A stretch of DNA of 64,000 nucleotides from Gammaproteobacteria bacterium 53_120_T64 (GTDB taxonomy: Bacteria > Pseudomonadota > Gammaproteobacteria > Pseudomonadales > Porticoccaceae), in contig MAAT01000067.1 in assembly GCA_002162815.1 (NCBI GenBank), positions 1 through 64,000 on the forward strand, written 5' to 3'. The notes beneath the pieces are model-generated. The model saw nothing but the letters and a program-made list of their open reading frames with translations, made no database searches and was not told the DNA's origin. This document shows positions 1 through 64,000 of the stretch, one piece after another. A program made the position numbers and the translations under genes. Position 1 is the first letter of the stretch. Every line of letters starts with the position of its first letter.

Positions 1-717
1 ATTACCCTGGCGCGCACCTCAAAAAACATGGAAAACTTTTTACGCGATAACGCCGGTGCCACCAATAAGGTGGGTTTTTATCTCGAGCGCATTGAAATGA
101 CCACTCACGTCAGCACGCACATTGACGCACTGGGCCACGTCACCATCGCCGCAGAACTCTATAACGGTCTTGATCGAGAAGACGCGGCCTCTGATATTGG
201 TCTTAATCATAATGGCATCGACAAGTCGCCACCTTTTATTGCCACGGGTATTCTGATCGATGTCGCCGCCTATAAGGGTGTTGGAAATCTTGAGCCAGGT
301 TATGCGATTACCGCTGCAGATTTGCAGGGTGCACTGAAAAAGCAGGGTACAACTATTCCCAAAGGTGCGATTGTTTTTGTTCACACCGGCTGGGGTAAAA
401 ACTTCACGGCCAAGCCGCAGCACTATGCCCATACTGGCCCGGGCATTGGTATAGAGGCCTCAAAGTGGTTGGCCTCAAAGCAGGTTGTCGCCATTGGTGC
501 GGACAATATGGCGCTGGAAGTGACGCCCGGTGAAGATCCAAAGGTGGTGTTTCCGGTACACCAGCACCTCTTGGTTAAGCAGGGCATCTACATTATTGAA
601 AATGTGAAAAGCGATGAGCTGGCTGCGAAAAAACGCTATCAGAGCACGGTGATTATGCTGCCCACTAAATTTAAAGGGGCGACAGGAACGCCGCTAAGAA
701 TTATTGCACTGCATTAA
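1..717 (+). CDS. Cyclase-family metal-dependent hydrolase (5' end outside window)
   Basis: The reading frame is open to the left edge, so the N-terminus is missing; the first in-window ATG is at base 28. Residues around the motif THVSTHIDALGH match the H-x-[GS]-T-H-x-D-x-x-x-H metal-binding signature of the cyclase family (PF04199; kynurenine formamidase, isatin hydrolase and relatives). A later stretch, FVHTGWGKNF, fits the conserved core of the same fold. Members hydrolyse amide or lactam-type bonds, or cyclise polyketides; the substrate here cannot be read. A hairpin terminator follows 80 bases downstream, so this ends a transcription unit. Confidence 0.8.
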   Translation: MTLARTSKNMENFLRDNAGATNKVGFYLERIEMTTHVSTHIDALGHVTIAAELYNGLDREDAASDIGLNHNGIDKSPPFIATGILIDVAAYKGVGNLEPGYAITAADLQGALKKQGTTIPKGAIVFVHTGWGKNFTAKPQHYAHTGPGIGIEASKWLASKQVVAIGADNMALEVTPGEDPKVVFPVHQHLLVKQGIYIIENVKSDELAAKKRYQSTVIMLPTKFKGATGTPLRIIALH

Positions 718-797
718 AATATTATTGCTGACGGGGGCGTAATAGCCTGACTGGCTATGGCGCTATATCGCAGGTTAAATAATTGATGCACACTATA

Positions 798-832
798 AAG
801 CTATGCCACAGTAAATGAGGCATGGCTTTTTT
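798..832 (+). terminator. Rho-independent terminator after the cyclase-family gene
   Basis: AAGCTATGCC pairs with GGCATGGCTT (one T-G wobble) across an 11-base loop and runs into six T. It covers the first possible ATG (822) of the next reading frame, which argues that the GDSL gene really starts at 864. Confidence 0.75.
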
Positions 833-863
833 AATTTATGATACTGATAAACAGGGAATAGTT

Positions 864-1877
864 ATGTCGATAATAAAAAATAAAATACTGCGAGTAATAA
901 GTGTCACCCTACTTTGGGCTGTTATGGCGATTCCAGCGGCCTGGGCAGCCCCCGGTGAATACGATGGTATCGTGGTGTTTGGCGCTAGCTTCAGTGATAG
1001 TGGCAATGGCTTTGTTTTGCTATCGAAGCCCGAGCAGTTTGGCTTTGATGACAGCTGTGAGTTAGCGGCGAGTGCCAATGTGCCTCCCTTTGAAAACGTC
1101 GATGAATTTTTTGTTCCAGCATCTGCCTATGCCATGGGTGGGCATCATTTCACCAATGGCGCGACCTGGGTAGAGGCGCTGGCCAAAGGTACGGGCTTAT
1201 CGGGTTCAGTCAAACCGGCCTTGAGAAATACTGGCGGTAATGCCAGGAATTATGCCGTGGGTGGTGCTCGAGCCCTTGAATTCCCCTGCCGCTTTAATCT
1301 TTCCGATCAACTACTTACCTACCTAAGTGACTTTTCTGAGTCCTCCCCTAATACCTTATTTATTATCGATATGGGGGGCAATGACCTGCGCGATATTATG
1401 GTTGGTACCGTGGCTCCCGAACAACTACCGCTTATTTTAGGTAATATAGCGAGTACGATTAGCACCTTATATCAGCACGGCGCCCGAAATTTCTTGCTGG
1501 TTAATGTTGCCGATTTTGGTCAGGTGCCCTCGGTACAAATTCTTGACCAAATCTTGCCTCAGTATCATTTTCCTGCCATTGCCAAGCAGTTAGCCAATGG
1601 CTTTAATCAGGGCTTATTACAATTGCAGGCAAACTTGAATAATTTTCCCGGCATGGATATCCGCATCTTTGATTTATATTCACTGCTTGAATCAATACTT
1701 AACGATCCAGCCGCTTATGCTTTGACAGAAACAGCCGTGCCCTGCATTACGCCAGATATACCGCCTTTTGTTTGTAAGAAAGCCAATGACTATTTGTTTT
1801 GGGACGGCCTGCATGTCACAAAAGTGGTTCACAAAGTGATGGCCGAGCAAGCAACTGAGGTATTGATGGCACCATAG
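864..1877 (+). CDS. Secreted SGNH/GDSL-family lipase/esterase
   Basis: A protein of 337 residues with a clear Sec signal peptide (hydrophobic run ending AIPAAWA, cleavage near residue 28). The SGNH blocks are visible: block I FGASFSDSGN with nucleophile Ser42, block III GGNDLRD near residue 170, and block V DGLH with catalytic Asp314 and His317. This arrangement matches the thermolabile haemolysin/lecithinase-like GDSL esterases that act on acyl esters outside the cytoplasm. The start at 864 is preferred over 822 because AGGGA lies six bases upstream and 822 lies inside a terminator hairpin. It appears to be a single-gene unit; the exact ester substrate is unknown. Confidence 0.87.
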   Translation: MSIIKNKILRVISVTLLWAVMAIPAAWAAPGEYDGIVVFGASFSDSGNGFVLLSKPEQFGFDDSCELAASANVPPFENVDEFFVPASAYAMGGHHFTNGATWVEALAKGTGLSGSVKPALRNTGGNARNYAVGGARALEFPCRFNLSDQLLTYLSDFSESSPNTLFIIDMGGNDLRDIMVGTVAPEQLPLILGNIASTISTLYQHGARNFLLVNVADFGQVPSVQILDQILPQYHFPAIAKQLANGFNQGLLQLQANLNNFPGMDIRIFDLYSLLESILNDPAAYALTETAVPCITPDIPPFVCKKANDYLFWDGLHVTKVVHKVMAEQATEVLMAP

Positions 1878-2036
1878 CGGCAGATTAGCTTTCTATTTCT
1901 GTTAGAAAATGATCTTCAATAAACACGGCTCTGCACTGCATGTTGACTAGGTAGGCCCGGTACCCTTGGCTCTACATTAACGGCAAAGGATTCTATTATA
2001 GAAAGGTTAATCACTAAGGCCTATGGCGGCGCTGCT

Positions 2037-2333
2037 CTATAAGATTAATGCCTGATAGTTGATGCCGGTGCACGGCCCTACTTCCACTGCTGTCATCAAA
2101 GGCGTGCGGGTGCGTTGTTTATCGAACCGCTCCTGGCCACTCATTTTGTACCAGTTGACTTGCCGCTTGGCGAAGCGCTCGGCAATCTCGGGACCACCGG
2201 TATCTTTCAGGTAGTCGAGAAAGACCGGGGTGAATTCAATCACGTGGCAATCGGCATCTATAACCGGGTGGTCGAGTTTGTTTTTGATGCGTTCAATGGG
2301 AGATGGACTGGCCGTGGTCACACTCGTTATCAT
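2037..2333 (-). pseudogene. Truncated amidohydrolase (N-terminal remnant)
   Basis: The 98 codons resemble only the beginning of amidohydrolase_2 (PF04909) proteins: HPVIDADCHVIEF holds the DxDxH-like metal motif, followed by a typical FLDYLKDTGG segment. Full-length relatives run to about 350-400 residues, but here similarity fades after RTRTP and the frame stops. The 160 bases downstream show no continuation in any frame that I can recognise. I interpret this as a gene eroded by a 3' deletion. It lies just downstream of the flavin monooxygenase on the same strand and may once have belonged with it. A short new functional protein is possible but less likely. Confidence 0.6.
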
Positions 2334-2508
2334 TTATTATGACGGGCATTGTACAAATATTAGGGCGCCAGGCTCTATGGCTGTTGAAGGGGCATATATT
2401 GGATGTTTTTAGCGTTTGTTTATTTGTTAGCTGCTCAATTGCAATGTTGCCCCGGCAAGCAACGTCGCTAAAGTGTTACGCGGTTTACCGGGGCTGAATT
2501 ACAAAAAA

Positions 2509-4305
2509 CTATTTAGTAAAGGTGAAGTGTTTTTCCAGATCCTGCTCAATCTCATTCATTTCCGCCATGTATTTCACAAAGCCACCGTTGTAGGTGCCAT
2601 CCTGGCGGCGATTGTCCGCGCCCTCAAAATTGTAGTAGCCGGGTGTACACTGCTTATTGCGGTCGGTCTTGCCGCGGAATTTAATCACTTCCTGTACCCA
2701 GTATTCTTCCGATGCTGCGCTGACATCCAGTGACTGGTAGTCATTGTTGCGGGCATAGTTGATACAGGCGGCAATATGGCCGCCCTGGGTTTGCATCATA
2801 TCGGTGAGGTTGAACTGAAAGGATGCCTGGTAGCCATTCATGATAAACAGATTGGGGTAGCCCTTGGAGTGAATGCCCAGCAGGGTGCGAATGCCGTCGG
2901 TGTATTTGTCGTTTAGCTCGACGCCATTTTCGCCAATAATTTCATTATAAATACCGGTTTTTTGGATTTCAAAGCCGGTGGCATAAATCAGCAGGTCGAG
3001 TTCATATTCCTCGCCATCAACGATCACACCGTTTTCGGTAATCTCGGTAATACCCTTGCCCTTGGTGTCGATAAGATTGACGTTGGGCAGGTTAAAGGTC
3101 GGTAGATAATCTTCGTGAAAGCAGGGGCGCTTGCACATCATCATGTACCAGGGCTTGAGGGCTTCGGCGGTGTCTTTGTCGGTGACGATTTCTTCGATGC
3201 GTTGGTGAATGCGCATCATCGCATCCATGTTGGCGTTTTCTTGGCGCCGTAGTTTTTCTTCCCGGGGCATGGCTTTAATTTTCTTCAGGCCCTCGGCACT
3301 TAATTGCGGCGGGCGCAGGGATATTTCGCGGCGCTTGGCCTGCCAGTCGGCGGGTAGGCTTTTTGCCCACTGGTGATCGGTTTCCCAGTCATCGCGGACA
3401 TCGATGGAGGATGGCGTGCGTTGGAAAACCAATAATTGTTGGGCATTGGCACCGAGGCCGGGCACGGCTTGTACGGCGGTGGCGCCGGTGCCGATGATGC
3501 CAACGCGTTTGTTCTTCAGTTTACTGAGGTCGTCACCGGTGTAGTCGTAGTCCCAGCGTGAGGTGTGAAAGGAGTGGCCCTTAAAGGCGGTCATCCCCTT
3601 GATTTTAGTGAGCTTGGGTTTCGACAAAATACCGTTGGCGCAGATCACAAAGCGCGCTTTCATGTGGTCGCCGCGATTGGTTGTAATGTGCCAGAGCTGC
3701 TCGTCTTTATTCCACACGGTGGCGGTCACGGTGGTTTGAAAAACCGCGAGTTTATAGAGCTCGTATTTCTTGGCAATGGCTTGGCAGTGCTGGTAAATCT
3801 CCTCACCTCGGGCGTAGCGGTGCTTGGGCACGTAGTCCATTTCGTCGAGCAGGGGCAGGTAGTCGTAGGAGGGCACATCGCAGGCGATGCCGGGGTAGCG
3901 GTTCCAGTACCAGGTGCCGCCGACATCGGCGCCGCGCTCGACAATGCGAATGCTGTCGACGCCAATTTCCCGCAGCCGTGCCGAGGTTAAGAGTGCGGAA
4001 AAGCCGCCGCCGATAAACAGGCATTCGACGGTGTCGGTGAGGGGCTCGCGGGCAATAATTTCGCCGGCGTGGGGGTCGTCATCGTATTTTGCCAGTTCGC
4101 CCTGTAATTCGGTGTCGTACTGGGCCGCGCCCTCGGGGCGGTAGTTGAGCCGCACTTCGCGCTCTTCGGCAAAGCGCTGTTTGATGGCATCGTAGTATTC
4201 CTGGGGCTTGGTTTCCTCCGAGAGGGGGTCCATCACCCCAAACTGGGGGGAATCCAGCCGGATTGCACCGTGCATGATGATGTCTTCTATGCTCTTGTCA
4301 CTCAT
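2509..4305 (-). CDS. Baeyer-Villiger-type flavin monooxygenase
   Basis: A 598-residue FAD/NADPH monooxygenase. The N-terminal dinucleotide-binding loop GGGFSALLTSARLREIG (about residue 97) binds FAD, the Baeyer-Villiger fingerprint F-x-G-x-x-x-H-x-x-x-W-D is present as FKGHSFHTSRWD (about residue 242), and the second Rossmann loop GIIGTGATAVQ follows (about residue 268) for NADPH. Length matches phenylacetone, cyclohexanone and steroid-type enzymes of about 540-600 residues, with an N-terminal extension common in the longer clade. Such enzymes insert oxygen beside ketones to make esters or lactones. The gene stands alone with the amidohydrolase remnant downstream. Substrate not predictable; ketones arising from hydrocarbon or terpenoid oxidation are reasonable candidates. 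Confidence 0.88.
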   Translation of the reverse strand: MSDKSIEDIIMHGAIRLDSPQFGVMDPLSEETKPQEYYDAIKQRFAEEREVRLNYRPEGAAQYDTELQGELAKYDDDPHAGEIIAREPLTDTVECLFIGGGFSALLTSARLREIGVDSIRIVERGADVGGTWYWNRYPGIACDVPSYDYLPLLDEMDYVPKHRYARGEEIYQHCQAIAKKYELYKLAVFQTTVTATVWNKDEQLWHITTNRGDHMKARFVICANGILSKPKLTKIKGMTAFKGHSFHTSRWDYDYTGDDLSKLKNKRVGIIGTGATAVQAVPGLGANAQQLLVFQRTPSSIDVRDDWETDHQWAKSLPADWQAKRREISLRPPQLSAEGLKKIKAMPREEKLRRQENANMDAMMRIHQRIEEIVTDKDTAEALKPWYMMMCKRPCFHEDYLPTFNLPNVNLIDTKGKGITEITENGVIVDGEEYELDLLIYATGFEIQKTGIYNEIIGENGVELNDKYTDGIRTLLGIHSKGYPNLFIMNGYQASFQFNLTDMMQTQGGHIAACINYARNNDYQSLDVSAASEEYWVQEVIKFRGKTDRNKQCTPGYYNFEGADNRRQDGTYNGGFVKYMAEMNEIEQDLEKHFTFTK

Positions 4306-4450
4306 TGTCTCTGTACCTGTGAGAATTATATTTTTAGTGGCTTAATGTCATGGTCTTGTCATGAATAATGCTTGCCGACATCATACGTGCAAGAGACAGT
4401 GGCGCAAAATGACTGCGACTTTTAGGTGCTACAGGTGGCGATTTTTGGGC

Positions 4451-4484
4451 AAAAAAAACCGGGGATCGTCTCTCGATCCCCGGT
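4451..4484 (-). terminator. Rho-independent terminator of the sulfide operon
   Basis: A perfect 11-base inverted repeat (ACCGGGGATCG / CGATCCCCGGT, five-base loop) is followed on the minus strand by eight T (plus-strand A run 4451-4458). It closes the leftward operon of the MBL hydrolase and two YeeE/YedE genes. Confidence 0.85.
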
Positions 4485-4515
4485 GAGGCCATCGCTTGGA
4501 TGGACCTTTTAGGAC

Positions 4516-4947
4516 TTAAAACAACTTGCCCAGGGGCTTTGCCAGTAGCAGGCCGATGATCATTGTCGGTACGAAGGTCAGAGTCGCGGTGTAGCCGTAA
4601 CTGATACCGGCGATAGCAGGGCCAGGGCAATAACCGACCAGACCCCAGCCTGCGCCGAAGAGGATGGCACCGATCAGCAGTGGCTTGTCGATGTCGGTTC
4701 TGGTCGGGACATGAAAGGCATCACCCAACAGCGGCGCGGGTTTTTTCAAGATAAATTGATAGCCGATAAAGGTGACCAGCATACCGCCGGCCATGACGAA
4801 GGCGAGGGTGGGGTCCCAGGCGCCGGCGAGGTCGAGAAAGCCCTGTACCCTTTCGGTATTGGTCATGCCCGATATGGCCATGCCGAGGCCAAAGACGATG
4901 CCGGAAACGAGTGAGGCAATGAGTCGCAGTTTATTCTGTGAATGCAT
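4516..4947 (-). CDS. YeeE/YedE-family sulfur-transport protein (second half)
   Basis: A 143-residue membrane protein with about four hydrophobic helices and the conserved motif GYCPGPA near residue 105, the cysteine signature of one half of the split YeeE/YedE (PF04143/DUF6691) proteins, called PmpB in Xylella and Agrobacterium. These proteins are thought to pass thiosulfate or sulfur compounds through the inner membrane. The ATG at 4947 is chosen over longer frame extensions because the latter would cover the upstream gene's 3' end in an unrelated frame. Four bases separate it from its partner, so translation is probably coupled. Confidence 0.85.
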   Translation of the reverse strand: MHSQNKLRLIASLVSGIVFGLGMAISGMTNTERVQGFLDLAGAWDPTLAFVMAGGMLVTFIGYQFILKKPAPLLGDAFHVPTRTDIDKPLLIGAILFGAGWGLVGYCPGPAIAGISYGYTATLTFVPTMIIGLLLAKPLGKLF

Positions 4948-4951
4948 CTTC

Positions 4952-5374
4952 CTAGGCTCCAAAGATGTGTTTGAGGAAATAGACACAGACGAAACCTGCG
5001 GCCATAAAGGTACCGGTGGCGACCATCGAGCGCGCTGAGAGGCGCGAGATGCCACAAATGCCGTGGCCACTGGTGCAGCCACTGCCCAGGCCGGTGCCGA
5101 TGCCCACGGCCAGACCGCCAATAATTACCAGTACGGTGCTGCTGTCGGGTACGGGGGGGATAAAGCTATCGGAGAGTAGGGCGGGTATTGCGCCGCCAAT
5201 GGCAATGCCGAGAATGAAGAGGATGCGCCACAGCCGGTCGCCGCTGGTGTCGGTAAAGGCGCTGGATAAAATTCCGCTGACCCCGGCGATGCGGCCATTG
5301 AGGCCCATCATCAGTACGGCGGCGAGACCAACCAGGCCGCCGCCAATAAGTGCAAGTACGAATGGATGTGCCAT
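4952..5374 (-). CDS. YeeE/YedE-family sulfur-transport protein (first half)
   Basis: A 140-residue, strongly hydrophobic protein carrying GSGCTSGHGICG near residue 103, the cysteine-bearing motif of the other half of the split YeeE/YedE pair (PmpA-like). Together with the following gene it would reconstitute one two-part channel in the inner membrane for sulfur species. It follows the MBL-fold hydrolase by 40 bases in the same direction, and the order hydrolase, PmpA, PmpB with a nearby BigR-like repressor resembles the known bigR operons. Confidence 0.85.
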   Translation of the reverse strand: MAHPFVLALIGGGLVGLAAVLMMGLNGRIAGVSGILSSAFTDTSGDRLWRILFILGIAIGGAIPALLSDSFIPPVPDSSTVLVIIGGLAVGIGTGLGSGCTSGHGICGISRLSARSMVATGTFMAAGFVCVYFLKHIFGA

Positions 5375-5414
5375 ATTTATCCCTGTGCTTTGTGGTTAAA
5401 GTTGCGGTGAATAC

Positions 5415-6266
5415 TTATTTGCCGATTTGATTTAGCGGTATTTTTAAATAGGCCGTGCCGTTACCTTCAGCCCTGGGTAGTTCACTGGCACCGATGTTAA
5501 CTTGAATGGCGGGTAAGATTAGTGCCGGCATATCCAGTTGTGCATCGCGCTGCCTACGCAGCTGGATGAAGTCATCGGCTCCCTTGCCTTGTAGATGAAT
5601 ATTTTTGCGCTGCTCGGCGACGGTATAGACCGCATGGGGCTCCTCGCCGGGTTTCGGATAGTCATGGCAGAGGTAGAGAGGGGTCGCGTCGGGAAAGCTC
5701 AGTAGTCGTTGTAGTGACTGATACAGGGCCGTGGCATCGCCCCCGGGGAAGTCGGCACGGGCGGTGCCGTAAGAGGGGGCAAAGAAGGTGTCACCAATAA
5801 AAATGGCAGCGCCTATTTTGTAGGACACGCAGGCGGGGGTATGCCCCGGTGTCTCCAGCACTTCGATGCTCAGCTCGCCTAGGGCAAGGCGCTGACCTTC
5901 GTGCAACAGCAGGTCAAACTGACTGCCGTCACTTGCCAAGTAAGCCAGGTTGAAGACATTTTTGAACTCACGCTGGACTAAGGGCATGTTGGCACCGATT
6001 GCCGTTTGTCCGCCACAGCGTTGTTTGATGTGGGCAGCGGCGCTCAAATGGTCGGCGTGGGCATGGGTTTCGAGAATGTACTGGAGTTGCAGATCGAGCC
6101 GCTTGATGTCATCGATGACCAGATCGGCTGCTTGGTTGGAGGTGCGAGCGGAGCGGTAGTTGAAGTTCAGTACCGGGTCAATAATTGCGGCCTGTCGGCA
6201 GCTGTCGTCCCAAACCAGATGGGTAAAGCTTGAGGTGTCTGGGTCGAAATAGCTTTTCACGGGCAT
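5415..6266 (-). CDS. MBL-fold hydrolase, persulfide dioxygenase / Blh-like
   Basis: A 283-residue metallo-beta-lactamase-fold protein. The metal motif THAHADH lies near residue 87, further ligands sit in ETPGHTPACV and GDTFF, and LCHDYPKPG provides the last His. The pattern is that of ETHE1-type persulfide dioxygenases and Blh (beta-lactamase-like hydrolase of the BigR operon), which oxidise glutathione persulfide during sulfide detoxification. The ATG at 6266 fits family N-termini (MPVKSYFDPDT); the upstream 35 codons are AT-rich promoter sequence. First gene of the leftward operon, divergent from the ArsR regulator at 6589. Confidence 0.87.
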   Translation of the reverse strand: MPVKSYFDPDTSSFTHLVWDDSCRQAAIIDPVLNFNYRSARTSNQAADLVIDDIKRLDLQLQYILETHAHADHLSAAAHIKQRCGGQTAIGANMPLVQREFKNVFNLAYLASDGSQFDLLLHEGQRLALGELSIEVLETPGHTPACVSYKIGAAIFIGDTFFAPSYGTARADFPGGDATALYQSLQRLLSFPDATPLYLCHDYPKPGEEPHAVYTVAEQRKNIHLQGKGADDFIQLRRQRDAQLDMPALILPAIQVNIGASELPRAEGNGTAYLKIPLNQIGK

Positions 6267-6588
6267 CGAGGCGGCCTGCAGTAGATGAGCCCTTATTGTA
6301 TAAGCATTTACTACATTAGCAATGGTTAAGATATAGTTTATTGCTCTATATTGAGTGCCTCTTATATGCATCTATCGACGCATTAACCGCCCTAGAAGGC
6401 TTGCGACCGGCATTTTTACTCAGTCTGGCGGCATGTACAGTTTATGGCGATGAATTGAATGTGCTGGGCTCGAAGGGCTAGTGGCTAATACAGAGAGGCG
6501 AAGATTGTATTAGCATCGGCTGTTGTCGCGATACATAATGTGGTGCGGCCACGCTTGATGGCCGCACGAGTATTGGGAGTATTCGATA
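6267..6588. other. Divergent intergenic region between Blh-like gene and ArsR regulator
   Basis: The left half is AT-rich and contains the inverted repeat at 6331-6351; the right half is more GC-rich. I see no RNA gene or small protein here. It probably holds both promoters and the repressor operator. Confidence 0.5.
6331..6351. promoter_or_regulatory. Inverted repeat, candidate BigR-like operator
   Basis: ATATAG and CTATAT form a perfect 6-base inverted repeat with a nine-base spacer, about 65 bases upstream of the hydrolase start. Position and AT-rich dyad character suit an ArsR-family operator. That the neighbouring regulator binds it is inference. Confidence 0.4.
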
Positions 6589-6912
6589 GTGGCAAGTAGT
6601 ATCAATATGGCTGACTTGGCGGCACATGCCTCCGAGGCGGAGGGCTTGCTCAAGGGGCTGTCAAACAGCAATCGTTTGATGATTCTCTGTGCCCTCAGTG
6701 AGGGTGAATTGTCGGTGTCGGAATTGAACGAATGTGTGCCGCTGAGTCAGTCGGCGCTGTCACAGCACCTCGCGACGTTGCGTCGTGGCGGCATGGTGGC
6801 AACGCGGCGCAAGTCGCAGACGATTTATTATCGCCTCGACGACCCCAAGGTGAGTATCATTATTGAGACCTTGCACACCCTGTTTTGCGGGGCGAAGAGC
6901 GAGCTTACTTAA
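6589..6912 (+). CDS. bigR: ArsR-family sulfide/persulfide-sensing repressor (BigR/SqrR-like)
   Basis: A 107-residue winged-helix protein with the recognition region SQSALSQHLATLR. Two cysteines, Cys34 in RLMILC and Cys100 in HTLFC, sit where BigR/SqrR place the pair that forms a disulfide or tetrasulfide when persulfides accumulate, relieving repression. Metal-site residues of ArsR/SmtB types are not evident. Translation starts at GTG with GGAG ten bases upstream. It is divergent from the Blh-like/YeeE operon, matching the known regulator-target arrangement. Its last eight bases overlap the convergent panB end. The symbol is assigned on cysteines plus context. Confidence 0.82.
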   Translation: MASSINMADLAAHASEAEGLLKGLSNSNRLMILCALSEGELSVSELNECVPLSQSALSQHLATLRRGGMVATRRKSQTIYYRLDDPKVSIIIETLHTLFCGAKSELT

Positions 6913-7696
6913 AGCCGTGTTCCACTTGGGGGAAGTCACCGCTGCGCACGGCGTCGGCATAGGCCTGTAGCGCCAGTTGCACGCTATTGGTGTCGGCGAG
7001 GAAGTTGCGAGTAAATTTCGGGATACGCGGTGAAAAGCCGAGCATATCGTAGAGCACTAGCACTTGGGCGTCGGTGTTGGGGCCGGCGCCAATGCCGACC
7101 ACGGGAATTTCTACAGCCTCGGTGATGGTCGCTGCCAAGGTTGTTGGCACGCACTCCAGTACCAGCATGTCGGCACCGGCCTCCTGTAAAATTTTGGCAT
7201 CGCGCAGAATGAGTTCGGCACCTTCGTCGTCGCGGCCCTGTACCTTATAACCACCCAGCTTATTAAAGGACTGGGGTGTCAGGCCGAGGTGGCCACAGAC
7301 CGGCACGCCGCGTTGACTGAGCTTGAACACGGACTCCTCTAGCCAGGCGCCGCCCTCCACCTTGACCATTTGCGCGCCCGCTTGCATCAGTCGTGCTGCA
7401 TTGGCGAGGGTGGCCTCTGCGGTGGCGTAGGACATATAGGGCATGTCGGCGATAATCAATGACTTGCTGTTGCCGCGACTGACGGCGCCGGTGTGGTGGA
7501 GCATGTCGTCCATGGTCACGGGCACCGTGCTGGAATAGCCGAGAATGACATTGCCCAAGGAGTCGCCAACCAGAATCACATCAATACCCGCGAGCTCAAT
7601 CTGGCGAGCAAAGGCGCTGTCGTAGGCGGTGATTACAGGAAATTTTTCGCCAGCAGCTTTGTGGCTGTTGAGGGTGTTAATGGTGACAGATTTCAT
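6905..7696 (-). CDS. panB: 3-methyl-2-oxobutanoate hydroxymethyltransferase
   Basis: Transfers a hydroxymethyl group from methylene-tetrahydrofolate to alpha-ketoisovalerate, giving ketopantoate for pantothenate and coenzyme A synthesis. At 263 residues it has the usual length. TAYDSAFARQIELAGID, VGDSLGN and MVKVEGG are conserved barrel segments with Mg2+ and substrate contacts. It ends the pcnB-folK-kinase-panB run. panC, which normally follows panB, is absent; the convergent BigR-like gene overlaps the 3' end instead. Confidence 0.95.
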   Translation of the reverse strand: MKSVTINTLNSHKAAGEKFPVITAYDSAFARQIELAGIDVILVGDSLGNVILGYSSTVPVTMDDMLHHTGAVSRGNSKSLIIADMPYMSYATAEATLANAARLMQAGAQMVKVEGGAWLEESVFKLSQRGVPVCGHLGLTPQSFNKLGGYKVQGRDDEGAELILRDAKILQEAGADMLVLECVPTTLAATITEAVEIPVVGIGAGPNTDAQVLVLYDMLGFSPRIPKFTRNFLADTNSVQLALQAYADAVRSGDFPQVEHGFK

Positions 7697-7741
7697 CGGC
7701 GGGTCTCTTATTAATGCCTAATACGTTACGGGTTAAATGCC

Positions 7742-8428
7742 TTACAAGTGCGCCTGGGGGTTGTAGTAATGGCGCCCGGTTTTAATGCTGAGGAGGTAGT
7801 CGACAAGATTGCGGTAGTCGTCTTCGTTGTTAATGGGGTCAATATCGGCGACGTTAATAATCAACAACGGTGCGGCCTCATAGTAGTGGAAAAATTCCAT
7901 ATAGGCTTCATTGAGTTCGGTCAGGTAGGCCAGGTCAATATTGCGTTCGCTGGCTACACCGCGGGCGCTGATACGCTCCATAAGTACAGTGGCGGGCGCC
8001 TGCAGATAAATAACCAGGTCGGGTAGGGGCTTGTTGAGGCTTAGCTGCTGGTACACCGCCTGGTAGATTTTCAACTCGTCGGCGTCGAGGGTGACGCGGG
8101 CAAAGAGGGGATCTTTGTCCATCAAAAAGTCGGCAATGCGCTGGGGCTGGAACATATCACCCTGGCGTAGGGCTTCGATTTGCGCGGCTCGCTGTAATAA
8201 AAAATGCAGCTGAGTCGGCAGCGCTGCAGCCTGCCTATCCTGATAAAAACGGCTCAGAAAGGGGTTGTCCGCCGTTCTTTCGAGCAGCGTTTCGTAGCTA
8301 AAGGTCTCGGCCAGCCGTTTGGCGAGGGAGGTCTTACCGACACCAATCGGGCCTTCCACGGCAATAAAGCGCGGCATACTTGCGCCATTTAGCTCGAGAT
8401 TAATCGTTTTACTCAGTGCGTCCACCAC
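7742..8428 (-). CDS. Deoxynucleoside kinase family protein
   Basis: A 228-residue kinase of the deoxyadenosine/deoxycytidine/deoxyguanosine kinase family (dNK, PF01712). The P-loop GPIGVGKT lies near residue 25, and SARGVASERNID resembles the LID/ERS segment that binds phosphates. It would phosphorylate deoxynucleosides for salvage in the cytoplasm. The GTG at 8428 overlaps the folK end by 20 bases, implying coupling; an ATG at 8377 (MPRFIAVEG) is an alternative start, and neither has a strong ribosome-binding site. This gene inside a folK-panB run is seen in other marine and pseudomonad relatives (knowledge of family context). Confidence 0.83.
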   Translation of the reverse strand: MVDALSKTINLELNGASMPRFIAVEGPIGVGKTSLAKRLAETFSYETLLERTADNPFLSRFYQDRQAAALPTQLHFLLQRAAQIEALRQGDMFQPQRIADFLMDKDPLFARVTLDADELKIYQAVYQQLSLNKPLPDLVIYLQAPATVLMERISARGVASERNIDLAYLTELNEAYMEFFHYYEAAPLLIINVADIDPINNEDDYRNLVDYLLSIKTGRHYYNPQAHL

Positions 8429-8918
8429 TTGCTGTTGTCACGAGGCGGACAATACCTTCTGGCGAGCAATTTGCCAATAGTCTTGCCAGCGGGGTGCTGT
8501 CGGGCAGGCTTAGTTCGGGGGCAATATCGGCCAGAGGCAGGACCACGAAATTTCTCTCGCCGAGGCGCGGGTGGGGGATTTGCAAGCGTCGGGTGTTGAG
8601 GCTCTGGTTGGCGTAGAGCAGGATATCGAGATCGAGGGTACGTGGCCCCCAGCGCACAATGCGCTTCCTGCCCTGCTGTCGTTCTATTTGCTGCAGTGCT
8701 TGCAGTAGGGCGCGGGGTTTTAGCAGGGTGTCGATCGCTACCACCGTATTGATATAGCGTGGCTGGCTGCCGGGGCCGACGGCGAGGCTTTGATACCAAG
8801 GCGCGCAGCGTATTAGCTGCGTGCTTGGCAGTTTGGCGATGGCCTTGAGGGCAGCTTTGATCTGCCGGGGTGGTGAGTTGAGATTGCTGCCCAGGCCGAG
8901 ATAGGCCCTAGCTGGCAT
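8409..8918 (-). CDS. folK: 2-amino-4-hydroxy-6-hydroxymethyldihydropteridine pyrophosphokinase
   Basis: HPPK, 169 residues, transfers pyrophosphate from ATP to hydroxymethyl-dihydropterin ahead of the FolP step of folate synthesis. GLGSNL opens the protein, and RWGPRTLDLDILLY carries the two Mg2+-binding aspartates of the family signature. The start at 8918 overlaps the pcnB end by 11 bases, the arrangement normal for pcnB-folK; the longer upstream frame would run deep into pcnB and lacks homology. Confidence 0.94.
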   Translation of the reverse strand: MPARAYLGLGSNLNSPPRQIKAALKAIAKLPSTQLIRCAPWYQSLAVGPGSQPRYINTVVAIDTLLKPRALLQALQQIERQQGRKRIVRWGPRTLDLDILLYANQSLNTRRLQIPHPRLGERNFVVLPLADIAPELSLPDSTPLARLLANCSPEGIVRLVTTASGGRTE

Positions 8919-10257
8919 GGTCCGCTTTGGGTTTACGGCGCGAACGTCGACGCTTATTGCCCGATTTAGGCCTCGGCAGGGCGGCGACCATGGCCTCGCG
9001 CTCGTCTTCATCAACCTCTTGATAGAGGGTCCACCACTCACCTAAGCCCTGGGTTTGTTCGCCGGCCTGCTCGCGCAGCAATAAAAAGTCATAGGCGGCA
9101 CGAAAGCGCGGATGGCTAAACACGCGTTCGGCATTTTGACCGTTGCGCCTGTTGAGGCGGGCCTGCAGTTCCCAGATTTCTTTCATCATAGTAGTGAAGC
9201 GGCGGGGAATGGCGGTGCGCTTGATTTGCTGCTGAATCGCATCGCTACCGGCCTGTTGCAGGGCGTAGAGGGGCGAGTCGCCTTTGTCGGTGTAGTGCTT
9301 GCGCTGTTCGATCAGGGCCGGCCACAATAGGGCGGCGTAAATAAAGGCCGGCGTTACGCGCTGGCGGTTATTGATACGGGCATCGGTATTGCGCATCGCC
9401 TGGCTGATCAGCTTTTGATAAAAGTCGTCATCGAGCAGGGGCGCCGTTTGTGGAAACAGCTCGGCAAAGAGCGATAGTTGGCGCAGTTGTTCGTAGGTTG
9501 CCAGGGCTGCGCCGCTCATTAATAACTTCAGGCTTTCATCAAATAGACGGGCCGAGGAAATATCGCCGAGTAGGGGCGCGCATTCGGCGATGGGGGCGAA
9601 AGTTTTAGCGTCGAGTTCGAAGTCTAGCTTGGCGGCAAAGCGAGCGGCACGCAGCATGCGTACCGGGTCTTCCCGATAGCGGGTGGCGGCGTCGCCGATA
9701 ATGCGCAAGGTTTTTTGCTCGAGATCTTTCAGGCCGTCGGCGTAGTCGTAAATGGTGTTGTCGGTGGGATGGTAGTACATCGCGTTGACGCTGAAGTCGC
9801 GCCGGCTGGCATCCTCATCGATTGAGCCAAAGACATTGTCGCGCAGCAACATACCCTCTTTTGACTGGCGGGAAAGGTTTTTGTCATTGCCCGGGCTACT
9901 GGTGTGGTGGGCGCGGAAAGTGGTGACTTCGATCACCTCGCGGCCAAAGCGCACATGGACGATGCGAAAGCGGCGGCCAATGATTTGCGCGCGCCGGAAA
10001 ACCACTTTGGCCTGCTCCGGGGTGGCGTCGGTGGCGACGTCAAAGTCCTTCGGTTTGAGACCGAGCATCAGGTCTCGGACACAGCCGCCAACGACATAGG
10101 CCTTATAGCCGGCCTGCTCGAGGCCGCTGACGACCTCAGATGCGGCGCGACTGAGGTCTGCGGGTTCGATGGGGTGAGAGCCCGGCGGCACGATGTGGGG
10201 CCCAGAGGTTTTACGTTTCTTTGATAGGCCGAGTTTTTTGGCGATCCGTCTTAACAT
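8908..10257 (-). CDS. pcnB: Poly(A) polymerase I
   Basis: Adds 3' poly(A) tails to RNAs, marking them for decay. At 449 residues, the nucleotidyltransferase core shows GGCVRDLMLG and the catalytic KDFDVATDA carboxylates (residues about 65-90), followed by the RNA-binding class II region VRMLRAARFAAKL. The C-terminus is highly basic (RRRSRRKPK), as in E. coli. The chosen ATG gives an N-terminus starting MLRRIAKKLG; the 15 codons upstream are not conserved in style. First gene of the leftward pcnB-folK-dNK-panB run. Confidence 0.94.
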   Translation of the reverse strand: MLRRIAKKLGLSKKRKTSGPHIVPPGSHPIEPADLSRAASEVVSGLEQAGYKAYVVGGCVRDLMLGLKPKDFDVATDATPEQAKVVFRRAQIIGRRFRIVHVRFGREVIEVTTFRAHHTSSPGNDKNLSRQSKEGMLLRDNVFGSIDEDASRRDFSVNAMYYHPTDNTIYDYADGLKDLEQKTLRIIGDAATRYREDPVRMLRAARFAAKLDFELDAKTFAPIAECAPLLGDISSARLFDESLKLLMSGAALATYEQLRQLSLFAELFPQTAPLLDDDFYQKLISQAMRNTDARINNRQRVTPAFIYAALLWPALIEQRKHYTDKGDSPLYALQQAGSDAIQQQIKRTAIPRRFTTMMKEIWELQARLNRRNGQNAERVFSHPRFRAAYDFLLLREQAGEQTQGLGEWWTLYQEVDEDEREAMVAALPRPKSGNKRRRSRRKPKADHAS

Positions 10258-10433
10258 GGATAGGGTGTCTGGCGCGAAGAAATAGGGGCGTGAGTCTAGC
10301 ATATAGGCTGTGCTTGGTGCTTAGGCTCGACAAATCACTTGCCGAAACGGCTTCTTTGCTGAGCAGGGGTGCTGAAAGGTAGTGGTTTTACGGGGAGGGC
10401 TCGGTTATTACGTGGGTATTGAAGAGCTGGGGA

Positions 10434-10535
10434 CAGTAAAAAGGGAAGCCCGAGGGCTTCCCTTGTAATAGGCCATGTGTTCTTGGATCTAACCCACCCA
10501 TAAACGTATAGCAACTCATCAAATTATTATTATGT
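10434..10535. repeat. Duplicated cassette, copy 1
   Basis: Begins CAGTAAAAAGGGAAGCCC, forms the hairpin GGGAAGCCC-GAG-GGCTTCCC, and continues through GGATCTAACCCACCC and CGTATAGCAACTC to an A/T-rich TTATTATT tail. Copy 2 lies about 295 bases further on with only scattered substitutions and single-base indels. Confidence 0.85.
10438..10498 (-). ncRNA. Candidate small RNA, cassette copy 1
   Basis: Read on the minus strand, the cassette shows an extended -10 box (TTGCTATACG; TATACG is plus-strand 10505-10510), then about 60 bases, then the 9-bp GC-rich hairpin followed by TTTTT: a complete promoter-RNA-terminator unit. Conservation of all three elements in both copies supports this; no Rfam family is recognised. 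It could instead be a bare duplicated terminator for gluQRS. Confidence 0.32.
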
Positions 10536-10728
10536 TTATTATTATTCTTTTAAGTCATCATTCGAATGACTTAAAGTGATAGTAGCACGGTGTATTGGGT
10601 TTATGTAAAGATGTTTCTGAAAAATATTCAGTGGGGGTGTCAAGGGGCTGCTTGGTTTTCTGTAAGAGGGGCTGCAGGGTGTGGTGTAAAAGGCCGTGGG
10701 CAGTAATGTGTGGGCAGTCAATTTCAGG

Positions 10729-10843
10729 CAGTAAAAAGGGAAGCCCGAGGGCTTCCCTTTTTAATATGCCATGTGTTTTTGGATCTAACCCACCCTTAAA
10801 ACGTATAGCAACTCTTCAAATATTATTATTATTATCTATTGTT
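10729..10843. repeat. Duplicated cassette, copy 2
   Basis: Same order of elements as copy 1: CAGTAAAAAGGG, the identical GGGAAGCCC hairpin, GGATCTAACCCACCC, CGTATAGCAACTC, then TATTATTATT. Differences are concentrated in the linker after the hairpin and the A/T-rich tail, as expected if the structured and promoter parts are retained. Confidence 0.85.
10733..10795 (-). ncRNA. Candidate small RNA, cassette copy 2
   Basis: Minus-strand extended -10 TTGCTATACG (TATACG = plus-strand 10802-10807), a roughly 60-base body and the same hairpin with TTTTT. This copy's hairpin also has a T run on the plus strand, so it could terminate in both directions. Confidence 0.32.
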
Positions 10844-10995
10844 ATTATTATATTTTATCAGTCTGCACATTCATTATTGTTATAAGTGGAAATTATATTA
10901 CTGAGAAAGTGTGACCTGTGCAAAGCTTTTCTTAGAAAAAAATAAGCTTAGGAGTGGTTGTTTTTATAGCTAAAAGTGTTTGCTTGTGACAAGTC

Positions 10996-11901
10996 TTACG
11001 CTTTGTCACTTTCTGTCACCCTATCGCGGGGCGGTATCTTGTTGAGTTGCCAGTGCTCAATGGCCCAGGTTAGTACTTGTGGTATGGAGGCCTTACTCAG
11101 TTCCGGGGGGCCGCTGAAACCCAATAGCTCCAGGCAATCTAGGAGGTTGGCTTGGGCCTTGTGCAAATTGAGCGCGGGGGCGTGGTTTTGCTTGCTGAGT
11201 TTTTCCCCTTGAGCGTTACTGAGCACCGGGATATGAGCGTATTGCGGGATTTTAATGCCCAGGCATTGCAGTAAGTGCATTTGCCGGGGTGTTGAATCGA
11301 GCAAGTCGCTGCCCCGAATCACGTGGCTAATACCTTGATAGGCATCATCTAGGCTACAGGCCAGTTGGTAGGCGGGTAATTGGTCGCGGCGCCAGAGAAT
11401 AAAATCGCCGCTCTTATTCAGGTCAAACTGCAGCGAGCCCTGGATTAAATCGTCGAGGCTAATTGAGCACGGGTTGGGTAATTGCACGCGTACCGCGTGG
11501 CTTTGGCTGGGGTTTGCCGCAGCGGTATTTATTTTGTTACTTCGGCAGCTGCCATCGTAGCAGCCACCAAGAGTGCGCAGCCTAGTGCGATTGCAATCGC
11601 AGGCGTAGAGCAAGCCGCGATGGCTGAGTTGCTGTAGGGCGTCTTGATAGGCGGGTAGGCGCGAGCTTTGATAGAGCACCGGGCCGTCCCAGTGTAAACC
11701 GTGTTGGTCTAACTGCCGCAGGATGCGGTCGGCGGCACCGGGCACTTCCCGTGGTGGGTCGAGGTCTTCAATGCGCAGTAGCCATTGTCCGTCATTGGCT
11801 CGGGCATCGAGAAAACTGGCTAGGGCGGCCAGTAAAGAGCCTTTGTGAAGAGGGCCGGTGGGCGAGGGGGCAAACCGGCCAATATAGGAGCTGACAGCCA
11901 T
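10996..11901 (-). CDS. gluQRS: Glutamyl-Q tRNA(Asp) synthetase
   Basis: A 301-residue truncated GluRS paralog that attaches glutamate to queuosine in the anticodon of tRNA-Asp. APSPTGPLHKGSL is the HIGH-region, KLSKQ the KMSKS-equivalent, and CDC...CYDGSC (residues about 100-119) the zinc site typical of this family. The anticodon-binding domain of true GluRS is missing, as expected. It follows dksA by 21 bases, the conserved dksA-gluQRS arrangement. Confidence 0.94.
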   Translation of the reverse strand: MAVSSYIGRFAPSPTGPLHKGSLLAALASFLDARANDGQWLLRIEDLDPPREVPGAADRILRQLDQHGLHWDGPVLYQSSRLPAYQDALQQLSHRGLLYACDCNRTRLRTLGGCYDGSCRSNKINTAAANPSQSHAVRVQLPNPCSISLDDLIQGSLQFDLNKSGDFILWRRDQLPAYQLACSLDDAYQGISHVIRGSDLLDSTPRQMHLLQCLGIKIPQYAHIPVLSNAQGEKLSKQNHAPALNLHKAQANLLDCLELLGFSGPPELSKASIPQVLTWAIEHWQLNKIPPRDRVTESDKA

Positions 11902-11922
11902 GGCGTGGCGGTCGGGAGGTGT

Positions 11923-12372
11923 TTAGCCGCCGCTAACTTGCCTTTCTTTAATTTCGTCGAGGGTTTTACAATCGACACAGAGAGTCGCGGTGGGGCGAGC
12001 CTCGAGCCGGCGAATGCCAATATCGACGCCACATTGGTCGCAGTAACCGTAGTCGTCGCTATCCAGTAGCTCGACGGTGCTGTCAATTTTCTTGATCAGC
12101 TTGCGCTCTCTATCGCGGGTGCGCAATTCGAGACTAAACTCCTCTTCTTGAGTGGCGCGATCCGCAGGGTCGGGGAAGTTCGCCGCTTCGTCTTTCATAT
12201 GATTGACCGTGCGATCGACCTCTTCCATTAGCTCCTGCTTCCACGCCAGCAGCAGCACTTTGAAGTGCGCCTGCTGATCCTCATTCATATACTCTTCGCC
12301 CTTTTTCTCCTTATAGGGAGCTTGGCCGTGAAGGGTTAAGGTTGATGCTTTGGCCGCTTTTTTCTTGGGCAT
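11923..12372 (-). CDS. dksA: RNA polymerase-binding transcription factor DksA
   Basis: Cofactor of ppGpp that enters the RNA polymerase secondary channel to tune rRNA and amino-acid promoters. At 149 residues, the coiled-coil region carries DPADRATQ, including the DxxDxA tip motif, followed by the four-cysteine zinc finger YCDQCG...LCVDC. The ATG at 12372 gives a lysine/alanine-rich N-terminus (MPKKKAAKAS) typical of pseudomonad and marine orthologs; the longer frame upstream is promoter sequence. Divergent from the aminotransferase. Confidence 0.95.
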   Translation of the reverse strand: MPKKKAAKASTLTLHGQAPYKEKKGEEYMNEDQQAHFKVLLLAWKQELMEEVDRTVNHMKDEAANFPDPADRATQEEEFSLELRTRDRERKLIKKIDSTVELLDSDDYGYCDQCGVDIGIRRLEARPTATLCVDCKTLDEIKERQVSGG

Positions 12373-12513
12373 GGACGTGTTCCGTTTTAATGCTATCGCG
12401 AAGCAGGACGTTATAGTGCCACTGGACAAATTTTTCAAGTCTATTTTAGTATTATCGACCATGTTTCATGGCCTACAATGGCTGATTTTTCCAGATCTAA
12501 GGGGAAATACGCT

Positions 12514-13689
12514 ATGGCGGCTGGAGTTCAGCGTCAATACGCCTCAAGAATTGAGGGTATGACATCGTTTAAAGTGGTCGATTTTCTTGAGGCTGCGGTG
12601 AAAATGGAGGCTCAGGGGCGCGATATTGTACGCATGGAGGCCGGTGAGCCCGCTTTCCCCACGGCTCCAGCGATTCTCGAAGCGGCAAGTACAGCCCTGC
12701 GTGATGAAAAAACCTTCTATACCCCTTCATTGGGCATCATTGAACTGCGTGAAGCCATCGCCGCGTTTTATGACAGCCGCTACGGTTTGAAGATACCGGC
12801 TCAGCGCATTGTGGTGACGACCGGTAGTAGTGCCGCGCTGGGTTTGATTTGCGATCTTATTATTAATCCTGGAGACGGCCTGCAGCTGACCGACCCGGGC
12901 TACCCTTGCAATGCGAATTTCGTGCGCCGGGCCGGTGGTGAGCCCCAGCTTATCCCGGTCGATGCCCACAATGCCTATCAACTAACCCCCGAGGCTGTTG
13001 CCAATCACTGGCAGGACAACACCGTGGGCGTGTTGGTGGCATCGCCGAGCAATCCCACTGGCGAGATGCTTTCCCACGAAAATCAGCGGGGTATTAACAC
13101 CGTGGTAGCGAGCCACAACGGCGTATTGATTATGGATGAGCTCTATCATGGCTTGGTTTATGACCAGCCAGAGAGTTCCATTCTCGAGATTAATCCCGAT
13201 GCGATGGTGATTAATAGCTTTTCGAAGTACTTCGGCATGACCGGCTGGCGTCTTGGCTGGATGGTGGTGCCGGAAGATGCCCTTGAGGCCGTCAACATAA
13301 TGGCGCAGAACTTTTACATCTCGCCGCCCAGTATTGCGCAATATGCCGCCCTCGGCGCCTTTCAACCGGCGACCCTTGAGATTATGGAAACCCGCCGTGG
13401 CGAGTTTCGCCAGCGCCGGGACTATCTTGTCCCCGCCCTGCGAGAGCTTGGTTTTAGCATTCCCCATACACCGGCCGGTGCCTTTTATATTTATGCGGGC
13501 ATCGAAAAGTTGGCGGGTGATAGCGAAGCCTTTTGCTGGGATATGCTTGAGCGAGCGGGGGTAGCCTTTACACCGGGCACCGACTTTGGTGAGCATCTGG
13601 CGCGCCAGCATGTGCGTTTCTCCTACACCCAACCGATGGACAGGCTAGAGCTGGCCATTGAGCGACTGGGTAAAGCACTGGCGAGCTAA
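12514..13689 (+). CDS. PLP-dependent class I/II aminotransferase
   Basis: A 391-residue fold-type I aminotransferase. SPSNPTGEM, IMDELYHGLVY and NSFSKYFGMTGWRLGW (with the Schiff-base lysine in the last) are the standard PLP-binding elements. AGGGG ten bases before the ATG decides this start. The sequence looks like the aspartate/alanine aminotransferase-like group found beside dksA or sfsA in related bacteria, but the amino-donor cannot be read. sfsA follows by 33 bases in the same direction, so the two may be cotranscribed. Confidence 0.88.
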   Translation: MAAGVQRQYASRIEGMTSFKVVDFLEAAVKMEAQGRDIVRMEAGEPAFPTAPAILEAASTALRDEKTFYTPSLGIIELREAIAAFYDSRYGLKIPAQRIVVTTGSSAALGLICDLIINPGDGLQLTDPGYPCNANFVRRAGGEPQLIPVDAHNAYQLTPEAVANHWQDNTVGVLVASPSNPTGEMLSHENQRGINTVVASHNGVLIMDELYHGLVYDQPESSILEINPDAMVINSFSKYFGMTGWRLGWMVVPEDALEAVNIMAQNFYISPPSIAQYAALGAFQPATLEIMETRRGEFRQRRDYLVPALRELGFSIPHTPAGAFYIYAGIEKLAGDSEAFCWDMLERAGVAFTPGTDFGEHLARQHVRFSYTQPMDRLELAIERLGKALAS

Positions 13690-13722
13690 GACTTTTGCCT
13701 TGAATAAAAAGAAGAGTGGTCG

Positions 13723-14439
13723 ATGAAAATTTTCCCCGCCTTTGAAGAGGCGATTTTTATTAAGCGCTACAAGCGTTTTTTTGCTGATATTGAACTGAGG
13801 GATGGCAGTGAACTAACGATTCATTGTGCCAACACCGGCTCGATGAAGAACTGCCTGAGCCCGGGCCAGCCCTGCTGGTTTTCCCGATCAGACAACCCAA
13901 AGCGCAAGCTGCCCGGTACGCTTGAGATAATCACCACCACCGGAGGCCGGTTGGCGGGGGTGAATACCGCACGGCCCAATAAGTTGGTGGTTGAGGCCAT
14001 TAAAAACGGTGTGATCAGTGAGTTGCAAGGTTACGACAAGCTACGTACCGAGGTGCGCTACGGCGAGGAAAATAGCCGTATCGATATTTTACTTGAACAG
14101 GGCGAGGCCCAGTGTTTTGTCGAGGTGAAGAGTGTCACGTTGGAAGCGCAGGGCAAGCAGGCGCGCTTTCCCGATGCCGTCACCACGCGGGGTGCCAAGC
14201 ATTTGCGTGAGTTGATGCACATGGTTGAACAGGGGCAGCGTGGGGTGCTGGTTTTTTGCGTGCAGCTGACGGACATTGAAGAGGTGTGCGCTGCAGAGGA
14301 GGTTGATCCGCTGTATGCCCAGACTCTGGCTGAGGCCATCGTCGCCGGTGTCGAGGTGCTGGTGTATGGCTGCCGCCTGGGTCCGGATGAAATCGTAATA
14401 GATAGAAAGCTGACACTCTTAGCGCCGGCGAGTGTTTAG
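13723..14439 (+). CDS. sfsA: SfsA family protein, predicted nuclease-fold DNA-binding protein
   Basis: At 238 residues this is a full-length SfsA. It has the N-terminal OB-like region with CANTGSMKNCLSPG, then a PD-(D/E)xK-like core seen as RIDILL and CFVEVKSVTL, then FPDAVTTRGAKHLREL. E. coli SfsA was named for stimulating maltose use; its biochemical role is not settled. Linkage with dksA and gluQRS matches E. coli. A strong terminator follows. Confidence 0.94.
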   Translation: MKIFPAFEEAIFIKRYKRFFADIELRDGSELTIHCANTGSMKNCLSPGQPCWFSRSDNPKRKLPGTLEIITTTGGRLAGVNTARPNKLVVEAIKNGVISELQGYDKLRTEVRYGEENSRIDILLEQGEAQCFVEVKSVTLEAQGKQARFPDAVTTRGAKHLRELMHMVEQGQRGVLVFCVQLTDIEEVCAAEEVDPLYAQTLAEAIVAGVEVLVYGCRLGPDEIVIDRKLTLLAPASV

Positions 14440-14452
14440 CCTGCCGACAAAA

Positions 14453-14489
14453 AAGCCCCTGTCTCTATACAAGAGGCAGGGGCTTGGTT
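14453..14489 (+). terminator. Terminator after sfsA
   Basis: AAGCCCCTGTCTC pairs closely with GAGGCAGGGGCTT around a short loop; an A run precedes and a weak T tract follows, so it may serve convergent transcription from both sfsA and the SnoaL-like gene. Confidence 0.65.
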
Positions 14490-14516
14490 CACGCAGGCTT
14501 AAGCGAGCAGGGCTGG

Positions 14517-14906
14517 TTAGCTCTTGTCGTCAATGTCTACCACACGCTGCTTGAATTTCCACTGGCCATTGACTCTAACCACGGCGTCGATATAACGGCC
14601 AGAGTTGACAACGCTGACTTTATCGCCACAGTCGACCAAAATAAGGTAGGCATCGTGGGTGCCGGTGTCGCCGTCAACTTCAACGATGGCGTCGGTGGTG
14701 CAATGCTTTACTTTCATGGTGGGGATCATTTTTTTCGCGAAAGCCAGCAAGTCAGTGCTGCCAGCGGCGAGTGTCTTGCTGCCCATTTCAAAGCTACCAT
14801 CTTCGGTAAAGCACTCAACCCAGGCCTCGGGATTGCCATAGTCGAAAGCGCGGTTGTAGCGGGCGGCTAGTTCACGAATGGCGAGATGATCTTCTACTTT
14901 ACTCAT
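14517..14906 (-). CDS. SnoaL-like / NTF2-fold protein
   Basis: A 129-residue one-domain protein with the SnoaL_4-like layout: an N-terminal helix (LAIRELAARYNRAFDYGN), an aromatic WVECFTEDGSFE strand, and C-terminal WKFKQRVVDID. Such domains serve as small cyclases, isomerases, dehydratases or ring-hydroxylating dioxygenase beta-like subunits. A Rieske protein lies upstream on the same strand, 90 bases away, hinting at a shared oxidation pathway, but no catalytic assignment is possible. AAGGAA before the ATG supports the start. Confidence 0.75.
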   Translation of the reverse strand: MSKVEDHLAIRELAARYNRAFDYGNPEAWVECFTEDGSFEMGSKTLAAGSTDLLAFAKKMIPTMKVKHCTTDAIVEVDGDTGTHDAYLILVDCGDKVSVVNSGRYIDAVVRVNGQWKFKQRVVDIDDKS

Positions 14907-14997
14907 GCGGTAATTCCTTTGTAGGGGTAGGCTGGATTTTCGTTAATGAGGGGGATTGTAGGGCATAGCGCCCCGCTCGAACAATGAAATGGCCGCG

Positions 14998-15360
14998 CTA
15001 CTCCTGATTATTGATGGGGTCCTCACTCAGGTACAGCTGACCGTCGGCAATGGTGTGGGCCACGGGGCTAAGTCGGGTGCCGGGGCAGGGGCCGTAGATG
15101 CAGTCGCCGCTGTCGATCTCAAACAGAGCGCCGTGGGCGGCACACAGTATGTAATCGCGATTTCTGTCGAGAAAGCGGTCCGGCATCCAGTTGAGTTCGA
15201 GGCGGGCATGGGGACAGCGATTGCGATACAGGTAGAGCGCATCGCCCTTGCGCACGGCGAAAATACTGTTGAACTTGTCGAGTTGAAAGCCCTTTGCGCC
15301 GTTATCGGGGATATCGTCGACGGCGCAGAGAAACAGTGGGTAAATCTTTTTTTCAGACAA
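14998..15360 (-). CDS. Rieske-type [2Fe-2S] protein
   Basis: A 120-residue stand-alone Rieske domain. RCPHARLEL and LCAAHGALF provide the two Cys-x-His / Cys-x-x-His cluster-binding loops, spaced as in bacterial ferredoxin-type Rieske proteins and nitrite-reductase small subunits. There is no signal peptide, so it should work in the cytoplasm as an electron carrier. Translation appears to start at TTG one base after the stop of the preceding small gene, implying tight coupling. The partner oxygenase or reductase is not in the window. Confidence 0.83.
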   Translation of the reverse strand: MSEKKIYPLFLCAVDDIPDNGAKGFQLDKFNSIFAVRKGDALYLYRNRCPHARLELNWMPDRFLDRNRDYILCAAHGALFEIDSGDCIYGPCPGTRLSPVAHTIADGQLYLSEDPINNQE

Positions 15361-15361
15361 G

Positions 15362-15565
15362 TTAGATGCCCCTACGCAGTGCGTCGATGCACTCTTCCAG
15401 TGCTGGCTGAGGCATCAATAGCTTACTGACGTGCTCTTTCCAACCTGCAGGTAAACGCAGTAACGTCATCGTGTCGGGTATCTGGCTGGGTCTCTGGGCC
15501 TGGGTTTCAGCCTGCCGTTTTGGTAGGGCTACAATCGTCGCGATAAATAGGCCGATGCGTAACAC
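15362..15565 (-). CDS. Small protein of unknown function upstream of Rieske gene
   Basis: A 67-residue frame starting at GTG with an excellent ribosome-binding site (GAGAGGAGT, about seven bases upstream) and ending one base before the Rieske start. The N-terminus (MLRIGLFIATIVALP) is hydrophobic and could be a membrane anchor; the rest is amphipathic, ending in ALRRGI. I recognise no family. The strong ribosome-binding site and coupling to the next gene are the reasons to call it; it may simply be a translated leader. Confidence 0.5.
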   Translation of the reverse strand: MLRIGLFIATIVALPKRQAETQAQRPSQIPDTMTLLRLPAGWKEHVSKLLMPQPALEECIDALRRGI

Positions 15566-15636
15566 GTAAAACTCCTCTCGATGATGGCGTGATAAGCCTT
15601 GAGTCTATTAAGATGAGCCCTGTTGTCAAAAATTCA

Positions 15637-16454
15637 ATGGTTAATAAAAATATGTCTCAGGCTGTAGGTCCGCTAAAAAGTATTTTCTATGCGCTATTGC
15701 CATAGCCAAGGGTTTTACAGCATAGGCCTCCGGCTCCGGGGTGATACTGGCGGAAGCCATTCACTCGCTTGCTGATTTAGTCATCATTTTTTGTTGCAGG
15801 GCATTAAAAAAGCCAAGCGGCGGCCGTCGCCAGATTATCCGACGGGCTACGGCAAAGAGGTCTACTTCTGGTCATTTTTGGTGGCCCTAATGCGGTTTAC
15901 CTTGGGTGGTATGTTTTCAATCTAGGAGGGGTGGCACAAAGGCCATCAGCCCGAGGCGTTGAATTCACCTTGGTTGGTGTTTGCGATGCTGGCGGAGGGC
16001 CAGTCGCTGTTGGCTTGGGTGAAGGGAATCAATAAGGTTTGTCCGTCAGGTCAAAATTAGGGGCGCTGGTTTCGCGATACTCGCCACAACGACTTAATGG
16101 AGGTGTTCGGTGAGGATTTAGCAGCCTTGCTGGGCCTTAGTTTGGCCGGTTGCCGATCGTGGTGCGGTACTTATCGGCGTGGAAAGCAAGGCCCTACTGG
16201 TGGGGCAGGGTGTTGAGGTGCATACTCGCTTGGCAATGATTGCCTTTCTCGACAGTGAAGAGACTCTCGATAATGTGCTTAATCTACTAACCTTACAGTT
16301 GGGTAATGATGTGATGGTGGCTGTGACGGCTAAAATGGCGGTGATGGATGGCGCGGAACAATTAGTGGCTGATATTAATCATACGGAGTCTTTGTTGAGA
16401 CAGTGTTTCCCCCAGGTGCGGTGGCTGTTTTTCGAGCCCGATGTGGAGGCTTAA
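15637..16454 (+). pseudogene. Decayed cation diffusion facilitator (CDF) transporter
   Basis: Segments of a CDF-type metal/proton antiporter can be followed through several frames: SIFYAL, then AIAIAKGF, ASGS..ILAEAIHSLADL (a broken TM2 with the metal-site HSLAD), then in another frame DYPTGYGKEVYFWSFLVALM and FTLGGMFSI, later EDLAALLGL, and finally a 91-codon open stretch from 16179 beginning near GVESKALLVGQGVE that matches the cytoplasmic C-terminal domain. In-frame stops and frame changes separate these pieces, and parts of TM4-TM5 seem lost. The gene is dead; the open C-terminal stretch is not a gene of its own. Confidence 0.8.
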
Positions 16455-16458
16455 CGCG

Positions 16459-16932
16459 GTGAGTGGTCTGGCTGGGAGGCTTGCGCAACGAGGCTTGTTG
16501 GCCTGCGTGGTTCTACTGGCATCGTCTTGTGCATTGTTTGATCGGGCCTATGAAAAGCCAGCGGTGCATTTGGTAAAGATCGAGGCTTTATCTTCCCGTG
16601 GGCTGGAGCAGCGCTTTCGGGTTGACCTGAAAATCATTAACCCCAATAGCGCGGGCCTGCGCATCTCGGGTATGTCGTATACGCTAAAACTCAACGGTGA
16701 GAAAGTGGTAAAGGGTGTGACCGGGCAAGTTTCAGCTATCCCCGCTCACTCAGAAACCACGGTGCAAGTTGAGGCTGCGACGAATATTTTGGCTGGTCTA
16801 CGGCTGATCTCCTCTCTGCTGGATCAGCCCGGGCGCGTGCTGCACTATGAACTGGAGACAAAATTGCGCGTTGGTTGGTGGCCGGTACCCATTATAATAC
16901 TGGAAAGTGGCGATTTTGCGCTGCCTCAATAG
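16459..16932 (+). CDS. LEA14/WHy-domain lipoprotein
   Basis: About 157 residues: an N-terminal signal with a lipobox-like LASSC, then a LEA_2 (water-stress/hypersensitive) domain, seen in FRVDLKIINPNSAGLRISGMS and the following beta-strands. Bacterial members are periplasmic lipoproteins of unknown role, sometimes linked to desiccation or envelope stress. GTG at 16459 is preferred because GGAGG sits nine bases upstream; ATG 16441 has no such site and overlaps the pseudogene end. Confidence 0.75.
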   Translation: MSGLAGRLAQRGLLACVVLLASSCALFDRAYEKPAVHLVKIEALSSRGLEQRFRVDLKIINPNSAGLRISGMSYTLKLNGEKVVKGVTGQVSAIPAHSETTVQVEAATNILAGLRLISSLLDQPGRVLHYELETKLRVGWWPVPIIILESGDFALPQ

Positions 16933-16974
16933 CTGACCTACCGGGTGAGTAAAGCATGATTCAATGAGTAGATT

Positions 16975-17181
16975 ATGAGCGATCAACGTTGTACCGAACT
17001 AGAAATCAAACTTGCTTATCAAGAGGATGTTGTCAAAGCCCTCGACGACGTCGTGTGCCGTCAGCAGGAGAGTATCGACAGATTGGAGCAGACTTGCCGT
17101 TATTTGATGCAACGGTTACAGGAGGCGAGCCAGAGCCCCTTCGTCGAAATTTCTGCCCAAGAAAAACCTCCCCACTACTGA
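16975..17181 (+). CDS. slyX: SlyX family protein
   Basis: At 68 residues it matches SlyX length: a single predicted coiled coil with family segments ELEIKLAYQEDVVKALDDVV and the closing PPHY. Function unknown; in E. coli it neighbours slyD. Here it follows the LEA14-like gene by 42 bases. Confidence 0.9.
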   Translation: MSDQRCTELEIKLAYQEDVVKALDDVVCRQQESIDRLEQTCRYLMQRLQEASQSPFVEISAQEKPPHY

Positions 17182-17439
17182 TTAAAGCCGCTGCTGACTG
17201 TGGGGCCAGTCTGTAAAAATCAACTGTACCCCTTCTTCATCCTGTCATTGACAACCCAAGACGGCTCTTTCGGTGCTGATACGCTGTGAACCAGTGCACT
17301 GATATCAAAGCCCATAACTACTAGTCTAAGGGCCTGTTTAGTTCTGGGTCGAGCGAGGATGCTCCGCCGTCAAATGATGTAAATAATAAAGGATATAAGG
17401 TTTATCTAGATAGATAGCTTAAATGTCTTCGGGGTGTAG

Positions 17440-19074
17440 ATGTCAAATAATGTAGAGGCAATTTTAAACCAGCTTCGCGGTGTGATTACCAGTGGTGACG
17501 GTGAAGGCGTTGGTGTTTGGCTGGCCGACTTGGTTGGAGAGCCCAATAAAGAGGCCGTCAACGATGCGATTCGCGAACTGAGTCGAATGGATGCCAGTTT
17601 AATCGTCTACTTGGCACGTTTTATCTCACAGCATAGGGCTGCGGCGGTTGCGTACCCCCTACTTGAGGACCTGCTGTTTGAGCAGGTGCTTGCCAGTCCG
17701 GATATGTTGGTAGAAATATTGGCGAGCAGTAACGAGGTGAGTGAGATTGACTACTACGCTTACTGTATTGAAGCACTGGCTTTAGAGCCGGCAATTTTGG
17801 GCTTGGAAACGAAATTGGCGGCGGTATCTGACGAAGGTTTATTGATTACCATGTTGGGCGCCATTGCGAAAATTGGCTTTTGCCAGAATCCGAAAAATCT
17901 CGCCGATTATCTCTATGCCTCTAACCGTGACATTATTAGCGCCGCTATCGCCGCTCTGGGCAGCGTCGGTTCGCATGAGGCCGTGCAGTTGTTGAGCGAA
18001 AGGATGGGTACGGACAGTGAGTTCGACAGTTTCATCCTCGATCAGTTTGCAGAAATCCAGGATCAATTCTGTATTGAAAAGCTCAGTGAAACACTGGCCT
18101 CACATATTACCCACGTCAGAAATTATGGTAAGGCTAAGCTCACGGCCATGGGTGAAAAGGCGATTCCGGTTATTATCGAAAACCTCACCAGTGATGATAC
18201 GGACCTAGTGGTTCACACGCTCAATGTGCTCGGCGATATTTTTGATGAAAGTGCGGTCAAGCCGATAAAAAACCTACTTCACAATCACCCTGCAAATGCC
18301 AATATCCGCTTTGCGGCCTATGAAGCCCTGGGCCGATTACCGAGTCAGAAAGTCGCTCTCGCGCTTGCTGAGGGCTTGAATGATAAGGACGATAATGTGC
18401 GTCTGGCGGCCTCCAGAGCCATTAATAACAACTATTCGCGGATGCTGGGGGTGGGCGTAAAGAACCTGCTGCACTCGAGCGTGTTCGATAGCGGTAAGAT
18501 TATTGCCGCGATTGTCGAGTCGGAGTCGGATAATATTTTCCTCGATTTGTTGTCCGAAGACGAGATACGAGAAGCCTTGTTTACCTACATTCGAGAGCAA
18601 GCACACAGTGATGTGGTCAAGTTTTTCAATGTAATTTTGGCGAAGAATGATAGAGGCGATTTACTGAGCTTTATTCAACCCAAGCAGCAGGCTGAGCCTA
18701 AGGCTAAAACCTTGGTATATGCCATCGACGACTCTAGGATGATTTTGAATATCTACCGCAGCGCCCTACACAAGCTCGGCTATGAATTTAAATTGTTTGA
18801 ATTTCCCGAAACAGCATTGCAAAACATTGAGAAAGACGCCCCTGAGTTTGTCTTTACCGACATGAATATGCCGCTTATTTCCGGCATCGACCTAACGCGG
18901 AAAATTCGTGAAACGCACTCTATTGACGAGTTGCCGATTGTGATGGTGACAACGCAGAGTGAAGAGGACTCTAAAGGTGATGCCCTCGCCGCTGGTGTCA
19001 CCGAGGTTATTGGCAAGCCCTTTAATGCAGAAGCGTTAAAACAGGCGATAGATCGAAATTATAAGCCGAAGTGA
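17440..19074 (+). CDS. HEAT-repeat protein fused to a CheY-like receiver domain
   Basis: A 544-residue soluble protein. The first ~400 residues are a series of helical HEAT-like repeats (for example ALGSVGSHEAVQLLSERM and AYEALGRLPSQKVALALAEG), a scaffold for protein contacts. Residues ~425-544 form a receiver domain: acidic pair in YAIDDSR, phospho-acceptor Asp in FVFTDMNMP, Thr in MVTTQS and Lys in VIGKPF. There is no DNA-binding output, so it probably signals by protein interaction, as in chemotaxis or motility-type adaptors. No histidine kinase lies nearby. GGGGTG precedes the ATG. Confidence 0.85.
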   Translation: MSNNVEAILNQLRGVITSGDGEGVGVWLADLVGEPNKEAVNDAIRELSRMDASLIVYLARFISQHRAAAVAYPLLEDLLFEQVLASPDMLVEILASSNEVSEIDYYAYCIEALALEPAILGLETKLAAVSDEGLLITMLGAIAKIGFCQNPKNLADYLYASNRDIISAAIAALGSVGSHEAVQLLSERMGTDSEFDSFILDQFAEIQDQFCIEKLSETLASHITHVRNYGKAKLTAMGEKAIPVIIENLTSDDTDLVVHTLNVLGDIFDESAVKPIKNLLHNHPANANIRFAAYEALGRLPSQKVALALAEGLNDKDDNVRLAASRAINNNYSRMLGVGVKNLLHSSVFDSGKIIAAIVESESDNIFLDLLSEDEIREALFTYIREQAHSDVVKFFNVILAKNDRGDLLSFIQPKQQAEPKAKTLVYAIDDSRMILNIYRSALHKLGYEFKLFEFPETALQNIEKDAPEFVFTDMNMPLISGIDLTRKIRETHSIDELPIVMVTTQSEEDSKGDALAAGVTEVIGKPFNAEALKQAIDRNYKPK

Positions 19075-19081
19075 GTCTGTA

Positions 19082-19118
19082 ACCGCACCTTTGGTGCGGT
19101 CTCTGCCCTCGGTGGCAG
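19082..19118. terminator. Tandem hairpins between convergent genes
   Basis: ACCGCACC/GGTGCGGT with a three-base loop is followed directly by CTGCC/GGCAG. The hairpins fill the 48-base gap between two convergent stop codons. T runs are absent, so they are terminator-like at best. Confidence 0.45.
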
Positions 19119-19122
19119 ATGT

Positions 19123-19761
19123 CTAAAGTAAGATAACTTGAAAGTATTCTGGCTCAGCAATATCCGCTAATGGCACCATCGAATAGTGTACGCGAACCTC
19201 GTCCTGGTCGAGGCGAGTCATGCCGCCGTTCACGGTGTCGTGACTCAACTCAGACATGCCCACCTGTACGCCACTGCGATCAAATAAAACAATTTTAAAT
19301 GCCGGCTGCAAGGCGGAGTCGTGGTTATCCAGCACGACTTTATATTCGTACACGCGGGCGCCTTTTTTACCGGTGCGGGTAAAGACGATATTCTTCACAT
19401 ACAGTTTGTCGATGTTAAGGACTTCATCGTAGTGCAGGCCCGTGAGGCCGGGTAGCCGATTGAGAGTGAGTTCCTTTATTTCATTTTCGAGTGTTTTTAG
19501 CTGCAGCGCGTTCCGTGCTAGTTGCTCGGCGCTATCGCTCAATTGTAGTCGCAAGCTATCGCTGACGCCGGATAATAGGCTAGCTTTGCGTGAATAGTTT
19601 CCCAGGGCGATGGCGATAAGTAGGTTGATTAAGAGAGAGAACGCGAGTGCGACACCGAGGATTTGAATTAAGCGGGTTCTTCTCTGGTGAGTACCGGCAG
19701 CTCTGGATGACGAGCTGCGATGAGATGCGCGTTTGGATTCTGAGTTTGCCATTATTTTCAT
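19123..19761 (-). CDS. Single-pass membrane protein with coiled coil, unknown function
   Basis: A 212-residue protein: a basic Ser/Arg-rich cytoplasmic tail, one transmembrane helix (about residues 32-52), a short coiled coil (SDSLRLQLSDSAEQLARNAL) and a beta-rich periplasmic domain with no family I recognise. Its start overlaps the mscS stop by four bases (ATGA), so the two are translationally coupled. The pairing suggests an accessory of the mechanosensitive channel, but that is context only. Confidence 0.65.
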   Translation of the reverse strand: MKIMANSESKRASHRSSSSRAAGTHQRRTRLIQILGVALAFSLLINLLIAIALGNYSRKASLLSGVSDSLRLQLSDSAEQLARNALQLKTLENEIKELTLNRLPGLTGLHYDEVLNIDKLYVKNIVFTRTGKKGARVYEYKVVLDNHDSALQPAFKIVLFDRSGVQVGMSELSHDTVNGGMTRLDQDEVRVHYSMVPLADIAEPEYFQVILL

Positions 19762-20612
19762 AGATGAGGTTGTTTCTCGAGGGAGTCGTTGAGGCTGTTA
19801 TCCAGCACGCGTATTTCACGCTGTGGAAAGGGTATTGCAATGCCGCCAGCCTGTAATGCGGTGTAGAGGCGGTCATTGACGCAAAAGCGAAGCTGATGAT
19901 ATTTGTCGGTAGCTAGCCAATAGCGCATGCCGAAGTGAATGCCACTGTCGCCAAACTCGTCAATGCCGACTTGTGGTGGCCGGTTTTTGTCGATGCCAAG
20001 CTCGCAGAGTGTGGCTTGAATGATCTCCTTCACCTGCTGGACATCACTGCTGTAGGCGACGGCAATTGTGCTCTCGACGACTTTGTAAGCATTCGAGTTG
20101 TGAATAATTTCGCCAACGATATGACGGTTGGGGATCATAATGATGACGTCGTCTTCGTCATTGAGAATGGTATGCGCCAAACGCACCTCTTTAACAATAC
20201 CAGTGACGCCCTGCACGGTGATTGTATCGCCGACGATAAAGGGGCGGGTGATAATAATATTTAAACCCGCACCGTAGTTCGACAGCAAGCCCTGCATTGC
20301 CAGTCCGGCACCTAAAGAGAGTGCGCCAATGGCGGCGATAAAGGGTGTCACGCTAATGCCGATTTTTCCTAGACAAATGACGGCAACGGCAATAATGATA
20401 ACGATTTTTGTACAGCTACTGAGAAAGTGACTGAGGGTGACGTCGAGCCCGTGCTTTTCGCAGGTTCGGCTGACGAGTTGTGCGACCCGGTTAGAGACCA
20501 GCAGACCGATGGATAAGATAATCAGTGCGCCAATAAGCTGGAAGCTGTAGTTGACAAAAAATGTGACAATCAGCTCGTAGGCTGCTTTGAATTGGTCAAT
20601 TTCTTCTTTCAT
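19758..20612 (-). CDS. mscS: Small-conductance mechanosensitive channel (MscS family)
   Basis: At 284 residues it has the E. coli MscS size: three N-terminal helices and the pore-lining TM3 region FIAAIGALSLGAGLAMQGLL (Gly/Ala-rich, ending MQG), then the beta domain starting IVGDTITVQGVTGIVKEV, with MIPNRHIV. It releases solutes when membrane tension rises under hypo-osmotic shock. The gene heads a two-gene unit with the coiled-coil membrane protein. Confidence 0.92.
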   Translation of the reverse strand: MKEEIDQFKAAYELIVTFFVNYSFQLIGALIILSIGLLVSNRVAQLVSRTCEKHGLDVTLSHFLSSCTKIVIIIAVAVICLGKIGISVTPFIAAIGALSLGAGLAMQGLLSNYGAGLNIIITRPFIVGDTITVQGVTGIVKEVRLAHTILNDEDDVIIMIPNRHIVGEIIHNSNAYKVVESTIAVAYSSDVQQVKEIIQATLCELGIDKNRPPQVGIDEFGDSGIHFGMRYWLATDKYHQLRFCVNDRLYTALQAGGIAIPFPQREIRVLDNSLNDSLEKQPHL

Positions 20613-20839
20613 GGCGCGCCATATTGTGAGTTATTCTTTGCGTTAGTATAAGGTGAATTGCTGCCGAAGACCTATGGCGATTTTTACTGTTGGTTGCAGG
20701 GCTGGTTTGTTACTACTTGCGCTGAACTGTACGCACTGCCATTTAATGCTGGGTATGTTGTCAATTCGGGAACAAGCGAGCCACGGCCTAGTGTCTCGAT
20801 GAATTAGGGTACCCTTGGCTATAAGATAGCCAGTAAGTT

Positions 20840-21553
20840 GTGAGCACTATGAATGTATCATCGCTAAATATAGCGCCATTGACTCCAGTGCAATTAAGCG
20901 GCCGCTCGCAAAGTCATCTTAGCGAGGTCTTTCCCGGCCACTACCTGCACCGTGACGTGGTGGCGCCCTATCTTCAGTTAGTCGACCGGGCGTCCCAAGA
21001 GGGTATAGCTCTGCGCCTCGCCAGTGGCTTCCGCCCCTTTGATCGGCAGTTGGCAATCTGGAATGCCAAAGCGCTAGGGGAGAGGCCGGTGCTCGATAAT
21101 ACGGGGCAGGCTGTGGCACTGGGGGATATGAGCGAGCGTGAGCGCGTCTTTGCTATATTGCGCTGGTCGGCCTTACCGGGGGCTTCTCGCCACCATTGGG
21201 GCAGCGATATGGATATCTGGGATAGTGCGTCAGTGAGTGAACATTACCGGCTACAGTTGACCCCGGGCGAGTACGCAGTGGGTGGGCCATTCCATTCCTG
21301 TTCGCGCTTTATCGACGAGTTGATAGCGAATGGAGAGACGAGTTTTTTTCGCCCCTACAGTGGTCGCCAGACCGACGGCGTGGCCGAAGAACCCTGGCAT
21401 TTGAGTTTTCGGCCCTTGGCCAGCGCCTGCGAAGCGGGGCTGACTCCGGAGGTGGTGAGAGAGCTTATCGCCAACAGCGATATCTGCCTGCAAGGGGCGA
21501 TTCTCGAAAATTTGGATGAAATTTATTCACGCTTTATTGCTGTGCGGTATTGA
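20840..21553 (+). CDS. M15-family (VanY-type) D-alanyl-D-alanine carboxypeptidase
   Basis: A 237-residue zinc peptidase. The M15B motif SxHxxGxxxD is present as SRHHWGSDMD and the second motif ExxWH as EEPWH; the substrate-side LASGFRPF precedes them. Such enzymes trim the terminal D-Ala from peptidoglycan stem peptides. No signal peptide is obvious at either GTG 20840 or ATG 20849, so a cytoplasmic role or non-classical export is possible. Van-type resistance genes are absent here. Confidence 0.84.
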   Translation: MSTMNVSSLNIAPLTPVQLSGRSQSHLSEVFPGHYLHRDVVAPYLQLVDRASQEGIALRLASGFRPFDRQLAIWNAKALGERPVLDNTGQAVALGDMSERERVFAILRWSALPGASRHHWGSDMDIWDSASVSEHYRLQLTPGEYAVGGPFHSCSRFIDELIANGETSFFRPYSGRQTDGVAEEPWHLSFRPLASACEAGLTPEVVRELIANSDICLQGAILENLDEIYSRFIAVRY

Positions 21554-21625
21554 ATCCAGGTTGCCTTTCGGCCATATTCCGCTCCTTATAACGATTGGCG
21601 TTGACGCTACCAGTGGTGCCCTCTT

Positions 21626-22417
21626 ATGACGCTCCAGTCCGAAAATTTGTGGCGGGAAATTCTCGCCGAAGCTCGCGATTTTTCGAAAGATGAACCGGTG
21701 TTGGCGAGTTTTTTTCACGCGGCAATACTGAGCCACGATTCTCTCGAAACGGCTCTCGGTTACAATTTGGCTGAAATCCTCGGCAATATGGCGCTATCGA
21801 AACTGGCTGTTCGCCAGGTGTTTGAACAAGCGTTTGCAAACGATGAGCGTATCGGTGAAAAAATGCAGCGCGATTTACTCGCCTATCGCGAGCGCGATCC
21901 GGCCTGTGATAAGTACGCCATGCCGCTGTTGTATTTTAAGGGTTTTCACGCCCTGCAGGTACACCGTGTCGGCCATTATTTGTGGCGCAATAATCGCGAA
22001 GCTCTGGCTGTACATCTGCAAAGCCTTTGTGCCGAGGTGTTCTGCGTCGATATTCACCCGGGGGCCGAAATTGGTGGTGGGATTATGGTCGATCATGCCA
22101 CGGGTCTGGTGATCGGCGAAACCGCCGTGATTGAGGATGATGTCTCAATGCTGCATGCCGTTACCCTCGGTGGTATCGGCAATGATGTCGGTGATCGCCA
22201 CCCGAAAATTCGCAGTGGCGTGCTGATTGCAGCGGGCGCAAAAATTCTTGGTAATATCGAAGTGGGCGAGGGCGCTAAAATTGGCGCGGGTAGTTTAGTG
22301 CTTGAGCCAGTGAGTCCTCACACCACGGTGGCTGGCGTACCGGCACGAGTGGTGGGTCGACCGCGAGAGGCGTCACCTGCTCTGGCGATGGATCAGCACA
22401 TTAATTCGGCATCCTAA
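21626..22417 (+). CDS. cysE: Serine O-acetyltransferase
   Basis: Makes O-acetylserine from serine and acetyl-CoA, the committed step of cysteine synthesis. A 263-residue protein with the N-terminal helical domain (LWREILAEARDF), then left-handed beta-helix hexapeptides (IHPGAEIGGGIMVDHATGLVIG is split across 22020-22110) and the catalytic region GNDVGDRHPKI. The length and C-terminal tail fit the E. coli-type hexameric enzyme subject to cysteine feedback. Confidence 0.94.
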   Translation: MTLQSENLWREILAEARDFSKDEPVLASFFHAAILSHDSLETALGYNLAEILGNMALSKLAVRQVFEQAFANDERIGEKMQRDLLAYRERDPACDKYAMPLLYFKGFHALQVHRVGHYLWRNNREALAVHLQSLCAEVFCVDIHPGAEIGGGIMVDHATGLVIGETAVIEDDVSMLHAVTLGGIGNDVGDRHPKIRSGVLIAAGAKILGNIEVGEGAKIGAGSLVLEPVSPHTTVAGVPARVVGRPREASPALAMDQHINSAS

Positions 22418-22527
22418 GTCCGACAGGCTCCTAGCCTAGGCTTTATTCTTTAATCTGGTTTTACGCCGTGAACTATCGAATCAATAGCGTAATTAATTAT
22501 TTAGCTACATAGGTGAGAAAATTTCTG

Positions 22528-22926
22528 ATGCATAAAACTGACGGTGGTATTACGTCTTTGTTGTACCGCCGCCTGATTGGCGCAACAGGGTTTTCAATCC
22601 AAGGCTTAAAGTCCTGTTTTCGCTATGAAGAGGCGTTTCGGGTTGAGGTTTTTTTGCTGGTGGTGCTGTCACCCTTGGGTTTTTATATTGCCGCTTCGGC
22701 GCAGGAACTGGCTCTCTTGTTTGGTGCCATGCTCATCGTATTAATCGCCGAGTTACTCAATTCGGCGATTGAGGCGGTGGTGGATTTAGCCTCGCCCGAG
22801 AAAGCCGAGCTGGCGGGGCGTGCTAAAGACCAAGCGTCGGCGGCGGTGATGCTGAGCATGTTGCTGTTTATGGTTGTTTGGGGGGTGCTCGCCTGGCAAA
22901 ACCTTGTCGGTGTGGCCGGGAAGTGA
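22528..22926 (+). CDS. dgkA: Diacylglycerol kinase
   Basis: Integral-membrane DgkA, about 132 residues with three transmembrane helices; phosphorylates diacylglycerol to phosphatidate during lipid and periplasmic-glucan turnover. EEAFRVE and the catalytic/ATP motif AELLNSAIEAVVD are intact. ATG 22528 is preferred, with AGGTGAG about ten bases upstream; the in-frame GTG at 22513 would lie inside that site. Confidence 0.93.
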   Translation: MHKTDGGITSLLYRRLIGATGFSIQGLKSCFRYEEAFRVEVFLLVVLSPLGFYIAASAQELALLFGAMLIVLIAELLNSAIEAVVDLASPEKAELAGRAKDQASAAVMLSMLLFMVVWGVLAWQNLVGVAGK

Positions 22927-23000
22927 GAACCCGGTGACTGCAATAGCCTCTGAGCTAATCAATAATATGGCGAGAGTAGACAGGGTGTGGAGTATGCCAA

Positions 23001-23513
23001 GTGAGTGATCAACAGTTCGATATTTTTTTTCGTGGCGACATCGTCGCAGGGCAGGCCGTTGCCGAGGTTAAAGAACGCCTGGGAAAGCTGTTTAAACTCG
23101 AGGCGGCGCAGGTTGAGGGCTTGTTTTCGGGTCGCCCAACGGCGATTCGTCGCAATCTCGACGGGGCTAGCGCCGAGAAATACCAACAGGCCTTGTTGAA
23201 AATTGGCGCGGTGGCCGAGTTGCGTGCGGCGAAGGTGGTCGATGCTCCCGCAGCGCAAGCGGTGGCTGAGCCCTCTTCAGCCTCGACGTCTGCCGCCGAG
23301 TCAGTCAATGCCGAGGACGGCCTGTCACTTGCCCCGGCGGGCAGCGATGTACTGCGCCCCGATGAGCGTAGCAAGGTGATCACCACGGTGGTGGATGTTA
23401 GCGCGTTGGCACTGGAGCCCGGTGGTGGAGAAATTTTGCACGAAGGGGAAAAGCGTCCGGCCGAGATAAAGCAGGTCGACACCTCTCATCTCGAGGTTCT
23501 CCCGCCCCGTTAA
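23001..23513 (+). CDS. Uncharacterised protein with a conserved N-terminal domain
   Basis: A 170-residue protein. Residues 1-75 form a compact alpha/beta unit (FDIFFRGDIVAGQ, VEGLFSGRPTAIRRNLD, AEKYQQALLKIGA) that recurs as the N-terminal module of several pseudomonad and marine proteins of unknown function. The remainder is Ala/Ser/Glu-rich and probably disordered, ending in a short DTSHLEVLPPR tail. GTG start with GGAG eight bases upstream. Role unknown; it could bind a partner through the N-terminal unit. Confidence 0.7.
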   Translation: MSDQQFDIFFRGDIVAGQAVAEVKERLGKLFKLEAAQVEGLFSGRPTAIRRNLDGASAEKYQQALLKIGAVAELRAAKVVDAPAAQAVAEPSSASTSAAESVNAEDGLSLAPAGSDVLRPDERSKVITTVVDVSALALEPGGGEILHEGEKRPAEIKQVDTSHLEVLPPR

Positions 23514-23825
23514 AGCTTGATTGATAACCTCTCTTGCTGCCCCCACCTCCTGAGCCGCTGTGCCATGGTGGCTTGATTTAGGCGGTGGGCTTGCTACCCC
23601 CAAGCACAGCCGATACTAGGCCCGACACCGCAGGCTCGATATCACAGAGCAGCGTTTTGGCCTGCCGGCCGATCGTTTAACGTCATAGTATGACTAATAA
23701 TATGTAAGTCGCTTGTTATACTTCCTCCTTTGCCCCCGTAAACCATCGACGGTGCATGAGCTGCTGAGCTTATAATTCGCTGTTTTGGCATGCCGTTGCT
23801 GGCAACGTAATAGGAGAGTGCGACC
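23514..23825. other. Intergenic region, nothing recognised
   Basis: About 310 bases between the uncharacterised gene and the indolepyruvate oxidoreductase. No long dyad with a T run, tRNA or convincing small gene seen. The bases just before the next start contain AATAGGAGAG, its ribosome-binding site. Confidence 0.6.
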
Positions 23826-26800
23826 TTGGCCGTATCGCTAGATGATAAATATACCTGCACCACGGGCAGGGCCTACCTGACCGGCATTGAAGCACTGGTG
23901 CGTTTGCCGATCCTGCAAAGCCAGCGCGATAAGGCGCAAGGCCTGAACACGGCGGGCTTTATTTCCGGTTATCGCGGCTCGCCGATTGGCGGTTATGACA
24001 ATGCCCTATGGCGGGCCGATAGTTTTCTAAAGCAGTACAACATTCATTTTCAGCCCGGTGTTAACGAGGAGCTGGCCGCCACGGCGCTAATGGGTAGTCA
24101 GCAGGTGAATCTCTTTCCCGAGGCCAAGTACGATGGTGTCTTCGGTCTTTGGTACGGTAAGGGCCCGGGCCTCGACCGGGCGATGGATGCTATTAAACAC
24201 GCCAATAATACCGGGGCTAGCCAATTCGGTGGTGTGTTGGCGGTGGTGGGCGATGACCACATGGCGAAGTCATCGACCTTGGCCTATCAGAGTGAACCGA
24301 TGTTTATCGGCGCCTCAATGCCGGTCTTGAATCCGGCCGGGGTGCAGGATGTCCTCGACTTCGGTTTGATGGGTTGGGCCATGTCCCGTTACAGCGGCTG
24401 CTGGGTGGGCATGAAGGTCACCGCCGAAAATATGGACGCGGCGGTTGCCGCCGATATGAACCCGCAGCGCCTGCAGCTGGTGGAGCCGGATGACTTTGCC
24501 ATGCCCGAAAGCGGCGTGCACAGTCGCTGGCCCGACCCCTTTTTAGAGCAGGAAGAGCGCCTGCAGCAATATAAAATTCGCGCCGCCCTAGCCTTTGCCC
24601 GCGCCAATCGCATCGACCGGGTAACACTCGATTGCAACCATCCACGCTTTGGTATCGTCGCCACCGGCAAGGCCTATTTTGAGGTGCTGCACGCCCTTGC
24701 CGACCTCGGTATTGATGAGGCAAAGCGTGAAGCTATCGGTCTGCAAGTCTATAAAGTTGCCATGAGCTGGCCTCTTGAACCTCAGGGCATTGGCGAGTTT
24801 GCTGCGGGATTGGAAGAAATGCTGGTGGTGGAGGAAAAGCGGCCGCTGGTCGAAGATCAGCTCAAAAGCCTGCTCTATTCACTACCTGATGGGCAGCGCC
24901 CGCGCGTCGTCGGCAAGCAGGATGAGGCCGGTGCTGCACTGCTGAGTACGATCGCCGAGCTGAGTGCCGGTGATGTCGCGAAGGCGATTGCCTCACGGCT
25001 GCAAAAATTGGCTTCGCCAACTTCGCTGCCACTACCCGGCTCGGCTGTGCAAGACAAGGCATTAGCCACGGTGAGTAGCGCCAACTTACCCCAGCGCAAG
25101 CCCTGGTTTTGCGCCGGTTGTCCCCACAATACCTCCACCAAAGTACCGGAGGGCAGCCGTGCCCTGGCCGGTATCGGTTGCCATTTCATGGTCACCTGGA
25201 TGGACAGGGATACCGAGACCTTCACGCAAATGGGCGGTGAGGGCGCATCGTGGATAGGCCAGGCGCCGTTTACCAACACGCGGCACGTGTTCCAAAATAT
25301 TGGCGACGGCACCTATTTCCACTCAGGTATTCTCGCGATTCGCGCCGCCATCGCCTCCGGCGCCAACATCACCTATAAAATCCTCTACAACGATGCCGTG
25401 GCAATGACCGGTGGTCAGCATGTCGATGGCAGTTTGACGGTTGAGCAGATGGTCTATCAGCTCAAGGGTGAGGGCGTTGTACGCATTGCCGTGGTCAGTG
25501 ATCTACCGGAAAAATACGCCAGCGATTTCCCCGAATTCGAAGGGCTCAGTGTCGATCATCGCGATAACTTTACAACGATACAGAAGGTCTTGCGTGAGCT
25601 GGATGGCACTAGCGTGATTATTTACGAACAGACCTGCGCCACCGAAAAGCGCCGCCGTCGCAAGCGCGGTTTATTGGAAGACCCCGATAAACGCGTGTTT
25701 ATTAACGCCGGTGTCTGCGAGGGTTGTGGCGATTGTGGCGTGCAATCGAACTGCCTAGCGGTGGCCCCGAAAGAAACGACGCTGGGTCGCAAGCGAGTCA
25801 TCGATCAAAACGCCTGTAACAAGGACTTCACCTGTTTGAAGGGCTTTTGCCCGAGTTTTGTTACCGTCAGCGGTGCTGCTCTGCATCAACCGGTGGCCGT
25901 CTCCGCCGACGCGTCTTTTCCGGATTTGCCAGTGCCGCCCGTGGCGAGAGATGCCCTGAGTGAGCCCTATAATATATTGCTTACCGGTGTCGGTGGCATG
26001 GGCGTGTTAACCATCGGTTCGATAATTGGTATGGCGGCTCACATTGAAGGCAAAGGGGTCGCGGTGTTGACTCAGACCGGGCTGGCGCAAAAGTTTGGTG
26101 CCGTGAGCAGCCACGTGCGCATCGCCAATACTCAGGATGAGCTACACGGGGTGAGAGTGCCCGCCGGCAAGGGGCAGTTGATGCTCGGCGCCGATATGGT
26201 GGTGTCATCGGCCCAGGCTTCCCTCAACTGTCTCGATAGCTCGGCGGCGGTGGCGATCGTCAATAATCACGGCTCGCCGACAGCAGACTTCACCCAGGAC
26301 CCCGACGCACCCTTTCCCGAGCAGGCCATGGAGCAAGCGATTGGCGCGGCGACGCGCGAGGCCCACTTTTTTGACGCCTCGGTGCTGGGCACGGCCCTGC
26401 TGGGTAATGCAATGACCAGCAATCTAATACTGCTGGGTTTTGCCTGGCAGAAGGGTTTATTGCCCCTCAGCGTGGTTGCCCTGGAACAGGCCATTACCTT
26501 GAATGGTGTGGCTGTCGCGGCAAATCTACAAGCCTTTTTGTGGGGCCGGCGTTTGGCCGAGCAGCCTGCCAAGGTGAAGAATCTGGCCGGCGTGAATGAG
26601 ACCGGCATTACGCAGCAAGAGCGAGAAACAGAAACCCTCGAGGACATCGTTGCCCATCGCTCGACCCAGCTGCGCAAATATCAGAATCGCGCCTATGCCC
26701 GACGCTATCGGGCTTTGGTCGACAAGGTAAAGGTCGCAGAAGAGCAGCTTGGCGCCACAGAGCTGGCGCTAACAAAAAATGTTGCGCGCAATTACTACAA

Positions 26801-27344
26801 ATTGCTGGCCTATAAGGATGAGTACGAAGTGGCGCGACTGTATACCGATGGTGAGTTTGTGGAATCGTTAAAGCAGCAGTTTGACGGCGACTATAAACTG
26901 ACCTTTCACCTCGCGCCGCCCCTGCTTTCTAAGCGTGACCCCGCTACCGGGCATCTGTTAAAGCGAGAGTTTGGCGGGTGGATGTTGCCGGCCTTCCGGG
27001 TGCTGGCGACGTTTAAATTTCTACGCGGTACGACGTTGGATATCTTTGGTCGCAGCGAAGAGCGCAAGCAAGAGCGCGCGCTGATTGGCGAATACGAGCA
27101 GCAAGTTGCCGAGCTACTATCCGAGCTGTCCGTACCCAGCGCGTCACTAGAGCAGCTCGCTATCGCTGTTGAAATTGCCGGCTTACCTTATTTTATGCGT
27201 GGCTTTGGCCATGTTAAAGAGGCCAATATAGCGACCGCGCAGCGTCGAGGAGAGACTTTGATGAAGCAGTTACGGGATGGGGGCGTCGCTGTGACGCGCG
27301 TTCAGGTGGTTAATATCCAGGAACCTGAGCTGCTTGAAAAATAG
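23826..27344 (+). CDS. Fused indolepyruvate ferredoxin oxidoreductase (IorA-IorB type)
   Basis: At 1172 residues this is the three-part fused form common in proteobacteria. The N-terminal transketolase-like half starts with GFISGYRGSPIGGYD; a TPP-binding part has GCHFMVTWMDRD and MGGEGASWIG; an iron-sulfur region carries CEGCGDCGVQSNC and CNKDFTCLKGFCP; the C-terminal gamma-like domain begins with LLTGVGGMGVLTIG. It oxidatively decarboxylates aryl- or branched 2-oxoacids to acyl-CoA with ferredoxin. TTG start after GGAGAG. It stands alone; amino-acid catabolism is the likely role. Confidence 0.92.
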   Translation: MAVSLDDKYTCTTGRAYLTGIEALVRLPILQSQRDKAQGLNTAGFISGYRGSPIGGYDNALWRADSFLKQYNIHFQPGVNEELAATALMGSQQVNLFPEAKYDGVFGLWYGKGPGLDRAMDAIKHANNTGASQFGGVLAVVGDDHMAKSSTLAYQSEPMFIGASMPVLNPAGVQDVLDFGLMGWAMSRYSGCWVGMKVTAENMDAAVAADMNPQRLQLVEPDDFAMPESGVHSRWPDPFLEQEERLQQYKIRAALAFARANRIDRVTLDCNHPRFGIVATGKAYFEVLHALADLGIDEAKREAIGLQVYKVAMSWPLEPQGIGEFAAGLEEMLVVEEKRPLVEDQLKSLLYSLPDGQRPRVVGKQDEAGAALLSTIAELSAGDVAKAIASRLQKLASPTSLPLPGSAVQDKALATVSSANLPQRKPWFCAGCPHNTSTKVPEGSRALAGIGCHFMVTWMDRDTETFTQMGGEGASWIGQAPFTNTRHVFQNIGDGTYFHSGILAIRAAIASGANITYKILYNDAVAMTGGQHVDGSLTVEQMVYQLKGEGVVRIAVVSDLPEKYASDFPEFEGLSVDHRDNFTTIQKVLRELDGTSVIIYEQTCATEKRRRRKRGLLEDPDKRVFINAGVCEGCGDCGVQSNCLAVAPKETTLGRKRVIDQNACNKDFTCLKGFCPSFVTVSGAALHQPVAVSADASFPDLPVPPVARDALSEPYNILLTGVGGMGVLTIGSIIGMAAHIEGKGVAVLTQTGLAQKFGAVSSHVRIANTQDELHGVRVPAGKGQLMLGADMVVSSAQASLNCLDSSAAVAIVNNHGSPTADFTQDPDAPFPEQAMEQAIGAATREAHFFDASVLGTALLGNAMTSNLILLGFAWQKGLLPLSVVALEQAITLNGVAVAANLQAFLWGRRLAEQPAKVKNLAGVNETGITQQERETETLEDIVAHRSTQLRKYQNRAYARRYRALVDKVKVAEEQLGATELALTKNVARNYYKLLAYKDEYEVARLYTDGEFVESLKQQFDGDYKLTFHLAPPLLSKRDPATGHLLKREFGGWMLPAFRVLATFKFLRGTTLDIFGRSEERKQERALIGEYEQQVAELLSELSVPSASLEQLAIAVEIAGLPYFMRGFGHVKEANIATAQRRGETLMKQLRDGGVAVTRVQVVNIQEPELLEK

Positions 27345-27601
27345 TGTTTAACGGGTGCCACAGGGCTGACTGACGCGGATGAGCGCTGGCGCCTAGGGAG
27401 CTGGCCTGTGCTGAACCCAGCAACGGCTAGCTGCGGTTTTATGCGCGGTGGTACAGATGAGTATGATTGTCGGATATGGAGGGTATTGCTACACTTCTTC
27501 GCGGTTTAATCTGGTCACGCTGAATGTGCGTTCAGTTGCGCGCAATTTTCTCAGTGGGGCATTTTCTTTTTATCGGTTATACAAATTACAGGAGCACACT
27601 T

Positions 27602-27868
27602 ATGCAAGCTTTTCTTACCCTCGGCAAATACCTCACTCTGGGCTTTTGGGCGCTGCCCTTACTGGCTTTGTTTGGCGCACTGGGCGAGCCTTGGAGTCAA
27701 TATATGCTGTGGGCCGGCGTGTTTGTTTTCTTCGCCCACCTCGGTGAGTTGTTATTGGTGCAGGGCAAGTTGCGCAGTCACGGCAAGGCGGGAATTATGG
27801 ACGCGGTGATGGTGATTCTCGTGGGCTTTTTCTACTGGTTGCCGATCTTCAAGCAAGAAAAAGTGTAG
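27602..27868 (+). CDS. DUF1145-family membrane protein
   Basis: An 88-residue protein with three hydrophobic helices (GFWALPLLALFGALG and following) matching DUF1145/YhhL-like proteins, a family without known function. AGGAG seven bases upstream fixes the ATG. A longer overlapping frame (27448-27747) and the in-frame extension from 27524 are not supported. Confidence 0.8.
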   Translation: MQAFLTLGKYLTLGFWALPLLALFGALGEPWSQYMLWAGVFVFFAHLGELLLVQGKLRSHGKAGIMDAVMVILVGFFYWLPIFKQEKV

Positions 27869-27981
27869 GCACTGTGGTGTGCCGGGGGTGGTAACCTTCC
27901 CCCGGTATTTATGCACTAGAGTGATAGTAGGATTCGACTTTGCAGGATGCCCCATAATCACAAGACTAGGCATTTGTAAGC

Positions 27982-28833
27982 ATGAAAACCCAAACAAGAC
28001 AGCTGGTCGTTGCGATTGAAGAGATAAAAACCCAGGGCTATACGGTCATCAGCGATTTTTTACCAGCGGCTCAGCGACAGGCCGTCAAAGCCTTGCTGGC
28101 GCGTATTAATGGTCAGTTTTTGGGCCGCAATAATTTTGAGGGCGCTAAGACCGAACGTATTTACTCCCTGCTCGGCTACGATAAAGTGATCCAAGATATT
28201 GTCGAAGATGAGCGCATTATGGCGATCTGCGACGAGTTCCTCGAAGCCAATTATTTACTCACTACCAGTCAATCGATTTGCCTTCACCCCGGCGAAACGC
28301 CTCAGCCCTGGCATGCCGATGATGTTTTTTACAGTATTCCACGCCCACGGCCGATGGTGGCCTTGTCGACCATCGTTGCCATCGATGACTTTAGCGCGGT
28401 AAACGGCGGTACCGAAATCATCCCCGGTAGTCATCTATGGAGCGATGAAGAGATCGCTGGCGATTACCGCGAGGGCGGCAGCGAGCGGGACTCGAGCTTT
28501 GCCGAGCGTATGCAGAGCCAGTCGATTACCCTGGAGATACCCGCTGGCGCCTGCGTGGTGTTCGCCGGTAACACCTTGCATCGCGGTGGCGAGAATCATA
28601 GTAAGGCGCCCCGCCAGGCGCTCTCTAACCAGTACTGCCAGCCATGGGCGAGAACCATTGAGAATTTCTTTTTATCACTGCCCCGTGCACTGGTGCGTGA
28701 AATGAGCCCACGGCTTCAGTCTTTACTGGGTTACTCTGTGCTCTCGCCGTTTATGGGGCAGGTCTCGGGCTCGCATCCCCTGAAAGCACTGGATCCCGAT
28801 TACCTGCCGCCCGTGTCGCGGCTGGACCAGTAA
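27982..28833 (+). CDS. Phytanoyl-CoA dioxygenase (PhyH) family protein
   Basis: A 283-residue Fe(II)/2-oxoglutarate-dependent oxygenase. The facial triad is visible as His111-x-Asp113 in PWHADDVFY and His200 in NTLHRGGENH, with an arginine-rich APRQ following for 2-oxoglutarate. Family members hydroxylate branched acyl-CoAs, ectoine precursors or small lipids. No CoA-binding motif is evident. The neighbouring outer-membrane-like gene starts 80 bases later, but no pathway is clear. Confidence 0.83.
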   Translation: MKTQTRQLVVAIEEIKTQGYTVISDFLPAAQRQAVKALLARINGQFLGRNNFEGAKTERIYSLLGYDKVIQDIVEDERIMAICDEFLEANYLLTTSQSICLHPGETPQPWHADDVFYSIPRPRPMVALSTIVAIDDFSAVNGGTEIIPGSHLWSDEEIAGDYREGGSERDSSFAERMQSQSITLEIPAGACVVFAGNTLHRGGENHSKAPRQALSNQYCQPWARTIENFFLSLPRALVREMSPRLQSLLGYSVLSPFMGQVSGSHPLKALDPDYLPPVSRLDQ

Positions 28834-28911
28834 TTATAATAATGTAACCAAGGAACGAGCACCTACTGGGGGATTTCCCCCGTGGATGGCTGTGATAATA
28901 AACCTATGCTA

Positions 28912-30198
28912 ATGAAGTACAGACTGTTGTGCAGGCGAGGTTTTGCCCTGTGCTTGGCGCTATTACTTGCGGGGGTGTGTTCGCCCTTGCGTGCGGATAT
29001 TTACAATGGCGAGAGACTCAATATTGACGGCGACGCCCGGGTTAAGCTCATTGCCATCGACGAGCTGCCTTTGGATACCGGTACTAAGTTACCTGAGTTA
29101 AATTATTCGGAGACGATACTCGGCCTTTGGGCGACCTGGCAGCAGTCGGAGAGTATTCGCTACAAGGCCTGGATAAAAACGGGGTTTCGCAATTATGCGA
29201 CCCATAAAGAACTCAATCGCTATCATTTTGTCGATGAGTTTATTTTTCATCAGTTGTCGGTGGAGTACAGTAATTTATTCGACGGTTTTGTCGATGTCAG
29301 CGTTGGCCGTTTCCCTCTGTATTACGGTCACGGTTTGTTGATACTCGAGAGCAGTCCGCTGGATGCGGAGCGCAGCTACGGTTTTAACGGTATAAAAACA
29401 CGCTTCAAGTTTGAGGGTTTTCATGTTGATTTAATTGGCATCTACTCGCCAGATGACGACCCGCTGTTAATCAATGACAAACACAAACAACTGAAATTAC
29501 TCGAAAGTGATGAAGAGGGTTTCGTTGCTTACATGAGCAATCAATCTCAGCCCTGGCTACCGAAAGATCTGTACTACATGTACAAGCACGAGGAGCCACG
29601 CTTTGGCAGGGGTGATGTTTACTTTCATACACTCGGTTTTATTGTGGAAGAATCGCTCAACGATGCCTTTACCGCCTATTGGGAGCTGGCTACTCAGCGC
29701 GGCCACCGTAGCGGCGGGGGTGACACCAGGGGTTGGTTGAGTGATATTAATTTCACCTATACCTGGCAGCAACTCGCCTGGCGCCCGGAAGTGTTCGTTA
29801 GTAACTATTACTTGTCTGGCGACGACCCCGCGACGCAAACGGAGGAGGGTTGGCATGGGTTGTGGTCGCGCTGGCCGCAATATTCCTATTTGCTGGTGTG
29901 GCAATTTATTCCCAAGATCGGCGAGTGGAGCAACCTCAACTGGTCGCGCATTGGCGCGCGTATTTACCCGAACACGGGGAGTAGTTTGGAGTTCAGTTTT
30001 GGTCCGGTCAGGGCGCCAGAAAAAGGCCCGGGGGGTGGCAATGATAGGGGTGATTTACTGATCTTGTTGTACAAGCATCAGTTTGATGAAAAGTTATCGG
30101 TGGCCTTGCGCAGCGAGTTTCTGAAATCAGGGGACTATCATCCTGAGGTGGGCAATCTTTCCTGGGAGACCCGGGTCGATTTCAAATACCGTTTTTAG
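28912..30198 (+). CDS. Predicted outer-membrane beta-barrel, alginate-export-like
   Basis: About 428 residues with a signal peptide (CLALLLAGVCSPLRA), followed by alternating amphipathic strands typical of a beta-barrel and a final Phe (VDFKYRF). FVDVSVGRFPLYYGHGLLI is reminiscent of the AlgE-like alginate export domain (PF13372), which includes porins of broader use. The start could be 28882, 28906 or 28912; the GGGGGATTTCCCCC hairpin directly before 28882 would mask a ribosome site, so the later ATG is preferred. Substrate unknown. Confidence 0.68.
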   Translation: MKYRLLCRRGFALCLALLLAGVCSPLRADIYNGERLNIDGDARVKLIAIDELPLDTGTKLPELNYSETILGLWATWQQSESIRYKAWIKTGFRNYATHKELNRYHFVDEFIFHQLSVEYSNLFDGFVDVSVGRFPLYYGHGLLILESSPLDAERSYGFNGIKTRFKFEGFHVDLIGIYSPDDDPLLINDKHKQLKLLESDEEGFVAYMSNQSQPWLPKDLYYMYKHEEPRFGRGDVYFHTLGFIVEESLNDAFTAYWELATQRGHRSGGGDTRGWLSDINFTYTWQQLAWRPEVFVSNYYLSGDDPATQTEEGWHGLWSRWPQYSYLLVWQFIPKIGEWSNLNWSRIGARIYPNTGSSLEFSFGPVRAPEKGPGGGNDRGDLLILLYKHQFDEKLSVALRSEFLKSGDYHPEVGNLSWETRVDFKYRF

Positions 30199-30308
30199 GT
30201 GCGCCTGCCGGTACTGACGCTTAGATAGGGCGCTAGGGTAGACCGGCGGCGCTGCTTAATTGTTGCGCGACTGTTAAAATGCCGCTTTGAACCACTAGCG
30301 CTCCTATT

Positions 30309-32450
30309 ATGCCTGCAGTCACCCCCCTCTTTACCTACCCTAAATACTGGGCCGAATGTTTCGGTACCGCACCTTTCTTACCGACCAGTCGTGAAGAGAT
30401 GGACGAGCTGGGCTGGGATAGCTGCGATGTGATCGTCATTACCGGTGACGCCTACGTCGACCACCCGAGCTTTGGCATGGCGGTGATCGGTCGCTTACTT
30501 GAATCCCAGGGCTTTCGCGTCGGCATTGTCGACCAGCCCGACTGGCGCAATACGCAGGACTTTATGCGCCTCGGCAAGCCCAATCTGTTTTTCGGTGTTG
30601 CTGCCGGTAATATGGATTCGATGATTAACCGCTACACCGCCGATAAGCGCGTGCGCAGCGACGATGCCTACTCCCCGGATGACGAGGGCGGTAAGCGCCC
30701 CGACCGCGCGGTGATTGTTTATAGTCAGCGCTGTCGCGAGGCCTGGAAGGACGTGCCCATCGTGCTCGGTAGCATCGAGGCCAGCCTGCGCCGCATCGCC
30801 CATTATGATTACTGGTCGGACGAGGTGCGGCGCTCCATTTTGGTCGATGCCCAGGCCGATATCTTGCTTTATGGCAATGCCGAGCGGGCCATTGCCGAGG
30901 TCGCCCAGCGCTTATCTCGCGGCCAGGATATTACCCAAGTGAGCGATATTCGCGGTACCGCGGTGCTGCGCAAGGACTTGCCCGAGGGCTGGACGCTGAT
31001 TGACTCGACCCGCGTCGATACGCCCGGCAGAGTCGATACCCCGCTCAACCCCTACGATAGTGTCGAGGAGCAGGCGGCATCCACCGGCGGCAAATGCTCC
31101 GTGGGTCGCGATGAAGACAGTGGCGAGCAAGTGCTGCATTTTGTCCCCTTCCGAGAGAAAATTGACCGCGCTACATCGGTGATTCGCCTGCCGGCCTATC
31201 ACAAAGTTAAGACGGATCCGGTGCTCTATGCCCACGCTTCGCGGGTGCTGCATTTGGAAACCAATCCCGGTAATGCCCGTGCTTTGGTACAGCGCCATGA
31301 AGATGTTGAGGTCTGGCTCAATCCGCCGCCGATACCGTTAACGACCGATGAAATCGACGAGGTCTTTGCTCTGCCCTTTGCCCGAGTACCCCATCCGAAG
31401 TACGAGGGGCGGCGCATCCCCGCCTACGAAATGATTCGTTTTTCGGTGAATATTATGCGCGGCTGCTTTGGTGGCTGTACCTTTTGTTCGATCACCGAGC
31501 ACGAAGGACGGATTATTCAGAGTCGCTCGGAAGACTCGATTATTGCCGAGATCGAAAACATCCGCGATAAGACCCCGGGCTTTACCGGGGTGATTTCCGA
31601 TCTCGGTGGGCCGACAGCGAATATGTATCGTTTGGCTTGTAAGAGCGAGGCGGTTGAAAAGGCCTGCCGTCGTCTGTCCTGTGTCTACCCCGGTATTTGC
31701 TCGAACCTCAACACCGACCACAATCCGCTGATTAATTTATACCGCCGTGCCCGCGACTTGCCCGGTATTAAAAAGGTGCTGATTGCCTCGGGCCTGCGCT
31801 ATGACCTCGCGGTGGAGTCACCGGAGTATGTCGAAGAATTGGTGACCCACCACGTCGGTGGTTATCTCAAAATTGCCCCGGAGCATACACAGGAGGGGCC
31901 GCTGTCGAAAATGATGAAGCCCGGCATCGGCAGCTATGAACGCTTCAGTGCGATGTTTGAAAAATACACCAAAAAGGCCGGTAAAAAGCAGTATTTAATC
32001 CCCTACTTTATTGCCGCGCACCCCGGTACTACCGAGAACGACATGGTGGAGCTGGCCCTGTGGTTGAAGAGCCATCGCTTCCGCGCCGATCAGGTGCAAA
32101 CCTATTACCCCTCGCCGATGGCTACCGCCACGGCGATGTATCACTCCGGGCGCAATCCTCTGCGTCGTATCAGCTATAAACGTGGTGAGAAAATCAACCC
32201 GGTGCGCGATCTCGACAAACGTCGCCTGCACAAGGCGCTTTTACGTTATCACGACTCGGCCAACTGGCCCTTGATTCGTGAGCATTTACAAGCGGCGGGG
32301 CGAGCCGATCTAATTGGTGATGGCGAGGCCTGTTTAATCCCCGCTGAGGACGGCTCGAAGGCGGGTGATGCCAGGGGGCAAGAGAGGTTTAAACGCTTTG
32401 CCACCAAGCACAACCGAAAACCCCGAGGCGGCAGTGGCCGGCGGCGTTAG
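30309..32450 (+). CDS. YgiQ family radical SAM protein
   Basis: A 713-residue radical SAM enzyme of the large YgiQ/UPF0313 family. The N-terminal part ([20 protein letters not shown]) is cobalamin-like in fold, and the radical SAM motif CFGGCTFC lies near residue 380, followed by SITEHEGR. The C-terminus is highly basic, ending [11 protein letters not shown], suggesting nucleic-acid contact. Function is not established in any organism. It is a monocistron ending at a convergent gene pair. Confidence 0.93.
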
Positions 32451-32471
32451 GTCGCGGGGTTTGGCGCTGTA

Positions 32472-32801
32472 CTAGCGCTTTGTCTTTAGGCGACGATTAC
32501 CCGGTTTTTCCGGGTGGGACTCAAAAAACCAGTTCTCTAGGGCTTTTGCTTTATCTTCTTGATGTTGCTCTTCTACCCGTTGTTGCGTTTCGGCACATAA
32601 ACTCAAGGCGATTTCTTTGATTCTGCCTTGTCCGGCCGAGTTTTCGCGAATAAGGTTTTCTGCATTCAGTTGTTGAATTAACAAAGTGCTAATCCGCTCG
32701 CACTGGGCATCAATACTGGCCAGTGCAGGGTTTGAAAAAATTAGGCTAAGTAAACAGGCGAGGGCGGTAAGGGTGTTGCGGCAGGCGTGGTGCAAATGCA
32801 T
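32472..32801 (-). CDS. Small secreted protein of unknown function
   Basis: A 109-residue frame with a convincing Sec signal peptide (LTALACLLSLIFSNPALA, cleavage near residue 28). The mature part has two cysteines and is helical and charged (ETQQRVEEQHQEDKAKALEN), with a basic tail. No family recognised. The signal peptide makes a real gene likely, although ribosome-binding strength is modest. Confidence 0.55.
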   Translation of the reverse strand: MHLHHACRNTLTALACLLSLIFSNPALASIDAQCERISTLLIQQLNAENLIRENSAGQGRIKEIALSLCAETQQRVEEQHQEDKAKALENWFFESHPEKPGNRRLKTKR

Positions 32802-33142
32802 GGCTTGACCATTATTGGGTGTTGATGGAAATGTTGCCGGTGATTGTAGCAGTCCTCGTATTTTTGGTGTTGACCTTACTTGATAACCTGTTTCTGTTCT
32901 AAGGTGGTGCGCCTGTAGGTCTTATGAGTTATATTGCACCAGGTTAGACCTTTTTGTGTTCCATTTCGTGGGCGGCAGCTGGGGGCGGGGGCTTGTTCAT
33001 CGTTGCTGATGAAATAAGCCTGTTTTGAAATGGCTGTTTTTTCTGCGGGTAATAGAACTGATTCAAGCCGGTAAAATGGATTTTCATGCTTTATATGATG
33101 GCTTCTTACACTGTAAATTCTAATTAAAATATAGGAAATTTC
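32802..33142. other. Intergenic region upstream of the TorF-family gene
   Basis: A 340-base gap containing the promoters of both divergent genes. The right part is AT-rich, and AGGAAAT precedes the TorF ATG. I see no hairpin of terminator strength or RNA gene. Confidence 0.5.
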
Positions 33143-33892
33143 ATGAAAAATATGAAGAAAAATATACTGTTAGCGGCCATTGTTTCGGCGGCGCCCGTTG
33201 CTGCTATGGCGGCAGAAGTCAGCGGCAATATCAGCCTGACTTCCGATTACCGCTTTCGCGGTATTTCTCAGACCGATACTCAGTTAGCTGTGCAGGGTGG
33301 TTTTGATGTCGCCTTCGACAGTGGCGTCTATGTTGGTGCTTGGGGTTCGAATGTTGATTTTGCCAATAGCCTAGAGCTTGATTACTACGTCGGTTATGCC
33401 GGTGAGATAAATGATAGTGTGAGCTATGACCTGGGTTTTATTTATTATGATTACCCCGGCACCGACGATACCGTACGTACCTTAAGTGGTGATGCAGAAG
33501 ATGATTACGCTGAGGTGTATGCCAGCGTATCGGTGAATGACTTTACGCTGGGCTTTGCCTACTCCAATGACTACTATCTGGAGACAGGTGATTTTTACTA
33601 CGTGTATGGCGATTACTCCTTTGCCTTGGCCCATGATGTTAGTTTGGATTTACACTACGGCTACAACGATTTTGAGTACAGCTCTACAGATTCCAATGCC
33701 AAGGATGCCGAGCAGGCCTTTTTGTCGGATGGAGAGGATAGCTATTCCGATTATTCCGTTGGCATTAGCAAGACCTACTCAGGTGTTGATGTGAGCTTGA
33801 CGTGGGTGGATACCGACCTGGATAAGTCAGAGTGCTTTGGCACCAACTGGTGTGAAAGCACGGTTGTTTTTGCACTTAGCAAAAGCCTGTAA
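33143..33892 (+). CDS. TorF family putative porin (gcw_chp family)
   Basis: A 249-residue protein with a signal peptide ending VAAMAAEVSG and alternating Tyr/Gly/Asp-rich strands. SLTSDYRFRGISQTDTQLAV is the hallmark opening of the proteobacterial gcw_chp/TorF family (TIGR02001), a predicted outer-membrane barrel of uncertain substrate. The acidic, aromatic-rich composition fits a marine outer-membrane protein. A terminator hairpin follows. Confidence 0.88.
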   Translation: MKNMKKNILLAAIVSAAPVAAMAAEVSGNISLTSDYRFRGISQTDTQLAVQGGFDVAFDSGVYVGAWGSNVDFANSLELDYYVGYAGEINDSVSYDLGFIYYDYPGTDDTVRTLSGDAEDDYAEVYASVSVNDFTLGFAYSNDYYLETGDFYYVYGDYSFALAHDVSLDLHYGYNDFEYSSTDSNAKDAEQAFLSDGEDSYSDYSVGISKTYSGVDVSLTWVDTDLDKSECFGTNWCESTVVFALSKSL

Positions 33893-33945
33893 TGATTACT
33901 GGCGGGGCAGCTCTATAGTTTAGAGAGGGGCTGCAGTAGTACCAT

Positions 33946-33980
33946 AAAAAAAACACCGGCCATTGTGCCGGTGTTTTTTT
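33946..33980. terminator. Bidirectional terminator
   Basis: AAAAACACCGGC and GCCGGTGTTTTT form a perfect stem over a six-base loop with A and T runs on either side, suited to end the TorF gene and the convergent CoxE-type gene. Confidence 0.88.
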
Positions 33981-34021
33981 ATGTGGCTTACATTGGGGTG
34001 GGTTTTAAAAGTCCCTTAGGA

Positions 34022-35398
34022 TCAGCTCGTCGCTGCTTTTAGTAAATCGTCGAGCATTCTGTCCAGGTGGTCGAGGGTGTTGCAGGTTTTGGCCATGTGG
34101 CAGTAGGGCTTGTATTTATACATTACCGAATCGCCGGCATTCCAGAAGGTCGTCGGCTCGGGGTTGAGCCAGATAACGCGTTTGGCGCGCAGGTGCAGGG
34201 TTTGCATCACCTCTGTGCGTGGAGCGAGGAAATTGTTGCGGGCATCGCCGAGGATGAGCACGGTGGTTTTGTTGTCGATAGCGTCCATGCACTGGTCTTC
34301 AAAGTCGAGCAGGGTGGTGCCGTAGTCGGAGCCGCCCATGCCGTGGTCGGCCATAATTTTGTCAATCGCCTGTTCAACCGGGTACTTCTCAAAAATATCT
34401 TTCACCGGGATTAGATTGCCAGTAAACACATAGCTATCGATGCGCTGCATGACGTCGTTGAGGCTGTGTAGGAACAGCAGCAGGAAGCGCGCATAGGACT
34501 GCACCGAGCCGCTAATATCGCACATCACCAGTAGGCGGGGTTTGTCGATGTACTTGGTCTTCCAGTAGGTTTCAAACATCACGCCGTCGTAGGCGACATT
34601 GCGGCGCAGGGTTTTGCGAAAATCGAGCTGGCCACGTTTGTCCTGCTTCTTCTTTTTTGAATACTGGGTGCTGAGGCGCTTCGCCATCTTGCGTACCAGG
34701 TCGTGCATGACGTGAAAGTCGCGCTGCTCGATATTCGATAGCTTGCTGCTCTTGAGGTGGTCTTCGCGCAGGTTGCGGGTGGCATTGCGCCCATACATAG
34801 ATAGCTGTTGCTCGACAAAATCTTTGACGCCCTCGGCCAGGAACTCTTTGGCATTTCTCAGCTCACCCGCCTGGGCAATACTGGAGGGGCAGTCGCCCTT
34901 GCCCATGGCGGCGATATCATTTTGCAGGTCGCGGAGGCCCATCTTCTGCATGATTTTCTGCGCATAGAGGCTCTTTTGGGTAAAAAACCAGATATCGGTG
35001 AGACCGACTTCGCGAGCGGCCTTCTTCATTTCGATGGCAAGGCTGGCGGTGTCGCCCTCCAGCAGCATTTTGGCGAGCTCTGATTGTGCCTGCGGTGCCT
35101 CGCTTTGGGCCTGTTGTGGCTCGCTTGCCTCATCGCTGGCGGAGGCTGTGTTGTTGCTGTGCGGGTCGTTGGCGGCGCTGAATGTGTCGAAGCTGAAGAA
35201 CTGCTCGAAACAATCGGCGACCAAATCTTGCTCGGTTTCTGATTTTGCCAGGCTGACCTGAAAGGCATTTTTCAGGATGCTGCGATCAGAATAGCCGACA
35301 AGGGCCACGGTACGGCTGGTTTCAATGGTATCGGAGGGCGATACATTGATGCCGGCTGCGCGGATGACTTTGTAAAAATCTTCGAGGGTTTGCTGCAT
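34022..35398 (-). CDS. VWA-domain CoxE-like protein
   Basis: A 458-residue protein. Its C-terminal half is a von Willebrand factor A domain with the MIDAS metal motif DISGSV (about residue 290) and matches the CoxE-like family (PF05762). The N-terminal part is helical with an acidic, Gln/Ala-rich linker. CoxE works with the AAA+ ATPase CoxD (MoxR type) to mature the copper/molybdenum centre of CO dehydrogenase; other MoxR/VWA pairs act as chaperones for metalloenzymes. It follows the MoxR gene by 56 bases. Confidence 0.87.
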   Translation of the reverse strand: MQQTLEDFYKVIRAAGINVSPSDTIETSRTVALVGYSDRSILKNAFQVSLAKSETEQDLVADCFEQFFSFDTFSAANDPHSNNTASASDEASEPQQAQSEAPQAQSELAKMLLEGDTASLAIEMKKAAREVGLTDIWFFTQKSLYAQKIMQKMGLRDLQNDIAAMGKGDCPSSIAQAGELRNAKEFLAEGVKDFVEQQLSMYGRNATRNLREDHLKSSKLSNIEQRDFHVMHDLVRKMAKRLSTQYSKKKKQDKRGQLDFRKTLRRNVAYDGVMFETYWKTKYIDKPRLLVMCDISGSVQSYARFLLLFLHSLNDVMQRIDSYVFTGNLIPVKDIFEKYPVEQAIDKIMADHGMGGSDYGTTLLDFEDQCMDAIDNKTTVLILGDARNNFLAPRTEVMQTLHLRAKRVIWLNPEPTTFWNAGDSVMYKYKPYCHMAKTCNTLDHLDRMLDDLLKAATS

Positions 35399-35454
35399 AC
35401 TGATTCCTCGCGAAGCGCCGCTGCTTGTCTTGGCCAGAGGCGCTTCGCTATCGC

Positions 35455-36405
35455 TTAGCGCCCTGAGCGCTTATGAGCCTTGTTAATAAAGGTGCGCAGG
35501 TGGTCGCCCATGGCATCGATATCGGTCTCAAATTTTAGCAGCACGTTGAGGGTCTGCTTCACCATCGCCGGCTCGAGTTGCTCGCTGTGGAGGAGGAGCA
35601 GGGTTTTTGCCCAGTCGATGGTTTCTGAGATTGACGGCACTTTCTTGAGGTCAAGTTCCCTCACTTGTTGCACGAAGCTGACCACCTCTTTGCGCAGGGT
35701 GTCGGAGAGCTCGGGTACACGGCTGGTCAAAATACGGCTTTCGAGCTTTTCGTCCGGGTAGGGTACATATAGATGTAGGCAGCGCCGCTTGAGGGCATCA
35801 CTCAGCTCGCGGCTATTGTTACTGGTGAGAAAAACCAGCGGCTTAATTTTCGCCTTGATGGTGCCGAGCTCGGGAATGGAAACCTGAAATTCGGAGAGCA
35901 CTTCGAGCAGGAAGGCTTCAAACTCGGGGTCGGACTTGTCCACCTCATCAATTAGCAGTACACAGCCGAGTTCTTCGTGCAGCGCCTTATAAAGGGGGCG
36001 AGGCTCGAGGAAGGCTTCGGAGAAGAAGAGGTCGTCGTGGTTGTGGATACGTTCCATCGACTGTTCGAGCCCACTGGCACCCTCTAACAGTTCGCCGAGC
36101 TTGTCTTTTAAAAGCTGGGTATACAGCAGCTGCTTGGCGTATTTCCACTCGTACAGTGCCTTGGACTCATCCAACCCCTCGTAGCATTGCAGGCGAACTA
36201 AGGGCACGTCGAGGATTTGCGCGGTGGTCTTGGCGAGTTCGGTTTTACCGACACCAGCGGGACCTTCGACCATCACCGGTTTTTGTAGGTTGTGGGCGAT
36301 GTAGACACAGGTGGCGATCTGCTCGCTACAAATGTACTGAGCGGCTTCAAAGCGTTGCTGGATATCGTCTACCGAAGTGAATTTGTCTTTATAAAGTTCT
36401 TTCAT
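35455..36405 (-). CDS. MoxR-family AAA+ ATPase
   Basis: A 316-residue AAA+ protein with Walker A GPAGVGKT (residues 48-55), Walker B VLLIDEVDKSD (about 149-159) and sensor I FLTSNNSRELSDALKRRC. The MoxR class chaperones cofactor insertion, usually beside a VWA partner, exactly as here. An acyl-CoA dehydrogenase gene lies 37 bases upstream in the same direction, so the three are likely one operon. Confidence 0.9.
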   Translation of the reverse strand: MKELYKDKFTSVDDIQQRFEAAQYICSEQIATCVYIAHNLQKPVMVEGPAGVGKTELAKTTAQILDVPLVRLQCYEGLDESKALYEWKYAKQLLYTQLLKDKLGELLEGASGLEQSMERIHNHDDLFFSEAFLEPRPLYKALHEELGCVLLIDEVDKSDPEFEAFLLEVLSEFQVSIPELGTIKAKIKPLVFLTSNNSRELSDALKRRCLHLYVPYPDEKLESRILTSRVPELSDTLRKEVVSFVQQVRELDLKKVPSISETIDWAKTLLLLHSEQLEPAMVKQTLNVLLKFETDIDAMGDHLRTFINKAHKRSGR

Positions 36406-36442
36406 ACGGACTTTGTGCCTATTTTGGAAATTATTTTGGTGC

Positions 36443-37567
36443 CTAGCCTTTGTGGCCTTGGTCGAATAAAAAGCGCTCTGCTAGTGCGCTGGTGCGGGCG
36501 GCTGTAGCTTGGCGGCCAATATGGCTCAGTGTGTCTATATCGGCGGCGAGTGTGCAAAGGCCGGGATACTGGTCATGCCAATCGAGCAGGCTGGCTTGTA
36601 CTTGCCTCACAACAGACCGGAAACCAACAATAAGGGGTGTTAGGTCTGCTGAGATGTGTTGTTGATCGAGCTTGCTGGCAGCCAGTATACCCAATTCTTT
36701 GGCCGTTTCTGTCAGGCAGAGTAGCTCGCCGAGTTGATGCATGTCTAAGGACTTGTTGCAGGATGAACTGGCGCTCGCTAAATAGTCGAGTTGGGCTTGT
36801 ATCGCACCGGCGATGGGCGCCAGCATCAAGGTATCCTCGAGGGTGCGCATGGGTAGTGATATTTCGGTAAAGGCCCGGCCCGGCGTACCGATTAGTGTGT
36901 CGCTAGGGGTTCGACAGTCAGTAAAGACAATATTGCAGTGACTGCTCGGCGCTAAGCCCTTAATGTCGTGGGGAGGTAGGCGCTTTAGGCCCGGGCTATC
37001 GGTGGGTATAAGGAAGGCTGAGTAGTGTTTGCGCTGGCGATCCTGTTCGGTGATAGCCAGCACAATGAGCCGGTCAGCGTAGGGGCCGTGGCTAACAAAG
37101 GCTTTTTCGCCGTTGAGAATATAATGTCGCCCCTGTTTTATCGCCGTGCAGCTCAAGTGTTTGGGATGAGCGCCGACATCGGGCTCTGAAATGGCTAGGG
37201 CACAGAGGGAATCACCATTGAGAATGGCCTCAATATAATCGGAGTGGTTATTACTTAATGTACGTAGAAAATGACATTTAAGGAGCTGGCCGAGCCAAGT
37301 CATTGTCAGCCCAAGTGACTGGTGAGTACGAGTCATATTGTGGCCAGTATGGGCAATGGGATGGCAGGGCAGTTGGTTAAGGGCTTTGCCGGTGTCGCCA
37401 GTGCGAGGCATAAAGTGGTGAAGTAGGTTTTGGGCGGCGAGGTTTTTTAAGAACAGATTCGGCAGAGATATGGCCGGGGGCTTCTTTACCTCATGACTTT
37501 GCTTGGCTTGAGGGGGGGCGATGAAGGGCAAGAATTTAGCGATTGCTTGGATTGGTGGCTGTGTCAT
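36443..37567 (-). CDS. Acyl-CoA dehydrogenase family protein
   Basis: A 374-residue flavoprotein. Family motifs are SEPDVGAHPKHLSCTA (FAD-binding loop, normally TEPxxGSD) and YILNGEKAFVSHG; HCNIVFTDCRTP follows. The C-terminal helical domain is more divergent, and the usual catalytic glutamate position is not obvious to me, so it may be a specialised or inactive member. It is divergent from the monooxygenase subunit C gene across a 367-base gap. Confidence 0.76.
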   Translation of the reverse strand: MTQPPIQAIAKFLPFIAPPQAKQSHEVKKPPAISLPNLFLKNLAAQNLLHHFMPRTGDTGKALNQLPCHPIAHTGHNMTRTHQSLGLTMTWLGQLLKCHFLRTLSNNHSDYIEAILNGDSLCALAISEPDVGAHPKHLSCTAIKQGRHYILNGEKAFVSHGPYADRLIVLAITEQDRQRKHYSAFLIPTDSPGLKRLPPHDIKGLAPSSHCNIVFTDCRTPSDTLIGTPGRAFTEISLPMRTLEDTLMLAPIAGAIQAQLDYLASASSSCNKSLDMHQLGELLCLTETAKELGILAASKLDQQHISADLTPLIVGFRSVVRQVQASLLDWHDQYPGLCTLAADIDTLSHIGRQATAARTSALAERFLFDQGHKG

Positions 37568-37934
37568 ATGGTGCCTTGATTAGCGAGGAAGTGTTTAAGC
37601 GTTACGGCAGATTTATTGGGTGTAATCGCGGTGGAATAATATAATCCTTGGTGATACATGATATGCGATATTATTATAATAGACATATCAATGACTTATG
37701 AGGCTTTGGGTGAAGAATCACGGGCTTTGACAATATGCCTGCGGTGTATAAGTGGCATGAATTAGGTCGCTATCTGTCACTTTGTGCACGCGGGTTGTCA
37801 TTTTAAGCCCTGCGCTTAGGTTAATTACCTGCGTATATTTCAATCCAAGCAGTAGTAACAGGTGTTGTTCGGGCCTGCATTTATTGGTCGGCACAGCAAA
37901 CAAGTTTAATACAAAAAAACAGGGGTACATCAAT
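37568..37934. other. Divergent control region upstream of the copper monooxygenase
   Basis: A 367-base gap holding an AT-rich dyad (listed separately), a TTGACA at 37727 with a poor -10 spacing, and a weaker TTGTCA at 37795. No RNA gene is visible. AGGGGT lies nine bases before the subunit C ATG. Confidence 0.5.
37659..37690. promoter_or_regulatory. AT-rich inverted repeat, possible operator
   Basis: TGATATG and CATATCA form a perfect 7-base inverted repeat over 18 bases whose centre, ATTATTATAAT, is itself palindromic. The layout is suitable for a dimeric regulator controlling the copper monooxygenase; no regulator gene lies in the island. Confidence 0.33.
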
Positions 37935-38729
37935 ATGGCTAGAGAAAATACTCAATCCATTGCTTTGGACGGTAGCGCAGACAGCAAGGTTGCCGGGCAC
38001 TTTAAGCGCAATCGTTTTGCCTATGTATTTGGAGCAATTGTTATTGCTGCAGGTACTGCTATTCGAATTTATTTGGATACTATGGGTTTCACCGTTGGTA
38101 CCGATTACTACTCCGAGGAGTTTCAGAAGTACTGGATGCCTGTTCTCTACGGTGAGTTGATTCTCCTTAGTTCGTTTACCATTATTCTTTCTGTCTATTG
38201 CTGGATGACCCGCGAAACCGATGCCAGCAGTATTAGTAAAGAGTTGGAATTGAGCCGTTACTGGAAGTTGCTCGGTATCTTTACCGTGATGGGTATCTGG
38301 GCCGGTTGTGTTGCCTCTAACGCCGTTGAGTCCGACGCCGCTTGGCACCAGGTGACGATTCGGGATACCGATTTCACGCCAACTCACATTGTCATCTTCT
38401 ATTTTGCACTGCCATTTTTGACGGCCATGCTGATTCCTGCCTTTATCTGGACTCACACGCGTATCCCCGCCTACATGAACAAGATCTCCGTGCCTTTCCT
38501 GGCGGTTGTCTGCGGTATTTTGATGATTATGCCTAACTATGGCTTTAATGAGTGGGGTCACACCTTCTTCTACGCTGAAGAGTTGTTTGCGGCGCCGATC
38601 CACTACGGCTTTGTATTCTTAGGTTGGTCCTTGTTCTTCTTGGTGCCACTGGCGATGCAGCTGATTGGTAACATGGCTCGTCTGATTGCTGAGACCACAG
38701 CGGAAGATTACAATCCCGCAGCCGAGTAA
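37935..38729 (+). CDS. Copper membrane monooxygenase subunit C (PmoC/AmoC-like)
   Basis: Integral-membrane subunit of a CuMMO, 264 residues, about six helices. Both metal triads of PmoC are intact with the exact spacing of the methane enzyme: Asp134-x3-His138-x12-His151 (in SDAAWHQVTI and PTHIVIF) and Asn205-x3-His209-x13-His223 (NEWGH and PIHYGF). These correspond to the CuC and CuD sites. The ATG is chosen by family N-terminus and AGGGGT nine bases upstream. First gene of the C-A-B set; a hairpin with a T run separates it from subunit A. Confidence 0.95.
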   Translation: MARENTQSIALDGSADSKVAGHFKRNRFAYVFGAIVIAAGTAIRIYLDTMGFTVGTDYYSEEFQKYWMPVLYGELILLSSFTIILSVYCWMTRETDASSISKELELSRYWKLLGIFTVMGIWAGCVASNAVESDAAWHQVTIRDTDFTPTHIVIFYFALPFLTAMLIPAFIWTHTRIPAYMNKISVPFLAVVCGILMIMPNYGFNEWGHTFFYAEELFAAPIHYGFVFLGWSLFFLVPLAMQLIGNMARLIAETTAEDYNPAAE

Positions 38730-38753
38730 GTCTTAGTAGTTCTGCAGTATCCG

Positions 38754-38792
38754 ATTATCCCCGTAAGCTCTCAGTTTGCGGGGATAATTTTT
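38754..38792 (+). terminator. Hairpin with T run between monooxygenase subunits C and A
   Basis: ATTATCCCCG and CGGGGATAAT form a perfect 10-base stem with a 15-base loop followed by TTTTT. It could attenuate transcription or protect the 3' end of the subunit C message; comparable C-A intergenic hairpins are known in ammonia oxidisers. Confidence 0.75.
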
Positions 38793-38848
38793 CTCCAAAC
38801 CCTAAATCTATGCTTTGAAAATATTCTTTTTGTACGAGAGGTATCGTT

Positions 38849-39643
38849 ATGAGTGAAGCACAATCCACAGGGCTGTCAGACGTAGAAGTTAAGGCAAGGC
38901 AACTTGACCTTAAGTCTCTCGACAATCCGCGGGCAATGAAGTTATACCGTCGCTTTGACGGCATTATTATTCTTGTCTTATTTACCTTCCTGGTGCTCGG
39001 TGTGCAGATTCAGTTCACCCTGACTGCCGGTGACTGGGACTATTGGATCGATTGGCGAGATCGTCGTTGGTGGCCTCTAGTGGCACCCTTTTCGTTGTTG
39101 TTGTTTATCGCACCCTTTACCTACGGTATCTGGGAGCGCGTACGTCTGCCGATTATGGCAACAGCTGTCACGACCTTGTTGTGCCTGGTGTCCTGGTTGA
39201 GCCGCTACTTGAATTTTTACGAGTTCACCCACTTTCCCTTATCGTTTACCTTTCCGTCGACCTATATCGGTCTCGGCATATTGCTGGATTGTGCCTTGGC
39301 GATTAGCCGCAGTCTGATTGTTTCAACCTTGATCGGCGGCGGATTGTTTGGCGCCTTGGTCTACCCGATAAACTGGTCCTTTATGGCGCCTTACAAGGTG
39401 CCTGTCGAGTTTAACGGTATGTTGATGTCGGTAGCTGACATGATGGGTTATCAATACATTAGAACGACGACGCCTGAATACCTGCGCATTATCGAGGAAT
39501 CTACCCTGCGTACCTTTGGTGGGTCGGTGACGCCTTTGACCGCTGTGTTTTCGGCCCTGTGTGGGATGGTGGTTTATGCGGCCTTCCTGTGGGTTGGTTA
39601 CAAGATTAACGGCCTGGATAAATTCACCAAGCGCATTGTTTAG
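38849..39643 (+). CDS. Copper membrane monooxygenase subunit A (PmoA/AmoA-like)
   Basis: A 264-residue membrane subunit with about seven helices. GDWDYWIDWRDRRWWP (from residue 61) is the family signature, matching the region used for pmoA/amoA primers, with Tyr replacing the usual Phe in GDWDFW. The C-terminal MLMSVADMMGYQYIRT and TPEYLRI are clear PmoA/AmoA-family segments. Full length. Phylogenetically this is outside the classic methanotroph and ammonia-oxidiser sequences by my reading, closer to hydrocarbon types; a tree is needed. Confidence 0.94.
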   Translation: MSEAQSTGLSDVEVKARQLDLKSLDNPRAMKLYRRFDGIIILVLFTFLVLGVQIQFTLTAGDWDYWIDWRDRRWWPLVAPFSLLLFIAPFTYGIWERVRLPIMATAVTTLLCLVSWLSRYLNFYEFTHFPLSFTFPSTYIGLGILLDCALAISRSLIVSTLIGGGLFGALVYPINWSFMAPYKVPVEFNGMLMSVADMMGYQYIRTTTPEYLRIIEESTLRTFGGSVTPLTAVFSALCGMVVYAAFLWVGYKINGLDKFTKRIV

Positions 39644-39665
39644 ACGACGTTGGAGTAAGCAGTTA

Positions 39666-40916
39666 ATGAAAAGATTAATAGCGAGAAAAACAGGTCTCAC
39701 GGCGTTGCTGGCTGGCCTGGTGATGGTTTTACTGGCGGGCGATGTCATGGCCCACGGTGAGCGAGCGCAATTGGCGAGTATGCGTATGCGTACCGTCCAT
39801 TGGTTTGATACCAAGGTAGAGCCTTTGAATGTAAAGGTTGGCGATATCGTTACGGTAACGGGTAAGTTGGTGACCTCCGAGTGGTGGCCCAAGCATATGC
39901 CCAGCATTGAGGAGACGGTGTACCTGAATATCGGCGTGCCGGGTCCAACCTTTCTGAGGTTGCACTCTGAGGTTAATGGTGTGCCGATGATGCGCTCTAC
40001 AGCTTTCCCTTTGGGTAAAGTCTATGAGTACAAAACGGTACTGCGGGCACGTATTGCCGGCCGCTACCACGTTCACCCCATTTTAAATGTTAAGGATGCG
40101 GGTTCTCTGGTCGACAAGGGTACCTGGTTGGAAGTGGCGGAAGCTGACGATGGCGCGCCGTTCGTCAACGAAATTACCACTTTGACCGGTGAAACGATCA
40201 ACTTGGAAACCTACGGTTTGGATGGGGTTTTTACCTGGCACTTGATCTGGATAGCAATGGGTGTCGCCTACCTACTGTATTGGCTGATTCGTAAAGAGCT
40301 GTTTATACCGCGCTTTATTCGTATTCGTCATTTGGGCAGCGATCGGGCCAATGAGCTGATGACCAAGAAAGACTTTGTGGTGAGTAGTTTGTTTTTTACC
40401 GTGTCTTTGGCTTTGATACTCGGTGGTTACCTTTGGGCGGAACACAAATACCCCATTACCATTCCCTTGCAAACGGGCTTGGTAGAGGTTGAGCCGATCG
40501 ATATTCCGACGGGTGGTCTGGAGGTTGAGGTGGATCACGCGACTTATGATCTTGCGGGTCGCAGCTTAAGTATGCAGTTACAGTTGACCAACAATAGTGC
40601 GGGCCCACTGCGCATTGGTGAGTTCTTAACCGCCAACATTCGCTTCCTGAACCCGGATGTTAATGAGGGTGAGATTTACGAAGGCGAAGAAATGGTCTCT
40701 AAAGATGGTTTGACTGTCTCTGTCGATACGATTCAACCGGGTCAAACGGTCGATGTGGAGTTAGTTGCTTCGGACGCTTTGTGGGAGCAATATCGTATGA
40801 CCGGTTTGATTCATGATCCGGATAGCCGTTTTGCCGGTATGATCTTCTACTACGATGAGAACGGCGAACGATTTTTCCAGGAAGTGGGTGGCGCAGTACT
40901 CCCGAACTTCTTTTGA
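39666..40916 (+). CDS. Copper membrane monooxygenase subunit B (PmoB/AmoB-like)
   Basis: A 416-residue subunit with a signal peptide cleaved after GDVMA, exposing His30 as the mature N-terminus (HGERAQ). With His135 and His137 in GRYHVHPIL it rebuilds the CuB site, equivalent to His33/137/139 of the Methylococcus enzyme. His45 (RTVHWFD) matches one ligand of the bis-His site, but its partner is missing (GKLVTSEWWP). Two transmembrane helices follow near residues 190-208 and 230-252, then a second cupredoxin-like periplasmic domain. Start 22 bases after subunit A. Confidence 0.95.
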   Translation: MKRLIARKTGLTALLAGLVMVLLAGDVMAHGERAQLASMRMRTVHWFDTKVEPLNVKVGDIVTVTGKLVTSEWWPKHMPSIEETVYLNIGVPGPTFLRLHSEVNGVPMMRSTAFPLGKVYEYKTVLRARIAGRYHVHPILNVKDAGSLVDKGTWLEVAEADDGAPFVNEITTLTGETINLETYGLDGVFTWHLIWIAMGVAYLLYWLIRKELFIPRFIRIRHLGSDRANELMTKKDFVVSSLFFTVSLALILGGYLWAEHKYPITIPLQTGLVEVEPIDIPTGGLEVEVDHATYDLAGRSLSMQLQLTNNSAGPLRIGEFLTANIRFLNPDVNEGEIYEGEEMVSKDGLTVSVDTIQPGQTVDVELVASDALWEQYRMTGLIHDPDSRFAGMIFYYDENGERFFQEVGGAVLPNFF

Positions 40917-40954
40917 TTTAGAGCACTACACACTATAAAAATGAGGGTTGTTGG

Positions 40955-41599
40955 ATGTTGGCGAGACAGGTAGCACGAACTTTTCGATCTATAATTTCAA
41001 GTTTGATCATGGTTTGGGTGGCCTGTGGCGCCAGCACCGTATTTGCTCACGGGGGTGTGTCGGTAGAAGATGATGTATGTCTTATTAAGATCGATAGATA
41101 TAAAGCGCATTTTACCGGCTATCTACCTCGGGAGAGAGCAACCCAAGAGTTTTGTGAAGATATCCCGATAGCCACCCAAAGTATTTTTGTTATCGATTAC
41201 ATCAGTGATGAACTGCGTGAGATGGAGCTTGATTTTCGCGTGATCCGCGATGTCAATGAGCTCGGTGTTACCGCAGTTCTCGCCGATCTTGGTGGTGAAG
41301 AGGCCATAAAGGCGGCGACGGTTTACTACGCTGAGCCCAAGCGTTATCACAAAGGGGTGATGAATATTCGCCACACCTTTACGCAGAACGGCGGCTATAT
41401 TGGTATTGTGAATGCGAACCACTTGGAAACGGGCCTAAAATATACGTCGGTGTTTCCCTTTTCTGTGGGGCAGGTTAGCTACGCTAATTATATCCGTTAT
41501 TTCCTCGCCCTATTTGCGGCATGTGGCGTGTTTATTTATGCAGGCGGTCGCGGTCTTGTTTTTAAGGTTAAGCCACCACGTAGTGGAAGGCGAGCTTAG
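40955..41599 (+). CDS. Membrane-anchored periplasmic protein with HGG mature N-terminus, candidate monooxygenase accessory
   Basis: A 214-residue protein 38 bases after subunit B. Its signal peptide ends VFA, leaving mature His32-Gly-Gly, an N-terminal histidine like that of subunit B and of copper-brace proteins. Cys42 and Cys67 could pair; further His residues sit at 132, 140 and 156. A single C-terminal helix (about 178-198) with a basic tail would anchor it in the inner membrane facing the periplasm. The architecture resembles PmoD/AmoD-type accessory proteins but I see no clear sequence identity. A role in copper delivery is inference. Confidence 0.6.
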   Translation: MLARQVARTFRSIISSLIMVWVACGASTVFAHGGVSVEDDVCLIKIDRYKAHFTGYLPRERATQEFCEDIPIATQSIFVIDYISDELREMELDFRVIRDVNELGVTAVLADLGGEEAIKAATVYYAEPKRYHKGVMNIRHTFTQNGGYIGIVNANHLETGLKYTSVFPFSVGQVSYANYIRYFLALFAACGVFIYAGGRGLVFKVKPPRSGRRA

Positions 41600-41611
41600 T
41601 CAAGGGGCGGT

Positions 41612-43294
41612 ATGACACGGCTGTATCAAGTATTTATTTTATTATTCTTGCTGCTTATCTTTGCAGCATTGACACCCTGGCAGTGGTATCCCCGAGATTG
41701 GCGCGTTTGGTATGCGGATAATTTTGGGGCCAGTGCTTTTCAAGAGCAGGCGGCAACGATTCCTGCCATTTCTAGCGATAATACGGAAGAGGCTTGTCCG
41801 CCCGATATCAAGGGTTGGCGCAAGGCGCAAACGATCGCGGGCATTGATGTTTCGGCCTCTTCCAATTGCCTTGCCGACAATCCTCATGCGGTAGCGGCCT
41901 TTGTCAAGGGTACCAACAACGTCGGTCATATGACCTTGATGAAGTCTCGCTTGTCCCCCGATGCGGTGGTCAAAGGGCGAGATCTCGATGGCGATGGTGA
42001 CCCGGACGAGATTCATATTCGTCTCGAGGTGTTCGAGTTAAATGGTGGGTCGCCAGATCTCAATGTGCCAGTGACACAGTACGCCATTGCCCCCGGGGTG
42101 ATGCCGGGCCTTTGGGTGTTTGCACCAAAATCGGCCGGTATGTCAACCGAAAATTTTGAGTCGCTAGTGGCGCAGCCGGGTTTGCGTCTACCCTCTCCGG
42201 CGATACGTGTCGAGCAGGGCGACAAGGTTATTGTGACCCTCGAAAACACCCACTATATGCCCCATACCATTCACTTTCATGGCGTTGACCACCCTTTTCA
42301 AACGGCCAGTGGTGAGGGCAATGATGGGGTGCCAGTAATGAGTGAAATGCCGGTAATGCCGGGCCAGCAGCGCAGTTATGAAATGCAGCCGCGCCAAGCC
42401 GGCACCATGTTTTATCACTGCCATGTCGAGGTGCAGGCCCATGTCTTAATGGGTTTAAATGGTATGTTTGTGATCGAGGAAAATCGCCCGAATAACTGGG
42501 TGCAAACCTTTAATATTGGCGATGGTTTTGTGCGTCACAGTTCGGTGGCGGTGAAGGAAGAATACGACCGCGAATACGACCTGCACTATCAAGATCTCGA
42601 TAAAGAGCTGGGTGCGAAAATTCAGCAAACCAACGACCCGCGCCTGGTAACTCAGCAGATTCACCGCGAATACGATATTAGCCAAGCCGATTTTGAATAT
42701 TACACTCTCAATGGGCGCTCCTTTCCCTATACGGCAAAGGACTCGCTGATCGTCACCGCGCCGAATGAAAAGCTCAAGTTGCGAGTGCTCAACGGTGGTA
42801 GCGAGGGTGTGGCGATACACACCCACGGTCATAAAGTGACGATCAGTCACTACGATGGTGTTGAGCATCCCGAGCCCGCGCGCATTACCCGCGATGTGGT
42901 GTGGGTTGCCTCGGCTCAGCGAGTGGATCTGGAACTTTCCACCGTAGATGATGGCCTCCACAGCTATGGTGAGGGCGTTTGGCTAATGCACGATCATCAA
43001 GAGAGGGGCGTGACCACTGATGGTTTTGGCCCTGGTGGTAATGTCAGTGCCATTGTTTACGAGCGTTTCCTGCAGGATGACGGCTGGCCGATGACCTTCG
43101 GTATGGCTTGGAAAAATTTCCTGACACCGGGTTTTTACCAGCGTCAGGAAGATGGCTCTGGGGTGACAGCGTTGTTGCCGGGCGTAGAGGCTAGCGGCCC
43201 TTCGAGTTGGCGCTTGTTCGCCATGGCTATACTCGCCGGCCTATTTGTTGGGATCCTTATCAGCTGGATACTAAAGGGAAGGTCTAATGTTTAG
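41612..43294 (+). CDS. Membrane-anchored multicopper oxidase
   Basis: A 560-residue multicopper oxidase with helices at both ends (residues ~7-20 and ~534-552) and a periplasmic body. Copper motifs: HTIHFHG (218-224), HCHVEVQAHVLM (269-280) carrying a complete type-1 Cys-His-Met set, HTHGH (403-407), and HDH (460-462), where the usual cysteine is Asp. The type-1 site is therefore in the first, not the last, motif pair, unlike three-domain laccases. DLDGDGDPDE (124-133) looks like a calcium loop. It may oxidise Cu(I) or feed electrons; the gene overlaps the next by eight bases. Confidence 0.87.
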   Translation: MTRLYQVFILLFLLLIFAALTPWQWYPRDWRVWYADNFGASAFQEQAATIPAISSDNTEEACPPDIKGWRKAQTIAGIDVSASSNCLADNPHAVAAFVKGTNNVGHMTLMKSRLSPDAVVKGRDLDGDGDPDEIHIRLEVFELNGGSPDLNVPVTQYAIAPGVMPGLWVFAPKSAGMSTENFESLVAQPGLRLPSPAIRVEQGDKVIVTLENTHYMPHTIHFHGVDHPFQTASGEGNDGVPVMSEMPVMPGQQRSYEMQPRQAGTMFYHCHVEVQAHVLMGLNGMFVIEENRPNNWVQTFNIGDGFVRHSSVAVKEEYDREYDLHYQDLDKELGAKIQQTNDPRLVTQQIHREYDISQADFEYYTLNGRSFPYTAKDSLIVTAPNEKLKLRVLNGGSEGVAIHTHGHKVTISHYDGVEHPEPARITRDVVWVASAQRVDLELSTVDDGLHSYGEGVWLMHDHQERGVTTDGFGPGGNVSAIVYERFLQDDGWPMTFGMAWKNFLTPGFYQRQEDGSGVTALLPGVEASGPSSWRLFAMAILAGLFVGILISWILKGRSNV

Positions 43295-43952
43295 GGCCTG
43301 CACTCAGCGCCTATTATCGCCCTTGCTGGGGCTATTGATAAGCCTGCCGGGCTTTGCGGCCAGCAGCCACCAGCATCACATGCCGGGTATGGTAATGGAT
43401 GCTACGGGCATGGTGATGGGGGGTAATAGCGATCAGTTACCCGAGGACTGTCAGGCTATCTCTGCAGAATACGAGTTTACCGTGTTGGCGGGAACGCGTT
43501 TCGCCGAGCCGTATGCGGCGACAGCGTTTGGTTTTGATCAGCATCAATGGCAGGTTAAGCCTTGTAGTCGGATTACCATTAATTTCAAAAATGAAGATGA
43601 CGTGCGCCACCAGTGGATGCTCCACGGTTTGCCGAAGTATCTGTACGATCGAGGCATGTTTCATATGGAGGCCTCCGGTGGTTTTGCGCAAACCGGAACT
43701 TTTATTGTTCCGAGTGATAATAAAACCTACCTCGTGCATTGTGATATTGCCCAGCATATGGAGAAGGGTATGAAGGGGCAGTTAATTGTTGGCACTGGTA
43801 GCGGTGATCTTTGGAGTATCCCGGGCGTCACTGCAGATTTTCAGCGGGAAAGGGTGTCACTCGATAATGGTCAAAAAATAGGCTTGCTATTGTCGGCCCT
43901 ACTGGCAGCCCTTGCAGGTTTTATAACAATAAAAAAATTCGCCAAAAAGTAA
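43287..43952 (+). CDS. Membrane-anchored cupredoxin with His/Met-rich N-terminus
   Basis: A 221-residue plastocyanin-like blue-copper protein. After the signal peptide, a His/Met-rich stretch (SHQHHMPGMVMD) offers copper storage. The type-1 site is HQWMLHG (His108) plus C152-x4-H157-x4-M162 in HCDIAQHMEKGM. A C-terminal helix (about 197-214) anchors it. The start overlaps the multicopper oxidase, so they are made together, and the pair probably exchanges electrons or copper. Whether it reduces the monooxygenase is unknown. Confidence 0.84.
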   Translation: MFRACTQRLLSPLLGLLISLPGFAASSHQHHMPGMVMDATGMVMGGNSDQLPEDCQAISAEYEFTVLAGTRFAEPYAATAFGFDQHQWQVKPCSRITINFKNEDDVRHQWMLHGLPKYLYDRGMFHMEASGGFAQTGTFIVPSDNKTYLVHCDIAQHMEKGMKGQLIVGTGSGDLWSIPGVTADFQRERVSLDNGQKIGLLLSALLAALAGFITIKKFAKK

Positions 43953-44259
43953 CCTGTGGTCTGAATTGATGCTCCTTGGCTAGCCTTGACTCGCCATTGC
44001 TCGCGACTGTATCGATCTGACGCGCGACGGGTCTTGCCGCTAAAAAATCCTTTTTAATTCTGCGCTATTCTCTTAATTGTGTGTCAACGGGATGACATTG
44101 TTCTGGTCTTTTTATGGGTTTCCTTCTCTTAGAAGCTATTGAATTAGCAAGGCTTTTGGTCTCTTTATAAGCTTTATTCATGTGGAAGGAGTCACATAAT
44201 CATGATAGAGTCCGCGTCGAATTTTACTGCAATAAAAGTTACGCCTAAGGGGAAGAGAA
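43953..44259. other. Gap between copper genes and transporter gene
   Basis: About 300 bases. There is no clear terminator after the cupredoxin; a short self-complementary GGCTAGCC occurs. The gap probably holds the promoter of the transporter unit and the site AAGGGGA before its TTG start. Confidence 0.45.
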
Positions 44260-46686
44260 TTGGAGACTGCACGCTACCGTCTGTCGAGATATGTCATACA
44301 TCATCGTTGGGCATCATTGCTGGTTTTTCTGGCTTTGACTATTTTCTTTGCCGTAGGTATTAGTCGGGTTGAATTGAAAACGATCTTTTCCGATTTGTTA
44401 CCCAGTACGCATCCTTTTGTGCAAACTTATAAAGACCACCCTAACTTTGGTAACCCCCTGACCGTTACGGTGATGATCAAGCGCACCGATGGTGAGTCCA
44501 TTTATAACCCCGAAACCTTGCAAAAAGTTTGGGATATGACTCGCAATATCGATTTGATTGCCGGCGTCGATCACGACCAGATTCTCTCTATCACCACTGA
44601 AAAAGCCCGCTATGCTCAGGCGACGCCCTTTGGTATCGATAGTCAGCCGCTGATGGGTGACCACTCGCCACAGACCGAAGCGGAAATGGCTGAGTTTTTA
44701 GAGCGCGTCAAAAAATCACCGGGTAGCCGTGCCTTCCTTATCTCTCACGATGAAAAAGCGACCATTATTCAGGCGACCTTTATTGAACGTCTGCTCGATT
44801 ACGGCGTGGTGTTTAACGAAATTCAGGAAAAAATCATCGATGCTGAACGCGATGATGCCCACGAGATTCATGTTGCCGGGCAGCCAGTGTTGACGGGTTG
44901 GGTGTACTTCTATGAAAAACAAATGCTGCAGATTTTTGGCATAACAGGCGCGGCGCTGTTAATTTCATTATTCCTGTATATGCGCAATGTGGTTGGCATC
45001 GTTGTGCCAGTGGTGACCAGTGTGGTCGCTGCGATATGGGGCTTCGGTTTTGTGGGCTGGCTTGGCGACCCCATCGAACCACTGATTATGGTGGTGCCGA
45101 TATTGCTAGTCGCGCGTTCGTTTAGTCATGCGGTGCAGTTTATCGAGCGCTATTATGAAATTTACTATCACGTTCAGGATAAGAAAAAGTCGGCAGAGAT
45201 CTGCATGAGCGTGATGATGGCGCCTGGCATACTAGGGATTGTTACCGATGCCATCGGCCTGTTCTTGATTGCCATTGCACCGATACCGACCATGGAGCGT
45301 TTTGCCGTCTTTTGCGGATTCTGGGCTCTGATGCTGGTCCCCACTGGCGTATTCCTGACGCCCATCTTGTTATCAATGATGCCCAAGCCGAAAAACGTCA
45401 ACCAAATCATTGGTCTTGATGGCGATCATGCGCTTATTCATGCGGGCATCAAGCACATGTTGCAAAAGGTCAGCAAGCTAAGCTTTGGTCCCCCCGCAAA
45501 AATAACGACCGTCGTGGTTATTGTGCTGTCGGTCTTCGGCCTGTCAAAAATGCTCGAGTTAAAAATCGGCAACCCGGTAGCGGGCAGTAATCTGCTGTGG
45601 AGTGATTCAGAGTACAACGTCGCCATTGCCGAAATTAATAGTCACTTCCCGGGCTTGAACACCCTGGAGATTATTTTTGAAGTGAAAGAACAGACGCAGC
45701 AGCGCTTGCTCAAGCAGGCCGATCCCATCTTTAAGATGACGGAGCTGCAGCGCATCGTTGAGAGTAGTGACTTCCCACCGGTGGCAACGCTGTCGTTTGC
45801 CGATTATTTACCCGAGGCCAACCGTCTGTTCAGTGGCGGTAACCCGAAGTGGGCACCCTTGGATCACAGCGATATGGCGGTGCAGGCCGCCTCCGGTGCG
45901 GTGCTCTTTGGTACCAGTCCGAAGGCCTTTTCCCATGTCACCGACTTTGTACAGCAGAATGGTACGGTTTCTCTGTGGTATAAGGATAACAAGCAGGAAA
46001 CTGTCGATGCGGCCCTGGAATCTGTGCGTGCGGCCCTCGATGAAATTGGCATCGATCACGATAATTACCGGGTTCGTCTCGGCTCCGGTACGATCGCACT
46101 GCAGCAGTCGATTAACGATACCGTCGACCTCTACCAGTGGTACATACTTGGTGCCCTAAACCTGGTTATCTTGATCAGTTGTTCGTGGGCCTACCGCTCA
46201 TTAGTGGCGGGTGTTTTGCTTTTGATACCGGTCAATATGTCTAATGTTTTTCTGGCAATGTCAATGGTTTATATGGGTGTTGGCCTCGATGTCAATACGC
46301 TGCCAATTGCCGCCATCGGCATCGGTGTGGGTATCGATTATGGCATTTACCTGCTGAGTCGAATCTGTGAGGAATACCAGGGCTTTAAAGACTACGGCAA
46401 AGCCATCTACGCCGCCGTTGCCACCACCGGTAAGGCCATCTTCTTTACCGCGGCCATTGTCCTGATCGGCATCCTGCCCTGGTACTTTATGTCCGAGCTG
46501 AAGTTCCTCGCCGATATGGGGCTGCTGCTGGTGATGGTGATGTTGATCAATATGGTTATTGCCCTGATCGTCGTGCCGCTGTTGGTGTGGTTGATTAAGC
46601 CGAAGTTTGTTAGTTCGGAAGATCTTCTGGTCGGCGAAGGTGTCGATCTGTCGGAGTATGCAGGAGGGGAAGAATCCCTCAAGTAG
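44260..46686 (+). CDS. RND/MMPL-type transporter
   Basis: An 808-residue inner-membrane transporter with the duplicated RND layout: N-terminal helix, a large periplasmic domain, about five helices (residues ~225-375), a second periplasmic domain and five more (~620-790). GIGVGIDYGIYLLSRICEE is the typical proton-relay segment of MMPL/HAE2 proteins. These export hydrophobic lipids or sterol-like molecules. TTG start with AAGGGGA upstream. Its three downstream partners form a known linked set. Confidence 0.88.
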   Translation: METARYRLSRYVIHHRWASLLVFLALTIFFAVGISRVELKTIFSDLLPSTHPFVQTYKDHPNFGNPLTVTVMIKRTDGESIYNPETLQKVWDMTRNIDLIAGVDHDQILSITTEKARYAQATPFGIDSQPLMGDHSPQTEAEMAEFLERVKKSPGSRAFLISHDEKATIIQATFIERLLDYGVVFNEIQEKIIDAERDDAHEIHVAGQPVLTGWVYFYEKQMLQIFGITGAALLISLFLYMRNVVGIVVPVVTSVVAAIWGFGFVGWLGDPIEPLIMVVPILLVARSFSHAVQFIERYYEIYYHVQDKKKSAEICMSVMMAPGILGIVTDAIGLFLIAIAPIPTMERFAVFCGFWALMLVPTGVFLTPILLSMMPKPKNVNQIIGLDGDHALIHAGIKHMLQKVSKLSFGPPAKITTVVVIVLSVFGLSKMLELKIGNPVAGSNLLWSDSEYNVAIAEINSHFPGLNTLEIIFEVKEQTQQRLLKQADPIFKMTELQRIVESSDFPPVATLSFADYLPEANRLFSGGNPKWAPLDHSDMAVQAASGAVLFGTSPKAFSHVTDFVQQNGTVSLWYKDNKQETVDAALESVRAALDEIGIDHDNYRVRLGSGTIALQQSINDTVDLYQWYILGALNLVILISCSWAYRSLVAGVLLLIPVNMSNVFLAMSMVYMGVGLDVNTLPIAAIGIGVGIDYGIYLLSRICEEYQGFKDYGKAIYAAVATTGKAIFFTAAIVLIGILPWYFMSELKFLADMGLLLVMVMLINMVIALIVVPLLVWLIKPKFVSSEDLLVGEGVDLSEYAGGEESLK

Positions 46687-46724
46687 CGTGAATATGTCAG
46701 TGTTTTACAGGGTTTATAAAAAAT

Positions 46725-46751
46725 AGCCCACTAGTGTTTGTTATGTGGGCT
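46725..46751 (+). other. Intercistronic hairpin after RND gene
   Basis: AGCCCAC and GTGGGCT form a 7-base stem with a 13-base loop between the transporter and DUF1329 genes, with an A run before but no T run after. It may protect or process the mRNA. Confidence 0.4.
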
Positions 46752-46776
46752 GGAACTAGAATTAGGAGTATGGTTA

Positions 46777-48165
46777 ATGCACATTAAAAAGTATGATTTT
46801 GACTACAGCCGTCGGTTTTTTATGGACAAGATGGCCAAAGGCACCATGGGTGCAGGTGTTCTCACCTCATTGATGCCGTTGATCGGCAATACAGGTGATA
46901 TAAGTAAGGCCTACCCCGAAGAGCTGACCAATATTGAAGCTTTCACCAAAGGTAAGGTCAAAACCGGCGATATTATCGACGCGAACAATGTTGAATACAT
47001 TAAAGACTTAATCGACCCCGTCGCTTACCTGCAAATCACCCAAATGGGTCGCCGCATTCGTATAGCACCCACGACAACAGATGCCACAGAGTTATTCCCT
47101 AGGGATTATCTGGAGGCAACCTTGCGCAATCAGGGTAAGGGCGCTTTTGACGCCAACGGCAATGTTGTCCATAAGCTTGATGGCAAACCTTGGATTGGCG
47201 GTGCGGCTTTCCCCGACCCGCAAACAGGCCTTGAAGCCTTTGCCAATGTAACGATGAGCTGGGGTCGTCACGACACTGCTGTTTACGCCATTGAAGATAA
47301 TGATATTGGCCCCGACGGTGATATCGAATACTCCTACAACCTCGGTTGGTGTGAAAAGAACACCGTCGGCCTGGTCAGCAACCCCGATGGCCCCTATTGG
47401 GAAGGTCACGAAGATAAGTTGCGCTACCAGTCGGTTTGGTTTACGGCACCGAATGATGTTAAAGGCACCAGCTTCCTCAATATCTGGAAATACGATCAGC
47501 GCGAATTCCCCGATTTGTTTGGCTACCTGCCCGCCTTTAAACGCGTGCGTCGCTTCCCAACCAACCAGCGCTTTGAACCGTTGGTACCAGGTATTACTTT
47601 CTTCCTCTCTGATGCCTGGGGCGCTGGTGACCCCATGCTGACTTGGGGCAACTACAAGATTATTGGCCGTGGTCCCTTTCTGGGCTCTCAGTCAGGAACA
47701 TGGCAGGGCGATCAAGAAAATTGGTCGAAAGATGCAACTTTACACGGTGGTAAAAAGGGCCTTAACTTCTTTGAGGTTGACTTCCAGCTCTGCCCTGAAG
47801 TGCTCGTCATTGAAGCTGAGCCAGTTGGCTTCCCGCGTGCGCCAGTCAGCAAAAAGCGTATTTGGCTTGACGTGCGTAACATGGCACCTATTGGTTATGT
47901 AACCTACGACCGTCGTGGCGAGCTATGGCGTTCATTTGAGGTTGGCTATAGCCAGCAGAAGAAAGGTGACTTGGCCAACGTGGATGCTAAGGGTAATGCC
48001 GAGTGGTCCTGGTCCTACGTACATGCACATGACGTACAGACCAATCGCTTCTCGCGATTTAACCATGCTAAAAGTGTTAAAGGCGGCCTGCAAACGGCAT
48101 TTGATACCGAAGATGCCTACGACAAGTACCTGACCATTCAGGCTATTCGTCGTCTCGGTAGTTAA
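46777..48165 (+). CDS. DUF1329-family periplasmic protein with twin-arginine signal
   Basis: A 462-residue protein of the DUF1329 family, which has a LolB/LolA-like fold suited to hydrophobic cargo. Its N-terminus YSRRFFMDKMAKGTMGAG fits the Tat consensus (S-R-R-x-F followed by a modest hydrophobic stretch), so it is probably exported folded; most family members I know use Sec signals. AGGAG and the ATG at 46777 fix the start. Second gene of the RND-DUF1329-YCF48-DUF1302 set. Confidence 0.85.
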   Translation: MHIKKYDFDYSRRFFMDKMAKGTMGAGVLTSLMPLIGNTGDISKAYPEELTNIEAFTKGKVKTGDIIDANNVEYIKDLIDPVAYLQITQMGRRIRIAPTTTDATELFPRDYLEATLRNQGKGAFDANGNVVHKLDGKPWIGGAAFPDPQTGLEAFANVTMSWGRHDTAVYAIEDNDIGPDGDIEYSYNLGWCEKNTVGLVSNPDGPYWEGHEDKLRYQSVWFTAPNDVKGTSFLNIWKYDQREFPDLFGYLPAFKRVRRFPTNQRFEPLVPGITFFLSDAWGAGDPMLTWGNYKIIGRGPFLGSQSGTWQGDQENWSKDATLHGGKKGLNFFEVDFQLCPEVLVIEAEPVGFPRAPVSKKRIWLDVRNMAPIGYVTYDRRGELWRSFEVGYSQQKKGDLANVDAKGNAEWSWSYVHAHDVQTNRFSRFNHAKSVKGGLQTAFDTEDAYDKYLTIQAIRRLGS

Positions 48166-48185
48166 TTTAAAAAATCTAGACTGGA

Positions 48186-49172
48186 GTGCATGTGTTTAAT
48201 TTCAAATTGGTACGTCAATCAATACTAAGCGCTGCACTGTGCGCCGGCTTCTTGTCAGCCGGTGCCCTGGCTAGTGAGCCCCCCACGGGGGGCATGCTCG
48301 ACGTAGTGCATCAGGGCATTGTCCACGATGCACTTTACGATGTTTGTTTTCTCGGCCAGTCTGGGCTTGCCGTGGGTGTCGCAGGTTCAGTGTTGACCAC
48401 CGATGACGCCGGTTCTAGCTGGCAGAGTGGCGCCGTTGATGTGCCATATGCATTGCTAGGTGTCAGCTGTGGCCAGAAAGCCTCCATTGCCGTCGGGCAA
48501 GCGGGGCTAATTATGCGCAAAGAGGGTGATGCTGCCTGGGCTCAAGTCGATTCGGGTACCGACCAGCGCTTACTCTCCGTCAGTGCCAATGAGTCTGGAC
48601 TTGCCGTTATCGTTGGTGGCTTTGGCACCGTGTTGAAGTCTACCGATGCGGGTCAAACGTGGGCGCCCTTAAGTTTCGATTGGGAGGCCATTCTCAACGA
48701 TTTTTATGAGCCCCATGTCTATGACGTTAGCGTCGCTACTGACGGCATTATTACGTTGGTAGGTGAGTTCGATTTAGTGTTGCGTTCAGAAGATCAGGGT
48801 GAGACCTGGGCAACCGTCAACAAGGGCGATACATCGCTGTTTGCCCTGCACTACCGGGATGCCTCAACCGGCTTTTCGGTGGGACAGAACGGTAAGGTGG
48901 TGAAGACCGTTGACGGTGGTTTAACGTGGACGGTTTTGCCTGTACCGACGACAGAAAACCTACTGGATGTCTGGTCTTCAGGCAGTCAGGTCTTAGTCAC
49001 CGGTATTCGAACCCTGTTGCGCAGTCGCGACGATGGCCTTAATTGGGAAGTGATTACCGAGGGTGATGTCAGTGTTCAGTGGTATCAGGCCATTGAGGGT
49101 GTTGTCGGTGAGGCAGGTACCGATAGTGTCGTAATGGTTGGCCATTCGGGTCGTGTTATTAATATCAAATAG
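48186..49172 (+). CDS. YCF48-like beta-propeller protein
   Basis: A 328-residue secreted protein: signal peptide ending GALASEP, then repeated propeller blades such as VLTTDDAGSSWQ, VLKSTDAGQTWAPL, VLRSEDQGETWATV and VVKTVDGGLTWTVL, the BNR/YCF48 (PF14870) pattern. Plant HCF136/Ycf48 assists photosystem II assembly, but in this gene set the role is more likely a periplasmic scaffold in hydrophobic-compound transport. The GTG at 48192 is an alternative start with better spacing from GGAG. Confidence 0.82.
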   Translation: MHVFNFKLVRQSILSAALCAGFLSAGALASEPPTGGMLDVVHQGIVHDALYDVCFLGQSGLAVGVAGSVLTTDDAGSSWQSGAVDVPYALLGVSCGQKASIAVGQAGLIMRKEGDAAWAQVDSGTDQRLLSVSANESGLAVIVGGFGTVLKSTDAGQTWAPLSFDWEAILNDFYEPHVYDVSVATDGIITLVGEFDLVLRSEDQGETWATVNKGDTSLFALHYRDASTGFSVGQNGKVVKTVDGGLTWTVLPVPTTENLLDVWSSGSQVLVTGIRTLLRSRDDGLNWEVITEGDVSVQWYQAIEGVVGEAGTDSVVMVGHSGRVINIK

Positions 49173-49207
49173 TCTTGTCCGATCAAAAAATTCTAATGAG
49201 GTGCTAG

Positions 49208-49315
49208 CGTGGCGCAATGCCACGTGACGCCCAAGCGGTAGTTAATTTATAACGCCATATTTACAGCCCTATTAGGGCTGTCACGAGTTTTTGGGCGCGT
49301 CTTTTGCGCCTACTC
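49208..49315 (+). other. Cluster of hairpins upstream of DUF1302
   Basis: Three short dyads lie in the 186-base gap: CGTGGC/GCCACG (49208-49224), ACAGCCCT/AGGGCTGT (49263-49281) and GGCGC/GCGCC further on. None has a clean T run. They may separate the outer-membrane gene from upstream transcription or stabilise its message. Confidence 0.45.
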
Positions 49316-49358
49316 GTTATCGCATATTAATTATAAATTTTTCATTAGGAGGTTGGGT

Positions 49359-51299
49359 ATGAAGTATTCTTTAAGGGGTGCTGGCTTGCTGGCGCTGGCC
49401 GCGACACCGCTAGTAACACCGGTGGCATCGGCATTTGACTACACGGTTTCGGGTTTTATTCGCCAGGAAATGGCCTATAAGCTCAACAATAACGAGAACC
49501 CTAATTTACCGGGTGGCAATAGATTTAACGGACGAGATTATGTCACTAAGGGTAAATTGCTACCCCAAGGGCAAGTGATAAATAGTCGTAAGGATCGTTC
49601 GACAAATAACGATTGGAATGTCTTTGCTACAAAATCTGAAATTGATGTTAGTTTTAATTTCACTAGAAATCTCAGTGGCTTTGTTAAATTCCGCGGTTAC
49701 TACCAGCCCGACACATTTGATTTAGTTGACAAAAGTGGTTTTGTTGATGGTGACGGGGGCAAGCCCGATCTTTGGGGTGTGCCCAATCATGGTCGAGAGG
49801 CTACGCACCTGTCTTATAGTGACAATGATTACATGCTCGATATACCATCGCTGTATTTAGACTATGCTAAGGGGCCGTTGTGGGTTCGTATTGGCCAGCA
49901 GCAAATAGCCTGGGGTGAGTCGCTCTTTTTCCGGGTTGCCGATATGGCGAATGGCCTGGACTTCCGACGTCATTTTATCTTTGACTACGGGCCTGAAGAG
50001 TATGCCGATGAGCGTTTAGCTTCGCCCGGTATTCGCGCCAGTTATCAGCTCGACCAAAATTGGGAGCTTGAAGTCTTTGCGCAGATGTTCCAGCCCTCAG
50101 TGCTACCGACCAATTACTCGCCATACAATTTGATTCAAAGCGGATTCAATATGAATCAAGGCTATGAAGAGGGCTTCGATAAAGTCGATGATCAAATTAA
50201 TGGTGGTATTCGTCTACAGGGTCAAAACTTAGGTGAAGATGGCAGCTGGGGAGTGCAATTTTATGCAATTGCACGTCATAGCCCAACGCCGCTATTTACC
50301 CTCTCTGAATCCGGTGTGCCGAATGCGGCTTTTGGAGATCCGGTACTGGATCCTCAGGGCTTGGGCTTCGCTACCCAGCCTTTTATCTATGAACCCGGTG
50401 GCAAGGCTGGCACCGCCAGTCCTGATGAGTGGTTTCACAACGCCGCTATCGCTGGCTCGGATGGCCTCGATACCATCAACGGTTTGATAAACGACTTCGC
50501 CTGGATCAAAGGCTTCGCCGAGATCGGTTTAGGTATGTCGCCCGATGCCAACGGGGATTATCTGACCAGTATAAATGGCGATGGGCCCAATGGCATCAAT
50601 GGCACGGACTTCCTCGAGCTGTTTTGGCAGGCCGGTGTTCCAGGTGCTGTTACTCCTGAGGGCGGTGAGGCCGCGCTCAACCTTGCTCTGGGCGGTAATG
50701 CCTTAAGTGGAAATATGCGGGTGCGCTACGCCGCCGAAAACGTTTTCGGCTTTGGGGTGAATCATATTTTTTATGCTGAAGAAGACTCCTTCCTCGATCA
50801 GTTGGTCGTTCGTTTTGAGGCCAGCTATATACCCGATAGAAAGTGGACCAATAATCTTCGTCGCGATTATATTGAGGCAGATGATGTGCTGGCCAGCGTT
50901 GTATTTGAAAAATACCAGCGTTTCAGTAATGCTTTTCCGGCCACCTTCTTGATCTTTGAGTATATGTACCGCAAGGAGAGTGACTTGTTAGAGCGTCACC
51001 TTAGCGGGCTTGGCGCTAGTGCGACCAAGCGCCCGGGTGGTGGTGAGCAGGATCGTGGTTGGCATGGTGTTGTTCTCGCTTTTCAGCAGCCTTTTCCAGG
51101 TTTAAAGTGGCGTATCGATGGCTCTATTCTCTACGATCTTGAGGGTGGTTATTCGATACAGCCCTCGGTTCGCTATAAGCCTAGTGGAGATTGGACTGTT
51201 GAAGCCTTTGCTAACTTTATTGATGGTGGAACTGATGATTCACTGGGCGTATTTGACTGGTCTGATGATTTGACCTTTCGAATCACCTATCAATTCTGA
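49359..51299 (+). CDS. DUF1302-family outer-membrane protein
   Basis: A 646-residue protein with a signal peptide (ending VTPVASAFDY), then many aromatic, amphipathic strands and a final FRITYQF, a beta-barrel-type C-terminus. It belongs to DUF1302, predicted outer-membrane channels paired with DUF1329 in clusters for PHA, sterol or hydrocarbon use. Start fixed by AGGAGG and ATG 49359; TTG 49353 would also read. It ends the island; a strong terminator follows. Confidence 0.88.
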   Translation: MKYSLRGAGLLALAATPLVTPVASAFDYTVSGFIRQEMAYKLNNNENPNLPGGNRFNGRDYVTKGKLLPQGQVINSRKDRSTNNDWNVFATKSEIDVSFNFTRNLSGFVKFRGYYQPDTFDLVDKSGFVDGDGGKPDLWGVPNHGREATHLSYSDNDYMLDIPSLYLDYAKGPLWVRIGQQQIAWGESLFFRVADMANGLDFRRHFIFDYGPEEYADERLASPGIRASYQLDQNWELEVFAQMFQPSVLPTNYSPYNLIQSGFNMNQGYEEGFDKVDDQINGGIRLQGQNLGEDGSWGVQFYAIARHSPTPLFTLSESGVPNAAFGDPVLDPQGLGFATQPFIYEPGGKAGTASPDEWFHNAAIAGSDGLDTINGLINDFAWIKGFAEIGLGMSPDANGDYLTSINGDGPNGINGTDFLELFWQAGVPGAVTPEGGEAALNLALGGNALSGNMRVRYAAENVFGFGVNHIFYAEEDSFLDQLVVRFEASYIPDRKWTNNLRRDYIEADDVLASVVFEKYQRFSNAFPATFLIFEYMYRKESDLLERHLSGLGASATKRPGGGEQDRGWHGVVLAFQQPFPGLKWRIDGSILYDLEGGYSIQPSVRYKPSGDWTVEAFANFIDGGTDDSLGVFDWSDDLTFRITYQF

Positions 51300-51343
51300 C
51301 CATCGGTTCATCGCCTGTCGTTGACAGGTGAGGTTCTGACGAG

Positions 51344-51378
51344 AAAATACCCGCGTTGTAAGACGCGGGTATTTTTTT
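51344..51378 (+). terminator. Terminator ending the copper-monooxygenase island
   Basis: AATACCCGCG/CGCGGGTATT, an 8-base loop and TTTTTTT. Marks the boundary between the island and the convergent yhbY gene. Confidence 0.88.
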
Positions 51379-51472
51379 ATTAGGAGCAGCGAGCTAGCTG
51401 GATTTGGTGCTGGGGGCTGCTGTGTCGTGAAGGGGTGGCTTCTCGTAGTGGGGGCTGCTCAATAGGTGTTTT

Positions 51473-51784
51473 CTAGCAGCCTTTGCGCAATAGATTGGAC
51501 AACTTGGGGTTGGGCTTGTCGGCTCTGCGATAGAGTAAGATAACGTGCCCGATCGATTGTACGCAGTCGGCTTTAAGTCGTTGACAGGCCTGGTCGATGG
51601 TGGTTTTTTTCGCATCACGATCGCTCAGGCTGAGTTTCACCTTGATAAGCTCATGGTCATCAAGGGCGCGACTCAGCTCCGCCAACACGTTGTCTGTTAA
51701 ACCCTTGTCGGCGATGGTGACCACGGGCTTGAGTTTGTGACCGATACCGCGCAAGTGTTTTTTGTCGTCGTTGGAAAGTGTCAT
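51473..51784 (-). CDS. yhbY: YhbY-family RNA-binding protein
   Basis: A 103-residue CRM-domain protein that binds pre-50S ribosomal particles. Motifs HLRGIGHKLKPVVTIADKGL and VQSIGHVILLYRR are typical. ATG 51784 matches family N-termini. It starts the conserved yhbY-rlmE-ftsH block on the opposite strand from rlmE, as in E. coli. Confidence 0.93.
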   Translation of the reverse strand: MTLSNDDKKHLRGIGHKLKPVVTIADKGLTDNVLAELSRALDDHELIKVKLSLSDRDAKKTTIDQACQRLKADCVQSIGHVILLYRRADKPNPKLSNLLRKGC

Positions 51785-51838
51785 AGAATAAGTCTTATCT
51801 TCGGCAGTCAATTGTAACGGAATTCAGTAATCTTCCCT

Positions 51839-52465
51839 ATGGCTAAATCTAAAACCAGTAAAGCTTGGCTCAAAGAACATGAGAGCGATCAGTACGTACA
51901 GCGGGCGAGGCAGGACGGTTATCGTTCGCGTGCCAGTTATAAGTTGCTCGAGCTTGATGAGGCCATAGGCCTATTAAAAACCGGCATGACGGTAGTTGAT
52001 CTTGGTGCGGCGCCGGGTGGTTGGTCCCAGGTCGCCATTGCTAAATTGGGCGACAGTGGGCGCGTCGTCGCCTCAGACATTTTAAATATGGATGCTATTG
52101 CCGGTGTCGATTTTGTGCAGGGCGACTTTACCGATGATGAGGTCTTCAATAATATTCTGGAAATTTTAGATAGCCGCCCGGTTGACCTTGTAATTTCGGA
52201 CATGGCACCCAATATGAGTGGTGTGAAAGCTGTAGATCAACCGCGTGCGATGTACCTGGTGGAGTTGGCGTTGGATTTTGCACGGCAGGTGCTGCAACCT
52301 GAAGGTACCTTTTTAGCCAAAGTGTTTCAGGGGGAGGGTTTTGATGCCCTAGTTCGCGATCTGCGTGTAGATTTTAGTAGTGTGGCTATTAAAAAACCAG
52401 GCGCTTCACGGGCACGTTCCAGCGAGGTATATTGTCTGGCACGCGGTTTTCAGGGGCGGGCTTGA
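51839..52465 (+). CDS. rlmE: 23S rRNA (uridine-2552-2'-O)-methyltransferase
   Basis: FtsJ/RrmJ, 208 residues. SAM-binding [12 protein letters not shown], catalytic [11 protein letters not shown] and the basic N-terminus [15 protein letters not shown] fit. It methylates U2552 in the peptidyl-transferase A-loop. It precedes ftsH as in most gammaproteobacteria. Confidence 0.95.
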
Positions 52466-52573
52466 TGGCATGCGGCGCGTTGCGATAAAGCGGGTTATAC
52501 TCAGTGGCACAAATTGCGCTATACAATTAATGGGTAATCAAAATCGGCACTGCGCCGATGCGAGGGTAGTTGT

Positions 52574-54493
52574 TTGAACGAGATGGCTAAAAATCTTATT
52601 TTATGGGTGATCATTGCCGCCATATTGATGTCGATCTTCCAGAATTTCAAAGAGGGCCCAACGCCGAATACTATTAGCTATACCAATTTTGTCGACGAGG
52701 TGCAGACCGATCGTGTACGTAGCGTCGTTATCGAAGGCTTGATTATTGAGGGCGAGCATCACGACGGCACGCGTTTTCGCACGGTACGCCCGGATGTGTA
52801 TGACAGTGGTTTGATGAATGACCTGCTGAATCACAGTGTCAATGTCGAGGGCCGGGAGCCACAGAAACCCAGCGTCTGGATGCAGCTATTAATGGCGGCC
52901 TTCCCGATTCTACTGATTGTCCTTATTTTTATGTTCTTCATGCGCCAAATGCAAGGTGGCGCAGGCGGCGGCCGCGGTGGGCCGATGTCGTTTGGTAAAA
53001 GCAAGGCCAAACTCTTAAGTGAGGATCAGATCAAAACCACCTTTGCCGATGTGGCGGGTGTCGACGAGGCTAAGGAAGATGTCAGCGAGTTGGTCGAGTT
53101 CCTTAGTGACCCCTCAAAATTTCAGAGCTTGGGTGGGCGAATTCCTCGTGGTGTGTTGATGTCCGGCCCTCCCGGCACGGGTAAAACCCTGCTGGCTAAA
53201 GCGATTGCCGGTGAGGCTAAGGTGCCTTTCTTTTCGATCTCGGGTTCCGATTTCGTGGAAATGTTTGTTGGTGTCGGTGCCTCCAGGGTGCGGGATATGT
53301 TCGAGCAGGCCAAGAAGCAGGCACCGTGCATTATCTTTATCGACGAAATTGATGCTGTTGGTCGCACCCGTGGTGGTGGTATCGGCGGTGGTAACGATGA
53401 GCGCGAGCAAACGTTGAACCAATTGTTGGTTGAGATGGACGGTTTTGAAGCCAATGATGGTGTGATTGTCATCGCGGCTTCCAACCGCCCCGATGTACTC
53501 GATAAGGCGCTATTGCGCCCCGGCCGTTTCGACCGCCAGATTTATGTCGGCCTGCCTGATATTCGTGGTCGCGAACAAATTCTCAAAGTCCATGTGCGCA
53601 AAGTGCCCCTCGATGACAAGATCGACCTCGGTATTCTGGCCCGGGGTACACCAGGGTTTTCGGGTGCTGATTTGGCCAACCTGATTAACGAGGCCGCTCT
53701 TTTTGCCGCGCGCGCCAATCGTCGCCTGGTGACCATGGAAGAATTTGAGCACGCCCGCGACAAAATCCTGATGGGTGCCGAGCGCCGCTCGATGGTGATG
53801 TCGGAAGAAGAAAAGGCCAATACCGCTTATCACGAGGCGGGCCATGCCATTGTAGGGCGGCTTGTGCCCGAGCATGACCCGGTGCATAAGGTCAGTATTA
53901 TTCCCCGTGGACGCGCACTTGGTGTTACCCAGTTCTTGCCGAAGGAAGATCAGTATAGTTACAGCAAGCGCAAGTTGGAGGGGCAGCTTTGCAGTCTCTA
54001 CGGTGGTCGTATTGCCGAAGAGCTGATTCATGGTTTGGACGGCGTAACGACTGGTGCCTCTAACGATATCGAACGTGCCAGTCAGTTGGCCCGCAGCATG
54101 GTAACGCGCTGGGGCTTGACGGAGAAGATGGGCCCTATTCTGTATGGAGATGAAGAGTCGGCGATGCCGGGTCAGGGTGGTAAAAACTTTTCCGGTTCCA
54201 CCTCGCAGCAAATAGACGAGGAGGTGCGAGTGATTGTCGACTCAAATTATGCGCGAGCTGAGACCTTGCTGAAGGATAATGTTGACATACTCCACGCTAT
54301 GAAGGCCGCGCTAATGGAGTTTGAAACGCTCGATGCCGAGCAGGTTGATGATTTAATGGCGCGTCGCAAGGTGCGCCCGCCTCGCGACTGGCACGATTTT
54401 GACCATCCTGCGGGCGATGCTGACAGCAGCTCCGAGACTAGCCCAGTCGATAAGTCGGATGCCAGTATTGGCGGGCCCGTAGAAGGCAGCTGA
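52574..54493 (+). CDS. ftsH: ATP-dependent zinc metalloprotease FtsH
   Basis: A 639-residue inner-membrane AAA+ protease: two N-terminal helices, Walker A GPPGTGKT, Walker [12 protein letters not shown], and zinc motif HEAGH with SMVMSEEEK. It degrades misassembled membrane and regulatory proteins such as LpxC. TTG 52574 has GAGGG upstream; the inner ATG 52583 (MAKNLIL) equals the E. coli N-terminus and is an alternative. Confidence 0.97.
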
Positions 54494-54511
54494 TATCTTT
54501 TCCTTGCGACT

Positions 54512-54546
54512 AAGCCACCGGATAGCCACTATCCGGTGGCTTTTTT
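54512..54546 (+). terminator. Terminator after ftsH, adjacent to folP start
   Basis: AAGCCACCGGATAG pairs with CTATCCGGTGGCTT around CCA and ends in TTTTTT, six bases before the folP ATG. A terminator this close leaves no room for a normal ribosome-binding site. Confidence 0.85.
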
Positions 54547-54552
54547 AGTAGC

Positions 54553-55386
54553 ATGGGTTTGCTCGATAGCCTTACTCAGCGCGGCCGGCCTCTGGTAATG
54601 GGTATTCTCAACCTGACTCCGGATTCCTTCTCCGATGGCGGCGAGTTATTTCGTGACGGAGAACTGGATCTTGATAAGGTCTACCGTCGGGTGCAGCAGT
54701 TGCTGGAGGAGGGTGTTGATCTCTTGGATTTGGGCGGTGAGTCGACGCGCCCAGGTGCGGACAAGGTAGAGCCGGGCGCGGAAATGGCCCGGGTTTTGCC
54801 CGCTTTAGAAGCGCTTCAGCGTCGTTTTGACCTGCCTTTGTCCGTTGATACGAGTAGTCCTGAGTTGATGTTAGAGGCTGCGCAATCTGGCGCCGCCATG
54901 CTCAACGATGTTCGCGCACTGCGTCGCCCTGGGGCTTTGCAGGCTGTCGCTGCGAGTGGCTTGCCGGTGTGTTTGATGCATACGCTTGATGAGCCTAAGG
55001 TGATGCAGGATAAGCCTCAATACGATGATGTCGTAGCTGATGTCGGCGCCTTTTTACGCGGCCGTATTGAGGCTTGTGAAAAGGCGGGTATCCCGCGTGC
55101 GCGTTTGGTCGTCGACCCTGGCTTTGGTTTCGGTAAAAGCTTGGCGCAGAATTTGTCGTTATTTAGGGCCCTGCCGGCTTTGGTTGCAGAGGGGCTGCCA
55201 GTGATGGTGGGCGTGTCCCGTAAATCAATGATCGGTGAAATATTGAATAAGCCGGTAGAGCAGCGTGTATTTGGCAGCGCCGCGCTGGCCGTCTTGGCTT
55301 CCCAAGCGGGCGTCGGTATCATCCGAGTCCACGATGTTGCTGCGACGGTCGATAGCTTGAAGATTTTGGAAGCAGTACAGTCGTAG
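54553..55386 (+). CDS. folP: Dihydropteroate synthase
   Basis: A 277-residue TIM barrel joining dihydropterin pyrophosphate with p-aminobenzoate; sulfonamide target. NLTPDSFSDGG, GGESTRPGA, PVCLMHT and GVSRKSMIG carry the pterin and PABA contacts. It acts after FolK (8409). Start codon follows the ftsH terminator; see findings. Confidence 0.95.
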   Translation: MGLLDSLTQRGRPLVMGILNLTPDSFSDGGELFRDGELDLDKVYRRVQQLLEEGVDLLDLGGESTRPGADKVEPGAEMARVLPALEALQRRFDLPLSVDTSSPELMLEAAQSGAAMLNDVRALRRPGALQAVAASGLPVCLMHTLDEPKVMQDKPQYDDVVADVGAFLRGRIEACEKAGIPRARLVVDPGFGFGKSLAQNLSLFRALPALVAEGLPVMVGVSRKSMIGEILNKPVEQRVFGSAALAVLASQAGVGIIRVHDVAATVDSLKILEAVQS

Positions 55387-55443
55387 GGCTAGGCGGGAGT
55401 CACTTGCTACTGTCAATGGTAGGCACAAAAGGAGGGGAGTGAG

Positions 55444-56787
55444 ATGAAGAAACAGTTTTTTGGCACCGATGGCATTCGTGGTTGTGTGGGCGAACATCCG
55501 ATTACGGTGGATTTTGTGCTCAAGCTGGGCTGGGCGGCGGGTAAGGTGTTTGCTAAATCCGGCAAGGGGCGCAACCTGATTCTTGTTGGCAAGGACACTC
55601 GCGTCTCGGGTTACATGTTTGAGTCGGCCTTGGAGGCCGGGATTATCGCCGCAGGTGTCGATGTTGGTTTGTTGGGCCCCATGCCGACGCCAGCGATTGC
55701 CTATCTTACGCGCACGTTTCGTGCTCAGGCGGGTATTGTGATTAGCGCTTCGCACAATGCCTATCAGGATAACGGCATCAAGTTTTTCGGTAGTGACGGT
55801 TACAAATTGCCTGACGCTATTGAGCTGGAAATAGAGAGCTATTTACAACAGGGTATTGTTACCTCCGGCTCTAATGAGCTCGGCCGTGCTTCGCGTATCA
55901 GAGATGCAGCCGGGCGCTATATCGAATTTTGTAAGGGGACCTTGCCTGCGGGCTTTAGCTTTTCGGGGCTCACGGTGGTTATCGACTGTGCGAATGGTGC
56001 GACCTATCATGTCGCCCCCGATGTATTGCGCGAGCTCGGTGCAGAAGTTATAGAGATAGGCACGAATCCCGATGGCCTGAATATTAATTACCAGTGTGGC
56101 TCAACAAATCCAGAGCTATTGCGCCAGAAAGTATTGGAGACAGGCGCCGATATCGGCATAGCCTTGGATGGTGATGGCGATAGAGTGCTATTTGTCGATG
56201 CCGATGGAGGTATCGTCGATGGTGATGAGCTGCTCTACGTTATCGCTATGTATCGCCGCGCCAACGGTCTTCCGTGCTCGGGTGTGGCTGGTACCCTGAT
56301 GAGTAATTTTGGTCTGGAGAAAGCCTTGGCGGAGCTGGATGTCCCCTTTGCTAGAGCCAAGGTGGGGGATCGCTACGTCATTGAGGCAATGAAGAATAAT
56401 CAGTGGGAATTAGGCGGTGAGAATTCAGGCCACATTGTTTGTGGTGATATTACCACTACGGGCGATGGCGTTGTGGCTGCGTTACAGGTGGTTCGTGCGA
56501 TGATAGAGGATGGTAAGTCGCTCGCAGAATTGCGCAGCGGTTACCACAAGTTACCGCAAACAATGATCAATGTTGCGATAACTGATGCAGTTGATATTGA
56601 CGCAAACACAGCTGTCCAGCGCGTGATTGCAAGTGCTGAGAAAAGGTTGGCGGGCAATGGTCGTGTGCTATTGCGGCCATCGGGCACCGAGCCAGTAATA
56701 CGGGTCATGGTAGAGGGTGATGACGCTAGCTTGGTTGGCGAATTAGTTGAGCAAATCGCTGCAACTGTAGCCGAAGAGGTTGGCTGA
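55444..56787 (+). CDS. glmM: Phosphoglucosamine mutase
   Basis: A 447-residue alpha-D-phosphohexomutase converting GlcN-6-P to GlcN-1-P for UDP-GlcNAc. Phosphoserine loop [11 protein letters not shown], metal loop DGDGDR, sugar loop GENSGH and phosphate site [11 protein letters not shown] are all present. Follows folP as in E. coli. AGGGGAG precedes ATG. Confidence 0.97.
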
Positions 56788-56896
56788 TGATTAAATAATA
56801 GAATGGCTGAAGAATTCTTGTATAAGTACTGTAACTTGGTTAACATGGCGGCCGTTTTCAGGGGATGCAAAGGATGATCGGGGTGTGCGGAGAGTG

Positions 56897-57637
56897 ATGC
56901 GTAGACCTTTGGTGGTTGGCAACTGGAAGATGAACGGCACTCGGCGCAGCTCCGTAGAGCTCGCAGAGGCAATAGCAGAGAACTTTGTTTCTGAGTCTGT
57001 CGATTGTGCTATTTGCCCCCCTGCAGTTTTTCTCGCCGAGCTGGGCGCGGCGCTTGCTGAGAGCGGTGTTTGTTTGGCGGCTCAGGATGTTAGTCGGTTC
57101 GAGAGTGGGGCCTACACGGGTGATGTGTCGGCCGCCATGCTTGCTGATTTCTCCTGTGCTTACGTGTTGGTTGGTCACTCTGAGCGTCGCGCTTGTTTTG
57201 GTGAGGCGTCCGCTCTGGTGGCGGCAAAGTTTGTTACGGCTCAGGGCAAAGGATTGATACCTATTTTGTGTGTCGGCGAAACCCTTGCTGAGCGCCAGGA
57301 TGGCAAGACTCTTGAGGTAATAGCGGAGCAGTTAGATGCAGTAATAGATGCTGCAGGCTTAGAGGCCTTGTCTTCAGCGGTTGTCGCCTATGAGCCGGTA
57401 TGGGCAATTGGTACGGGAGAGGTGGCTAGTCCAGCTCAGGCCCAAGAAATTCTAGCGTTTATCCGAGCTAGGCTTGGTGAGAATGCAGAGGCTGTGCGTT
57501 TGTTGTACGGTGGTAGTGTGAATGCTAAAAATGCCGCTCAATTGTTTGAGCAGCAAGATATTGATGGTGCTTTGGTTGGCGGTGCATCGCTGCAAGCTGA
57601 GCAGTTTTTGACTATTTGTCGGCTCGCGGAGGCGTGA
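56897..57637 (+). CDS. tpiA: Triosephosphate isomerase
   Basis: A 246-residue TIM barrel interconverting DHAP and G3P. Motifs VVGNWKMNG (Lys), VGHSERR (electrophile His), catalytic Glu in AYEPVWAIGTG and LYGGSVN. GGAG lies just before ATG 56897; GTG 56885 is a poorer start. Its stop overlaps secG by one base. Confidence 0.96.
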   Translation: MRRPLVVGNWKMNGTRRSSVELAEAIAENFVSESVDCAICPPAVFLAELGAALAESGVCLAAQDVSRFESGAYTGDVSAAMLADFSCAYVLVGHSERRACFGEASALVAAKFVTAQGKGLIPILCVGETLAERQDGKTLEVIAEQLDAVIDAAGLEALSSAVVAYEPVWAIGTGEVASPAQAQEILAFIRARLGENAEAVRLLYGGSVNAKNAAQLFEQQDIDGALVGGASLQAEQFLTICRLAEA

Positions 57638-58071
57638 TGGAAAAAGTGATACTTATTGCCCACCTGCTGATAGCGTTTGCAATCATTGGTATGATTTTAT
57701 TGCAGCAGGGCAAGGGTGCTGATGCTGGCGCTTCCTTTGGTGGTGGTGCTTCGCAAACCTTGTTCGGCAGTGGTGGTACCTGGAACTTCTTTAGTAAAAC
57801 AACGGCTATTTTGGCAACCTTATTTTTTGCCACCAGTTTTAGCTTGGCCATTATTGCCAAGAATTCTGTGGGTATCGATGAGAGTGTGTTGCCTGCAATG
57901 GAGTTGTTGGAGGTGGATGTTCCGGTTGTCGAAAGTGATAGCGGGATTCCCGTGCTTGAGAGTTTGTCGGCTGGTGCGGAGGTTTCTGACTTGCCCGTGC
58001 TGGACTTGCCATCGGTGGATGGCTTGTCCGAAGAGCTTATTTTGCCGGCGGGGTCGGCAGAGGAACAGTAG
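57637..58071 (+). CDS. secG: Protein translocase subunit SecG
   Basis: A 144-residue SecG: two helices with the conserved MILLQQGKGADAGASFGGG loop between them. The acidic, Val/Leu/Pro-rich C-terminus (about residues 85-144) extends beyond the ~110-residue E. coli protein. Overlaps the tpiA stop (TGATG). Confidence 0.93.
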   Translation: MEKVILIAHLLIAFAIIGMILLQQGKGADAGASFGGGASQTLFGSGGTWNFFSKTTAILATLFFATSFSLAIIAKNSVGIDESVLPAMELLEVDVPVVESDSGIPVLESLSAGAEVSDLPVLDLPSVDGLSEELILPAGSAEEQ

Positions 58072-58125
58072 ATAGCCTCACCTGCTGTTTTATTTTGTAG
58101 TTGCTAGTTAGTATTAAAGTTTTTT

Positions 58126-58210
58126 GCCCAAGTGGTGGAATTGGTAGACACGCTATCTTGAGGGGGTAGTGGCGTAAGCCGTGCCGGTTCAAGTCCGGCC
58201 TTGGGCACCA
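58126..58210 (+). tRNA. tRNA-Leu (anticodon GAG)
   Basis: Acceptor GCCCAAG pairs with CTTGGGC, encoded CCA present, long type-II variable arm, anticodon stem CTATC/GGTAG with loop TTGAGGG giving GAG. Sits between secG and rimP, its usual place. Confidence 0.97.
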
Positions 58211-58287
58211 TATTTGTGTTTTTGATAGTGTAAGTTTATCGCCAGCACAGAGTTTTTAGTTTGATGTTTTATTGAGTAGAAAAAGAC

Positions 58288-58316
58288 TTGACGCTTGTAT
58301 GCTAGGCCCATATAAT
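58288..58316 (+). promoter_or_regulatory. Sigma-70 promoter of tRNA-fMet
   Basis: TTGACG, a 17-base spacer and consensus TATAAT, followed by the GC-rich TCGCG discriminator that makes stable-RNA promoters sensitive to ppGpp/DksA. About 90 bases upstream of the tRNA. Confidence 0.85.
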
Positions 58317-58407
58317 TCGCGTCCCCTGAAACGGGCGATTTACCAGAATCGCAAGTTGGGGCATCGAAGGGGCTAGTTATTAAAGTGCTGATGTAAAAGT
58401 TTATTGT

Positions 58408-58484
<77 letters not shown>

Positions 58485-58511
58485 AATTCTACGCCAGTGG
58501 CGTAGCGCGCG

Positions 58512-58537
58512 AAGCCCCTGTTTACAGGGGCTTTTTG
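58512..58537 (+). terminator. Terminator after tRNA-fMet
   Basis: AAGCCCCTG/CAGGGGCTT with a TTTA loop and TTTTT. rimP transcripts would have to read through or start afterwards. Confidence 0.8.
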
Positions 58538-58595
58538 TTATTGGGGTTGTCATAAGGCAACGTGTAGTTCTCGCTTACTAGCAAGGGTAGAGTAA

Positions 58596-59051
58596 ATGGC
58601 CTTGGGGCAAGACGCTTTATGTGCGCTGATAGAACCTGTCGTAAAGGCGATGGATTGTGAGCTCTGGGGTATTGAATACTTCCGGGCCGGCCAGCGCAGT
58701 GTGTTACGCGTCTATATAGATAAGGTTGGCGGTATAGGTATTGAGGACTGCCAGCGTATTAGTCGCCAGATTGGTAGTGTCTTTGATGTCGAGGATCCGA
58801 TCGGCGCAGAATATACCCTTGAGGTGTCCTCACCGGGTCTAGCCCGTCCCCTGTACACGCTTGCTCAGTATGAGAAATTAGCTGGCGAGTATATTGACTT
58901 GCAGTTGCGCTTTCCCTTTGAAGGGCAGCGCAAGTTTAAAGGCTTACTAAAGGGTGTGGAAGCTGAGGATGTCGTTCTTGTGGTTGGTGAGCAGGAATAC
59001 TTGTTTCCCTTTGAAACTATCGAGAAAGCGAAGGTTGTGCCCCAATTCTAA
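58596..59051 (+). CDS. rimP: Ribosome maturation factor RimP
   Basis: A 151-residue two-domain 30S assembly factor. VLRVYIDKVGGIGIEDCQRISRQI is split by position, and LEVSSPGLARPL closes domain 1. First of rimP-nusA-infB-rbfA-truB. Confidence 0.95.
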   Translation: MALGQDALCALIEPVVKAMDCELWGIEYFRAGQRSVLRVYIDKVGGIGIEDCQRISRQIGSVFDVEDPIGAEYTLEVSSPGLARPLYTLAQYEKLAGEYIDLQLRFPFEGQRKFKGLLKGVEAEDVVLVVGEQEYLFPFETIEKAKVVPQF

Positions 59052-59074
59052 ACAGGGGTAGGAGAGGCTTGCAG

Positions 59075-60568
59075 ATGAAAAATGAAATACTTCTAGTCGC
59101 TGAAGCGGTATCCAATGAAAAGGGCGTGTCGCAAGAAGTTATCTTCGAAGCGATGGAAGAAGCCCTCGCGATGGCAACAAAAAAGCGTTACGACGAGGAG
59201 TCTCACGTTCGAGTGGTTATCGATCGAGAAACTGGCGATTACGAGACCTATCGCTGGTGGGGCGTGGTCGATGACGATACTTTGGCCGAGCTCGGAACCC
59301 AGTTCACTCTGGAAGAGGCCCACGAACAAGACACAAGTCTTGTGGCCGGCGACACCTTTGAAGAGCAGGTCGAAAATGTAAAGTTTGGTCGTATCGCGGC
59401 TCAGGCTGCAAAGCAAGTCATCGTGCAAAAAGTGCGCGATGCCGAACGCGAGCTTGTCGCGGCGCGCTATGAGGGCCGGATAGGTGAGCTGGTTAGCGGC
59501 ACCGTAAAGAAAGTCACTCGAGAACACATTATTGTCGATTTGGGCAGCAATGCCGAGGCACTGTTGTCGCGCGAGGAATTAGTTGGGCGCGAAGTTTTTC
59601 GCATCAACGATCGGGTTCGCGCTATCTTGTTTGCGATCCGTTCCGAGGGCCGCGGCCCCCAGTTGTTACTCAGCCGCTCCTGTACTGAAATGTTGGTCAA
59701 GCTCTTTCAAATAGAAGTGCCTGAAATCTCCGAACAGGTCATCGAGATTCGCGCGGCGTCCCGCGACACGAATGGTGCGCGGGCAAAAATTGCCGTGAAG
59801 ACCAACGATGGTCGTATGGATCCCATTGGTGCCTGTGTTGGTATGCGCGGTGCGCGCGTGCAGGCCGTTTCGAATGAGCTCGGCGGTGAACGAGTCGATA
59901 TCGTACTTTGGGATGACAATCCCGCCCAGCTGGTTATTAACGCCATGGCACCGGCTGAAGTCGAGTCCATCATCGTCTATGAAGAAACCAATACCATGGA
60001 CGTTGCGGTCGCTAATGAAAACCTCGCCCAGGCCATTGGTCGCGGTGGACAGAATGTGCGCCTTGCCTCCGAGCTGACGGGTTGGGACATCAATGTCATG
60101 ACCACAGAAGAAATTCAAGCTAAGCAGAACGACGAGGCTGGTAATTTCATCGAAAACTTTATGGCGAAGCTTGATGTCGAGGAAGATGTCGCCGCGATTC
60201 TAGTGGAAGAGGGCTTCACCTCTGTTGAAGAGGTCGCCTATGTGCCGCTCGAGGAATTGCTGGCAATCGATGGTTTTGATGAAGAAATTGCCGAAGAGTT
60301 ACGCGCTCGCGCCAAAGACGCACTGTTGACGAGCGCGCTAGTGCATGAAGAAGAGTTGGCTACAGCCGCGCCGGCAGAAGACTTGCTGACGATGGACGGC
60401 ATGGATCAAACCCTAGCCTGCACTTTGGCAACAAATGGCATTATTACCATGGAAGATTTAGCCGAGCAGGCTGTTGATGAGTTACTTGACTTGGGCGTTG
60501 ACGCCGAGCGAGCCGGCGAATTGATTATGACAGCCCGCGCGCCGTGGTTTGAGGAAGATGCAGGTTGA
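59075..60568 (+). CDS. nusA: Transcription termination/antitermination factor NusA
   Basis: About 497 residues: RNA-polymerase-binding N domain, S1, two KH domains (VGMRGARVQAVSNELGGERV; GRGGQNVRLAS), then two acidic repeats at the C-terminus as in gammaproteobacteria. GGAGAGG seven bases before ATG 59075 decides against the TTG at 59069. Confidence 0.96.
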   Translation: MKNEILLVAEAVSNEKGVSQEVIFEAMEEALAMATKKRYDEESHVRVVIDRETGDYETYRWWGVVDDDTLAELGTQFTLEEAHEQDTSLVAGDTFEEQVENVKFGRIAAQAAKQVIVQKVRDAERELVAARYEGRIGELVSGTVKKVTREHIIVDLGSNAEALLSREELVGREVFRINDRVRAILFAIRSEGRGPQLLLSRSCTEMLVKLFQIEVPEISEQVIEIRAASRDTNGARAKIAVKTNDGRMDPIGACVGMRGARVQAVSNELGGERVDIVLWDDNPAQLVINAMAPAEVESIIVYEETNTMDVAVANENLAQAIGRGGQNVRLASELTGWDINVMTTEEIQAKQNDEAGNFIENFMAKLDVEEDVAAILVEEGFTSVEEVAYVPLEELLAIDGFDEEIAEELRARAKDALLTSALVHEEELATAAPAEDLLTMDGMDQTLACTLATNGIITMEDLAEQAVDELLDLGVDAERAGELIMTARAPWFEEDAG

Positions 60569-60613
60569 TTTAACAACTTGCAACGGGTCAAGACAAAATA
60601 CTGAGGAAGAGCA

Positions 60614-63439
60614 ATGGCTGAAGTTACTGTAAGTGAACTCGCCGGTGTAGTAGGTGCGACAGTTGAACGCCTGTTGACACAGATGAAGGAAGCGGGCCTA
60701 CCGCAAACGTCGGCTGATGCTGCGGTTTCGGACGAAGAAAAGCAGACCCTGTTGGTGTATTTGAAAGGCCTGCACGGTGATAAGGGCAATGCACCGAAGA
60801 AAATCACCCTGCGCAGAAAAAGCATTGGCACCTTAAAAGCCAGTGCCGGGCGCAAATCCGTTAATGTAGAAGTGCGCAAAAAACGCACCTACATTAAGAA
60901 GGAAACTGAAGAAGTATTGCCTGAGGCTGAAGTTGAGCCGGTTGTTGGCGCAGAGCTTGAGTCAGAAGTACTTGAAGCTCCGGTTCCCGAGGTTGTTGCA
61001 GAAGAAGTTGCTGCTGAAGTGGCCGCGCCCGAAGCCGAACCTGAACTTGAAGTAGAGCCTGAACCTGAAGTACTTGTTGATGAGCCCGAGGCAACAGTCG
61101 AGCCAGAAGCGACGCTTGAGTCGAGCACACCTACAGAGCCCGAAGTGTCAGTCGAGCCCGAAGCTGCGGCAGAACCGGAAGTGATCGCCGAGCCTGAAGT
61201 AACCGCTGAGGTTGTCTCTAAGCCTAAACCTGCAAAACCGACTAAAGCCCCGCATGTGCGATCTCGTCTAGTCGATGATGTTGAAGCGCAGCGCATTGCC
61301 TCTATTTTGGCGCGCAAAGAGCGCGAAAAAATTGCCAAGCAAGAACTTGAGCAGCGCAAGCTTGATCGAGCCCAGGAAGAAGAAGCTGCTAAGGCGCGCC
61401 GTGAAGCAGAGCGCGTGGAAAAAGCCAAGCCGGCTGATGCCGCAAAACCCGAAAGTCCCTTGGCTCGATTGGGTCGGGTACGTGAAAAACCAGCTGCCGA
61501 AGAGGAACAGAAAACACGCCGTAAAAAGACGCTGAAGAGTTCACGCAAGCAGCGTCCCGAAGACCTGATTAAAGAAGCTAGCCTTGATCGTGCAGAAAGC
61601 CGCAAGAAGGGCCCTCTGCGCTCGGGTGGGCCAGTTGTTAAAGTTAAAAATGTCCATGTTTTCCAGAAGCCTACCGACAAGGTTGTCCATGAAGTAGAGA
61701 TTGGTGAAACGATCATTGTCTCCGAACTGGCCTCGAAAATGGCGCTCAAGGCCAATGTCGTCATCAAGGCATTGATGAAGATGGGCACTATGGCGACCAT
61801 CAATGACAGTATCGACCACGACACGGCCAGTCTGATTGCTGAAGAACTCGGACACACCCCTGTCGTCATGTCTGATGGCGTTGAGGACGAATTGCGCGAG
61901 ATGATGCAAGCCGTCGAGGCATCTGATGCTGAAGCTCGAGCACCGGTAGTGACCGTAATGGGTCACGTCGATCATGGTAAAACCTCACTGCTTGACTATA
62001 TTCGTGAGTCTCGGGTTGCCTCTGGCGAAGCCGGCGGCATTACCCAGCACATCGGTGCCTACCACGTTAATACGCCTCACGGTATGGTGACCTTTCTCGA
62101 TACACCGGGACACGCTGCGTTCACTGCGATGCGCGCCCGCGGTGCAAAATCGACCGATGTAGTGATTTTGATCGTTGCTGCGGACGACGGTGTTATGCCG
62201 CAAACCGAAGAGGCGATACTGCACGCGAAAGCGGCAGGTGTGCCGATCATCGTGGCGATTAACAAGATTGATAAGGACGGCGCCGACCCCGAGCGCGTTA
62301 CTAGCGAGCTGGCGGCTAAAGATGTGATTCCTGAAGAATGGGGTGGTGATACGCAGTTTGTTAAGGTATCCGCTCATACCGGTGAAGGTATCGAAACGTT
62401 GCTGGAAGCTATTTTATTACAGGCAGAGTTACTCGAGTTGAGTGCGCCGAGCGACGGTGTTGCACGCGGTGTGATTGTTGAATCGCGCATTGCCAAAGGA
62501 CGTGGTGTTGTCGCGACCGCCTTGGTGCAGGCTGGTACCCTACGCAAGGGCGACTATCTGTTAGCCGGTGGTAGCATCGGAAAAATTCGCGCGATGAGCG
62601 ACGAAGCCGGCAAGCCTATTCTTACGGCGGGCCCCTCGATTCCGGTCGAAATTCTCGGCCTTGATACGCCACCGGATGCCGGTGATGACTTTACCGTGGT
62701 CAGCGATGAGCGCAAGGCCAAAGAAGTCGCCCAGGCACGTCAGCAAAAAGTGCGCGATGATCGTGTCGCTCGCCAAAAAGCCAACAAACTCGAAAATATG
62801 TTTGCCAGCTTCGATGGCGTTGAAAAGAAAATCCTGCCCGTACTGGTCAAGACCGACGTACGTGGCTCCCTTGAAGCCATTCTCGCCTCGCTAGCCGATA
62901 TCGGTAATGATGAAGTTGCCGTGAATGTGATTAGCTCCGGTATCGGTGGCTTGACCGAGTCGGATATTAATCTGGCCGCCACTTCGGGTGCTGTGGTTCT
63001 TGGCTTTAACGTTCGTGCCGAGGTGTCTGGGCGTCGTCTCGCCGAGGTGGAAGGCATCGATATTCGCTACTATAGCGTTATCTATAACTTACTCGACGAT
63101 ATTAAAGACGCTCTGTCGGGCATGCTCGACCCTGAAATTCGTGAAGAAATTGTCGGTATTGCCGAGGTCAAGGAGGTCTTTAGTTCTCCGAAGTTTGGCC
63201 AAATTGCCGGCTCGATCGTCACGGAAGGCACGGTTTATCGCAATAAACCGATTCGTGTACTGCGTGAGAATGTCGTTATCTACGAAGGTGAGTTGGAATC
63301 CTTGCGTCGCTTTAAAGACGATGTCAATGAAGTGCGCAGTGGTACCGAGTGTGGTATTGGCGTCAAAGACTACACCGATGTTAAGGCCGGCGATCAGATC
63401 GAAGTTTTCGATGTCAAGGAAATTGAGCGCAGTCTTTAA
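60614..63439 (+). CDS. infB: Translation initiation factor IF-2
   Basis: A 941-residue GTPase that places fMet-tRNA on the 30S subunit. Switch motifs GHVDHGKTS (about residue 450), DTPGHAAF and NKID are intact. The long N-terminal domain contains a Glu-Pro-rich stretch of ~100 residues (about 100-210) with repeats like EPEVxVEPEA. Confidence 0.97.
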
Positions 63440-63475
63440 TTTGATAGTTACTAGAACAGAAGAGGCCGCTGAGTA

Positions 63476-63865
63476 GTGCCAAGAGAATTTACCCGTGCCG
63501 AGCGCGTTGCCGATGCCCTACAGCGCGAGCTGGCGGTCTTGATTCGCGAAGAGATGGGCGACCCCCGTGTCAACTTCGTCAATATTACCGGTGTCGATGT
63601 CAGTCGTGATTTGGCTGCCGCCAAAGTTCATATCAATTATGTCGCAGAGCGCGAAGAGTCTGAGCGCAGTGCGGGCGTGAAGGTGTTGAACAAAGCCTCC
63701 GGTTTTTTGCGTACGAAGCTGGCCAAGCGCATGCAGTTGCGGATCGTGCCCAGTTTGAAATTTATCTATGACGACACCGGTCGTCGTGGCCAGGAATTGT
63801 CGGCCTTGATTGACTCTGCGTTGGCTGCCGACCGGCACCACGAAAATCAGCCGGGTGACGAATAG
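63476..63865 (+). CDS. rbfA: 30S ribosome-binding factor RbfA
   Basis: A 129-residue KH-fold protein for 30S late maturation (16S 5' helix). Motifs [21 protein letters not shown] and [13 protein letters not shown] start; its stop overlaps truB by one base. Confidence 0.95.
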
Positions 63866-64000
63866 TGGCCCGGCGTCGTCAGCGCCCTCGCGGCAGACCC
63901 ATCGATGGCATTTTGATACTCAACAAGCCCCAGGGCATCACCTCTAACGATGCCTTACAGCAGGTTAAGTACCTGTTTTATGCCGCTAAAGCTGGGCATA
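63865..64000 (+). CDS. truB: tRNA pseudouridine-55 synthase TruB (3' end outside window)
   Basis: Frame from GTG runs to the right edge: [20 protein letters not shown] is a standard TruB opening with NKP. Forms Psi55 in the T-loop of tRNAs. Only the first 45 codons are present. Confidence 0.93.

Follow-up and report, generated by a model that had tools for sequence, protein, structure and literature searches.

The ten co-oriented genes at positions 37935-51299 of the window (the whole stretch of DNA analyzed, 64,000 nucleotides of an uncultured marine bacterium) probably encode a Porticoccaceae copper membrane monooxygenase (CuMMO) system of the hydrocarbon type, acting on small cyclic or branched hydrocarbons, together with a trans-envelope transporter of the AmeABCD type; a rough probability for this reading is 0.58. 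CuMMOs are the driving enzymes of methane and ammonia oxidation and commonly regarded as gas enzymes. To our knowledge, those of measured activity act on small molecules only (gases up to butane, and acetone), and ring compounds lie well beyond these. If the reading holds, the superfamily would gain a clade for dissolved ring hydrocarbons with a conserved pump, and with it a wider range of substrates; the clade would also serve to mark the removal of cycloalkanes at spills and seeps and offer a natural test of the role of the widespread, unexplained DUF1329, DUF1302 and YCF48 proteins.

Gene content and layout

All ten ORFs were intact and on the + strand when their coordinates were checked, and together with the Pfam matches this confirms the single co-oriented island described in the first-pass annotation. 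The features are as follows.

34022..37567, -, divergent VWA/CoxE, MoxR ATPase and acyl-CoA-dehydrogenase-like gene (neighborhoods, Pfam)
37935..38729, +, xmoC, CuMMO subunit C (Pfam AmoC, 5.9e-59; copper-ligand patterns kept relative to solved PmoC)
38849..39643, +, xmoA, CuMMO subunit A (Pfam AMO, 5.9e-74; 97% to Gammaproteobacteria bacterium 54_18_T64)
39669..40916, +, xmoB, CuMMO subunit B (Pfam Monooxygenase_B, 1.8e-120; copper ligands kept relative to solved PmoB)
40955..41599, +, xmoD, PmoD-type copper protein (PDB 6cpd, E=1.3e-15; model, fold and motif alignment)
41612..43294, +, multicopper oxidase, 560 aa (Pfam Cu-oxidase_3, 1.4e-25)
43287..43952, +, membrane-anchored cupredoxin-like protein (Pfam Cu-oxidase_2, 3.2e-6; type-1-copper-like HCDIAQHMEKGM motif)
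44260..46686, +, RND/MMPL transporter, HAE3-like (AmeD-like) (Pfam MMPL, 2.5e-27; conserved beside CuMMO)
46738..48165, +, DUF1329 periplasmic LolA-like protein (AmeB-like) (Pfam DUF1329, 2.9e-62)
48186..49172, +, YCF48-like periplasmic beta-propeller (AmeC-like) (Pfam PSII_BNR, 3.8e-18)
49353..51299, +, DUF1302 outer-membrane protein (AmeA-like) (Pfam DUF1302, 2.8e-26)

The start of xmoB was placed at the Met preceding the signal peptide (39669), the longest ORF running from 39561, and the DUF1329 protein carries a Tat-like motif (SRRFFM), with a likely start near 46777. Intergenic spacing from xmoC to the cupredoxin gene is -8 to 119 bp; the RND gene follows after a gap of 307 bp, and the subsequent gaps within the cassette are 51, 20 and 180 bp. 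For the 307 bp between the cupredoxin and RND genes a consensus scan lists no intrinsic terminator; a promoter scan gave matches at chance level only, which were left out of the argument. The CuMMO genes and the transport cassette may well be co-transcribed. The divergent genes at 34022..37567 are kept upstream of the island across the genus; whether they are part of the system is uncertain.

Identity and phylogenetic position of the monooxygenase

By ORFs and Pfam, the adjoining subunits C, A and B make up a complete CuMMO. Alignment to solved PmoC shows that XmoC keeps the patterns D-x3-H-x12-H and N-x3-H-x13-H, and alignment to solved PmoB shows that XmoB keeps the mature N-terminal His and an HVH motif, at what we take to be the copper-ligand positions of PmoC and PmoB (N-terminal His and HxH in the latter). 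In NCBIfam, subunit A scores under both the AmoA and PmoA equivalog cut-offs and subunit C likewise misses those for AMO and PMO, while XmoB, at 468 bits, clears the bacterial AmoB cut-off of 336.

In a first, quick CuMMO tree the AOB and pxm rows fell amid long branches close to the base, and a smaller, careful tree of subunits A, B and C was therefore used. In this tree the Porticoccaceae CuMMOs are monophyletic (100/100) on a long stem of ~1 change per site, and lie within a larger 'hydrocarbon-type' clade (100/100) that leaves out Methylococcales pmo, ammonia-oxidiser-like amo, pxm and Cycloclasticus. Grouping with Methylococcales pmo was found in neither tree, and grouping with amo was not found in the careful tree, where the ammonia-oxidiser reference is a single locus, L051, whose subunit A matches solved AMO at E=2e-170. 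The CuMMO thus falls outside both amo and methanotroph pmo, in keeping with the earlier view that methane or ammonia is less likely as main substrate.

The first-pass annotation had also noted the lack of methanol dehydrogenase and HAO genes in the window. Genome-wide family searches extend this to the PQQ methanol/ethanol dehydrogenases, of which this 93.6%-complete genome has none scoring above the cut-off and only 1/7 genomes of the genus has any; no HAO-type cytochrome was found genome-wide either, a weak negative from a search that had no control match. An ammonia or methane monooxygenase, which the AmoB score of the B subunit would suit, is rejected by the tree position outside both groups and by the sub-cut-off scores of A and C, and the dehydrogenase and HAO searches also speak against it, so that this identity is very improbable.

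Copper accessory proteins

XmoD, the anchored protein of HGG type in the first-pass annotation, is homologous to PmoD: besides its sequence match to 6cpd, its predicted structure superimposes on that chain with a TM of 0.86 by target length. It has a signal peptide, a predicted mature N-terminus HGG, a Cx9HxnC motif and a C-terminal membrane helix, and it shares with the PmoD/AmoD family sequence and fold homology, the two conserved Cys and adjoining CuMMO genes. Together with the Pfam matches and the conserved ligands, this bears out the earlier description of a complete CuMMO accompanied by proteins that serve its copper. The motif CLIKIDRYKAH of XmoD corresponds to Cx9H and does not match the CuA-subclass motif Cx7MxHxnC; PmoD proteins of the Cx9HxnC class bind Cu without CuA. 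Because Cx9HxnC replaces Cx7MxHxnC and the Met ligand is absent, no CuA site is expected in XmoD. A CuA electron relay through XmoD is accordingly unsupported, and the 'copper relay' proposed earlier is unproven, whether for electrons or for copper. The nearest solved chains to the multicopper oxidase are 3g5w and 2zwn (multicopper oxidase type 1, two-domain laccase type), and no solved relative of the cupredoxin-like protein was found by sequence.

Transport cassette and conservation of its linkage to the CuMMO

The cassette contains an RND protein, DUF1329, YCF48/COG4447 and DUF1302, the component set of AmeABCD by Pfam, and appears to be a system of this described, four-part kind, the likeness being one of component families. 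The best NCBIfam model for the RND protein is TIGR00921 (HAE3), at 165.6 bits and under its cut-off of 351.9. Against its one close RND the genome has DUF1302-DUF1329 pairs of close kinship, at least three in number. The breaks in assembly that follow the RND gene more likely stem from near-identical DUF1329-DUF1302 pairs elsewhere; a duplicated RND as their cause was rejected, since there is a single close RND.

A CuMMO is present in 16/112 Porticoccaceae genomes, including 7/7 of the genus, and the island arrangement recurs in all seven of these and in two further genera. A close RND is found in 16/16 CuMMO-bearing Porticoccaceae genomes (71-100% identity) and in only 4/94 CuMMO-less ones (54-68% identity), a co-occurrence with a Fisher p of 7e-16 that is not corrected for kinship and is counted over three related genera, not many independent events. 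Wherever contigs are long enough in the 16 genomes, the RND gene follows the CuMMO genes, and the CuMMO-linked RNDs form one clade (support 99). Three genera share the RND-CuMMO junction, which persists where the multicopper oxidase and cupredoxin genes have been lost (loci L029 and L030), and chance adjacency is rejected on this conservation. In one genome (G063) the DUF1302/DUF1329 genes are separated off by two unrelated genes. Outside Porticoccaceae no close copy of this RND was found near the CuMMO at any of 65 loci, some of which carry the CuMMO, XmoD, multicopper oxidase and cupredoxin genes. The RND-DUF1329-YCF48-DUF1302 set recognized in the first-pass annotation is thus a real and conserved partner of the CuMMO within the family; routine lack of the transport module from homologous islands, which that annotation took as speaking against its reading, is the case outside Porticoccaceae and not inside.

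BVMOs and an alternative P450 partner

The cassette, with its gene order unchanged, occurs in a sister genus that has no CuMMO and in another family, followed there by SDR, P450 and Baeyer-Villiger monooxygenase (BVMO) genes; it is also found without a CuMMO in g6, Methylibium PM1 and other families. BVMOs number 5-13 in each of the CuMMO-bearing genomes (16/16) versus 0-2 in 93/94 other Porticoccaceae (p 2e-18), an association likewise counted over three related genera, not many independent events. Some CuMMO carriers share their genus with genome G062, which lacks a CuMMO but has seven BVMOs and an RND of 54% identity. No BVMO adjoins the CuMMO, and the BVMOs of this genome are mostly isolated genes with no clear second pathway operon. 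The P450-BVMO partner in relatives, taken with the BVMO enrichment, points to hydrocarbons that are cyclic or branched. Routes for acetone, terpenes and steroids also use BVMOs.

Proposed function and alternative readings

In the proposed system XmoCAB, in the inner membrane, would hydroxylate a hydrophobic hydrocarbon to an alcohol, the substrate most likely being small and cyclic or branched, such as methylcyclohexane or methylcyclopentane. At the periplasmic face, copper loading, electron transfer or both may fall to XmoD, the multicopper oxidase and the cupredoxin. Oxidation of the alcohol would give a ketone, which one of the several BVMOs would open, with the products entering acyl-CoA metabolism. 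The transport cassette would carry the hydrophobic substrate, or an intermediate that is toxic, through the periplasm and the outer membrane; its most probable purpose is to keep toxicity to the membrane low. The earlier proposal of a hydrocarbon-oxidising system is retained with neither amo nor methanotroph pmo involved, and the evidence favors ring-shaped or branched hydrocarbons over ethane to butane.

A gaseous C2-C4 alkane or alkene oxygenase, like the pHMO/EMO of Haliea, mycobacteria and Cycloclasticus, with the transporter adjacent by happenstance, seems unlikely. BVMOs can also act after propane oxidation by way of acetone. The pmo-like genes of marine ethylene users stand apart from pmo/amo and near ethane-oxidiser types (PMC4036023), and Cycloclasticus pHMO is expressed on n-pentane (PMC12510462). 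However, the long stem sets the Porticoccaceae clade off, gases should need no envelope transporter, and both the adjoining cassette and the 5-13 BVMOs sit poorly with a gas enzyme. No epoxyalkane transferase gene of the ethylene pathway was noticed in the neighborhoods read. Two independent neighboring operons, one for CuMMO and copper and one a separately regulated transporter for other lipophilic compounds, are improbable: the 307-bp gap, the occurrence of each part without the other and the split in G063 would fit them, but the junction outlasts loss of the multicopper oxidase and cupredoxin genes, the gap has no listed terminator, and the linked RNDs are monophyletic.

That the cassette imports hydrocarbon instead of exporting it, coupling uptake to oxidation, is possible but rather doubtful. 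Light hydrocarbons cross membranes by diffusion. AmeABCD, the monoterpene exporter of Castellaniella defragrans, acts outward, its deletion lowering monoterpene tolerance and causing Nile Red accumulation (PMC6394551). On the other side stand the surplus of DUF1302-DUF1329 pairs over RND in this genome and the requirement of Pseudomonas putida for DUF1302/DUF1329 proteins, an RND and periplasmic partners for growth on Tween 20 (PMC10866462), which by analogy suggests that such transporters may serve uptake as much as export. The CuMMO, if dedicated to ring hydrocarbons, may tentatively be regarded as one unit with its own Ame-type transporter, the cassette being exchangeable and paired with either P450-BVMO or CuMMO, so that oxidation would be coupled to envelope detoxification or uptake.

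Comparison with known systems

By its title, a paper by Arrington et al. of 2023 (Environ Microbiol 25:2958-2971, doi 10.1111/1462-2920.16474) is on a Porticoccaceae genus fueled by methylated cycloalkanes. The genus is reportedly Ca. Reddybacter, whose CuMMO is said to be proposed for methylcyclohexane and methylcyclopentane. This particulate hydrocarbon monooxygenase comes from the same bacterial family, the CuMMOs analyzed here form a single Porticoccaceae clade, and the BVMO/P450 pointer agrees with the methylated-cycloalkane link. The CuMMO clade has thus probably been published already, and the earlier suggestion that the combination may be undescribed narrows to the link with an Ame-type cassette and the swapping of cassette partners, which seem not to have been described: no paper naming DUF1329/DUF1302 together with a CuMMO was found in the literature searched.

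The hydrocarbon-type loci of Solimonas, Panacagrimonas, Polycyclovorans, Polaromonas and North Pond MAGs belong to the same larger clade and have the C-A-B order, usually XmoD and in several cases the multicopper oxidase and cupredoxin, at roughly 36-66% identity; they differ in lying in separate sub-clades and in having no transport cassette in their 10 kb flanks. PmoD of Methylocystis sp. ATCC 49242 Rockwell (6cpd, PMC6189053) shares fold, family and association with CuMMO genes with XmoD, but has Cx7MxHxnC where XmoD has Cx9HxnC and a predicted mature N-terminal His-Gly-Gly. Megaplasmid RPME01 of Methylibium petroleiphilum PM1, which has no CuMMO, carries the four cassette genes in unchanged order, with an RND that is 56% identical. 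An NTF2-like gene and one for an FAD oxidoreductase distantly like BVMOs lie next to them, and the cassette is present as an inverted duplication together with insertion sequences. Castellaniella AmeABCD has the same DUF1302, DUF1329, YCF48/COG4447 and HAE3-type RND components and is likewise tied to a catabolic locus for hydrophobic rings; there, however, ameABC lies upstream of ameD, whereas the RND gene comes first in the Porticoccaceae island, and the partners are monoterpene enzymes in the one case and a CuMMO in the other.

Gene content of the island and its copper proteins

Four features of the window are referred to below:
2509–4305 (−), FMO/BVMO-like flavoprotein gene, product of 598 aa
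34022–37567, VWA-MoxR gene pair, divergently upstream of the copper membrane monooxygenase (CuMMO)
37935–51299 (+), island of ten genes, all in one orientation
40955–41599 (+), xmoD, within the island

The first-pass annotation had claimed ten co-oriented genes with a complete C-A-B set, and Pfam and PDB searches bore this out, identifying the products as XmoC, XmoA, XmoB, a PmoD homologue (XmoD), a multicopper oxidase (MCO) and a cupredoxin, followed by an RND/MMPL transporter, DUF1329, a YCF48-like propeller and DUF1302. Aligned with solved pMMO, XmoB retains the HVH pair and the His at its mature N-terminus, and XmoC retains both copper-ligand patterns, so the enzyme looks functional as judged by its ligand residues. 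Intergenic gaps are short throughout, except for the 307 bp between the cupredoxin and RND genes, for which no terminator was listed and which possibly holds a regulatory border. The VWA-MoxR pair occupies the same divergent position elsewhere in the window's genus, and also at the Mycolicibacterium and Rhodococcus hydrocarbon CuMMO loci (L208 and L213), there accompanied by a methanol-type dehydrogenase.

XmoD was assigned to PmoD by sequence and predicted fold, and carries the motif Cx9HxnC; PmoD proteins of this class bind copper and form no CuA (PMC6189053). HGG follows a signal-peptide-like stretch in 28/28 XmoD loci examined, and His1 is invariant in an alignment made of HGG-selected rows. 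A predicted mature N-terminal His, as in PmoB, could be an additional copper ligand in this class. His-Gly-Gly directly follows the predicted signal peptide in every sampled XmoD of the hydrocarbon type whose N-terminus could be read (the window's and those of 28 related loci). The closest solved chains to the MCO are 3g5w and 2zwn.

Phylogeny of the monooxygenase

A careful maximum-likelihood tree was built from concatenated C, A and B subunits, along with a separate quick tree of 61 rows. In the former, the Porticoccaceae CuMMOs are monophyletic (100/100), their stem branch measuring about one change per column, and are nested in a larger clade (100/100) together with North Pond sequences and those of Nevskiaceae and Comamonadaceae type. 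That larger clade leaves out pxm, Cycloclasticus, Methylococcales pmo and an ammonia-oxidiser-like amo, in agreement with the earlier view that methane or ammonia is a less likely substrate. Because amo is represented by one reference, and validated ethane/ethylene sequences are absent, the tree excludes pmo and amo for the window enzyme but names no substrate. A CuMMO operon in A-B-C (pxm) order on Methylomagnum ishizawai plasmid pRS11DPr1 (L212) is annotated as amo.

Distribution and gene order in the Porticoccaceae

The nearest named genomes are Porticoccaceae and Gammaproteobacteria MAGs. CuMMO genes occur in 16/112 family genomes, spread over 3/14 genera, and in the window's genus all seven genomes carry them, each in the order C-A-B-D-MCO-Cup-RND (Cup, cupredoxin). 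The second genus has this same order followed, where contigs allow, by YCF48-DUF1329-DUF1302. Even upon loss of the copper oxidases the RND junction with the CuMMO genes is retained: the third genus reads C-A-B-D-RND-YCF48, with MCO-Cup present in only 1/3 genomes, yet the RND gene is still there.

A close RND (71–100% identity) was found in 16/16 CuMMO-bearing family genomes and in 4/94 CuMMO-less ones (54–68%), and the CuMMO-linked RNDs form a single clade (support 99). The expectation that homologous islands would not routinely lack the transport module thus held inside the Porticoccaceae but failed outside, where the RND-DUF1329-YCF48-DUF1302 cassette was present within the 10 kb flanks of 0/65 CuMMO loci, some on short contigs. 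Contigs of the window's genus stop within or just past the RND gene in 5/7 cases, probably because of closely related DUF1302-DUF1329 pairs elsewhere. The window genome has two tandem pairs of this kind, on contigs C76 (~23.8–31.3 kb, L253) and C58 (L255), with 74–76% and 88–89% identity to the island's; it encodes 12 DUF1329 genes in all and only one close RND.

Probable substrates

Baeyer-Villiger monooxygenases (BVMOs) convert cyclic ketones to lactones. With a BVMO of g6, the CuMMO-less sister genus, as query (E below 1e-60), 5–13 BVMO-like genes were counted in each of the 16/16 CuMMO-bearing family genomes; more than two were present in 1/94 CuMMO-less genomes, G062, which belongs to a CuMMO genus (Fisher p about 2e-18, inflated by kinship). 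No PQQ methanol dehydrogenase scored above cut-off in the window genome. Going by its title, Arrington et al. 2023 reportedly concerns methylated cycloalkanes and a Porticoccaceae genus, and its abstract is said to describe a novel particulate hydrocarbon monooxygenase clade. Taken together, these points make methylated cycloalkanes or similar rings the most likely substrates, with n-alkanes, terpenoids or C2–C4 gases as possible alternatives. A cyclase-family gene lies within a few kb of the window's 598-aa flavoprotein gene, whose product has a 45% homologue elsewhere in the genome.

The transport cassette and related systems

In g6 and one other-family genome, a CuMMO-less cassette lies directly upstream of SDR, P450, BVMO and small DUF genes, followed further on in g6 by ferredoxin reductase, a second DUF1329, hydrolase and CoA ligase (beyond homologues of the island genes, g6 genes were named from sequence motifs rather than by Pfam). 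The eight-gene cluster RND-DUF1329-YCF48-DUF1302-SDR-P450-BVMO-DUF is kept across two families (L210, G038 contig C6; L244, G382 contig C8), and resembles a pathway for terpenoids or cyclic hydrocarbons. A third family has acyl-CoA-dehydrogenase-like, thiolase-like and ligase-like genes before the cassette, and the Methylibium PM1 megaplasmid has exactly the window's cassette order near a distantly BVMO-like FAD oxidoreductase. Given these varied catabolic neighbors, the cassette looks like an exchangeable unit tied to the catabolism of hydrophobic, often ring-containing compounds.

Its four components are those of AmeABCD, the Castellaniella defragrans system for monoterpene tolerance (PMC6394551), and the AmeABCD data favor export. 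Growth of Pseudomonas putida on Tween 20 requires its homologues (PMC10866462), which fits uptake. In a phenanthrene degrader, DUF1302/DUF1329 proteins are present in nanopod vesicles and their genes sit in the phenanthrene cluster (PMC3110197). For the window cassette, a role in exporting substrate or toxic intermediates is tentatively preferred.

The CuMMO, PmoD, MCO and Ame-type cassette are each of a known kind, and the Porticoccaceae CuMMO clade has probably been published already. Among the papers searched, none linked DUF1329/DUF1302 with a CuMMO. Potentially novel are the physical linkage, throughout the family, of a CuMMO with this transporter and the evidence for the cassette switching between P450-BVMO and CuMMO partners.

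Follow-up and report, generated by a model that had tools for sequence, protein, structure and literature searches.

A PmoD/AmoD homolog with a conserved, predicted N-terminal histidine in a gammaproteobacterial CuMMO operon, and its oxidase-linked relatives

Gene Organization of the Locus

The window, that is, the whole analysed stretch of 64,000 nucleotides (positions 1-64,000 of contig MAAT01000067.1, assembly GCA_002162815.1, from Gammaproteobacteria bacterium 53_120_T64), carries an apparent operon of a CuMMO-type monooxygenase in the order xmoC-xmoA-xmoB-D-multicopper oxidase (MCO)-anchored cupredoxin (Table 1). The gene studied here, called D, lies directly 3' of xmoB and is the sole copy found in the 2.9-Mb assembly (93.6% complete). 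It encodes a 214-residue precursor for which a signal peptide ending in VFA, a histidine as first mature residue and a C-terminal anchor had been predicted from the DNA alone; the sequence, its conservation among homologs, the gene order and a modelled helix agree with that description. The parallel drawn with subunit B is also borne out, as the N-terminus of xmoB reads VMA/HGE by inspection (the slash marks cleavage), so that its mature chain would likewise start with a histidine, residue 30.

Table 1. Features of the CuMMO operon and of the D protein in the window (residue numbers of D are those of the predicted mature chain, except for the signal peptide)
Feature	Position	Strand	Basis
xmoC, CuMMO subunit C	37935..38729	+	PF04896, E 3.3e-59
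xmoA, CuMMO subunit A	38849..39643	+	PF02461, E 5.9e-74
xmoB, CuMMO subunit B	39666..40916	+	PF04744, E 1.8e-120
D gene, PmoD/AmoD homolog, 214-aa precursor	40955..41599	+	phmmer to 6CPD, E 1.3e-15; fold match, Z 17.5
Predicted signal peptide, residues 1-31, ending STVFA	40955..41047	+	sequence; -3/-1 rule in homologs
Predicted mature His1-Gly2-Gly3 (His1 codon 41048-41050)	41048..41056	+	conserved in homologs
Predicted periplasmic cupredoxin-type domain, residues 6-141	41063..41470	+	AF2 model aligned to 6CPD residues 38-163
Cys11, equivalent of CuA ligand Cys41 of 6CPD PmoD	41078..41080	+	alignment; invariant
His21, equivalent of His51 of 6CPD PmoD	41108..41110	+	alignment; 78/87 in wide set
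Cys36, equivalent of Cys65 of 6CPD PmoD	41153..41155	+	alignment; 87/87 in wide set
C-terminal helix, predicted membrane anchor, residues 145-168	41480..41551	+	DSSP of AF2 model; hydrophobic sequence
MCO, likely partner	41612..43294	+	PF07732, E 1.4e-25; PF07731; synteny
Membrane-anchored cupredoxin with Met/His-rich N-terminal stretch, likely partner	43287..43952	+	weak cupredoxin/PF07731 matches; HCx4Hx4M motif

Family Assignment by Sequence and Fold

The original prediction held the protein to be without clear similarity, which did not hold up, as a phmmer search of PDB sequences gave one match, the PmoD of Methylocystis sp. Rockwell (Met49242_1452, PDB code 6CPD), covering residues 40-172. 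Modelled by AF2, the mature chain has a mean pLDDT of 85.4 (74 over the first ten residues), and with this model Foldseek returned 6CPD as the best match (E 6.6e-12). The comparison with PmoD structures that had been proposed gave the same answer in VIA-align, where 6CPD was on top, with an rmsd of 2.1 Å over 126 residues, followed by a runner-up at Z 8.6. Since 6CPD is the best match by sequence, Foldseek and VIA-align, the D protein is judged, from its sequence and predicted fold, to be a true PmoD/AmoD homolog and more than an analogue; thus, the idea of a fourth, PmoD-like operon gene with a mature histidine was sound, and that of a protein merely analogous to PmoD was not. D also shows other traits of the family: a pair of strictly conserved cysteines (CxnC), a place in a CuMMO operon (typical of the family but not universal), a signal peptide (by inspection and homolog conservation) and a C-terminal transmembrane helix (modelled and hydrophobic). 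PmoD proteins are copper proteins anchored in the membrane, a family that is known yet little understood; their role in methane and ammonia oxidation is still unsettled (PMC6189053, PMC6688271).

Neither Pfam nor NCBIfam names a family for the D open reading frame, which may account for its having seemed unfamiliar. A Pfam match to ENCP4 is weak (E 0.11) and ascribed to chance, membership in CopC or PCuAC was discarded as no profile of these families matched in Pfam or NCBIfam, and CrdA came up only at Z values of at most 8.4, which lie within the range of unrelated beta-sandwiches.

Regarding the metal-site residues, Cys11, His21 and Cys36 form the motif Cx9HxnC, with a lysine where CuA-type PmoD proteins have methionine, and the motif of the CuA-forming subclass, Cx7MxHxnC, is not found in the alignment of D. 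The protein is accordingly classed, by its aligned residues, in the non-CuA subclass (Cx9HxnC) of the PmoD/AmoD family; published Cx9H members bind copper and form no CuA (Fisher et al.). Methylocystis PmoD resembles D in the two cysteines, the histidine at +10 from the first of them, the signal peptide, the C-terminal helix, the CuMMO operon, the sequence and the fold, whereas it starts with EGG and has the methionine of the CuA motif at +8, where D starts with HGG and has lysine. AmoD/AmoE proteins, such as L094 from a plasmid of Nitrosomonas sp. sh817, share with D the mature HG start, both cysteines and the histidine at +10, and L094 adjoins CuMMO subunit C, similar to the placement of D in a CuMMO operon. 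However, L094 and two others pair the N-terminal histidine with a CuA-type Met/His motif, the methionine of which D lacks. A pmoD-like ORF behind divergent pmoCAB genes, with low homology to (p)amoD, has been described in Pseudomonadales MAGs (PMC11830464); as far as its description allows a comparison, it has the operon position and order-level group of D, and the available passages of that report mention neither an N-terminal histidine nor oxidase-linked copies.

Conservation of the N-Terminal Histidine

The precursor has a basic n-region (MLARQVARTFR) and a hydrophobic stretch, then reads S-T-V-F-A/H-G-G, its cleavage position being predicted by inspection from sequence and conservation. 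Among 86 distinct homologs covering the N-terminal region, which are kin by descent so that the counts are not independent events, 78 have His-(Gly/Arg) 8-11 residues ahead of the first conserved cysteine, exactly 10 in 75 of them, and the residues before this histidine obey the -3/-1 rule in 76 of the 78. Both a cleavage site elsewhere and homologs without the histidine had been named as checks, and the former was answered in favour of the predicted site, the latter in favour of conservation, with exceptions in a few branches besides the PmoD crystallised from Methylocystis. The histidine is found in several lineages of gammaproteobacteria, on a plasmid of an ammonia oxidiser and on plasmids of methanotrophs. 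In addition, the invariant positions in 38 sequences (D and 37 relatives) include H1, G2, G3, V4, D9, C11, H21 and C36. A chance origin of a conserved histidine at such a cleavage-like site is not credible. A reading of the precursor as a lipoprotein, with the cysteine at -8 (VWVAC), was rejected, as the lipobox is poor and the cysteine is not conserved (L035 has ATVFA/HGG without it).

A conserved histidine right behind a cleavage-like site is what a mature N-terminal histidine of a histidine brace would look like in sequence, and His21 is a conserved candidate for the second histidine of a site of that type. Exposure of a metal-chelating histidine by signal cleavage has been described for the secreted DUF4198, DUF6702 and anglerase proteins (PMC12537917), where the two DUF families keep the N-terminal histidine at rates of 79% and 65%; the likeness to D, as far as the accessible passages go, lies in the exposed histidine and is one without shown homology, DUF4198 preferring nickel and the same passages leaving pMMO proteins unmentioned.

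The histidine is missing from two Methylocystis plasmid copies (L090 and L091), from the crystallised type and from a few other branches. One genome (G811) encodes eight PmoDs, of which L118 is the 6CPD sequence, following a signal peptide ending in SRA/EGG, and the paralogs L110, L111, L113 and L115 have an AxA/HG-type start. As some members, including the crystallised one, do without His1, not every PmoD can depend on it. In the work of Fisher et al., every construct had additional vector-derived Ser and Met residues at the N-terminus, and the 6CPD model starts at residue 37/38, so a native N-terminal histidine could not be probed there. Published protein work having thus dealt with a member lacking the histidine or with N-terminally extended constructs, this conserved candidate ligand has apparently gone unprobed. 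No discussion of an N-terminal histidine in PmoD was found in the open-access text searched, an absence that is not a proof.

The alternative that His-Gly-Gly serves structure or export and binds no metal, D being an ordinary PmoD that uses Cys11 and His21 only, is considered unlikely. It would agree with the lower model confidence over the first ten residues and with members that keep Cys11 and His21 without His1; however, export signals do not require a histidine at +1, and the exposed N-terminal histidines of the other secreted families, according to the passages cited above, have been shown to bind metal.

Association with CuMMO and Likely Partners

The order C-A-B-D is kept in nearly all homolog loci whose contig spans the region, and the MCO and cupredoxin genes usually come after D in the loci of relatives. 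Two cultivable relatives, Solimonas aquatica and Panacagrimonas perspica, are among those with C-A-B-D. Co-occurrence with CuMMO operons, which had been proposed as a check, was scored by subunit B (PF04744) in an order-level sample of 293 genomes: D is present in all nine genomes with subunit B, though also in 14 of the 284 without it (Fisher p 2e-11, kinship uncorrected). A phylum-wide profile search for D was positive in only 3 of 398 genomes.

The MCO homologs retain the four His-rich copper motifs in 28-29 of 30 sequences, and the type-1 copper motif HCx4Hx4M is present in 25 of 26 cupredoxin homologs. In the MCO of the window, by eye, an early motif reads HCH and the last one HDH, which would place its type-1 copper cysteine in the first domain, unlike in classical three-domain laccases. 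The Met/His-rich stretch of the anchored cupredoxin (HQHHMPGMVMDATGMVM) stands right behind the signal peptide and is similar in some relatives.

Homologs in Genomes without CuMMO

D homologs were found in 18 genomes without PF04744, 14 of them from the order sample, 2 from a class sample and 2 that encode L054 and L055; PF04896 (AmoC) is likewise absent from the 16 of these that were checked (order 14, class 2). An assembly gap was rejected as the cause, as the 14 order genomes are 97-100% complete, one of them (G224) being a single contig, as is G335 of the class sample. The D proteins of the 18 genomes group with four others, each a second copy in a genome that has CuMMO, in a clade of 22 (support 100/99), which is sister to the CuMMO-linked clade of the window and nested in the CuMMO-linked part of the tree. 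This tree is midpoint-rooted, with weak support at its deep forks, so the direction of recruitment can be read from it only tentatively.

Half of the clade (11 of 22: L096, L101-L103, L121, L122, L128-L130, L054 and L055) lies next to caa3-type cytochrome c oxidase genes; a further member, on a short contig, adjoins ctaB (heme o synthase). YtkA and/or MauG-like neighbours take the place of the oxidase in seven members, and three have no informative neighbour. Three genomes (G058, G119 and G062) carry one D beside CuMMO and another beside the oxidase. Two of the oxidase-linked D proteins are longer and are followed by MauG; L101, which was scanned, carries a fused YtkA. Another branch of the homologs (L098, L099, L101, L106 and L122-L126) adjoins, or in L101 is fused to, a YtkA-like domain and has a MauG/MbnH-like di-heme gene beside it. 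A replacement of CtaG by D was rejected, because 16 of the 18 genomes checked encode CtaG at another place; as this also applies to Sco (16 of 18), D would be at most a locus-specific factor, for the linked oxidase.

According to Fisher et al., PmoD belongs specifically to methane and ammonia oxidisers, 98.5% of a curated set being from CuMMO-encoding species; the homologs in CuMMO-free genomes extend or contradict this published view. The oxidase-linked relatives from such genomes would let PmoD function be studied without methanotroph genetics.

Proposed Function and Alternative Explanations

A copper chaperone, as first proposed for D, is a plausible role. In the favoured reading, D would be exported and cut before His1, with its cupredoxin-type domain facing the periplasm on the C-terminal membrane anchor, and the free N-terminal histidine would form a copper site with Cys11 and His21, perhaps also Cys36. 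D would take up periplasmic copper, aided by the adjoining MCO and anchored cupredoxin, which may set the redox state of copper or pass it on, and would deliver it, as the adjacent monooxygenase is assembled or repaired, to the copper sites of that enzyme, with related copies serving the caa3-type oxidase in the same way. Taken as a whole, with D as an exported, anchored Cx9HxnC PmoD that loads CuMMO and relatives that load the oxidase, this reading is moderately probable. Points against it are the members without His1, the CtaG and Sco genes found elsewhere in most oxidase-linked genomes, and the seven clade members that have YtkA and/or MauG neighbours in place of the oxidase.

One partner common to two unrelated copper enzymes helps to tell copper loading from electron donation. 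The caa3-type oxidase linked to D comes with a CuA domain and with cytochrome c as a fused part, which leaves no obvious need for a further electron donor there, and copper loading, being common to both linked enzymes, is the best single explanation; the linkage to both thus favours it over electron donation, and the oxidase-adjacent branch in bacteria without CuMMO hints at a general copper-loading role. More broadly, PmoD could be a wider anchored copper-loading family with the signal-exposed histidine as a ligand, one branch of which was recruited from CuMMO to caa3 (and YtkA/MauG) in CuMMO-free bacteria, an extension that we hold only tentatively, at somewhat less than even chances.

Electron donation to the monooxygenase, as its authors suggested for a CuA-forming PmoD encoded within such an operon, would suit the cupredoxin-type fold of D and the neighbouring MCO and cupredoxin, which could make an electron chain. 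It is quite unlikely for D, which has lysine at the CuA methionine position and belongs with members that make no CuA, and the oxidase beside its homologs brings its own electron-transfer domains. A structural fourth subunit, binding or stabilising the CuMMO trimer (or the oxidase) through the membrane helix with copper as incidental, is in line with the conserved C-A-B-D order, with the C-terminal helix and with stabilisation, which Fisher et al. listed among possible roles, but is decidedly unlikely given the strict conservation of the metal-type residues His1, Cys11, His21 and Cys36 and the copper proteins encoded next to it. Detoxification of periplasmic copper by D and the MCO, rather than service to an enzyme, is very improbable: the adjacent MCO gene and the CrdA structures, which come next among fold neighbours that have a copper role (Z 8.2-8.4, middling), are in its favour, and against it stand the linkage of D to copper enzymes and the published loss of pmoD in Methylosinus, which harmed growth only with copper present and pMMO in use, a result that alone fits either view.

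Flanking Genes

Upstream, the minus strand (34022-36405) has genes for a MoxR-type AAA ATPase and for a VWA protein that is CoxE-like. This pairing is known elsewhere from metalloenzyme maturation; as maturation factors here, the two were set aside, as they are kept in the six closest relatives only. The substrate of the CuMMO of the window may, as a guess from the lineages and settings of its relatives, be a hydrocarbon. Farther downstream of the anchored cupredoxin gene, a cluster at 44260-51296 encodes an MMPL transporter and DUF1329, YCF48/BNR-repeat and DUF1302 proteins; it recurs in part behind the operon in relatives and possibly has outer-membrane or hydrocarbon-transport functions.
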